Both the position numbers and the translations under genes were made by a program. A stretch of 37,011 nucleotides of DNA from Saprospiraceae bacterium (GTDB taxonomy: Bacteria; Bacteroidota; Bacteroidia; Chitinophagales; Saprospiraceae): contig JAHDEO010000005.1 in assembly GCA_020628725.1 (NCBI GenBank), forward strand, positions 11,174 to 48,184, in the 5' to 3' direction. This document shows positions 1 to 37,011 of this stretch, piece after piece (position 1 is the first letter of the stretch; every line of letters starts with the position of its first letter). Below the pieces are notes generated by a model. The model searched no databases, was not told the origin of the DNA, and was given only the letters and a program-made list of their open reading frames with translations.

Positions 1-2
1 GG

Positions 3-21
3 GTTTTGGCTTCGCCAAAAC
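3..21. terminator. Perfect stem-loop at window edge
   Basis: A 7-bp perfect stem (GTTTTGG / CCAAAAC) closes a CTTCG loop. It lies just beyond the 3' end of the leftmost glycosyltransferase gene. It could terminate that gene, but the T-tract expected on the minus strand would fall outside the window, so this cannot be confirmed. Confidence 0.4.
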
Positions 22-30
22 GAATGTTTT

Positions 31-62
31 AAACTTAAACTTATTCTTAAACTTAAACTTTT
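31..62. repeat. Word-like repeat of TTAAACTTAAACTT units
   Basis: The word 'aaacttaaactt' occurs twice around a short 'attcttaaactt' linker, directly after the stop of the glycosyltransferase gene. It is the first of many low-complexity word arrays that fill gene junctions in this window. No function can be read from the sequence. Confidence 0.6.
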
Positions 63-1211
63 TTAGGCTGCAATTTTCTGATAATCAAGACCTAAACATC
101 TTAAAACTTCTCCGTGCAATACTTTCGCACTTCTCTCCCATGAATATTTTTCACGAATAATTCGGGCGATATTATCCAATTCCGCCTGAGGTGGTGGCAA
201 GGTAATATTTAACCAAATCATCGTTTGCAACAAGCCCGGATTATCCGGCGAGATGTGATTATTTTTGAAAAAATTAAAATCCTGCATCGCGGTTACATTC
301 GAGCAAATTGTATTCACACCCAATGCCGCCGCTTCCAATGGTGGTATGCCAAATCCTTCTGCTTTGGATGGATAAACGAACAGATTAGCAGCACGATACA
401 ATTCTAATAATTCCTTATCGCTTGCATTTCGTACCCAATGAAAATGTGCAGATTCTTTTTGGTTTAATTTTTTGAATGAATTAGTTAATGCGCTATCATT
501 CAAGGTGTTATTTCCTACAAAAACGAGATGCACACCTTGTTTTGCTAATTCCAAATCTTGCCATGCATCTAATAATGCTAAGTGATTTTTGCGAGGCTCA
601 AGGCGGCTCACGTAAAGGATGTATTTATCCCAGCCAAATTTATTTTGTACAAATTCTTGTGATTTTTTTCGGTCAAAAGGCAAGAGAAATGACTCCATCG
701 GCGCATTAGGCGTGATGGAAATTGTGTCGGGATTGATTCGGTAATGTTGTGCGATTTTTTGGCGTGAATATTCCGAAACTGTCAGTCGAATTTCACTTTG
801 TAGGAGGGAGCGTTTGAATAGAAAATTACGTTGCGTTCGATAGCTCCAACCAAACTCCCCCGGAAAGTCATTGAATAGCACATCATGAGTAGTCACGATG
901 TATCGACAGGCTTTTTTTATTGGAGTAATATATTGAAAATGAGCGAATTCAATATCATTCTTGCGGATTAATTCGGGGAATTCATTCAGCCATAATTTTA
1001 GCCGCGATTTATTTTTTAAAGGTAAAAAACGAACATTATACTTACCAAAAACTTCCATTACTGCCGCCTCATCATACCCCGCAAAATATAATTCATACCT
1101 GTCTCCATAGCTTTCCAACAAAGCCAAATACAATCCCTTCAAATAGGTTAAGCTGCCCTGACCTTCGCCCCCAAAATTACGGGCATCTACCAAAAGTTTA
1201 ATCTTTTTCAT
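63..1211 (-). CDS. GT4-family glycosyltransferase
   Basis: Predicted cytoplasmic retaining glycosyltransferase of the GT-B fold, GT4 family, about 382 residues, adding a sugar to the lipid-linked repeat unit. The N-terminal domain begins 'KIKLLVDARNFGGEGQGSLTYL'-like with a glycine-rich donor-side loop. The C-terminal domain carries the GT4 signature region 'VSRLEPRKNHLALLDAW' and the acidic motif 'AEGFGIPPLEAAALG', which binds the nucleotide-sugar. The ORF track starts 31 codons earlier, but that extension is translated from a dispersed inverted repeat ('LTAKTVIT') and lies ahead of the natural first beta strand, so the ATG at 1211 (MKKIKLL) is preferred. It is the last gene in transcription order of the locus visible here, downstream of the Wzy-like gene. 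Donor and acceptor sugars cannot be inferred. Confidence 0.88.
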   Translation of the reverse strand: MKKIKLLVDARNFGGEGQGSLTYLKGLYLALLESYGDRYELYFAGYDEAAVMEVFGKYNVRFLPLKNKSRLKLWLNEFPELIRKNDIEFAHFQYITPIKKACRYIVTTHDVLFNDFPGEFGWSYRTQRNFLFKRSLLQSEIRLTVSEYSRQKIAQHYRINPDTISITPNAPMESFLLPFDRKKSQEFVQNKFGWDKYILYVSRLEPRKNHLALLDAWQDLELAKQGVHLVFVGNNTLNDSALTNSFKKLNQKESAHFHWVRNASDKELLELYRAANLFVYPSKAEGFGIPPLEAAALGVNTICSNVTAMQDFNFFKNNHISPDNPGLLQTMIWLNITLPPPQAELDNIARIIREKYSWERSAKVLHGEVLRCLGLDYQKIAA

Positions 1212-1242
1212 GAGTCTGAAATTATCGAACGAAAAACACCCT

Positions 1243-1354
1243 GTAATGACTGTTTTAGCTGTCAAGTGTATAAAAATTGTAATTCCTAATTTACTATAGA
1301 GCAATAGCTTAAAACTATTTCTTCAACTCACTTGACAGCTAAAGCAGTCATTAC
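1243..1354. repeat. Dispersed inverted repeat family A, copy 1
   Basis: Two 25-nt arms, 1243-1267 and 1330-1354, are inverted copies (24 of 25 match) of a unit reading gtaatgactg[c/t]tttagctgt and onward, separated by about 62 nt. The same arms recur at 14051-14146. The right arm forms the last codons and stop of the Wzy-like gene; the left arm lies in the leader of the glycosyltransferase gene. As RNA this could form a long intercistronic hairpin. Confidence 0.85.
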
Positions 1355-2587
1355 GGTATCATCGTCAACCGATTTAATCGCCGTGTGTCGTGTGAATAAA
1401 GAAGTTCCCAAAAATGCCGCTACCAAAAACCAAAACAACTGCGTATTGATATTCGCATTCGGCAATAGCATCACAAAAAACAACCAAAAAGTAAAAGGTA
1501 ATTTCCATAGAAAAGTCCCCACAAAAATCAACAACAAACCAAAGCCAATAAAGCCGTAATCATAGATAAATGCCGGCACAATTCCCGTGTCAAATTCATC
1601 GTCATCCTCGTCAATCACAAAGCCTGCCATTGCTTTCGGAATATCCACACCTGCTGCTCCTGCGCCCTTGCCGAGCATCAATTTTCCTAAGTCTTTTTCA
1701 TTTTTAAACAGGTAGTACGGCACACCAATTCGAGCGAATGCACTGGGGTCGGATTTTTGCAGTTTTCTCATCATTTTATCGGTGGTGTAAGTATCATCTT
1801 GTAAAATTTCTCCCACTTCACGAAGCCTCACAATCGACTCATTATCTGAATATTGTACAAAATTAACTACTGACCTTCCTATTAAAATAAACGGCACTAA
1901 AAGCACCAATTTAAGAGCAGCATCAAAGCGTTTGAAATAATGCCAACCCCACCCCAGAGCCACCACAAGTGCTAATAATATTCCGTAAGCAGAACCCAGC
2001 AAAACAACCGATAAAGCATAAGCACTTAACATCAAATAAAAGGCTTTGTCTTGTGCATAATTTCGCAAATGATTCCAACACAAAAAGCAGATACTCACAA
2101 TAAATGCCGCATAAGAAGGCTCAGAAGAAAACCCGCATGGGCGGCTTCCCGCGCTCGTCTCCGTAATACCAATCAATCCACCCGCTAATGATTGTGTATG
2201 TCCTGCTTTCAATGCTAATGTTGCAAGTATTATATTCGCAAAAAACATCCCCAAAATCACCACAAAAATCCACTCTAATTGCCTTTTATCACTTTGTTTT
2301 AATAAGTTATACAGCAGTATCATTTCCACCACAAAAGCCAGCGAATATATCAATGAAGTCGGACGTATGTCAGGGTAATTTATCGTATTATTTACCAAGA
2401 AAAAACCACCCAATAAGACTAAAAGTATCGGCAATCCCAAGTCGGATTTTTTTGAAAATAACGTCACATATCCGATATACAAAGCCATGAGCAAATGGAA
2501 GGGGGTCAGTGGAGCTTTCCCCACCGTTGCCACACTTATATCTGTCATCGAAAGTGCAATGAATAATATGACAATCAGATATTTCAT
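1328..2587 (-). CDS. wzy: O-antigen polymerase-like (Wzy/O-antigen ligase family) membrane protein
   Basis: A 419-residue polytopic inner-membrane protein with roughly 10-12 hydrophobic segments and a large polar loop in the second half (about residues 245-335, 'LREVGEILQDDTYTTDK..'). That architecture is typical of Wzy polymerases and WaaL/PF04932-type ligases. It likely joins undecaprenyl-linked repeat units at the periplasmic face. Sequence conservation in these families is low, so the call rests on topology and on the neighbouring flippase, chain-length and glycosyltransferase genes. Its ATG overlaps the stop of the upstream gene by 4 nt (ATGA), indicating translational coupling. Its C-terminus 'MTALAVK' and stop codon are encoded by repeat family A, so the native end may once have been different. 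Confidence 0.78.
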   Translation of the reverse strand: MKYLIVILFIALSMTDISVATVGKAPLTPFHLLMALYIGYVTLFSKKSDLGLPILLVLLGGFFLVNNTINYPDIRPTSLIYSLAFVVEMILLYNLLKQSDKRQLEWIFVVILGMFFANIILATLALKAGHTQSLAGGLIGITETSAGSRPCGFSSEPSYAAFIVSICFLCWNHLRNYAQDKAFYLMLSAYALSVVLLGSAYGILLALVVALGWGWHYFKRFDAALKLVLLVPFILIGRSVVNFVQYSDNESIVRLREVGEILQDDTYTTDKMMRKLQKSDPSAFARIGVPYYLFKNEKDLGKLMLGKGAGAAGVDIPKAMAGFVIDEDDDEFDTGIVPAFIYDYGFIGFGLLLIFVGTFLWKLPFTFWLFFVMLLPNANINTQLFWFLVAAFLGTSLFTRHTAIKSVDDDTVMTALAVK

Positions 2588-3981
2588 ACCGTAGCGTGAG
2601 CTTCCAGCTCGCGTTCTGCGTGTGTATGCGTATCACGAGTCAATATTTTTAAAAACCCCTCTGCCACCTTCCGCACATTTTCTTTTTCCATAATTTTCGG
2701 ATTCGCATTCGGGTCAGAAAATGTCCCTTCAAATGAATTTCGCGACAAATATTGACAAAACTCCAAACGATTATCCTCTTCCGATTTCAATTCTTCACAA
2801 AGCAAATTCAAATCCGCGCAATCATTCAATTCATTCCACGTAATTTGCCGACAATAATTCATACGATTAAAAAAGGTTGGAGCTAAAGTCAGCGACGGAA
2901 CTTGCATTAAAGCTGCTTCATAAGCGATTGTTCCTGTTACGGTTACGACTAATTTTGCCTGATTAATTAATGCCCATGAATTAGTCGATTCATGTACAAA
3001 ATGTAAATTCGGCAATGCATCTAACTCACGATAAAAAGCCAAACTTCTATCCCCCACTGCATTTGTATGTTCCTTCACAATCAACTGCCAGCCATGCGGC
3101 AAAGCCCGCCAAATATTCTTGATATTCACCAATTGGTCTTCGTAATATCGTCCGAATACATCAATCGAAGCCTCCGGTTGTTTATGTAAACCAACGAAGA
3201 CGTAATTCGTATTTTTGATATCTTCAAAATCGATTCTTTTTACACTTCGGTAGGTTTCTTTACGCCATTCCTCACCTGCACGCGAGCGAAACTGGGTTTC
3301 TTTATTTGTGATGAGTGTCGGGTCGTTTTTATCAATGTTTTCACTGGTAAAAAATCGCTTCGCACGACTTAGTCGTCCGCTGAATGAGCGATTTTTTTTC
3401 ATTTTTTTATCATTAATAACGAGGTAATCCGGTTTTTTTAATTCAAAAATGCTGTCACATATTTCGTGTGAATCTCTCTCTCTGAAGGGGGCTTCCAAAA
3501 TCTCCGACTGATGCTCATCCATAAAAAAAGCAAACCGCCCATTTGGAATCCGTACCACATGCGGACACAGATAACGACACCCCAAATCCGGCAATCTTCG
3601 CGTCATACGATGCACCAACACCTCATGCGCCCAAGTCGTCTCACCAAACACCGTTTTTACCTGATGCTTTTTCAAAAAATCATAAATCGGTTGTTGTATA
3701 TTGGTCAAAAAACGAATGCCATTTGCAGCTTCATGTCTCAAAACTCTATCTCCAAATACCAGTTCATTAATCTTGAATTCTCCAACAGGCGCACCGTCAC
3801 TTTGCATCCAATCTCGATTGAGATATAATACTTTTTCTTCCGAGTAATGTTTACATAAAAAATTGCGTAGTTGTTCATTCACAACTATCCAAACTATCTC
3901 AAAATCAGCCTTTTCTAACTCCCTTGCAATTGCATCGAAAAAGTAAGTTTTAGAAAAATTAGCCATGAAACATACCGTCAT
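2584..3981 (-). CDS. Capsule polysaccharide biosynthesis-like (KpsS/LipB-type) glycosyltransferase-like protein
   Basis: About 465 residues. The first strand 'MTVCFMANFSKTYFFDAIAREL' and the C-terminal half ('HGWQLIVKEHTNAVG', 'HESTNSWALINQAKLVVTVTGTIAYEAALMQVPSL') resemble GT-B-like capsule synthesis proteins (PF05159-like), where the late GT/A/E-rich segment binds a nucleotide-sugar. It probably transfers a sugar during repeat-unit assembly. The ORF-track start at 4101 adds 40 residues translated from palindromic repeat family B ('RTDRNVCVT'), which cannot be native; the ATG at 3981 (or 3966) is preferred. Its 3' end overlaps the Wzy-like start by 4 nt. Upstream is the flippase gene. The exact family is moderately certain; the substrate is unknown. 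Confidence 0.72.
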   Translation of the reverse strand: MTVCFMANFSKTYFFDAIARELEKADFEIVWIVVNEQLRNFLCKHYSEEKVLYLNRDWMQSDGAPVGEFKINELVFGDRVLRHEAANGIRFLTNIQQPIYDFLKKHQVKTVFGETTWAHEVLVHRMTRRLPDLGCRYLCPHVVRIPNGRFAFFMDEHQSEILEAPFRERDSHEICDSIFELKKPDYLVINDKKMKKNRSFSGRLSRAKRFFTSENIDKNDPTLITNKETQFRSRAGEEWRKETYRSVKRIDFEDIKNTNYVFVGLHKQPEASIDVFGRYYEDQLVNIKNIWRALPHGWQLIVKEHTNAVGDRSLAFYRELDALPNLHFVHESTNSWALINQAKLVVTVTGTIAYEAALMQVPSLTLAPTFFNRMNYCRQITWNELNDCADLNLLCEELKSEEDNRLEFCQYLSRNSFEGTFSDPNANPKIMEKENVRKVAEGFLKILTRDTHTHAERELEAHATV

Positions 3982-3993
3982 AATTGTAATTTT

Positions 3994-4054
3994 CGTAACA
4001 CAGACATTCCTGTCTGTGCGGTAGCGTAACACAGACAGGAATGTCTGTGTTACG
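3994..4054. repeat. Palindromic repeat family B, copy 1
   Basis: Nested palindrome. The core CACAGACA-TTCC-TGTCTGTG is self-complementary, and the full unit 'cgtaacacagacattcctgt..' occurs in inverted orientation at 3994-4018 and 4030-4054. Positions 4025-4054 also form a perfect 13-bp stem with a GGAA loop. A second copy lies at 9993-10047. Its outer edge provides the TAA stop of the flippase gene. Similar ACAGACATTCCTGTCTGT elements are, from memory, widespread in environmental bacterial genomes; no mobility gene is attached. Confidence 0.9.
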
Positions 4055-5354
4055 TAGCTTGTGTAATAAGAAAAAATGCTAATCCGCCCCTCGTCAACCA
4101 TTTAAATTTCACAAAATTCACTTCATTTTTTTTGAGGATTTTAAATTGTGATTCTAATGCGAGAAATACGGCTGCCAAATTCGTGAGAATTAAAACCGAT
4201 AAGGATAATCGCCCTGTTTGATGCAACACAAACATTGCTGCAAGCATCGTTAAAGTTATCATCAAAAAGTGAATATTCATTTGGTGTGAGAGCTTCTCTC
4301 GATGAATAACATTAGAATTGAATGCGATCCCCACCCAAAACAAAGCATGAAAGCAAAGCATAAAATAAACATTTTTATACTCCAAAAAACTTGTTTTCAA
4401 TAAGGTCAAGTATTCACCAAATACTAATGGAATAATTTTCCAAGACATTAAAATTAGTACGAAAATAACTCCCCACATTATCGTAAACCAAGCATCCAAA
4501 ATAGCAGGTTTCGATTGGTATATTTTACGAAAAAAAGCCACCAAAAACACTTGCTGCATAATCACCGCCAACGTCGCAAATCGCAAATAGAATGTGTAAT
4601 AGCCTACTGCCTCCAAATCAAAAAAATACTCAACCAAAATACGTCCTCCCGTTGTCAGGAAAATCACTAAAAAGGCAGAAAGAATGATATGTCGCCCGTA
4701 GTCAATTGCTTGGGTATAACGTTGAAATGAAAAATCACTTCGATATTTCCACCAATTCAAAACATTGATTATCAATAGAAAAAATAAAAATCCACATAGT
4801 GCAAACTCAAACAAATCATAGCTAAACACGCCGCCTACTCCATTCAATCCTACGATATAAAAGAAAAGTATCAGCAATACAGCCGAGTCAGTCACAACGG
4901 CTTTTTTCACATGGTCATGTGATTTAAGAATGGAAGAAAGCAACATTTGAATGGCGACAATTCCACCCAATAATATCGCTAAAGAAAACTTACGAGGCAC
5001 ACCAAACCCCAAGCAATAATTTCCTAAAAAAAATAATAGGGTAAGTCCCGCAATTCCGGCAGCATGTAGATAGAAAAGAGATTGAAAACCTTCCACTTGA
5101 AGCTTAAGGTTAAAGTAAGGATACGCCCCTTGAAGCCCCGCCGTCAGCACAATTGCCAACAAAACACCGACACCAAGCGCGTACTCAAACAGCCCGTACT
5201 GAGCCACATCTGTCACGACATTGGAGAGTAAAATGACGGATAAAAAACTAAAGAATTTGATGACACCAAATACCAAGCCCACCTGCACGATACGCCACAA
5301 CATATCACCGTATTTAGCGATAAAAGGTTGACTCGAAATTCGTAGTGATTTCAT
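4050..5354 (-). CDS. wzx: Polysaccharide flippase (Wzx-like, MOP superfamily)
   Basis: A 434-residue integral membrane protein with about 12 hydrophobic segments spread along its whole length, starting with 'MLWRIVQVGLVFGVIKFFSFLSVILLSNVV'-like and followed by the 'YGLFEYALGVGVLLAIV' segment typical of oligosaccharide flippases (PF01943/PF13440). It would move undecaprenyl-diphosphate-linked repeat units to the periplasmic leaflet for the Wzy-like polymerase two genes downstream. Both ends touch repeats. The start codon lies at the border of an inverted repeat arm (5353-5372), and the stop TAA is the outer edge of palindrome B, so the last residues 'TQAT' may be repeat-derived. Spacing to pseI is about 115 nt, all of it repeat. 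Confidence 0.86.
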   Translation of the reverse strand: MKSLRISSQPFIAKYGDMLWRIVQVGLVFGVIKFFSFLSVILLSNVVTDVAQYGLFEYALGVGVLLAIVLTAGLQGAYPYFNLKLQVEGFQSLFYLHAAGIAGLTLLFFLGNYCLGFGVPRKFSLAILLGGIVAIQMLLSSILKSHDHVKKAVVTDSAVLLILFFYIVGLNGVGGVFSYDLFEFALCGFLFFLLIINVLNWWKYRSDFSFQRYTQAIDYGRHIILSAFLVIFLTTGGRILVEYFFDLEAVGYYTFYLRFATLAVIMQQVFLVAFFRKIYQSKPAILDAWFTIMWGVIFVLILMSWKIIPLVFGEYLTLLKTSFLEYKNVYFMLCFHALFWVGIAFNSNVIHREKLSHQMNIHFLMITLTMLAAMFVLHQTGRLSLSVLILTNLAAVFLALESQFKILKKNEVNFVKFKWLTRGGLAFFLITQAT

Positions 5355-5456
5355 TGTTTCATGGTTATATTGTTACATTGTTTTATTGCTGTATAATATC
5401 GGTTTTTGCATAGCAAAAACAATAATAACAATGAAGCAATATAACCATGAAACAAT
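5353..5456. repeat. Inverted repeat C between wzx and pseI
   Basis: Arms 'attgtttcatggttatattg' (5353-5372) and its exact reverse complement (5437-5456) enclose low-complexity 'ttgttacattgttttattgc' words and a central perfect hairpin GTTTTTGC-ATA-GCAAAAAC (5402-5420). The left arm overlaps the wzx start codon. The structure could act as an intercistronic hairpin or weak terminator. Confidence 0.85.
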
Positions 5457-5469
5457 TGAGCAATGTAAT

Positions 5470-6519
5470 TTAAAAATGCGTCCAATTAAGTGGTGTTCCG
5501 GCTTTGATTTCAGTGGCGACTGCTTTGCCGATTAAGCCTTCAAAATATTTGGGTGGAAGTCCGTCACCGGGACGTATAACTCGCAGATTATCAATGCTAA
5601 ATGTGTCCCCGGGGTGAACGTCTTTGACCACATAGACAGAGCGTTTGAAACGCTTACTTTTTTGCTCGGCAGACTGTATGCCGTACTGTACTTTGCCCAA
5701 TGCTTCAAAGGCACGATTGGCTTCTACGACGAGCGATTTTAGTTCCTGCGGTTCAAGGCTGAAAGCACTATCTACACCACCGTCGGAACGGCTAAGTGTA
5801 AAGTGTTTTTCGATAACTCTTGCCCCTAAAGCCACTGCCGCTACAGGTGCACCGATACCCATTGTATGGTCAGAAAGTCCGACGATAATATCGTCGAAAA
5901 GCTGTGCCATGTGTGGAATCGTCATCAAATTAGTGGTACTTGGTGAGGCGGGATACGTACTTGTACATTTCAGTAAAACCAACTCCTTGCACCCATGCTC
6001 ACGCAGCACACGTACAGACTCGTCGATGTCCGCAAGTCGCGTGAGTCCGGTGGACATAATGACAGGTTTCCCCGTCTGCGCGACCTTTTTTAAAAGCGGG
6101 TGGTCGGTATTTTCAAAGGAAGCAATTTTATACACTTCAACGCCTAATTCTTCCAAAAAATCAACAGCACTCGCATCAAATGGCGAACTAAACGCAATTA
6201 AACCTAAATCCTTCGCTTTCTGCATGATAGGTTTATGCCACTCCCATGGTGTATAGGCTTTTTGATAGAGTTCATAGAGGTTGTTACCGTTCCATAATGA
6301 ACTCTTATCATCAATATTAAACAAGCCATGACGTGCATTAATCGTCATCGTATCTGCCGTGTATGTCTGCAGTTTGATAGCATCTGCACCTGCCTCTGCT
6401 GCCGCTTCGACTATTGCCAATGCACGGTCTAATGACTGGTTGTGATTGCCGGACATTTCGGCTATGATGAATGGGCGATATGCAGCCCCGATTTGTCTGT
6501 CAGCGATGTTAATTGTCAT
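5470..6519 (-). CDS. pseI: Pseudaminic acid synthase
   Basis: Condenses 2,4-diacylamido-2,4,6-trideoxy-L-altrose with phosphoenolpyruvate to give pseudaminic acid. The 349-residue length fits the family. The N-terminal NeuB-type TIM barrel starts 'FIIAEMSGNHNQSLDRAL', with 'ADAIKLQTYTADTMT' following. The segment 'EKHFTLSRSDGGVDSAFSLEP' has the GG.DSAFSLEP form that I associate with PseI rather than the GPDH..SLEP form of sialic acid synthase NeuB. A C-terminal SAF (antifreeze-like) domain runs from about residue 290 ('SVYVVKDVHPGDTFS..IRPGDGLPP') to the end. It follows pseB, pseC, pseG and a formyltransferase on the same strand, which strongly supports the pathway assignment. Downstream is the flippase. 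Confidence 0.95.
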   Translation of the reverse strand: MTINIADRQIGAAYRPFIIAEMSGNHNQSLDRALAIVEAAAEAGADAIKLQTYTADTMTINARHGLFNIDDKSSLWNGNNLYELYQKAYTPWEWHKPIMQKAKDLGLIAFSSPFDASAVDFLEELGVEVYKIASFENTDHPLLKKVAQTGKPVIMSTGLTRLADIDESVRVLREHGCKELVLLKCTSTYPASPSTTNLMTIPHMAQLFDDIIVGLSDHTMGIGAPVAAVALGARVIEKHFTLSRSDGGVDSAFSLEPQELKSLVVEANRAFEALGKVQYGIQSAEQKSKRFKRSVYVVKDVHPGDTFSIDNLRVIRPGDGLPPKYFEGLIGKAVATEIKAGTPLNWTHF

Positions 6520-6551
6520 TATTTTGATTATTTATAAACACGATAACCGTT

Positions 6552-6579
6552 GTAGAGACGCGATTAATCGCGTCTCTAC
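6552..6579. repeat. 28-nt perfect palindrome D
   Basis: The segment GTAGAGACGCGATT followed by its exact reverse complement makes a gapless 28-nt palindrome in the junction between the formyltransferase stop and the pseI start. From memory, very similar TAGAGACGCGATTAATCGCG elements are scattered through cyanobacterial and other genomes. It could form a cruciform or RNA hairpin. Confidence 0.92.
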
Positions 6580-6581
6580 CG

Positions 6582-7460
6582 CTATTTCAGTATCATTCCT
6601 ATTTTCATTGTTGAACGGTCTAAACCGTTTGTTTCCAGATTTTCGAGGGTCAATGCGCCATTAGGTGTTTTTACGGTAATTGAATTGTCACTTAGTTGGA
6701 GTATTTCGCCGTTTTTTTGTTCGTAATTAAAACCTGTATCGGAAAAAACGGCTTTGTGTGCGATGATTTTGTGTTCATCAAAAAACGTAAATGCGCCGGG
6801 ATAAGGTTTGGCTTGTGCGCGTACCCAATTGCGAATACGTTCCTTGCTCCAATCCCAAATTATTTGTCCGTCTGCGGGTGTTCTTTTGCCAAAATAAATG
6901 GCATTTTCTTTCTTTTGTGGAGTAAATTTTATCGTATTATTTTGAACGGAATTCAGGACGGATTCGGCGAGTCCGGGATAGAGAGCTTCGTATTTCTTGA
7001 GGATGTTTGCGCCAGTGTCTATTGGTGTTATGGGTACTTTTATTTGTTCGACTATATCACCGTTATCTACTTCTTTATCAATAAGATGTGCGGTAATTCC
7101 AGCTTCAGTTTCGCCGTTTATGATTGCCCATACGTGCGGGGTGCGCCCACGATATTTAGGTAATAGCGAACCGTGAATATTAATAGCATATTGACGGGGT
7201 AAATCAATTAAATCTTGTTCAATGATGAATAAATAATTTACGGATAATAACACATCACATTCAATGTTCTGTATGAATTCCGTAGCGCGTCCTTTACGCG
7301 GATTGCCAACGAAAAGCGGCAGCGATTTTTCACGCGCCAAATCAATAATTGCATCCGAACCTTTATTCGTAAAGACCGCCTGAATATCAAATCCACGTTC
7401 CAAAAGATGTTTGAAAATAACGTGTCCGAGATGCCCGCTGACCATTAAGGATGTCGTCAT
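6582..7460 (-). CDS. Folate-dependent sugar N-formyltransferase (candidate PseJ-like)
   Basis: Formyltransferase of the methionyl-tRNA/ArnA type, about 292 residues, using N10-formyl-tetrahydrofolate. The catalytic core is visible: N-I-H within 'INIHGSLLPKYRGRTPHVWA' at about residues 105-125 and the acidic 'DKEVDNGDIVEQI' region. The C-terminal domain has the family pattern 'ADGQIIWDWSKERIRNWVRA' and 'KPYPGAFTFF'. The ORF-track start adds 31 residues from a junction repeat; 'MTTSLMVSGHLGHVIF' at 7460 is the natural Rossmann-like start. It lies between pseG and pseI, where a PseH N-acetyltransferase would be expected, and no PseH is present. The inference is that it formylates the 4-amino group of the PseC product, or a finished amino sugar. 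A true Fmt is less likely in this context. Confidence 0.85.
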   Translation of the reverse strand: MTTSLMVSGHLGHVIFKHLLERGFDIQAVFTNKGSDAIIDLAREKSLPLFVGNPRKGRATEFIQNIECDVLLSVNYLFIIEQDLIDLPRQYAINIHGSLLPKYRGRTPHVWAIINGETEAGITAHLIDKEVDNGDIVEQIKVPITPIDTGANILKKYEALYPGLAESVLNSVQNNTIKFTPQKKENAIYFGKRTPADGQIIWDWSKERIRNWVRAQAKPYPGAFTFFDEHKIIAHKAVFSDTGFNYEQKNGEILQLSDNSITVKTPNGALTLENLETNGLDRSTMKIGMILK

Positions 7461-7492
7461 GATATTTTTGTTTTTGAAATGAAAATTGTTTG

Positions 7493-7626
7493 AACTACGA
7501 AGCACACAAAGGACACTAAACCTAATTAACGCAAAAGAAAACGAAGGTTTCAAAGAAATTTCTTATTAATCCTTGTGTTCTTCTACGTCTGTTTTGTTTT
7601 CGTGTCCTTCGTGAACTTAGTGGTGT
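7493..7626. repeat. Low-complexity inverted repeat F (cacaaaggacac words)
   Basis: The left side reads 'acgaagcacacaaaggacac' and the right side 'gtgtccttcgtgaac..tagtgg', roughly its reverse complement, with a central 'ggtttcaaagaaatttctta' segment. It fills the junction between pseG and the formyltransferase gene and would add a spurious N-terminal extension to the latter if translated. Confidence 0.65.
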
Positions 7627-7640
7627 ATAATTGTCGGATT

Positions 7641-8708
7641 TTATGTTGTAATTTCTTCAGGAATCAACAACGATTTAATCTGATGAATGATGCGTTCTCC
7701 GCTTTTTCCGTCAAATATTTTTCGTTGATTGTATGCGGCTATTTGTATGTCATTTTCCGTAAGATTTTCCAGTTTATCTAATTCAAACGCTAATTTATTT
7801 TTCAATAAAAACTGCTGAATATACTTTTGATTATCAGCTATTTGATGCAAAAAAAGCGTTCCGCCAACATGCAAATATTCGTATGCAATCGTACTTGGTG
7901 GAAGAATGGCAACCGGACACTCGCGCATCACGGCTGCCATTTTCTTCGGAGGGATATTGCTAAACAGTTCCACATTTGGAAGATGTAAGGAAGTGTATTT
8001 TTCAAGTTCATCACGATGCAAATATGCTGCACCGATAATGACCTTTATTTTATCCTGAATGTTTAATGATTTAAGTTTTTTTAGAATATGTAAGGTGTCA
8101 TTTTTAGGGTCTGCTCCGCCGAGGCAGAGTAAAATATTTTGATTTTGGGGAATTGGAGAATCACGCTTTTTAGCTGCTTCTAAAAACGGTTGTTTGAGTA
8201 CGGCGTATTTTGGTCCCAAGCAAAATTCGGTATGCGATTCTGCCGAAAAATCCTTTACACTCCAACCGCCTGAATGATTAATCACTACATCCGCGACATA
8301 GTGTTTATCCGCTAAGTCATCAATGCAAATCAATCGGTATCCTTGCGCCCGAACCGCCCGTTGGTAATCCGTGCCAAAATGATACCCGTCCAAGATAAAC
8401 ACATCCCTTTTTTCCGATAAATGCTTGCCAATCCACTTGACTTCATCAGCATTTGTATTTATATGGACGGGTATTTCGTAGAGATTTTTACAAACTTTAT
8501 TTATTTGATTTTTAAGGCTTTCCGGGATGTTTCTCGTTACAAAAACACATTCAAACTCTCCCGACAACATCTCCGCCAAAGCCAGACATCGTGAGATATG
8601 ACCAAGCCCAATTTTCGAGTTCCCATCTGCACGAAGAATCACGGTAAACGGTAAACGGCGAACGGTAAACGGTGGCGTGTTGTACGTAGATTCAGTTTTG
8701 CATTGCAT
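7641..8708 (-). CDS. pseG: UDP-2,4-diacetamido-2,4,6-trideoxy-beta-L-altropyranose hydrolase
   Basis: Removes UDP from the diacylamido-altrose nucleotide sugar to give the free sugar used by PseI. 355 residues, GT-B fold related to MurG. The diagnostic N-terminal motif 'LRADGNSKIGLGHISRCLAL' contains the G.GH..R loop with the catalytic His. Later come 'NILLCLGGADPKND' and 'AILPPSTIAYEYLHVGGTLFL', which form the nucleotide-binding C-terminal domain. No cytidylyltransferase domain is fused. The N-terminus is odd: PseG normally begins directly at the strand before RADGN, but here about 22 residues ('NTPPFTVRRLPFTV') precede it and are encoded by the acggtaaacgg repeat. The only ATG lies upstream of that repeat; a GTG at 8642 would give the short form. 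Confidence 0.93.
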   Translation of the reverse strand: MQCKTESTYNTPPFTVRRLPFTVILRADGNSKIGLGHISRCLALAEMLSGEFECVFVTRNIPESLKNQINKVCKNLYEIPVHINTNADEVKWIGKHLSEKRDVFILDGYHFGTDYQRAVRAQGYRLICIDDLADKHYVADVVINHSGGWSVKDFSAESHTEFCLGPKYAVLKQPFLEAAKKRDSPIPQNQNILLCLGGADPKNDTLHILKKLKSLNIQDKIKVIIGAAYLHRDELEKYTSLHLPNVELFSNIPPKKMAAVMRECPVAILPPSTIAYEYLHVGGTLFLHQIADNQKYIQQFLLKNKLAFELDKLENLTENDIQIAAYNQRKIFDGKSGERIIHQIKSLLIPEEITT

Positions 8709-8769
8709 GATATTTTTCGGATAAATAAAAGAAAATCGTTAGCCGTTGGTCGTCCGTCGTTTACCGTCC
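8641..8769. repeat. Repeat E (acggtaaacgg words) invading the pseG 5' end
   Basis: Positions 8641-8672 are near-perfect direct copies of 'ggtaaacggtaaacggcgaa'. An inverted, more degraded array 'cgtttaccgt', 'cgttagccgttggtcgtc' lies at 8737-8769, right up to the TAG stop of pseC. The pair flanks the pseG start codon, so one arm is translated into the pseG N-terminus and the other abuts pseC. Confidence 0.8.
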
Positions 8770-9962
8770 TACGCTCGCATAAGTTGCGGTACTTGCGTTG
8801 GTTTTGAAATTTCGTTGACAAATTCGAGTATGTGATTGATGACTCGGTCTTGTTCCTCATCGGTCAAAGTTGGGAACATTGGTAGGCTGAGACATTGCTC
8901 ATAATATTGCTCTGCATTAGGATACATACCTTCTCTGAAACCCAGCTTTTTATAATACGGCATTGTGTGTACAGGGATGTAATGCACCTGTGCATAAATA
9001 CCTTGTGACCTGAGATAGTCGTATAATTCCTTGCGATTTTCGACTTGAATTACATATAAATGGTAGGCATGTCCCACGCCTTCTTCGAGCGCGAGTGTGC
9101 GTACCTGACCGTAAAATGCCTCGTCATATTTCACCGCAATTTCCCGTCTGCGTTCTACGCCTTCATGGGCACGTTTGAGTTGTGAAAGTCCCAACGCACA
9201 TTGCATATCTGTGATGCGATAGTTGTAACCCAACTCCTGCATTTCGTAATACCATTTGCCCGGTGTTTGGGTTAATTGTTCGGCATTTTTCGTAATTCCG
9301 TGTGTACGAAGGAGGCGTAATTTTTCGTATAAGTGCGGGTTATTTGTCGTAATCATTCCGCCTTCGCCACATGCGATATGTTTAACCGGATGAAATGAAA
9401 ATATGCTCAAATCAGCGTATTGACCATTACCACAACGCACTTCATCTCCTTGACTATCAACGAAATATCCTCCCGGCGAATGACATGCATCTTCAATCAT
9501 CCAAAGTCCATATTCATTTGCCAATTCATGCAATTTTTCCAAATTCACCGGATAACCTGCAAAATTTACAGGAATGATACCGCTATATGTTCCCATTGGC
9601 GCAGCCTCCAACATCTGGCGGACATAATCAATGTCAATCAGCGCGGTTTCAGGGTCAATATCTGCAAAGTCAATATCGCCGCCGGAGTACAAAACACAGT
9701 TTGCAGAAGCTGCAAACGTGATAGGCGTAGTGATAACTTTTGTGCCTTCCTGCACCCAAAGTACCTCTGTGCAAAGGTGTAATGCAGTCGTCCCATTCGA
9801 AACGGCAACCGCATATTTTGCCCCTACATAATCTGCAAATGCTTGCTCAAATTCCTCGACAACGGGACCTTGTGTGAGCCAATCCGAACGCAGTGTATCC
9901 GTTACCGCTTGTATATCTTCGTCGGTAATCCACTGTCTGCCGTATGGTATTATTTTTCTCAT
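8769..9962 (-). CDS. pseC: UDP-4-amino-4,6-dideoxy-N-acetyl-beta-L-altrosamine transaminase
   Basis: PLP-dependent aminotransferase of the DegT/DnrJ/EryC1 family, 397 residues, converting the PseB product to the 4-amino sugar. The start 'IPYGRQWITDEDIQAV' and 'SDWLTQGPVVEEFEQAFADY' are typical of PseC. 'AVSNGTTALHL' binds the cofactor phosphate, 'MIEDACHSPGG' holds the pyridine-facing Asp, and 'SFHPVKHIACGEGGM' carries the Schiff-base Lys. It sits directly downstream of pseB across a palindromic repeat (family B) and upstream of pseG. The final codons and TAG stop abut repeat E, so the C-terminal 'MRA' could be altered from the ancestral end. Confidence 0.95.
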   Translation of the reverse strand: MRKIIPYGRQWITDEDIQAVTDTLRSDWLTQGPVVEEFEQAFADYVGAKYAVAVSNGTTALHLCTEVLWVQEGTKVITTPITFAASANCVLYSGGDIDFADIDPETALIDIDYVRQMLEAAPMGTYSGIIPVNFAGYPVNLEKLHELANEYGLWMIEDACHSPGGYFVDSQGDEVRCGNGQYADLSIFSFHPVKHIACGEGGMITTNNPHLYEKLRLLRTHGITKNAEQLTQTPGKWYYEMQELGYNYRITDMQCALGLSQLKRAHEGVERRREIAVKYDEAFYGQVRTLALEEGVGHAYHLYVIQVENRKELYDYLRSQGIYAQVHYIPVHTMPYYKKLGFREGMYPNAEQYYEQCLSLPMFPTLTDEEQDRVINHILEFVNEISKPTQVPQLMRA

Positions 9963-9992
9963 TTGTTTTCCTTTTATTGTATGATGATGCTT

Positions 9993-10047
9993 CGTAACAC
10001 AGACATTCCTGTTTGTGCCGCGTACAGACAGGAATGTCTGTGTTACG
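9993..10047. repeat. Palindromic repeat family B, copy 2
   Basis: Second copy of the CACAGACATTCC palindrome: arms at 9993-10017 and 10024-10047, inverted to each other with one mismatch (tgtttgtg against tgtctgtg) and a shorter centre than copy 1 at 3994-4054. It fills the pseB-pseC junction. Confidence 0.9.
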
Positions 10048-10071
10048 TTTTTTTTAATGTATAATTTCGCT

Positions 10072-11112
10072 TTAAGCTGCTTTTTTCAAGATGACAAATG
10101 AGGTATCAACATGGTCATGAATCAGCCCCCTCAATTTCTCTACTGTCAACCATTCTGTGTTCGTTCCAGAGTCATAACTGAAGCCTTCGGGTACAGGTTT
10201 TGCATCATAATGGAGTAGATAATCCTCTTTAGTTTTATCTAAATATGTGAGGTTGGTCGGGCAGATAACAAAGTGCTTTTTCAACTCAATGGTGTTATAA
10301 GAATCTGCCGGAGTAATCATTTCTTCGTGGAGTTTTTCGCCCGGTCTGATTCCGATAATTGGGTGTTCACAATCCGGTCCGATTGCTTGAGCTATATCCG
10401 TGATTTTGTAGGATGAAATTTTGGGAATAAATATCTCTCCGCCAAGTGCATTTTCAAGTGCAAAAAGTACCAAATCAACCGCACCTTTTAGGGTGATATT
10501 GAAGCGGGTCATACCTTCATGTGTAATCGGAAGTGTGCCTTCCGCGCGTTTTTTAAGGAAAAATGGAATAACAGAACCACGCGAACCCATCACATTACCA
10601 TAACGCACAACAGACAGCTTCAAATCACGCGAACCTTTCATATTATTTGCCGCTACAAAGAGCTTATCGGAGCATAATTTTGTTGCGCCGTAGAGGTTAA
10701 TTGGAGCAGCTGCTTTATCAGTAGAAAGTGCGACGACAGATTCAATTTTATTGTTCAATGCAGCCTCAATAATGTTTTGTGCGCCGAGTATATTTGTCTT
10801 GATACATTCCATTGGATTGTACTCGGCGGCAGGTACTTGTTTGAGTGCTGCAGCGTGTATGATGATGTCCACATTTTCGCAAGCACGAGAGAGGCGAGCA
10901 GCGTCTCTGATGTCACCAATAAAATAGCGGACTGATTTGTGCTTTATCGGAGAAAATTGCTGCGCCATTTCGTACTGCTTCAACTCATCACGCGAGTAAA
11001 TAACAAGGCGTTTTACTTTTGGATATTTCTGTAAAATAGTCTCCACAAATTTCTTCCCGAATGAGCCGGTGCCGCCTGTAATGAGTATAGATTTTCCGTT
11101 TAGATTAAGCAT
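10072..11112 (-). CDS. pseB: UDP-N-acetylglucosamine 4,6-dehydratase (inverting)
   Basis: First step of the pseudaminic acid pathway: NADP-dependent C4 oxidation, 5,6-dehydration and C5 inversion of UDP-GlcNAc. The 346-residue extended SDR begins 'LNGKSILITGGTGSFGKKF' with the GG.G..G cofactor site. It carries 'STDKAAAPINLYGATKL', in which the Asp-Lys pair and the Tyr-x-x-x-Lys site are those of FlaA1/PseB inverting dehydratases. 'RYGNVMGSRGSVIPFF' and 'RPGEKLHEEMI' are further family blocks. It is a soluble short form without the membrane domain of the WbpM class. It heads the pse subcluster, with a 273-nt AT-rich gap before it that holds a stem-loop and a candidate promoter, so it may start its own transcript. 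Confidence 0.95.
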   Translation of the reverse strand: MLNLNGKSILITGGTGSFGKKFVETILQKYPKVKRLVIYSRDELKQYEMAQQFSPIKHKSVRYFIGDIRDAARLSRACENVDIIIHAAALKQVPAAEYNPMECIKTNILGAQNIIEAALNNKIESVVALSTDKAAAPINLYGATKLCSDKLFVAANNMKGSRDLKLSVVRYGNVMGSRGSVIPFFLKKRAEGTLPITHEGMTRFNITLKGAVDLVLFALENALGGEIFIPKISSYKITDIAQAIGPDCEHPIIGIRPGEKLHEEMITPADSYNTIELKKHFVICPTNLTYLDKTKEDYLLHYDAKPVPEGFSYDSGTNTEWLTVEKLRGLIHDHVDTSFVILKKAA

Positions 11113-11193
11113 GATATTTCCTTTTTTCGATTGTTGATAATGAGCAAAAAATGTTATTTGAGGTGAGGTAAAAACTACGTTTTTCTTTTAATT

Positions 11194-11201
11194 CAAATGT
11201 A
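11194..11201 (-). promoter_or_regulatory. Candidate Bacteroidota -7 element upstream of pseB
   Basis: TACATTTG on the minus strand matches the Bacteroidota TAnnTTTG -7 consensus and lies about 80 nt before the pseB ATG in an AT-rich gap. No convincing -33 TTG is at the right spacing, so this is a weak call. The rest of the 11113-11385 gap holds only AT-rich sequence and the stem-loop listed separately. Confidence 0.28.
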
Positions 11202-11321
11202 ATTTAAATTTAATTTGATTAGCGAATTAAAAAATCATTTTTGTGACGTGGTTTATTTAGATGATTGAAAATAAAAATCTGTTTATCAATTATTTATTAT
11301 CAAAATAAAAAAATAATTTAA

Positions 11322-11350
11322 TCGCAAAAAAAATGATGTTTTTTATGCGA
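11322..11350 (-). terminator. Stem-loop after the Wzz-like gene
   Basis: TCGCA-A-rich and T-rich-TGCGA arms form a 12-bp stem with one mismatch around a TGA loop, about 36 nt past the stop of the Wzz-like gene, followed on the minus strand by T-rich sequence. It could terminate the upstream part of the locus and separate it from the pse subcluster. Confidence 0.4.
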
Positions 11351-11385
11351 AAGGAGGAAATAAATAATGGAAATTGTTGAAAAAC

Positions 11386-12423
11386 CTACTCTTTCAAAGT
11401 GTCTGAAATTATTTTAAATATGAGCATAAAAAACATAGCTGCGATGATACCAATTACTAAGCCCTTTACGACAAACCAAGTTCGTGACGGTGAGTATGCT
11501 TCAAGGGGTAAAACGGGACGTTCGGTGACAATTATCGCGGGTGTTTCTTGCCCTAATTCCCTACTGGCATGAGCATATTGTTGTTGCAAATTATCAAGCT
11601 GTCTTTTGCCCATTTCTATGTCAAATTCGAGGGTTTTTATTTCTGTATTTAAAAAGCTTTTTGATGAGTTTGCAGTACCTTGTTTTTTTGCGTTTTTATA
11701 ATTGACCAAATGAGCATAATTTGTTTTGATTTCAGTACGTAATGAATCAATTTGTCCGCTTAAAATATCAAAACCTTCCTGCTTCGGATATAGCACAGCT
11801 TCTTCGTAAACCTTCTTCAAATTCTGCGCTAAATACTCTACAAAAAAAGCAGATAATTCTTCCGAAGGAGAAGAAAAATTGACGGTAAGTAAGCCAACCT
11901 TCTCTTCCATTGAAGCATGAATAAATCCGTCAGAAAAATCAGTCTCATGAGTCGTGATTTTTTTGATAATTCGATTCAACACCTTGCGATGAAGTTCATC
12001 AAATTCTAATATATTTTTATTCGTAAAAGAAAAATCAGGTGGAAGTTGGAAGGGAATAAAATTAGGGTAGGTTGCTTGATAAATTTTGAGATAATGATTG
12101 ATGAAATAATCTTCTTTTCCTCCGATATTTACCTTATCAAAAAGTGTATTTTCAACCACCAATCTGGAGTTGGCAACTTTTGAGAAAACTTGTACAATCG
12201 CAGCATTATTTTTAGCAGAAGCATCCATTCGGAAAAGTGCGGACACCTTTGCATTATAGGTAGGTTTTACATCCTTTTTTGGATAATAAGAAAAGGCTGC
12301 AAACAACAAACCTCCAATCACCGATAAATACCAATAGCGCAAAAAATACCGCAGGTATTCCTGCGATTGCAACAGCAATTGCCGTAAAGTAATCTCGTCC
12401 GATGTCCTTGGATGATTTGCCAT
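11386..12423 (-). CDS. Wzz/GumC-like polysaccharide chain-length determinant protein
   Basis: A 345-residue inner-membrane co-polymerase that would set chain length for the Wzy-like enzyme. An N-terminal transmembrane helix ('YWYLSVIGGLLFAAFSYY', about residues 31-48) is followed by a periplasmic region with coiled-coil character ('LSGQIDSLRTEIKTNYAHLV', 'LEFDIEMGKRQLDNLQQQYA'), about residues 75-300. A proline-containing stretch 'RPVLPLEAYSPSR' precedes the second helix ('VVKGLVIGIIAAMFFMLIF'). This is the classic PCP layout (PF02706). There is no fused tyrosine kinase domain, and no separate kinase or Wza exporter is in the window. The gene follows the LRR protein gene at about 70 nt, with an imperfect hairpin between them. 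Confidence 0.85.
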   Translation of the reverse strand: MANHPRTSDEITLRQLLLQSQEYLRYFLRYWYLSVIGGLLFAAFSYYPKKDVKPTYNAKVSALFRMDASAKNNAAIVQVFSKVANSRLVVENTLFDKVNIGGKEDYFINHYLKIYQATYPNFIPFQLPPDFSFTNKNILEFDELHRKVLNRIIKKITTHETDFSDGFIHASMEEKVGLLTVNFSSPSEELSAFFVEYLAQNLKKVYEEAVLYPKQEGFDILSGQIDSLRTEIKTNYAHLVNYKNAKKQGTANSSKSFLNTEIKTLEFDIEMGKRQLDNLQQQYAHASRELGQETPAIIVTERPVLPLEAYSPSRTWFVVKGLVIGIIAAMFFMLIFKIISDTLKE

Positions 12424-12443
12424 ATTTTTTTCATTTAAAAACA

Positions 12444-12465
12444 GGGAGAGAAGGCAGCTCTTCCC
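12444..12465. terminator. Imperfect hairpin between LRR and Wzz-like genes
   Basis: GGGAGAG and CTCTTCCC pair with one bulged base around AAGGCAG. It sits in the 71-nt junction and is followed by no strong T-tract on the minus strand, so it is more likely an intercistronic RNA structure than an efficient terminator. Confidence 0.35.
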
Positions 12466-12494
12466 GTTAATACTAAAACTCTAATACATATTTT

Positions 12495-14012
12495 TTATTT
12501 TACAATTACAACAGTCCCACTTTTTAAGAGATTTTGCGTCTTATCCAATATGAGGCGATAAAAATACGCGCCGGCAGGTAGTGATTCATCGGATTGCATG
12601 AAGGTTCCTCGCCAATTATTTTGGTAAGGCGCAGCCTGATAAACCAATTGACCGCTACCATTGAAAATCTCTAATTGGGAATCGTCAAGATTCACTTGTC
12701 CCCTTGTCGAATTGACTGTGAATAAGTCATTTTTACCGTCTCCATTTGGAGTGATTTTTCCGGTGACAACCAATTCCATATCGGATAATACAGGAGTATT
12801 TTTCGGTGTCAAGCCTTCTTCAACATGGAGGGAGATAAGCCCCGATGTAATGGTCAAACCGGGTAATTCAGGATTGGTAATTTTGGCGTAATAGATGCCT
12901 GCGTCCTGCTCTGAAAGTGCATTAAATGTTAGGTGTTTTTCGGAAGTATTTGTTTTGTATTGTTCATCGTCTTTATACCAATTATATTCATTGCGGTTGG
13001 TGTATTCAAGGGGTAAATCCATACGGTAATTTTCTTGCAAAGCCTTGAAAGCCAATGCGTCATCGTATTCAGGATGTTGTTCTTTATAATCTTCGGGTTT
13101 GGTAAAAAATTTAGTACTAGGGACAAGTTGAGCGAAGTCAAACTGATTGCGAGCGACAATGAGTCGTTTAAAATTATTGAGCTGTCGGAAATCCCAAAGT
13201 TCCGATAATTCATTGCCAGACACATCCATGTGTTCCAGTTTTTTGAGTTGACAAAAATCGGGAACTGCACCCTCTAAATCGTTATTTTGCAATAATAAAA
13301 CACGCAATTTGGATAGGTTAAATTTTGGGATGTTGCTATGTAAGTTATTATGCGGTAAATACAAAAAGCGTAGCTTAGGGCAAGCCGCGAAAGTTGGAAT
13401 TGTTCCCTCCACCTCATTATAATCCAATTCAAAACGCTCCAAACTTTTAAGGTGTGTAAATTCGGGAATTTGCCCTGAAATATTATTGCTTGACAAGCTA
13501 ATCACCGTTGCTTTTTGTAAGCCTGTGAAATCAGGGAGCGTTCCGGTCAGTTTGTTACTGCCAAGATATAATCGGATTAAATTGGGGAGTTGAAGGTCGG
13601 GCAATTCGCCTTGAAGGTTGTTGCCGCCTTTACTTTTTGCAGTATTGTCGGGTACGCCATCGAGGTCGATTGAATTGACACTACGCCCTAATTTACAGAG
13701 GGTTACGCCATACCATTTTTCCAGTGGTTCGTCTAAATTCCATTTAATTTTCCAATTTTCACCGCCTGTTGCATGGTATAATTCGACGAGTGCCAATGAA
13801 TCCGCCTGACGTGCTGCGTAAGCTCCTTTTGACACACTTTTACTCGTATTTGTATGAGAAAAAATCAAGCAAACACACATCAACACCATAGACAAACGCA
13901 CCAATCGACACATGGAAATACCAATGGAGTTTTCCATTGATTCACAGTCAATTATCTTTGAATTGTCTAATGAACACAATCTTTTTTCGTTATTATTTTG
14001 TGAATATTTCAT
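12495..14012 (-). CDS. Secreted leucine-rich-repeat protein with type B T9SS tail
   Basis: Up to 505 residues. A hydrophobic export segment ('MCRLVRLSMVLMCVCLIF') begins at residue 34, so the real start could be 13913 rather than 14012. After the 'DSLALVELYHATGGENW' cap common to these proteins, about seven plant-like LRRs follow (LxxLxLxxNxLxGxIPxF, e.g. 'LIRLYLGSNKLTGTLPDF'), about residues 125-300. Then comes an Ig-like region ('YNWYKDDEQY..DAGIYYAKITN', about 340-405) and a gliding-motility-associated C-terminal domain ('KITPNGDGKNDLFTV', 'LEIFNGSGQLVYQ', 'LPAGAYFYRLIL', about 415-505). That tail marks T9SS secretion to the surface or medium. Its presence inside a polysaccharide locus is unusual; it may bind the locus's glycan, but that is inference. 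Confidence 0.88.
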   Translation of the reverse strand: MKYSQNNNEKRLCSLDNSKIIDCESMENSIGISMCRLVRLSMVLMCVCLIFSHTNTSKSVSKGAYAARQADSLALVELYHATGGENWKIKWNLDEPLEKWYGVTLCKLGRSVNSIDLDGVPDNTAKSKGGNNLQGELPDLQLPNLIRLYLGSNKLTGTLPDFTGLQKATVISLSSNNISGQIPEFTHLKSLERFELDYNEVEGTIPTFAACPKLRFLYLPHNNLHSNIPKFNLSKLRVLLLQNNDLEGAVPDFCQLKKLEHMDVSGNELSELWDFRQLNNFKRLIVARNQFDFAQLVPSTKFFTKPEDYKEQHPEYDDALAFKALQENYRMDLPLEYTNRNEYNWYKDDEQYKTNTSEKHLTFNALSEQDAGIYYAKITNPELPGLTITSGLISLHVEEGLTPKNTPVLSDMELVVTGKITPNGDGKNDLFTVNSTRGQVNLDDSQLEIFNGSGQLVYQAAPYQNNWRGTFMQSDESLPAGAYFYRLILDKTQNLLKSGTVVIVK

Positions 14013-14050
14013 TAATAGTTTTGAATTAAAATAGTGCGTTGTGGTGTTGT

Positions 14051-14146
14051 GTAATGACTGCTTTAGCTGTCAAGTGCGTTTAATACACCAAAGCAATTAT
14101 TTATAAATATTTTCCATGACTACTTGACAGCTAAAGCAGTCATTAC
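14051..14146. repeat. Dispersed inverted repeat family A, copy 2
   Basis: Perfect 25-nt inverted arms at 14051-14075 and 14122-14146 (gtaatgactgctttagctgt and onward) with a 46-nt AT-rich centre. It has the same arms as the element at 1243-1354 but an unrelated, shorter centre. It occupies the junction between the DUF1972 glycosyltransferase and LRR genes. Confidence 0.9.
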
Positions 14147-14153
14147 GGGGCTT

Positions 14154-15329
14154 TTACCCAGATTGTGAGTATCTCTGTAAGGTGCGGATAGAAAGTGCAG
14201 GCTGCTTGCGCTTGGGTACGATAGTCGGTTGTGGATTTTCAACTACATCACCGTAAAGCATTGCCATTTTTTTCCAAGTATATTTTCGTTCTGCGATAAG
14301 TCTAAGATTTTCAGCAACTTGTGCCAAAGGCTGGAAGTCTATATTGCCAACTATTTGATATAAATCAATACCATTTTCAAAGAAAATTGCTTGATTATTC
14401 GTCGTTACGCGATTGTAAATGACATCGTAAGAGACAATTGGTAAACCCAAAAACATCGCCTCTACCAATGACGGATTCGTACCACCCGCGCTATGTCCAT
14501 GAACATAAAAATGGGCGTTGGAACGCAGCAAATTCAATTCCTCTGATTGGTAAATCGGGTCGAGTAAATAAATGTGTTTGAACTTGTCGAATCTTGCTTT
14601 CAAGTCTTTTCCATATTGGCTATTATTCCAATTACCCACTATTACAAATGGCTGATAAGGCAATTTAGAAAAAGCCTCAAGAATGATATGGATATTATTT
14701 TCCGGCTCAATTCGAGCGACTTTGAAGGCGTATTTTTTATTCAAAAACGGGTAACGAATCGCATCTTTTGGTCTCTTTTGAACTTGTGCAACATGGTCTG
14801 CGCCGTATTCGATGAGACGACTGTCGCGACTGTATCGTATTTTTACATACTCTTTCAAAATGCGGTTGTCAGTAATGATTTCGTCCGCATATTTACAAGC
14901 CATTTTTTCACTAAACAATAAAAAACGCTTTGCAAAACGCCCCCATTTAGGTCTGCGCCACTCCAATCCATCAATATTTACCATGATTTTTTTACGGGTA
15001 AATAATTTGATAATCGGCAAAAAAATACAACCCGAAACACCCAAAACCAATGCCGCATCACAAGTACGAAGCGCGAGAATGAGCGACCACAAATCGTAAA
15101 AAATACTCTGTGCGCCATTCGCATTGAGGGGAATGTATTCGAGCTTTGCGCCGTTGAATTCATCCATTCGTTCCTCTTCATCATAGGCTTTTTTGCTGCA
15201 ATACACCGTCATGTCAAAGCGGTCATGTAAATGTATAACCAAGTGATGCACAAGGGTTTCAAAGCCCCCATACTTTGCAGGTACGCCTACCGTACCGACT
15301 ATGCCGAGTGTCATTTTTTCCTTTTTCAT
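14154..15329 (-). CDS. GT4 glycosyltransferase with DUF1972 N-terminal domain
   Basis: About 391 residues. The N-terminal domain 'GIVGTVGVPAKYGGFETLVHHLV' matches the DUF1972 (PF09314) signature of rhamnosyltransferase-like GT4 enzymes. The C-terminal domain has 'FKVARIEPENNIHIILEAF' and 'HSAGGTNPSLVEAMFLGLPIV', the GT4 nucleotide-sugar site. It probably adds the second or third sugar onto the lipid-linked primer made by the WecA-like enzyme encoded just upstream. The track start at 15386 adds 19 residues ahead of the native strand, so the ATG at 15329 (MKKEKMTLGIVG) is chosen; 15314 is also possible. It is flanked by repeat arrays on both sides. The sugar specificity is not deducible. Confidence 0.9.
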   Translation of the reverse strand: MKKEKMTLGIVGTVGVPAKYGGFETLVHHLVIHLHDRFDMTVYCSKKAYDEEERMDEFNGAKLEYIPLNANGAQSIFYDLWSLILALRTCDAALVLGVSGCIFLPIIKLFTRKKIMVNIDGLEWRRPKWGRFAKRFLLFSEKMACKYADEIITDNRILKEYVKIRYSRDSRLIEYGADHVAQVQKRPKDAIRYPFLNKKYAFKVARIEPENNIHIILEAFSKLPYQPFVIVGNWNNSQYGKDLKARFDKFKHIYLLDPIYQSEELNLLRSNAHFYVHGHSAGGTNPSLVEAMFLGLPIVSYDVIYNRVTTNNQAIFFENGIDLYQIVGNIDFQPLAQVAENLRLIAERKYTWKKMAMLYGDVVENPQPTIVPKRKQPALSIRTLQRYSQSG

Positions 15330-15394
15330 TGTAGTGCATTTGTGGCTGCCTCTCATGTACCAACAGGCACACGAGGGCAAGCCCATTTAGAGGA

Positions 15395-15640
15395 ATGGGA
15401 GAACGAAAGTTCAAGTTCAAGCGTCAAATTCAAGCTCAAATTCATTTTGAATTTGACTCATTCGCTTGCTTGATTATCCATTAAAAAATAATCCAACAAA
15501 AGGGTCTGATAACCTGTGGTTGTGGTGTTCCGAGTAAGTATTTTGAACAAGCTTATCGCGTAGTTCTTTTGTTAATAATTCGCTGAAAGCGAATCAAATT
15601 TGAACTTGCTCTTGATGCTTGAACTTGCTCTTACTCAAGC
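15395..15640. repeat. Junction filled by 'ttcaagttcaag' word arrays (repeat G)
   Basis: The roughly 305-nt gap between the WecA-like and DUF1972 glycosyltransferase genes has no credible gene. It holds 'agttcaagttcaagcgtcaa' words, a hairpin CAAATTCA-TT-TGAATTTG, 'tcattcgcttgcttga', and inverted 'tttgaacttgctcttgatgc' words near 15600-15640. The central part (about 15480-15570) shows nothing recognisable. Confidence 0.7.
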
Positions 15641-16726
15641 AGATGTCTTCCTATGTGGTGGCATCTGAATAAGTGTGTGGTGAGTGGTGTGTTTGCGTTT
15701 TTCAGCTTCCTTTTTTCCAATATTTTTTACCAACAAAATGAAAATCATCATTGTGCAAGTAAAAACGAGAAGCCCCATGAGTAGAGATATGCTTGTATAA
15801 TTAGCGGCGAATAAAATCAAACAAATATTGAATGTGATGAGTGTTACACAAATTAGCGGTGTACTCATTTTTGCAGTATCCAACATGATATGATGGATGT
15901 GTTTTCTATCCGGTTGAAAGGGAGAGTTGCCCTTCGACATGCGCGTAATGAATACACGGACTAAGTCGATGACCGGAATGAAAATAATCGCGGCGATGAT
16001 AAGCGGTGCTTGTGTCGCACCTGCGCCGTAATATGACATGTTCAAAAATTGAATGCACAATACACCGATAATCAACCCAATAAGCGTGGAGCCTGTGTCG
16101 CCCATGAAAATTTTGGCTTTGTAAAAATTAAATTTCAAAAAGCCAATAATTGCTCCGGCAAGTGCAAAAGACAGTATGCTCCAAGCCGATTCGCCCATGA
16201 TGGCAAAGAGGATTCCGAAAGCTAATGCGCCGAGTGTGCCGAAACTTCCCGCGAGTCCGTCTATTCCGTCAATCAGGTTGTATGCATTGGTGAGTGCTGC
16301 CAAAAACAACAGCGTCATTCCAAAACTCAAGACCGGATGTATATGCTCTAAACCCATAAAACCATAAAAGCCCTCAATGCTGAATCCCGCATAAAACAGG
16401 ATTCCGGCAGCAGTTAGTTGAATGAGTAGTTTACGCGAGGCGCGAATTGGTAGAATGTCATCGACAATACCAATCATTGCTATCAACAGTGTTGCAGCTA
16501 TGAGATAATTAATAGCACCAAGACCGGAAAATAACGAAGCAGCTATCCAAAATCCGGCGAATATGGCGATACCGCCGAGCGAAGGTGTTGGGTGAGTGTG
16601 TAGTTTTCGAATATCGGGTTGGTCATAGACTTGCCGATGGTGGGCAATTTTGATAATCGCAGACGTACCTACGTACGCCACCGCGAGTGCCGTCGCAAAG
16701 GACAGCAAGGTGTAAAGTAGAACCAT
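15635..16726 (-). CDS. WecA/TagO-like undecaprenyl-phosphate sugar-1-phosphate transferase
   Basis: A 363-residue polytopic membrane enzyme of the MraY/WecA family (PF00953) with about 10-11 helices. It would start the polysaccharide by moving a HexNAc-1-phosphate from UDP to undecaprenyl phosphate. Catalytic and substrate motifs are visible: 'DQPDIRKLHTHPTPSLGG' (about 36-53), 'NLIDGIDGLAG' (the Asp-rich site, about 150), 'KIFMGDTGSTLIG' (about 207-219) and the WecA-type 'HIHH' in 'DRKHIHHIMLD'. MraY itself is unlikely, because the HIHH form and the context point to surface polysaccharide. It is the first gene of the locus in transcription order, with a structured leader upstream. Confidence 0.92.
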   Translation of the reverse strand: MVLLYTLLSFATALAVAYVGTSAIIKIAHHRQVYDQPDIRKLHTHPTPSLGGIAIFAGFWIAASLFSGLGAINYLIAATLLIAMIGIVDDILPIRASRKLLIQLTAAGILFYAGFSIEGFYGFMGLEHIHPVLSFGMTLLFLAALTNAYNLIDGIDGLAGSFGTLGALAFGILFAIMGESAWSILSFALAGAIIGFLKFNFYKAKIFMGDTGSTLIGLIIGVLCIQFLNMSYYGAGATQAPLIIAAIIFIPVIDLVRVFITRMSKGNSPFQPDRKHIHHIMLDTAKMSTPLICVTLITFNICLILFAANYTSISLLMGLLVFTCTMMIFILLVKNIGKKEAEKRKHTTHHTLIQMPPHRKTSA

Positions 16727-16760
16727 ATTGTAGAGCCTCTTGTGATGAAAGATGATGTTT

Positions 16761-16824
16761 TTGCATGTACTGTGTTTCCCAAGACAGGAGAAGTAGTTTC
16801 CAAGTACTTCTCTAAAACATGCAA
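16761..16824 (-). promoter_or_regulatory. Nested stem-loop in the leader of the WecA-like gene
   Basis: Outer arms TTGCATGT (16761-16768) and ACATGCAA (16817-16824) enclose a strong inner hairpin GAGAAGTA / TACTTCTC (16788-16812). It lies 35-100 nt upstream of the first gene of the polysaccharide locus and would form at the very 5' end of its transcript if the TAAATTTG box next to it is the promoter. It could be an antitermination or processing element; no known family is recognised. Confidence 0.4.
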
Positions 16825-16826
16825 TA

Positions 16827-16834
16827 CAAATTTA
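16827..16834 (-). promoter_or_regulatory. Candidate -7 box for the polysaccharide locus
   Basis: TAAATTTG on the minus strand fits TAnnTTTG and sits about 100 nt before the start of the WecA-like gene, immediately ahead of the nested stem-loop. No clear -33 TTG is found at the usual spacing. The remaining part of the 16727-17207 gap (about 480 nt) shows only AT-rich sequence and the terminator at 17154-17186. Confidence 0.3.
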
Positions 16835-17153
16835 ATGTGTATAGTGGTGTGTTTGCTTTACAGGAAAATGCAACTTCGTGACATGGTAGTGTTGAAAGTC
16901 AATGTTAAAAAACACCTGCTGGTTGTATTTTTTATAAGTATAGCTTATTTATAAATGACTTATTTTATGGTGAAAAAAATAGGAAAAAGGTAGGTTTTAG
17001 GCAAAATAGTGAAAAAAACGACGTGTTTTTTAGCGTCACAAATTTTCATAATCAAATTCTATATAAGAAGTTGCCTTTGAAAAAATGAAGTGACTAAAAT
17101 AGGAGAGAAATTGATGTGATAATTCCTTCTGAATGTTCTAAAACATGGTGATA

Positions 17154-17186
17154 CAAAAAAAGCCATCTCACAATGAGACGGCTTTC
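17154..17186 (-). terminator. Intrinsic terminator of the small lipoprotein gene
   Basis: On the minus strand, AAAGCCGTCTCA-TTG-TGAGATGGCTTT forms a 12-bp stem (one mismatch) followed by a run of seven T. It lies just beyond the stop of the small lipoprotein gene and separates it from the polysaccharide locus. Confidence 0.85.
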
Positions 17187-17207
17187 TACTATTTTTTCTA
17201 AGTCGGA

Positions 17208-17462
17208 TTATTCTTTGTCGCAGGTAATTTCAACATCTGTCCATTCTTCACCCGCAGAGGTGACGGTTTCTCTAAATGTTTCTTCCCACTCATCAAGTTC
17301 CTCGTCTGTATCACGACAAAGTGGGTCTGTTACGACGGTTTCGTTATTGTCAGGTCTTTCGTATGTGCATACAAGACAGCCACCATCATCTTTGCAAGAA
17401 GTGAAAGTGGTTAAAGTTCCTAAACAAAATAAGGCAACCAAGCCTAAAAGCATGTTTCTCAT
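17208..17462 (-). CDS. Small predicted lipoprotein
   Basis: 84 residues from the ATG at 17462, the first that gives a proper signal sequence ('MRNMLLGLVALFCLGTLTTFTSC'). The segment ends in a lipobox-like TFTSC, predicting lipidation at Cys and export. The mature part is short, acidic and holds several further cysteines ('CLVCTYERPDNNE', 'DPLCRDTDEELDEWEETF', 'EITCDKE'), suggesting disulfides or metal binding, but no family is recognised. The ORF-track start adds 16 residues without a reason. It is followed by a strong intrinsic terminator and preceded by the terminator of the giant gene, so it is probably transcribed alone. Confidence 0.7.
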   Translation of the reverse strand: MRNMLLGLVALFCLGTLTTFTSCKDDGGCLVCTYERPDNNETVVTDPLCRDTDEELDEWEETFRETVTSAGEEWTDVEITCDKE

Positions 17463-17611
17463 AAAAAATGATTTAATATAAATTAAAAAATATCCGAATG
17501 TTTGACACACTTGGCGGGAAGTCTGATAAGGTTCGCACGTAGCCCCAAAATTAATGCCAATCTTATACTTATAATTACGATGTTTTTTATAATTGGTTTC
17601 GCATTGACAAA

Positions 17612-17650
17612 TAAAAAATGCGCTTAATGACCAAAGCCACCAAGCGCACT
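17612..17650 (-). terminator. Intrinsic terminator of the giant gene
   Basis: On the minus strand TGCGCTT and AAGCGCA form a 7-bp stem around a 16-nt loop, followed by six T. It starts about 23 nt past the stop of the 5,188-residue protein gene. Confidence 0.75.
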
Positions 17651-17672
17651 TTCAAAAATTATATTACCTCAT

Positions 17673-20600
17673 TCAATACTTCACAAATTCAATCGTCTCA
17701 CGATGTATTCCATTTCTCAAATGAATAAAATATACTCCATCACTAAGCTGCGACACAGGAATCATAATCTGGTTATTCGTTGGAATCGTCCAAGACGTTT
17801 TATAGATTTCCTGACCGAGTGTATTGTAGATTTGACATTGCAAATCGCCCAATAAGCCATCTTTATAATCAATGAAAATCTCATCCTTCGCAGGATTCGG
17901 ATAGACATTGAAATCAACGCCCAATGGCTTGCGATAAATCGCCACCGTACGGCTGTAGGTACTGCTGCCATCCGTGTCAAATTGTTCTAATCGGTAATAC
18001 GAATTTCCGCTAAAAGGCTGCTCGTCTATATGTTCGTAATTTTGAATCGTACTGCTCGTTCCGGCAGCTTGTACTTTTGTAATTGACTCAAAATCAACGC
18101 CATTGCGACTGCGTTGTACTTCGAAGTAATCGCTGTTTTGCTCGGTGGCTGTCTGCCAAAGCAATTGCACATCGCGTTCACGATTAATCGCATTAAATGA
18201 CACCAACTCAACAGGTATCAAAATCGCGGTATCTCGTATCCAAAATTCCGAGAAATCATCTACTTGAAATTCCACATAATTCACACCGAAATCCGTACCC
18301 AAAGTCGTTGTGATAAAGGTCAAATCTCCACCTTCCGTCGGGTCATACACATCATCTTCGCCTGTACCTGAATAGCGGACTACGCTGAGTTCATTCTCCA
18401 TCGGTGAATTATTTCCGGTTAGATTTTGATATTCTCCATCCGTAAAATACAAGCGTACGCTCACCATCGACTGCGGTGCAATTTCCGGAGAAATACGATA
18501 ATGACGTTCCATTAAAGTGTATTCGCCATTATAGTCGATAGGCATATCATTGACGTATAAATTCGCACTGACATTACCCAAATCACTACCCGATGTATTG
18601 AGAGAAAATAAAATGCGTCCCATGTTATCGGTGAAATGTTGCCAGCCTTGCAAGTCCGTGACACACACGCCCGCGCTGACCGCATCCGCCATTGGAAGAC
18701 CGGCTCCCATCGCACAAGTCGGAATACTTGACAAATCGACTTCCACCGTCACGATGTCTGTACTAAATGCCACACCATCACTCACCGAGACCAAGAAATC
18801 TAATTCCTGCCCCTGATTCGCTGCCGTGATTGAGAAAGAAGGTGTCGCAATCGTCTCATCATTCAGCGTGATGCCATCCGGAGGATACCATTGGAAGGTC
18901 AAATCATCGCCATCCGGGTCGAATGAATTTGTCGCGTCCAACATATAAGTCGTTTCCATAGTCACGAGGCTGTCCAAGCCTGCATCCGCGACAGGAAGGG
19001 CATTGCTGCCGACCTCGATTTCCCAAGTCGCATAGCTGATGTCGTTCCCCGAAACACCACTTGTGTATTTATTGAGTAATGTCAAATCAACGCCTATGGA
19101 ATAAGTACCCGGCGTATCATCTATCGTCGATAATCCGGTTAATTCAAACTCTGTCAATGATATCGCTTCAATAGATAAATCACTCGCATCCAGCACATTA
19201 TTATCATACAATAAAACTAAAGCATTTTGTACTTCTGAAAAATCCAATAATTGCGCGGAGAAAGTCAGGACCAGCGTATCAGGATGCTCAGTCAGCACTT
19301 GATTAGGTGCTAAATCCCAGTCTGCCGTCAATGCGGATTCATCAATGTAAATGTCGAAATTCGCTTCAACCGTGTTGCCATCTTCATCGGTAGCTTCCAC
19401 CAAAATCGCCGTATTACCGCCCGTATCGAATAGCAAAGGCACTGTGACCGCACCCGCGGGAACGGCATTGAGTGTCGTCAGCAAGGTCAATGAACCATTA
19501 TCATCTTGATAAATCCGAATCACATCCGCCGCTTGATTGATGCCAAATGATAAATCCAACACATTCGTAGCCGTCACACCATCCACTAGCGAGTAACCCA
19601 TATCCGGCGAGATGCCCAAGCCCGAAATCGCAATTTCGGGTGTTCTGTCCACCGTCCAAGTGGTCGTTTCTGTGCCTGTTCCGAAATTACCTGCTAAATC
19701 ACTAATTTGGCTCACGTCAACATTCAACACATAATCGCCTTCGGGATAGGTTGTTTGGTCAAATGATTCTACTTTGAAAGAAGTTGGATTTACGATGCTG
19801 ATTTCGGCAGGGTCGAGGTATTGCGCCGCACCGTCTTTCAATAAGCTAATCGCCATCGTATCAAACTCCATTATCGCCTCATCAAAATTCATATTTGCAC
19901 CTGTATAATGTTGTGCATCCAAACCACCGCCGATGAAGCGGAGTAGGTTGGTCAATTGTGGTGCTTGTGTATCCATCGTGAAGGTTTCGGATTGCATCGC
20001 CAAGCCCGGTGTACCGCCGTCCGATTCGATACCTGTCATGTCAATTATCAATTCATATTCACCATCATTACTGATAAATGAATTGATATTCGTCACTTCA
20101 AATAAAGTATTTTCCGCATTCAATGGGCTAATCGTAAACGTACCCGCCTGTATGCCGCCACCAAACATCACCTCCAAATCATCCGCCGTGAAGGTCGCGG
20201 GATTGATAGGCATATTGAATAAAATTTGTATCGTATTCAATTGATTGGTAAAGCCGTTTTCAGGAAAACCTGTAAACTCCAATACAGACGGAACGGATAA
20301 AAATTGTGTCCACGAAACTTGCTCGCCGACTTCGCCGCTCGTACCCGTAAGGTCTTCTACACCAGCCGCTTGTGCGGTGAATACATAGAAACCATCATTC
20401 ACCGTGAGAGCCGAAATATCTACTTCAAATGTCACCGAATCAATCTCTGTGATAATGACTGAATTATCAATCAAATTACTGCCGCCTTGCAATCTCAACA
20501 TCAAGTCTTCCGTACCAAATGTACCGTCAATAATTTCCTCGCTGAATGTGACTGTCAGCGTTTCAACTTGCATCGCAGTCAATTGGTTGGGATGTCCTTC

Positions 20601-23600
20601 AATACTGACGACGAAGGGCGGATTCGGGTCTTTCGGACTCCAAACGACCGTGTATGTGACTTCATCAAAGGTGTCAAAATCATCTACAAAATGGAATTTA
20701 TCTTCGTAAACAGGCTCTTTGCTATCGGGCAGTGTAACGTGCGTCAACCAAGCATTTTTCAACGGAATTTCCTGTCCGTCGCTATCGCGTGTGACGCTGA
20801 CGATTTCAAAGTTACCATTACCGGGGTCGTCTATTTTAATGTAATTCCAACCTTGTGCGGACGGGTCAATGTGGAAGGTATTCGTATTGCCTGCGGCAAG
20901 AATATTTCCTGTAAAATACGCGTCTTGTGCTTCAAAAACATCGTAAATCAAATTCCCTTGTGAAAGGTAAATCGCGTCCGGTGTTTCGTTGGCATCTTGT
21001 ATTTCATTCACCAAGAAATCATCCACACCGTCATCCTGTGTATATACCTCAATCGTGTGAATCGACTCATGCAATTCCACCCCGCTAATCAGACTCAAAT
21101 CAGGATTTCCAAAACTACTCAAATGGACAAGATTTGTTTCATAACTAATAAAATGTCCCAATAAAGTACTCGTGAAATACCATTGCCCGACCTTCGTGGA
21201 AAGCGGGGCGATGTCGCCGAATTGAATATTGGTTAATCCCATATTCGCGGGTTCGCCTTGTAGATTTGAACCAATCAAGCTGAATTCAATCGCCAAACCG
21301 TCTTCATTTTTAACGATTTCGGGTTGGGCAGATTCGATGAGAACGCCCATCGCCACGCCGTAACCATTATTTTCTACCATCACTGCTAATTCAGCAGGAA
21401 TAATCGGTTCGATAGCTTCGGTCAATGGGTCATCGCCGTAAATATCGCGCTGCATGAAATAGTGCAAATACAAATCAGGACTCGGATTCACCTGCAATGT
21501 AACCGGAATCAAAGGCACTGTCACCTCCAAACCGCTAAATGGGTCAAGGTAGCTGACCGAACCGCCAAAGGAATAATTCACCGGAACGGTAGGTGCAGCA
21601 CCGGGTTCGGGGATGAAAAGAATCGTTGCCGAGCCATCTTGTTGGGCGGCAAGCGAGCCTGTACCATCTACTCCCGTAAGGTTATTCAATCCTGTGACTT
21701 CGATTTGGAATAAATCATTACTCAATACGCCGTCGGGATTGAGAATTTCCAAATTCAATTGTAAATCTTGCAAGGCATCTGTCGGATGACCGTTGAATAC
21801 GCCGAGTGTACCTTCAAAGGCTTCGCGGGTCATGGTGAGTTGTTGGCTGATTTGAATGGTGACAGAAGAACATACGCCACTATTTGATTCGCCCTGATCT
21901 ACGATAATGTCAATAGATTCGTACAACATTTCATCAATACTCGCATAACCTCTATTAAATGCGTAGTCTTGAACTGACTGAATTTCAGCAATATACGCTT
22001 CGATGGAATCACGATTGACGATATTGGGATAAGTCGCATTGGGTGCATAAATACCATTGCTCCATGCCATTTGCGTCTCATTCCAACGACTGATAAATGC
22101 GTCAATTTCACTTTCTGAAATATCAAAATCCGCTAATTGTGCTTTAATATCATTAGCATCGCTTGGACTCACAGGCAGTTCATTGTCAACAAAGGGGCTG
22201 AGTGCCACCGCAAATTCGCTGACATTATCATTATCGGCTAATGGACCGAAATATTCGTCCATCCATGCATTATGCGCCTCGTATGCCATTTGAACTTGCA
22301 CTAAATCATCTCCTGCCTGTTGGATGATAGGCGGTACATCACCGGAGCTTTTATAAAGAAAATCCTCTAATTGTAAATTGCCATCACCGTCGCTACACAA
22401 GTCACCTCCGGCACAGGAATTAATGGTACAGATGATACTGATAATACAACCAATTCCCTTCTTAGGAATACACCCCAAAAGCCCGAAAAATGCGCCCGTA
22501 TTTGAGCCGCTTGTCAATACACCACCGATGCAGCCAATGGCACCCGTAGGCGGATAACAACCCAGTGCCGTAAAAACAACACTATTCACGCAGGCATTAC
22601 ATCCGATTTCCGTAACGGTACTCGGTGTATTATTATTAGGATTGCTCGGACCTGTGCCCGGACAGCCCGGACAGCCATTTGGTGAGCCACCGCCCGGACC
22701 AAAACCACCACCGGGAAGCCCCGAACCATTGCCCGGACATACCCTTCCGGAGTAGGTAAACATCTCTCCGCCTTGTTGCCACAAACCATTATCTCCGCAT
22801 TCGTACCAATACGCCGTAAAGGTGAAATCTTGACAATTTCCACTAAGACTCTGCGATTGGAAACTCTCGAAACCATCCTTTTCAATACCGAGAAAATCGG
22901 ATACATCTCCGTAGGTATTATAACCGTCATCATTGACGAATTCCTCGTTTTGTCCGCCGTTTCTGCGTCGCATCACGACAGGAACTTGGATGGCTTGTTG
23001 TGCCAATAAATCAGTTGGGGTGTAATTGGTAATAAACTCATATTCAGGGTCATCTGTCGGGAAATTCAATTCCACATCCCGCGCTGTGATTAAGCCGAAA
23101 TTGGTCATCGTCGCATAAAAGTTATATTCTTCGCTACCAAATAATTGCGGCATGGAATCCGGCATTTCGAGCAAGACTACGGGAGCAGGAACGTTGGTTT
23201 CAAACTCCATTATGAGGTCGATTTCATACACATCTTCCACCGTTGTCGGCACTACATCCCAAGTGAATGAAATCGCCTGATAAGGTAAAAATACCGTCTC
23301 GGTGACGTCTGTTCCGGGTAAAATTTCGACGGTGTTGTTGTAGCCTTCATGTTGCTCAGCTTGTACGGTCAGGCGCAGCGTACCTTCAGGCAGGCTATCC
23401 GCCATGAACAGCCCGTCTTCGTCGGTGACACCTTCGGCAAAAACTTCGCCTGTGAAGTAGTGGCTGATTTTCACTTGTGCGCCGGCTACGTGTGGAGCTT
23501 CTTCAGTAAAATAAGTGTATTGATCCACCACATCTACGATGATACCACCCGTTTCTTCGGATACTTTTTCGACGGTATATGGGATATTGAGGAAATTGCC

Positions 23601-26600
23601 ATTGGCGGCATTAATCACGATATTACCATTAGCAGGAGTATTTAATGGTAGTGACGCACCCGGCTTGAACTCAATGATTACCAGCGAAGTATCACCCGAT
23701 TCAAGTGAAGGCATCGTCGGTAATGTAATCAATGACATAAAATCTACCGGAGGTAGGCTTACGGTAATTTCACCCGTTTCTCCTTCACCATTATTATAAA
23801 TTTGAAATTCTAAATAATTGGATTGTGTTTGTGAAATGGTGCGGTTGATACTCGAAATTTCCGCGCTGATATAGCCTTGTTGTGCTTGACAGAAATAGAA
23901 CGCCGTTTGTTCGTACGACAAGTTTTCGTCGGAAGTAATTCGCAGTGGAATTTCCTGATAAAAACCAATCGGCGATACTTCCGTTCCGTTTACGGTGTAA
24001 TTAAATTCCTCTGTCGCACCACCCGCAATCGCAGGAATCGTATCAAATGTAACCGATGCGCCCGCCGGAAGCGACAAAGTTTCTGCCATAACATTATTCA
24101 AGGTAACGTCGCTTCTATTTCTCACGGAAATAGTGCCTGTTATCGGTTCGTTGAGCAATACTTCCCATAAAATAAATTGATTCGCATTGAGTTCTATTCC
24201 GAGAATATCAAATTCGTCTTGTGCTGTATTCGCGCCCATATCCGGGAAGGATGCTCCTACTTCGTAATGTCCCGCTTCGTTCGGAAGTGGTTCAAAAACA
24301 GTGGAATACGCGCCGCTGCCATCCGTTGTTACAGAAAATTCACGACGAATATTATCGCCTGTAATCACGTATAATTCTAACTCAACATTAGGCACAGGCG
24401 TATCAAATTCATCCACCGATTCACCATAAATCACAATATCATCACCTTGCAAAAAGACCGCCTCATCTACGATAGCCGTACCGAAATAATCCGGCTCTAA
24501 AGTGACCGTAAGCGGTTCGGAAGTGTTGTTTTGATATTGAATTTCGGTAATCGTACTTTCCGGATTGACCTCAAAAATCAGATAGTACGCTCCAGCCTCG
24601 TAAGGCGTGATGCCGACATCCCAAATTTCCAACGTATCACCAATCGCAATCGACGTATTGGTGGTGTATTGACCAATTTGAAAATCACTATTATTCAAAA
24701 TAGGGTCGTCCGAAATATAGCCACGTATCACCGCGCCACTCGGCGCAGATGCCAAGCCACTATTCGTTAAAAATACACGGAAATTAAAAGGTTCTTGTGC
24801 CGCCAAATTGGTGTCATCCAATGTAACATTTACTATCTCAAAATCGGGTTTATTATTGTCCGTGACAATCACAAACACAATACCCGGTGAGAAGTCCGTA
24901 GCCTCGGCTTGAATCGTAACTTGCTGATTACCATCGACTATACCATCTGCAACTGTTTCAATATCGACATTTACGGAAGATGCGCCTATAGGAATTATGA
25001 CCGTAGCAGGTAGCACCAATTCCGTCTCATCTGATGAAGTGAGATTGACGGTTAGCGGAACGTCAGTCGGGGTATTTCTTTCGATGCGAAGTGTACCTGC
25101 ATTCGTCGAACCTTCTGCCAAAGACAGCGGATTGACGAAAGCGGTGAGCGTAGGACCGTCGTTGTCCAGTACCGTAAGCGTATCCGAAAATACACCTGCA
25201 CTCGTACTTGACGCCGTACAATTACAAGACGCAATCAGGACAGATGCCGTGATTTCTATCTCTCTAATACCTTCATTTTGAAGATTATCAAAGACGCCGA
25301 TAAAGAAGCGTTTTTCCATCTCACCCGGACCAAGCGGCACGGTGGAAGGCAAGTACAAAGCTCCCGGACTATCCGTTGCAATATCGACTTGCAAGACACT
25401 ACTCGCATTGCCCAAGCGGGTAATTACGCCTTCGGTAGCATAAAAACCCGATGATTCGGAAATGGTATCGTTTGTAATCGCAAAAGTAATCGCGGGAATG
25501 TCCTCGTCATTGGTGAGGGTAAATGAGGCGTTGGCTGCCACAAGCCCTGCCGAACCTGCTGTGATAGTGATAATTTCGTCCTCTTCGGCAATGTCGTCGT
25601 CGGGTAGCGTGACTTGTACATTTGCGGTGGTCATCCCCGGTGGAATGACAACGGGCGTAGGCAAAGGCACTTCATCCGGCGAGTCAGAAATGATGTTGAT
25701 AAATAAGGTGTCGGGCGAAGAAAAATCAGTCACTATATCAAAATCCAAGACTTCGCCTTCGGCAATCATCGCAGGTAAATTATTGATGGATAAAGTCGGA
25801 ATTTCATCATCAATTAATAAAAACTGCTCTGTATCAGGCGTGTAGCCCGTCGCGCTTGCCGTCATTTCGATTTCTATATCTCCTTCTAAATCAGAATTTT
25901 GAATGGAATAAATGTAAAATGCTCTACCCGCTTGCCCCGCGCTGATAGTCACGGTGGCAGAGGCATTGAAACGTGCGGGTTCGTTCAAAGTGATATTGAC
26001 CGTTTGACTTTGTACGGTTGAGCCACTGCGTGTGACGGTGCAGTAGAGACTGTTGCCCTCGTTAATTTGGTCATTTGCCAATGTCAAGAAAAGGATACTC
26101 TCAATCGTCCATGCTTGATTTTCAAAGGCAATATTATTCGCCGTAGAAAGCGGAATTTCAAGAATATTCGGGATAATTTCTACTACAAAAATCCCTTGAT
26201 TGCCGATGTTGAGGTCGTTCGGCAAGTTGAGGTTATAACTGCGATTGAAGAAGGCTCCGGCTTGAAGTGAGTCCGTTCCATCGTAGTCAAATTGTCCGAC
26301 CAAAGTACGATTTTGACCGCCGGGAGCTTCGATATAGACCTTCTCTGTCCAATCCGTGACTGCTGCGCCATCGCCGATATTTCCAATCGTCCATGTGACG
26401 GTGGCAGGGTCGCCGGGTTGTGCAGTCGTTAAATCTGACACCACATTAATCACTTGTAAATCAGGTAATTCAGGAAGTGGATTTACGGTGATTGTGACGG
26501 TGGCGGTAGCTTCGCAGCCGTTGTCGTCTGTCGCGACGACTTGGTACATTTGCGTCTCGAAAGGTGCAACTTGGAGGGTCGGGCTAAATGGATTTTCGCC

Positions 26601-29600
26601 TTCGAGTTCGCCACTCCATTCGTAGTTGGTTGCGCCGCTTGCGGTCAAGGTCAGCGTATCGCCATAGTCAATTGTCGCATCAGGTGTCACCACCAAATTG
26701 ACTGCCGGATAAGAAATGACCTCAATCGAAGTGGTGTCGTTGAAGGTCAATTCATCCGTACCCAAAAGCGTATATGCCGCGAGCGTGTAGGTGCTGTCTG
26801 CGATGAGTGTGACGGGCGTTGCAAAGGTATGTTCGAGTGTAAATCCGGGGTCAATTGACTGATTTACAGTTTCTACGATGGGAGTGTCATCGCCCAATTG
26901 ATAGGCTACATCAAAATTAGATTGAGTGAGGCTGCCCGGATTTTTGATGACGATGGTTACGTCGCTATTCGGTGGAATGTCGCAGCCTGTGGTCGGGCTT
27001 AGAATGTCGATGACGCCTAAATTATTTTCCAAACTCGTAAACTCATCTGCACCAATATCGGGCGCAAGCGGATTACGAAAATCACCGTCAATATCTTCAG
27101 GCAAACCATCAACGGGTGTACCTTGTTCGCTTAATAATTGTTGGGCGATGTGGAGATCGTCATTCGCAATAAATTCGGGGTCAAGATTGAAGGAATTGGC
27201 ATCGTGTCCACTGCCCGATTGCCAACTTCCAAGGCTGGTACGATTGCCCATGAGATAGCCAACCTTTCCACCGGGAGCGTAAAAATCGTTGTAATCTGAC
27301 TCGGTGATGTCGTTGGAATTTTCCGCATAAATAGCGTATCCTGTGCCGATATTTGCGAATATATTATTTTTGAGATTCGCAAAATTACCATTCAAATAAA
27401 TGGCGCGTCCTGCGGTCGCTTCGTTGGCTGTAACGAGGATATTATTGTGGAAAATGTCAATGTAATTCCCACTAAGTCGCATTCCGTAAGTCGTACTTGC
27501 GCCGTCAATCGTTACAAAATTATTTCCGATAAGTCCATGTACTTCTGTGCTTGCAGTGCCTGCGCTTACATCAATTCCATAAGTTGCATCATTGAGAATC
27601 AATGTGTTACCAATCACTTCAAAAGCATCACGAGGGCTTAACATATAAATGCCTCGACTCATGCTTCCTGTATTGATAATATCATTCGACCGGATAACCG
27701 GAGCAATGTGATAGCGTATGGTAATGGCATCGCTTGATTGCCCTGTAAACAGATTATCCTCGACTAATAAATTGGTCGAATTATTATAACTATTATCATA
27801 AAAACCATAAGTACCACCGCTAAATTGATTTTCTGTTATTTGTAAATTATCTACAAAATTATCCACGCGAATACCCATATACGAGGTCGAAAATCGACAA
27901 TTATTGATATTTACATTTTCATTTGTACCGGATAAAATCATGCAGTACGCGCTATTCGCATCTTGCTCAAAAGTCAAGTGGCGGAACTCGATGTGATCGG
28001 TGCTATCTAATTGAATGACGATATTACCATAATCGCTCACGCCATTCATTATCGTGACACTCGTACTGTCCTGACTTTCGGATTGAAAGAGGATTTGGTC
28101 ATTGACGGATGCGCCGAGGATTTGATTGATTTCGACATTTTCAGCGTATGTACCGTCTTGAATATTGAAGGTGACATCGCCGACTACGCCGCCACGTTCG
28201 AGGGCTTCGGCGGCTTGTGTAATGGTTTGAAAATCAGCATTATTTGTGCCTATTGTGTATGTGCCTATGAGGGCGGCATACATGTCATCAACTTCGAGGG
28301 TATCGTTGTCAGCGTAGCTGTCAGCTTGCCCGTTGGGGTCGGCTACCCAGACTTTCAAATCATAGGGTTGCGCCACGTCAAATTGGAAGGTACCAATCGA
28401 CACATCATCGGATGTACCGGAGGGGATATTGCCCGTCCAGTTCACCTCGCGGATAGTATCGTTGTTCATTGACCAGCTAATCGTAGCGGAAGTCAAGGGC
28501 GTAGTGAAATTATTGACAACGTTGATAATCAGTTCATTAGTGCCTTGTGGGAAGGGTGGTGTAGGCGAGATTAAATTTACGATTCCAATGTCATCAAAAG
28601 CAGTCGGTGACTCGTCCGCACCGATATAGGGCGAAAGCGGATTCCGTTCATCGCCCTCAATATCTTCCGTGACACCTGCAATCGGAATACCCACTGCGAG
28701 GAGAATATTATTGGTATGTAAATCATCTGCCGACTGGAATAGCGGGTCGAGCGAGATGGAATTACCGTCTTGCTGCGTGGCAAATTCCCAAGCGGTCAAA
28801 TCGGCGGCGTCTGCACCGTCCCAATTACCAAGCGTCGCGCCTGTGGTGTGGTAATCGTTATAATCTTGCACCAAGCCCGTCGTCGTGTAACCTTGCATTG
28901 CCCAACCGCCGCCTTGATGTGAGAAGATGTTGTTGCGAATATCCGCGTTATCACTATATCGTTGGTAAAATGCTTCGTAACTCGCTGCACCTGTTGTCAG
29001 GACGCTATTGAAATATACATTGGTGTTGTCTGCATTATATAAATAAAAGCCATCGCCTTGCGACGAAACCATATTATTGATAATGCGAGAGCTTTGTGCC
29101 GCAACGCTCAGGTCGCGTACATATAAGCCTGTGTTGGTGCTGTTGTTGTAAATTTGATTGTTTTCAATTTGAGTGTATTGGCTGTTACGAGCGTCGATAC
29201 CTGTGTTTCTTATGTCAACTGTATTGCCCATAATTTCAAGGGTATTGGCAACATAACGGACGTAAATGCCCGAACTGCCGTTGGGATTATTTATTTCATT
29301 ATTATGAATAATAACGCTATCGCCATCGTAATTGTAAATTTCGTAATTGCTACTTGTATGAACGCTGTTAATTTGATTATCTGTGATAATGACGCCGTTC
29401 AAAGTATTACTTGACAAAGAAATCGCTTCGCGACAATTATTAAATTCATTCCCCGAAAAACGAAAATCAGCGCAGCTTCCGCTATACGAATTATAGATTG
29501 CGTGGGTATTATTTCCATTAAAAATGCAATTGGAAATATCGAGGTTATTTATGCTGCCATTCAATCTGAAAATGAGGTTATAAGAACCAAAAGGTCGGAA

Positions 29601-32600
29601 AGTCAGATTTTCAAAACAAACATTATCCGTCCCGTTTAATCTGACCACAGCAAAAGCGTTGTTGTCATACGGCGAATTATATTCTATAAGCACATCCGCA
29701 GCATTACCTGTTTCTGAGCTAAATGTTACTTTGTTTACCTCCGAACTTCCGGTTATTTGTCCCAATACCAATTGCTCTGTAAAGGTGTCGCTTCGCATCA
29801 ACATACGCACCGAATCGCGTACTCCGCCGTAATTGAGGGCGTCTTGTACAGCAGCCAAATCAGCAAAGTCAGGCGATGTACCGCCAATCGTAAATTGACC
29901 TGCTAAAGTCGTATAGAAGTTGCTGATAACCAGTGTGTCATCTGTCGGGTCGAGGTCGCTTGCGCCATTGGGTCGGGAAGACCAAATGCGGATTTCGTAT
30001 TCCGTAATTTCCTCAAAATCGTAATTGCCGAGTGGGACATTTTCGCTGTCGCCTACGTTCAAATTACCCACCCAAGCGACGGGTGTTTGTGCCATGCTAT
30101 TCACTTCCCAATACAGCGAATCCGTCATCAAAATACTCGGTCCGCTATTCAACAAATCTACCGAAACAGGATGCGTGCCGGGGTCAAGCGGCAACTCAGG
30201 TTCGGCGAATGTGATACCTGCATTGTCGCCCGTAGGTGTGAACTCATACGCGCCCATATCCGGCGGCGTGCTACGTGTAGTGCCTTCAATATCAAGCGGA
30301 TGTTCGGTAATTGTTTCTCCTGCTTCATCAAGTAAAGCCTGATTTGGGCGGAGGTCGTCAGCACTATTGTAAACGGGATTAGTTACAACGGAATTGGCGT
30401 CTTGCGAAGAGGCAGCTTGCCAGTCAGCGAGGTTGGCGTAGTTGGTGTCTTGCCAATTGCCAAAATTGCTGCCTGTGCTGTAATAGGCGTTGTAGTCTTG
30501 CACCAAATCGGTCTGAGAATAAGCGTAAATCGCCAAGCCGCCGCCTTGGTGTGAAAAGACGTTATTACGGAAATTCGAGTAATCAGAATATCGCTGATAA
30601 AACGCCTCGTAGTTTGCCGCACCTGTCGTCAATACACTGTTGAAATAGACATCCGTGTAATCATTATTATAACAATAAAAACCATCGCCCTGCCCGGAAA
30701 CCACATTATTGACTACGCTTGAGCGTCGGGCAACATTACCATTATCGCGGACATATAAGCCTGTATTTGTACTGAAATTATAAACTTGGTTATTTTCGAT
30801 TTGAATATGTCCAGCATTACGGGTGTCGATACCTGTGTATCTTATGTCAACTGTATTACCCACAATTTCAAGGGTATTGGCAATATAACGTGCGTAAATT
30901 CCCGAACTACCATTTGGATTATTCATTTGATTGTTATGAATAATAATACTATCGGGGTCGTAACAATAAATATCATAATTACTTCCTGTGTGAACGCTGT
31001 TAATTTGATTATCTGTGATAATAACGCCGTTCAAAGTATTACTTGACAGGTGAATTGTTTCGCGGCAATTATTAAATTCATTATCCGAAAAATTAAAATC
31101 AGAACAAGCTCCACTATAAGAATTATAAATCGCGTGGGTATTATTTCCATTAAAAATACAATTGGAAATATCGAGGTTATTTATGCTGCCATTCAATCTG
31201 AAAATGAGGTTATAACTGCCTCCAAGCGGCTCAAAAGTCAGATGTTGAAAAGCTACGTTGTCTGTTCCTTGCAATCTGACCATTGCAAAATTATTATTAT
31301 CATACGGCGAATCATATTGAATGGTGACATCGGCTGCATTGCCGGTTTCTGCTTGGAAAGTGACGGTGTTTGTCGGCGAAGTTCCCGCGAATTGCCAGAG
31401 ATATAATCGCTCGATGTATGTACCGCTTCGTATTAACATATTGACCGCACCGCGTATTCCACCATAATTTACGGCATCTTGTGCCGCAGTCAAATCAGCG
31501 AAATCAGGCGATGCGCCGCCCACTGTAAAATCCCCTGCCAATGTGGTGTATAAATTACTGATAACCAATGTGTCATCCATTGGGTCAATATCTGTCATTC
31601 CATTCGGACGGCTTGACCAAATGCGGATTTCGTATTCCGTAATTTCATCAAATTGGTAATTGCCGAGTGCGACACTTTCGCTGTCGCCTACATTCAAATT
31701 ACCTGCCCAAGCAACGGGTGTTTGTGCCACGCCATTCACCTCCCAATACAAGGAATCGGTCATCAAAATACTCGGTCCGTTATTCATCAAATCCACTGAA
31801 ACGGGGTAGGTTCCGGGGTCAAAAGGCGTGAGTGGCGCGGTATAGGTGATGCCTGAATTGTCGCCCGTTGCAGTAAATTCGTATGCGCCCATGTCCGGTG
31901 GCGTACTGCGCGTAGTACCTTCAATATCAAGTGGATACATGGCAATCGCTGCGCCTGCGTCGTCGATGAGTGCTTGATTTGGTCGTAGGTCAGTCGTGCT
32001 TGTATAGACGGGATTGGCGTTGATAGAATTGGCGTCTTGCGAAGATGTGGCTTGCCAGTCGGCGAGGTTGGAGTAGTTGGTGTCTTGCCAATTTCCGAAA
32101 TTGCTGCCCGTGTTGTGATAGGCGTTATAATCTTGTACCAAATTCGTTGCAGCATAGCTGTAAATTGCTAAACCGCCACCTTGATGTGAGAAGATATTAT
32201 TGCGAATGTCGGTATTGTCCGAGTATCTTTGATAGAATGCCTCGTAGCTGCTCAAACCTGTTGTAAGAACGCTATTGAAATAGACATCTGCGTAGTCATT
32301 ATTGTAGAAATACATGCCATCGCCTTGCCCGGAAACGACATTATTGACGATGCTTGAGCGTCGGGCAACATTACCGTTATCGCGGATATACATGCCCGTA
32401 TTTGTACTGAAATTATACACTTCGTTATTTTCAATTTGAACGTGTGTGGAATTTCGAGCATCAATACCTGTGTATCTTATATCAACTGTATTGCCCACAA
32501 TTTCAAGGGTGTTGGCAACATAACGCGCGTAAATGCCCGAACTACCGCTTGCATTGATAGATGTATTATTATGAATAATCAGACTATCAATATCATAGCA

Positions 32601-33239
32601 ATAAATATCGTAATTGCTGCCTGTATGGACGCTGTTGAATGTATTATCTGATATAATGACATCGGTCATACTGTTATTGCTGAGAGAAATCGCTTCGCGA
32701 CAATTATTGAATTCATTATTGGTGAAACTCAATCCTGTACAACTTCCACCATAAGAATTGTAAATGGCGTAGGTGTTATTTCCATTAAAAACGCAATCGG
32801 AAATCTCGACATCGCTCGTTCCATTTGACAATCTGAAAATGAGGTTATAATTATTACCGAGCGGTTCAAAGGTCAGGTTTTGGAAACGGATATGGTCTGT
32901 GCCATCCAATCGGACTACAGCATAGTTGTTGCCATCATACGGCGAATCGTATTGAATCGTGACATCGGCTGCACTGCCTGTTTCGGATTGAAATGTAATC
33001 GTATTGGTGCTTGATGCGCCGAATATTTCTTCGATGGTCATTTGCTCGATGTACGTCCCTGAGCGTATGTCGAAAATGACGGGCGAGCTGATTCCGTTGA
33101 GATTCAGGTCATTAACGGCGTCCGAAAGCGTCGGGTAATCCGGCGAACTGCCGCCGATTGTGTACGTTCCTGAAAGTTGACTATGTGCTAAAAAGGGGAA
33201 AAGGAGTAGAGTAGATAGAAGGTAGAATCGTGTCATCAT
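17673..33239 (-). CDS. Giant multidomain T9SS-secreted surface protein (5,188 aa)
   Basis: Secreted surface protein, probably an adhesin or structural fibre. The signal peptide is residues 1-20 (cleavage after 'FLAHS'). Three tandem right-handed beta-helix modules start at residues 24, 569 and 1114, each exactly 545 residues ('GGSSPDYPTLSDAVNDL'-type start, parallel beta-helix middle, CARDB-like end). A fourth, divergent one covers 1659 to about 2178. Then follow a CARDB-like region (about 2255-2380), Calx-beta-like repeats (about 2382-2790), a second CARDB-like region (about 2797-2900), carboxypeptidase-regulatory-like parts (about 2945-2985, 3233-3320), a Cys/Gly-rich stretch (3469-3615), a large unassigned conserved-looking block (about 3790-4113), SbsA/Big-type Ig-like repeats (about 4205-4740), a PKD-like domain (about 4745-4830), and a type A T9SS sorting domain ('FNVYPNPAKDEIFID', 5110-5188). 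The frame is open throughout. The ligand is unknown. Confidence 0.95.
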   Translation of the reverse strand: MMTRFYLLSTLLLFPFLAHSQLSGTYTIGGSSPDYPTLSDAVNDLNLNGISSPVIFDIRSGTYIEQMTIEEIFGASSTNTITFQSETGSAADVTIQYDSPYDGNNYAVVRLDGTDHIRFQNLTFEPLGNNYNLIFRLSNGTSDVEISDCVFNGNNTYAIYNSYGGSCTGLSFTNNEFNNCREAISLSNNSMTDVIISDNTFNSVHTGSNYDIYCYDIDSLIIHNNTSINASGSSGIYARYVANTLEIVGNTVDIRYTGIDARNSTHVQIENNEVYNFSTNTGMYIRDNGNVARRSSIVNNVVSGQGDGMYFYNNDYADVYFNSVLTTGLSSYEAFYQRYSDNTDIRNNIFSHQGGGLAIYSYAATNLVQDYNAYHNTGSNFGNWQDTNYSNLADWQATSSQDANSINANPVYTSTTDLRPNQALIDDAGAAIAMYPLDIEGTTRSTPPDMGAYEFTATGDNSGITYTAPLTPFDPGTYPVSVDLMNNGPSILMTDSLYWEVNGVAQTPVAWAGNLNVGDSESVALGNYQFDEITEYEIRIWSSRPNGMTDIDPMDDTLVISNLYTTLAGDFTVGGASPDFADLTAAQDAVNYGGIRGAVNMLIRSGTYIERLYLWQFAGTSPTNTVTFQAETGNAADVTIQYDSPYDNNNFAMVRLQGTDNVAFQHLTFEPLGGSYNLIFRLNGSINNLDISNCIFNGNNTHAIYNSYSGACSDFNFSDNEFNNCRETIHLSSNTLNGVIITDNQINSVHTGSNYDIYCYDPDSIIIHNNQMNNPNGSSGIYARYIANTLEIVGNTVDIRYTGIDTRNAGHIQIENNQVYNFSTNTGLYVRDNGNVARRSSVVNNVVSGQGDGFYCYNNDYTDVYFNSVLTTGAANYEAFYQRYSDYSNFRNNVFSHQGGGLAIYAYSQTDLVQDYNAYYSTGSNFGNWQDTNYANLADWQAASSQDANSVVTNPVYNSADDLRPNQALLDEAGETITEHPLDIEGTTRSTPPDMGAYEFTPTGDNAGITFAEPELPLDPGTHPVSVDLLNSGPSILMTDSLYWEVNSMAQTPVAWVGNLNVGDSENVPLGNYDFEEITEYEIRIWSSRPNGASDLDPTDDTLVISNFYTTLAGQFTIGGTSPDFADLAAVQDALNYGGVRDSVRMLMRSDTFTEQLVLGQITGSSEVNKVTFSSETGNAADVLIEYNSPYDNNAFAVVRLNGTDNVCFENLTFRPFGSYNLIFRLNGSINNLDISNCIFNGNNTHAIYNSYSGSCADFRFSGNEFNNCREAISLSSNTLNGVIITDNQINSVHTSSNYEIYNYDGDSVIIHNNEINNPNGSSGIYVRYVANTLEIMGNTVDIRNTGIDARNSQYTQIENNQIYNNSTNTGLYVRDLSVAAQSSRIINNMVSSQGDGFYLYNADNTNVYFNSVLTTGAASYEAFYQRYSDNADIRNNIFSHQGGGWAMQGYTTTGLVQDYNDYHTTGATLGNWDGADAADLTAWEFATQQDGNSISLDPLFQSADDLHTNNILLAVGIPIAGVTEDIEGDERNPLSPYIGADESPTAFDDIGIVNLISPTPPFPQGTNELIINVVNNFTTPLTSATISWSMNNDTIREVNWTGNIPSGTSDDVSIGTFQFDVAQPYDLKVWVADPNGQADSYADNDTLEVDDMYAALIGTYTIGTNNADFQTITQAAEALERGGVVGDVTFNIQDGTYAENVEINQILGASVNDQILFQSESQDSTSVTIMNGVSDYGNIVIQLDSTDHIEFRHLTFEQDANSAYCMILSGTNENVNINNCRFSTSYMGIRVDNFVDNLQITENQFSGGTYGFYDNSYNNSTNLLVEDNLFTGQSSDAITIRYHIAPVIRSNDIINTGSMSRGIYMLSPRDAFEVIGNTLILNDATYGIDVSAGTASTEVHGLIGNNFVTIDGASTTYGMRLSGNYIDIFHNNILVTANEATAGRAIYLNGNFANLKNNIFANIGTGYAIYAENSNDITESDYNDFYAPGGKVGYLMGNRTSLGSWQSGSGHDANSFNLDPEFIANDDLHIAQQLLSEQGTPVDGLPEDIDGDFRNPLAPDIGADEFTSLENNLGVIDILSPTTGCDIPPNSDVTIVIKNPGSLTQSNFDVAYQLGDDTPIVETVNQSIDPGFTLEHTFATPVTLIADSTYTLAAYTLLGTDELTFNDTTSIEVISYPAVNLVVTPDATIDYGDTLTLTASGATNYEWSGELEGENPFSPTLQVAPFETQMYQVVATDDNGCEATATVTITVNPLPELPDLQVINVVSDLTTAQPGDPATVTWTIGNIGDGAAVTDWTEKVYIEAPGGQNRTLVGQFDYDGTDSLQAGAFFNRSYNLNLPNDLNIGNQGIFVVEIIPNILEIPLSTANNIAFENQAWTIESILFLTLANDQINEGNSLYCTVTRSGSTVQSQTVNITLNEPARFNASATVTISAGQAGRAFYIYSIQNSDLEGDIEIEMTASATGYTPDTEQFLLIDDEIPTLSINNLPAMIAEGEVLDFDIVTDFSSPDTLFINIISDSPDEVPLPTPVVIPPGMTTANVQVTLPDDDIAEEDEIITITAGSAGLVAANASFTLTNDEDIPAITFAITNDTISESSGFYATEGVITRLGNASSVLQVDIATDSPGALYLPSTVPLGPGEMEKRFFIGVFDNLQNEGIREIEITASVLIASCNCTASSTSAGVFSDTLTVLDNDGPTLTAFVNPLSLAEGSTNAGTLRIERNTPTDVPLTVNLTSSDETELVLPATVIIPIGASSVNVDIETVADGIVDGNQQVTIQAEATDFSPGIVFVIVTDNNKPDFEIVNVTLDDTNLAAQEPFNFRVFLTNSGLASAPSGAVIRGYISDDPILNNSDFQIGQYTTNTSIAIGDTLEIWDVGITPYEAGAYYLIFEVNPESTITEIQYQNNTSEPLTVTLEPDYFGTAIVDEAVFLQGDDIVIYGESVDEFDTPVPNVELELYVITGDNIRREFSVTTDGSGAYSTVFEPLPNEAGHYEVGASFPDMGANTAQDEFDILGIELNANQFILWEVLLNEPITGTISVRNRSDVTLNNVMAETLSLPAGASVTFDTIPAIAGGATEEFNYTVNGTEVSPIGFYQEIPLRITSDENLSYEQTAFYFCQAQQGYISAEISSINRTISQTQSNYLEFQIYNNGEGETGEITVSLPPVDFMSLITLPTMPSLESGDTSLVIIEFKPGASLPLNTPANGNIVINAANGNFLNIPYTVEKVSEETGGIIVDVVDQYTYFTEEAPHVAGAQVKISHYFTGEVFAEGVTDEDGLFMADSLPEGTLRLTVQAEQHEGYNNTVEILPGTDVTETVFLPYQAISFTWDVVPTTVEDVYEIDLIMEFETNVPAPVVLLEMPDSMPQLFGSEEYNFYATMTNFGLITARDVELNFPTDDPEYEFITNYTPTDLLAQQAIQVPVVMRRRNGGQNEEFVNDDGYNTYGDVSDFLGIEKDGFESFQSQSLSGNCQDFTFTAYWYECGDNGLWQQGGEMFTYSGRVCPGNGSGLPGGGFGPGGGSPNGCPGCPGTGPSNPNNNTPSTVTEIGCNACVNSVVFTALGCYPPTGAIGCIGGVLTSGSNTGAFFGLLGCIPKKGIGCIISIICTINSCAGGDLCSDGDGNLQLEDFLYKSSGDVPPIIQQAGDDLVQVQMAYEAHNAWMDEYFGPLADNDNVSEFAVALSPFVDNELPVSPSDANDIKAQLADFDISESEIDAFISRWNETQMAWSNGIYAPNATYPNIVNRDSIEAYIAEIQSVQDYAFNRGYASIDEMLYESIDIIVDQGESNSGVCSSVTIQISQQLTMTREAFEGTLGVFNGHPTDALQDLQLNLEILNPDGVLSNDLFQIEVTGLNNLTGVDGTGSLAAQQDGSATILFIPEPGAAPTVPVNYSFGGSVSYLDPFSGLEVTVPLIPVTLQVNPSPDLYLHYFMQRDIYGDDPLTEAIEPIIPAELAVMVENNGYGVAMGVLIESAQPEIVKNEDGLAIEFSLIGSNLQGEPANMGLTNIQFGDIAPLSTKVGQWYFTSTLLGHFISYETNLVHLSSFGNPDLSLISGVELHESIHTIEVYTQDDGVDDFLVNEIQDANETPDAIYLSQGNLIYDVFEAQDAYFTGNILAAGNTNTFHIDPSAQGWNYIKIDDPGNGNFEIVSVTRDSDGQEIPLKNAWLTHVTLPDSKEPVYEDKFHFVDDFDTFDEVTYTVVWSPKDPNPPFVVSIEGHPNQLTAMQVETLTVTFSEEIIDGTFGTEDLMLRLQGGSNLIDNSVIITEIDSVTFEVDISALTVNDGFYVFTAQAAGVEDLTGTSGEVGEQVSWTQFLSVPSVLEFTGFPENGFTNQLNTIQILFNMPINPATFTADDLEVMFGGGIQAGTFTISPLNAENTLFEVTNINSFISNDGEYELIIDMTGIESDGGTPGLAMQSETFTMDTQAPQLTNLLRFIGGGLDAQHYTGANMNFDEAIMEFDTMAISLLKDGAAQYLDPAEISIVNPTSFKVESFDQTTYPEGDYVLNVDVSQISDLAGNFGTGTETTTWTVDRTPEIAISGLGISPDMGYSLVDGVTATNVLDLSFGINQAADVIRIYQDDNGSLTLLTTLNAVPAGAVTVPLLFDTGGNTAILVEATDEDGNTVEANFDIYIDESALTADWDLAPNQVLTEHPDTLVLTFSAQLLDFSEVQNALVLLYDNNVLDASDLSIEAISLTEFELTGLSTIDDTPGTYSIGVDLTLLNKYTSGVSGNDISYATWEIEVGSNALPVADAGLDSLVTMETTYMLDATNSFDPDGDDLTFQWYPPDGITLNDETIATPSFSITAANQGQELDFLVSVSDGVAFSTDIVTVEVDLSSIPTCAMGAGLPMADAVSAGVCVTDLQGWQHFTDNMGRILFSLNTSGSDLGNVSANLYVNDMPIDYNGEYTLMERHYRISPEIAPQSMVSVRLYFTDGEYQNLTGNNSPMENELSVVRYSGTGEDDVYDPTEGGDLTFITTTLGTDFGVNYVEFQVDDFSEFWIRDTAILIPVELVSFNAINRERDVQLLWQTATEQNSDYFEVQRSRNGVDFESITKVQAAGTSSTIQNYEHIDEQPFSGNSYYRLEQFDTDGSSTYSRTVAIYRKPLGVDFNVYPNPAKDEIFIDYKDGLLGDLQCQIYNTLGQEIYKTSWTIPTNNQIMIPVSQLSDGVYFIHLRNGIHRETIEFVKY
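28266..33170 (-). repeat. Three tandem 1,635-bp coding repeats in the giant gene
   Basis: Modules start at nt 33170, 31535 and 29900, and a fourth, divergent one follows at 28265, so the three spacings are each exactly 1,635 bp. Modules 1-3 are alike at the DNA level; modules 2 and 3 share a 57-nt identical stretch (29527-29583 and 31159-31215), while modules 1 and 2 share others near 30720 and 32350. This points to tandem duplication followed by patchy exchange. Confidence 0.9.
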
Positions 33240-33277
33240 AACGAAAATTTGATGAGTGTTATTAGTGTTTGAATAAT

Positions 33278-33307
33278 CATATATCCATCGGGAGACTAAA
33301 TAGTCAA
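33278..33307 (-). promoter_or_regulatory. Weak candidate promoter for the giant gene
   Basis: Minus-strand TTGACT and TATATG are 18 nt apart, about 40 nt before the ATG. This is more sigma70-like than the usual Bacteroidota TTG/TAnnTTTG pattern, so it is a low-confidence call. The surrounding gap 33240-33653 is AT-rich and otherwise shows no gene, repeat or clear terminator. Confidence 0.27.
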
Positions 33308-33653
33308 CCGTTCAGTGGATGAAAAACTGTTCTATAATTGGTTTTGGTCAGCAGAAGGTGTGAATGGACGGGAGCATAATTAGATGTGAAAATATTTTAT
33401 GCCAAGACATACTTCAAAAAAAAACATGAAATGTGACATTGTAAAAATATTTTTATTCTAATACAAGGTAAAAATAATATTAAAATAACTTAAAGTAAAG
33501 TTTTATTGAATTATTTTTTGTTTGTATTTGATATTATTATGGTGTATAAAAAATGATAAGAAAAGTGCCTGAAAGCAAAACAACCGCCCCAAATTAAATA
33601 TGGAATGGCTGCTCATTTTTCGGTGTTCGGAAGTATGTTGTTGGGAATTTTTG

Positions 33654-33730
33654 TGGTACTCCGGACGGGGCTCGAACCCGCAATCTCCCGCGTGAAAGGC
33701 GGACGACTTAACCAATTTGTCCACCGGAGC
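33654..33730 (-). tRNA. tRNA-Glu (UUC)
   Basis: Full cloverleaf: acceptor GCTCCGG / CCGGAGT, D-stem GAC/GTC, anticodon stem TCCGC/GCGGG with loop CTTTCAC giving anticodon TTC, T-arm GCGGG-TTCGAGC-CCCGT, discriminator A and an encoded CCA. U8 is present. It is the most canonical of the four tRNAs in the cluster and the last in transcription order. The 73-aa ORF in the track here is only its shadow. Confidence 0.95.
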
Positions 33731-33823
33731 TTGGTAATGCTACAATGCTTGAATGATGTAATGCTACAATGTAATGAGTGAATGAGCGAATTTTGAATGA
33801 ATGAATATTTTCAATGCACGTCG
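33731..33823. repeat. tRNA spacer 1: 'aatgctacaatg' and 'aatgagtgaatgag' words
   Basis: The spacer between tRNA-Glu and tRNA-Gln is built of short related words (aatgctacaatgcttgaatg, gagtgaatgagcg, gaatgaatgaatatt). The same vocabulary fills every other spacer of the cluster and reappears after the second redoxin gene. Confidence 0.75.
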
Positions 33824-33896
33824 TAATCCGAATAGGAATCGAACCTATATCCCCTGAGTCAAAGTCAGACATCTTAAGCCATTAGACGACCGGATT
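33824..33896 (-). tRNA. tRNA-Gln (UUG)
   Basis: 73-nt cloverleaf: acceptor AATCCGG / TCGGATT, D-stem GTCT/AGAT, anticodon stem TCTGA/TCAGG with loop CTTTGAC (anticodon TTG), T-arm ATAGG-TTCGATT-CCTAT, discriminator A. CCA is not encoded (CGA follows). U8 is present. Confidence 0.9.
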
Positions 33897-34066
33897 ATAT
33901 AATGCTTAAATGTCAATGAGTGAATGAGTGATTTTGAATGAGTGAATGTTTCATGTGTGGATTTTTTTACAAAAAAATAAATCAAATCGCATGTTGGAAA
34001 CATTCACTCATTCGCTCATTCATAATTCACTCATTTATTGTAGCATTATCGCATTTAAGCATTGCT
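33897..34066. repeat. tRNA spacer 2: inverted word array
   Basis: The left half carries 'tgaatgagtgaatgtttc', the right half the inverse 'aaacattcactcattcgctc', then 'attgtagcattatcgcattt'. The core 'atgtgtggatttttttacaa' to 'aatcaaatcg' is shared with the spacer at 34153-34359, so spacer and tRNA appear to have duplicated together or received the same insert. Confidence 0.8.
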
Positions 34067-34152
34067 TGGACGCGGAGGCGGGAATCGAACCCGCGAGGCA
34101 CAAAGGCAGATGCTTATGAGACACCCCCGATACCAACTTCGGACACTCCGCA
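34067..34152 (-). tRNA. tRNA with CAU anticodon (Met/Ile2 class) and enlarged variable region
   Basis: 7-bp acceptor TGCGGAG / CTCCGCG, U8, D-arm with GG, anticodon stem GGTGT/GCATC (two G-U pairs) with loop CTCATAA giving CAT, T-arm GCGGG-TTCGATT-CCCGC and encoded CCA. The variable region is about 14 nt (TGCCTTTGTGCCTC), between class I and class II size and not clearly paired, and the discriminator is U. Whether it is charged with Met or, after lysidine modification, Ile cannot be told. Confidence 0.65.
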
Positions 34153-34359
34153 TTTTTTAATGATGCAATGTTGAAATGATGTAATGCTTAAATGTCAATG
34201 AGTGGATGACTGAATTTTGAATGAATGAATATTTTATGTGTGGATTTTTTTACAAAAAAAATCAAATCGTACGTTAGAAATATTCACTCATTCGCTCATT
34301 CATAATTCACTCATTAAATATTGTAGCATTATCGCATTTAGCATTTCATCATTACTCTG
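34153..34359. repeat. tRNA spacer 3: inverted word array
   Basis: 'tgatgcaatgttgaaatgat', 'gtcaatgagtggatgactga', the shared 'atgtgtggatttttttacaa' core, then inverse 'tattcactcattcgctcatt' and 'attgtagcattatcgcattt'. It closely parallels spacer 2. Confidence 0.8.
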
Positions 34360-34432
34360 TGGCAACACGGGAGTCGAACCCTGCCCTCTGGTGCTTCAAA
34401 CCAGCGCGCATCACCCCGAGCGCTTTGTTGCC
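34360..34432 (-). tRNA. Divergent tRNA-like gene, anticodon GAA (Phe)
   Basis: 73 nt with acceptor GGCAACA / TGTTGCC, D-stem GCGC/GCGC, anticodon stem CTGGT/ACCAG with loop TTGAAGC (GAA, Phe) and a recognisable TTCGACT T-loop. It is aberrant: position 8 is A rather than U, position 37 is G, and the T-stem pairs only GGG/CCC plus a C-G across a bulged A. CCA is not encoded. It may be a decayed or specialised tRNA. Confidence 0.5.
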
Positions 34433-34655
34433 ATGTGTGTCAATGCTTAAATGTTGAAATGATACAATGCTACAATGGGAATGAGTGAATGAGTGTCCCG
34501 ATAGCTATACGGGATGAATGTGTGAATACTCGGATTAAAAATATTCACTCATCCACTCATTTATAATTCACTCATTAATTGCAGCATTACAACATTCAAG
34601 CATTTCAGCATTGACATATTGTCGCATTATCGCATTGCAGCATTGTCACATTAAA
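34433..34655. repeat. tRNA spacer 4: nested inverted word array
   Basis: Words 'gatacaatgctacaatggga' and 'atgagtgaatgagtg' on the left, inverse 'ttcactcatccactcattta' and 'gcagcattacaacattcaag' on the right. Nested inside is an imperfect palindrome 'tcccgatagctatacggga' (34496-34514), resembling a TCCCGATAGCTATCGGGA element that, from memory, is common in Bacteroidota. This looks like one repeat inserted into another. Confidence 0.75.
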
Positions 34656-34677
34656 ACCGAAATTCGCAACTGCCGCA

Positions 34678-34713
34678 CTGACAGCTACAAACTCCTTTGA
34701 GGAGAGCTATCAG
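34678..34713. other. Structured stem-loop upstream of the tRNA cluster
   Basis: CTGACAGCT / AGCTATCAG (one mismatch) encloses a second stem CTCC-TTTGA-GGAG. It is compact and GC-richer than its surroundings, and lies in the 34441-35026 gap between the tRNA cluster and the divergent redoxin gene. It could be a small RNA or regulatory element; no family is recognised. A direct repeat 'gcctgttcg' lies further right near 34750-34780. The rest of the gap shows nothing clear. Confidence 0.35.
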
Positions 34714-34961
34714 ATGATTCGCATAAGGCACATAAAGGCTACCATACAAAACGCCTGTTCGCGCTGTACTGCCTGTTCGTAAAATTCGATATATTGAATG
34801 TGCTGAATCATTTTAAATTTAGATTTGTAAAATTGAGTTACGCCCATATCTACAATTTGACGAGAAAATAAGTTCCCGTAAAATGACTTTTTTATGAAAA
34901 ACTTTATCTCGATGCAACCGTATACTGTCTTATACCAGACATATTAATGTGGCAAACTTGT

Positions 34962-35026
34962 TTCCAAGCAATAAAATACGCACCTTGTATTTGGAAACAT
35001 TTACACATCCTCCAAATTGAAGAGTT
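34962..35026 (+). promoter_or_regulatory. Conserved leader of the first redoxin gene
   Basis: The leader 'cttgtttccaagca', 'aaaatacgcacctt', 'ggaaacattt' aligns with the leader of the second redoxin gene (36024-36127). TGTTTCC and GGAAACA are inverted and could pair. The shared block implies common regulation or simply recent duplication. Confidence 0.45.
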
Positions 35027-35860
35027 ATGGTAAAAAAAATACGCAATACGATTTTTATATTAGCTTTGAGTGTCAGCTTGGCGTTTTCTCAGACGGTGCA
35101 TGATTTCACGGTCGTAGATACGCACGGTAATACGCACGAACTTTACGCAGATTATCTTGACCAAGGCAAGACCGTTGTTATTGACTTTTTCTGGGTCAAT
35201 TGTGGACTGTGTTTTAATCTTGGTCCATATATGGAATCGCTTTACCAAGAGTGGGGAGGCGGAGAATATGATGTGCAATTTATCGGTTTGACGATTATGG
35301 CAGGCGATGACAATATGGACGTGATCAGTTTTGATAATGGAGCAGGAATTTCTTACCCTTCCATTAGTGCGGAAGGTGGAGCTATCGAAGCAGGTGCACC
35401 ATTTTTGGATGACGATTATGGTTTCTTTGAAGGTACGCCCGGTATTGCTGTCATCTCACCGGATGGTTCGGTGCAATTTGATATATTTGGTAGTGCGCCC
35501 AGTTCTGTTATTCCTATGGTGGAGCAACAAATTATTGACTCTGGAGCGAGACATCCTTCTGAAATCACAGATGTAGAAGATGCCCTTCCTGTTTTTGAAG
35601 AATTAGTGGTATTTCCCAATCCTGCGCGTGATTTTGCTTCAGTCAATTTTACACTCAATGAAAATGCTGATGTCAATGTTCAGGTATTCAATATGTTAGG
35701 ACAGTCTGCATTGGAAGTCTTCAATGGCAATAAATACCCGGGTTATCATCAAGTGGACTTCGATCCGTCTCTACTCTCACCCGGTACTTATTTTGTTCGT
35801 ATTGCTGCGAATGATAATGTACAAACTACACGTCTCATAAAACTACACTCCAATCCGTAG
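35027..35860 (+). CDS. Secreted thioredoxin-fold (TlpA/redoxin-like) protein with T9SS type A tail, copy 1
   Basis: 277 residues. Signal peptide 'MVKKIRNTIFILALSVSLAFS' (1-21), then a TlpA/AhpC-like domain (about 24-175): 'DFTVVDTHGNTHELYADYL', 'KTVVIDFFWVNCGLCFNLGP' with a CGLC redox motif, and 'GTPGIAVISPDGSVQFDIF' holding the cis-Pro Thr-Pro. The tail 'VVFPNPARDFASVNF..MLGQSALEVF..SPGTYFVRI' (about 195-277) is a type A T9SS sorting domain. It probably acts as a thiol-disulfide or peroxidase-like protein on the cell surface. It is a tandem paralogue of the next gene and has its own terminator, so it is probably transcribed separately. Confidence 0.9.
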   Translation: MVKKIRNTIFILALSVSLAFSQTVHDFTVVDTHGNTHELYADYLDQGKTVVIDFFWVNCGLCFNLGPYMESLYQEWGGGEYDVQFIGLTIMAGDDNMDVISFDNGAGISYPSISAEGGAIEAGAPFLDDDYGFFEGTPGIAVISPDGSVQFDIFGSAPSSVIPMVEQQIIDSGARHPSEITDVEDALPVFEELVVFPNPARDFASVNFTLNENADVNVQVFNMLGQSALEVFNGNKYPGYHQVDFDPSLLSPGTYFVRIAANDNVQTTRLIKLHSNP

Positions 35861-35901
35861 CATACGATAATGCCTAAATAACGTAAGGCTACAACATTAT
35901 A

Positions 35902-35951
35902 AATGCGTTAATACTGACGAATATAAGTCGCGGTATTAACGCATTTTTTTT
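35902..35951 (+). terminator. Intrinsic terminator after redoxin copy 1
   Basis: AATGCGTTAATAC / GTATTAACGCATT is a perfect 13-bp stem with an 18-nt loop, followed by a run of T. It ends the first redoxin transcript. Confidence 0.9.
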
Positions 35952-36023
35952 GAAAAATAACTTCAATTTCAACTTCTTTCCACTCATTCTTCAATGTCAC
36001 AAGCTTAACATATTTTGTTAATT

Positions 36024-36127
36024 GCTTGTTTCTCCAACACAAAATTCGCATCTTAGCATTTAAGAACGTATAATTTATTCTTTATACGTTCCTTGGAAAC
36101 ATTTTTTAACACCAAAACCCATAAATT
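36024..36127 (+). promoter_or_regulatory. Leader of redoxin copy 2 with inserted hairpin
   Basis: Aligns with the copy 1 leader (CTTGTTTC, CAAAATTCGCATCTT, TTGGAAACATTT), but between the two conserved halves carries an extra perfect 10-bp hairpin GAACGTATAA / TTATACGTTC (about 36064-36091). The hairpin is absent from copy 1. Confidence 0.5.
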
Positions 36128-36976
36128 ATGGTAAAAAAAATACGCAATACTTTCTTCATAATGGCTTTGAGCGCGAGTTTGGCTTTCGCTCAAACTGCAC
36201 CTGATTTTACAATTACAGATACGGATGGCGTAGAACACAGTCTTTATGCTGATTATCTTGACCAAGGCAAAACAGTCGTTATCGACCTCTTTTTTGCTGA
36301 CTGTCCGCCATGTCACGGACTTGCACCGACTCTTGAAACTATTTATCAAGATTGGGGCGCAGGGCAATACGATGTCCAATTTATCGGTCTTACAGGCGAT
36401 CCTGTCGGAGTAGATAATGACATCAAAGTCCGAATTTTTGAAGCACAAACAGGCATTACCTATCCTTCTGCGAGCAATCAAGGTGGCGGACCGGAAGCGG
36501 CACTGCCTTATACCACCAATACGAACAACCAGTTTGGAACATTTGAAGGTTACCCTACAATAGTAGTCATCGCACCGGATAGAACCGTACAATTTGAAGT
36601 AGTACTTGGAAATGTGCCAAACGCGGCTGCTCTAATCAATCAGGCTATCGACAATACAGGTGCAACACATCCTTCGGAAATTACCGATGTAGAAGATGCC
36701 GTTCCTGTTTTTGATGAATTGACGGTATTTCCCAATCCTGCACGTGATTTTGCTGCTGTTAATTTTAATTTGAATGAACATGCAGATGTCAATATTCAGG
36801 TGTTCAATATGTTGGGACAATCGGCATTGGAAGTTTTCAATGGCAATAAATATCCGGGTTATCATCAAGTGGATTTTAATCCATCTTTGCTTTCACCCGG
36901 CACTTATTTTATTCGCATCACTGCGAATGATAGCGTACAAACTACGCGGCTGATTAAGCTACATTCGCACCCTTGA
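36128..36976 (+). CDS. Secreted thioredoxin-fold (TlpA/redoxin-like) protein with T9SS type A tail, copy 2
   Basis: 282 residues with the same plan as copy 1: signal peptide 'MVKKIRNTFFIMALSASLAFA', redoxin domain with 'KTVVIDLFFADCPPCHGLAP' (a CPPC active site), 'FEGYPTIVVIAPDRTVQFEV' with the cis-Pro loop Tyr-Pro-Thr, and T9SS tail 'TVFPNPARDFAAVNF..NMLGQSALEVF'. The C-terminal tails of the two copies are nearly identical while the redox domains have diverged, including the CXXC motif (CPPC here, CGLC in copy 1). This suggests different redox potentials or substrates with the same secretion route. Its downstream region begins the same 'aatgcttaaatgatgcaatg' word array as the tRNA spacers. 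Confidence 0.9.
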   Translation: MVKKIRNTFFIMALSASLAFAQTAPDFTITDTDGVEHSLYADYLDQGKTVVIDLFFADCPPCHGLAPTLETIYQDWGAGQYDVQFIGLTGDPVGVDNDIKVRIFEAQTGITYPSASNQGGGPEAALPYTTNTNNQFGTFEGYPTIVVIAPDRTVQFEVVLGNVPNAAALINQAIDNTGATHPSEITDVEDAVPVFDELTVFPNPARDFAAVNFNLNEHADVNIQVFNMLGQSALEVFNGNKYPGYHQVDFNPSLLSPGTYFIRITANDSVQTTRLIKLHSHP

Positions 36977-37011
36977 TAATGCGATAATGCTTAAATGATG
37001 CAATGCTACAA
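36977..37011. repeat. Start of another 'aatgcttaaatg' word array
   Basis: 'gataatgcgataatgcttaa' and 'gatgcaatgctacaa' begin directly after the redoxin stop and continue beyond the window. The vocabulary is the same as in the tRNA spacers. Confidence 0.7.

Follow-up and report, generated by a model that had tools for sequence, protein, structure and literature searches.

Probable recombination in a giant, putative T9SS surface protein of a Saprospiraceae bacterium

Giant extracellular proteins with an N-terminal beta-solenoid head have been described for Apilactobacillus kunkeei, whose Giant1-4 proteins exhibit exchange of solenoid domains between lineages (PMC12863079). The protein described here, termed P, resembles Giant1-4 and the serine-rich repeat proteins in being a giant, putatively extracellular protein with an N-terminal solenoid head on a long body. 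Those proteins are, however, Gram-positive, with one solenoid domain described and another type of stalk and anchor, whereas P is a presumed T9SS substrate and proteins of its type contain an array of three to five helix-sandwich modules. SprB and RemA of Flavobacterium johnsoniae are very large T9SS surface proteins, as P would be, and RemA likewise has a tail of type A (PMC10202324), but no SprB repeat was detected in P. A putative signal peptide, a C-terminal type A domain and a host with SprA are shared with T9SS type A cargo (PF18962/TIGR04183); in contrast to such cargo, the C-termini of the orthologous giants from sister species are formed by other, unlisted domains. The helices of P match PF13229 far above the cut-off, as expected of right-handed parallel beta-helix proteins (PF13229, PF05048; pectate lyase and PL6 fold), but differ in that the helix body is without a conserved catalytic set and the helices form a tandem array with a sandwich between them. 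No direct report on giant or beta-helix T9SS proteins of Saprospiraceae was found in the literature.

The DNA analyzed (the window) is a stretch of 37,011 nucleotides from contig JAHDEO010000005.1 of a draft genome assembled into 683 contigs (GCA_020628725.1), the nearest named relatives of which are Saprospiraceae MAGs. The window contains no N, and the gene of P is one open frame (Table 1). A first-pass annotation, made from the sequence alone, had reported this 5,188-residue ORF without naming a strand; the ORF was borne out and is located on the minus strand. The N-terminus of P was judged by eye to be hydrophobic, as in a Sec signal peptide, and the T9SS tail noticed in that annotation was matched by PF18962 (E 2.3e-13) and, also above the cut-off, by TIGR04183. 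The Ig_7/PKD-like domain adjoins the head-body junction (~2250-2259). Two sister species are represented by the records JAHDFX010000125.1 (Saprospiraceae; G150), with two modules termed S1 and S2, and CALIZI010000104.1 (G114), with a module termed Q3. A search for phage or plasmid relatives found none. The GC content is 44 to 46% in the giant gene (window 18000-32000) and 37 to 43% in the flanks.

Table 1. Features of the gene for P and of the encoded protein (positions are those of the window)
Feature	Residues of P	Window positions	Strand	Remarks
Gene for secreted giant protein P	1-5188	17673..33239	minus	5,188 aa; stop codon included; one open frame
Signal peptide	1-21	33177..33239	minus	MMTRFYLLSTLLLFPFLAHSQ; putative, read from sequence
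Module M1	24-568	31536..33170	minus	545 aa; A type except homogenized center
Module M2	569-1113	29901..31535	minus	545 aa; apparent recombinant
Module M3	1114-1658	28266..29900	minus	545 aa; B type
Module M4	1659-2177	26709..28265	minus	Conserved last module of head
Ig_7/PKD-like domain	2178-2254	26478..26708	minus	Under Pfam cut-off
Conserved body	2250-4838	18726..26492	minus	
CARDB (body)	2797-2907			
CarboxypepD_reg (body)	3251-3316			
PKD (body)	4746-4796			
Body core	3790-4205	20625..21872	minus	
C-terminal part	4839-5188	17676..18725	minus	Separate downstream gene in G150 orthologue
T9SS type A sorting domain (Por_Secre_tail)	5112-5180	17700..17906	minus	

The regular spacing of modules to which the first-pass annotation had drawn attention was confirmed, while the explanation given for it is replaced here by one in which P is a recombined giant T9SS surface protein. 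Module starts fall at residues 24, 569, 1114 and 1659, a spacing of 545/545/545 residues with which a module-start HMM agreed, and the compensating length changes are seen in M3, where two deletions and two insertions, all of a single residue, balance each other. The M1-M2 alignment is free of gaps. M4 is a true family member (about 32% identity) with a helix ~23 residues, or roughly one rung, shorter than in M1 to M3, the distance from the module start to a GA(D/Y)E motif being 404 residues in M4 and 427, 427 and 426 residues in M1, M2 and M3, respectively. The M3 orthologue has 546 residues in G114 and 547 in G150, and the M1 orthologue in G150 has 545, giving a two-module array of 545+547 residues in the latter. 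Four or five modules, at roughly 30 to 40% identity, are present in each of five distant giants belonging to the same family or genus, and the module-start HMM, with one spurious half-hit in G003 left out, gave spacings of 594/532/543/547, 555/537/543/546, 542/543/545, 557/537/541 and 532/543/549. These 17 spacings range from 532 to 594 with a median of 543, and 12 of them are within 6 residues of 543. A loose module length of ~543 residues is a family-wide property, and an exact length of 545 is not. Strict structural constraint, exerted by a continuous stacked beta-helix fibre needing an exact number of residues per module, had been offered as one cause of the spacing. Such a fibre would account for the three equal spacings, the cancelling indels of M3 and the loosely conserved length of the distant modules, but a constraint at 545 is contradicted by the lengths of the M3 orthologues and of the modules in distant giants and by the shorter helix of M4, and in the predicted model a beta-sandwich breaks up the helices, making this explanation very unlikely.

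The predicted model concerned was a two-module AlphaFold2 model based on six sequences (mean pLDDT 72, pTM 0.47). Each module, twice over, consisted of a beta-helix (~1-335), a low-confidence cap (340-444) that includes a choice-of-anchor-Q region (NF041518) and a 7-strand sandwich (~440-545), so that a module is predicted to be a right-handed beta-helix with a cap and a separate beta-sandwich. With a cap and a sandwich modelled between successive helices, the long stacked beta-helix of the first-pass annotation was not upheld; continuous stacking is not predicted, and the model, at this pTM, leaves the orientation between modules unfixed. The M4 sandwich had a weak match to CARDB, below the cut-off, and the sandwiches of M1 to M3 received no Pfam assignment. 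One weak PDB sequence match of the module profile (E 0.08), in which the sandwich part was aligned with a cellulose-binding module, was not used.

The PF13229 Beta_helix model matched P in five stretches with a score of 117.9 bits against a gathering cut-off of 25.9. Foldseek gave pectate-lyase-like beta-helix proteins, which have polysaccharides as substrates, as the best matches, with PL6 alginate lyases, rhamnogalacturonan lyase and pectin methylesterase as the nearest folds, and these folds raise the alternative that P displays, in its beta-helices, a tandem series of polysaccharide lyases or hydrolases. The sequence identities of these matches are, however, only about 10 to 14%, and Pfam assigns to the modules nothing beyond the generic Beta_helix and NosD (PF05048) models. 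Across 31 modules, the conserved positions of the helix body are Asn, Gly and mostly hydrophobic residues, while conserved charged residues are few (R36, E42 and E63) and are located in the N-terminal region. Catalysis is disfavored because the helix body of these 31 modules contains no invariant cluster of charged or His residues, and the enzymatic alternative is considered unlikely.

A second cause suggested for the spacing was recent tandem duplication. The modules are tandem and collinear, and the gap-free alignment of M1 with M2 would be expected if a single module had recently been duplicated. Identity at the DNA level is, however, 74% for M1-M2, 66% for M2-M3 and 60% for M1-M3, with NG86 dS values of 1.2, 1.4 and 3.4, respectively. 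The orthologous pair formed by M3 of P and M3 of G114 has a dS of 1.4, and this resemblance indicates that divergence among the modules is comparable to that of the species. Furthermore, the A and B types occur in the sister species too and, hence, predate the species split. Recent duplication of a single module is, in the face of this divergence, extremely improbable.

The two ends of M2 differed in their relationships to the other modules. In a tree of columns 1 to 120, M1 and S1 were set apart from M2, M3, S2 and Q3 with support of 100/100, and a clade of M1 and M2 was rejected (p 0.007). In a tree of columns 331 to 548, M1, M2 and S1 were set apart from M3, S2 and Q3, again with support of 100/100, and a clade of M2 and M3 was rejected (p 1.5e-33). 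As judged by sequence, M2 was shown to be a mosaic of an N-terminal part of B type (M3-like) and a C-terminal part of A type (M1-like), and identities measured in windows along the modules also bore this out. The A-B order is seen in G150 as a two-module array, while in G114 the end of an A-type module is followed by a B module and the contig ends inside the array. We propose that the ancestral head had two modules, A-B, and that unequal homologous crossover, with B in one gene copy pairing with A in a second copy, would have produced a three-module A-(B/A)-B array. A large gene conversion of M2 could take the place of the crossover; the sequence alone fits either.

Under the proposed crossover, the equal lengths of the modules would have two separate origins. 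The indels separating A from B are located in the C-terminal part (columns 403 to 443), and because M2 takes these columns from A, M1 and M2 are equal in length by descent. M3 is without one residue at column 105 that is kept by both M3 orthologues; M3 reached 545 residues through this separate, chance one-residue deletion, and its equality with M1 and M2 is a coincidence. The spacing of 545 would then be the result of the crossover, which made M1 equal to M2, and of a chance deletion in M3, both acting within the loose family length of ~543. In a tree of columns 1 to 210, the modules grouped by species and not by type, and S1 and S2 of G150 have 350 identical bp in common. Gene conversion is still at work in the center of the helices and has homogenized this middle part. 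The count of two modules in G150 is possibly due to assembly collapse at the 350-bp exact repeat. On this account, P clearly illustrates how a giant protein can come to have exactly spaced repeats although nothing constrains their length, the ingredients being two ancestral modules, one unequal crossover leaving a recognizable hybrid, and gene conversion.

Repeat arrays are a usual weak spot of draft genomes, and the fragmentation of this genome, together with the lack of a second witness for the tail fusion described below, would allow the three-module array or the fusion to be an assembly artefact. Against this, the frame is open across all junctions, M2 copies neither of the neighboring modules and no exact 61-mer is repeated in the gene of P, the longest exact module-to-module match being 57 bp. 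Because no 61-mer recurs, the array should be resolvable even by short reads, and the assembly error in the repeat region that the first-pass annotation had allowed for looks unlikely. There is very little chance that either the array or the fusion is an artefact. In G150, a frameshift (L070 around 11319-11407; residue 2868/2870 of P) interrupts the orthologue and is either real or an assembly error.

BLASTP matches of P divide at ~residue 2250. The head (residues 21 to 2249) was matched over nearly its whole length at ~32 to 34% by giants in G003, G106, G114, G115 and G128, and the comparison with the G114 orthologue gave 67%. None of the head-family giants compared has the body of P, and several have a body in common; the bodies in this family are often CARDB-rich, with that of the G114 orthologue containing seven CARDB domains. 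The body (residues 2250 to 4838) was matched at 41 to 57% by giants in G149, G115, G050, G058, G108 and G722, at 29% by a partial one in G769 and at 32% by T9SS-like proteins of lesser length in G434 and G354. None of the body-family giants compared has the head of P, their heads being other beta-helix arrays, Recep_L/LRR solenoids or laminin-G. Both families are present in G115, in two different proteins, and among the proteins compared the head and body meet only in P and the G150 orthologue. P is a chimera whose head, body and tail are parts that occur apart from one another in other giants, and it thereby demonstrates the exchange of whole parts among giant T9SS proteins.

The best-conserved part of the body comprises residues ~3770 to 4210, with 71 to 90% identity to G150 per 100 residues compared to 44 to 83% for the modules. 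The body core within this part is 85% identical to G150 and gave no sequence match in Pfam, NCBIfam or the PDB; structure prediction of the core resulted in a pLDDT of 32, and no fold is claimed. An HESIH motif in the core, which is HExxH-like, was considered as a zinc protease site but rejected, as it reads HELIQ in G150. The core is sporadic, being detected in 7 of 298 genomes of the family and a few in other families, mostly within very large ORFs, and this distribution suggests loss or horizontal spread. The conserved, unannotated body of ~2,600 residues is the part that merits a structure.

The genome contains at least 150 type A tails and a full-length gene for the SprA translocon (TIGR04189, 2402 bits). 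In G150, the C-terminus of the orthologous body is formed by an unlisted domain (...GRGASFEY). The counterpart of the last ~350 residues of P is found there at the end of a separate gene of 577 residues, which has a T9SS-like tail and is located just downstream (L070:2679-4409). Fragments from G151 and G152 matching P residues 4618 to 4835 (72%) lead into a related domain ending in ...NNGVSSRVPK or ...NNGISSRVPK. On the one witness of G150, the T9SS tail of P looks to have replaced another C-terminus through a deletion joining the giant to the neighboring gene. In the orthologues, an unlisted C-terminal domain occupies the position of the known T9SS tail.

The SSRVPK domain is ~210 aa long, contains HRNHVGVM, has a dockerin-like end (D.N.DG.V) and closes with ...NNGxSSRVPK; variants close with ...GRGASFEY (L070, L121) or ...GRGALFQY (L039). 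The last 113 aa of this domain (L035:201-540, minus strand, from a 3,908-aa ORF) had 74 matches in the genome of the window, and the domain had no match in Pfam or NCBIfam. It is a candidate for an unlisted sorting or anchoring domain. A tentative, rather doubtful idea is that Saprospiraceae recombine heads (helix-sandwich arrays, Recep_L solenoids and laminin-G lectins), the ~2,600-residue body and sorting tails as units; with tails exchanged between orthologues, the ...SSRVPK/...GRGASFEY domain would then function as a T9SS sorting domain does.

P is probably a chimeric surface giant exported by the T9SS, with a crossover-built head of four modules, an Ig-rich body and a tail, that acts in non-enzymatic binding. 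Sec would export P, and the T9SS would then move it across the outer membrane via the type A tail, with retention at the surface. The body, which is rich in Ig-like domains, may extend the helix modules away from the cell, each of the four head modules presenting a rod-like binding surface, such that the head could act as a multivalent, non-enzymatic binder of polysaccharide or particles. Multivalent surface binding is the most likely role and the most economical one, because the giant solenoid adhesins are analogous and because solenoid and lectin heads are exchanged on the same body. The first-pass annotation had described a giant that is secreted and has both tandem beta-helix modules and a T9SS tail; this description was supported and the extended surface structure is plausible, whereas a stacked-helix fibre was not supported. 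P could instead serve in gliding motility as an adhesin that is moved over the cell surface, in the manner of SprB or RemA of F. johnsoniae, as it is a giant T9SS surface protein in a host with SprA and has its type A tail in common with RemA (PMC10202324). The domain search, however, found no SprB repeat in P, and nothing in the present data links the locus with motility; a gliding function is improbable.

Downstream of P, on the same strand, a surface-sugar cluster (window 63-16726) contains glycosyltransferases, a NeuB synthase, a formyltransferase, a DegT aminotransferase, Polysacc_synt_2 and a family 4 (WecA-like) glycosyl transferase. This cluster is in keeping with a cell-surface locus, without being proof of one. 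A protein with leucine-rich repeats and a T9SS tail of type B (CHU_C) is encoded within the cluster (window 12495-14012). Two tandem redoxin/AhpC-like proteins of similar size, each carrying a T9SS tail of type A, are encoded at window 35027-35860 and 36128-36976.
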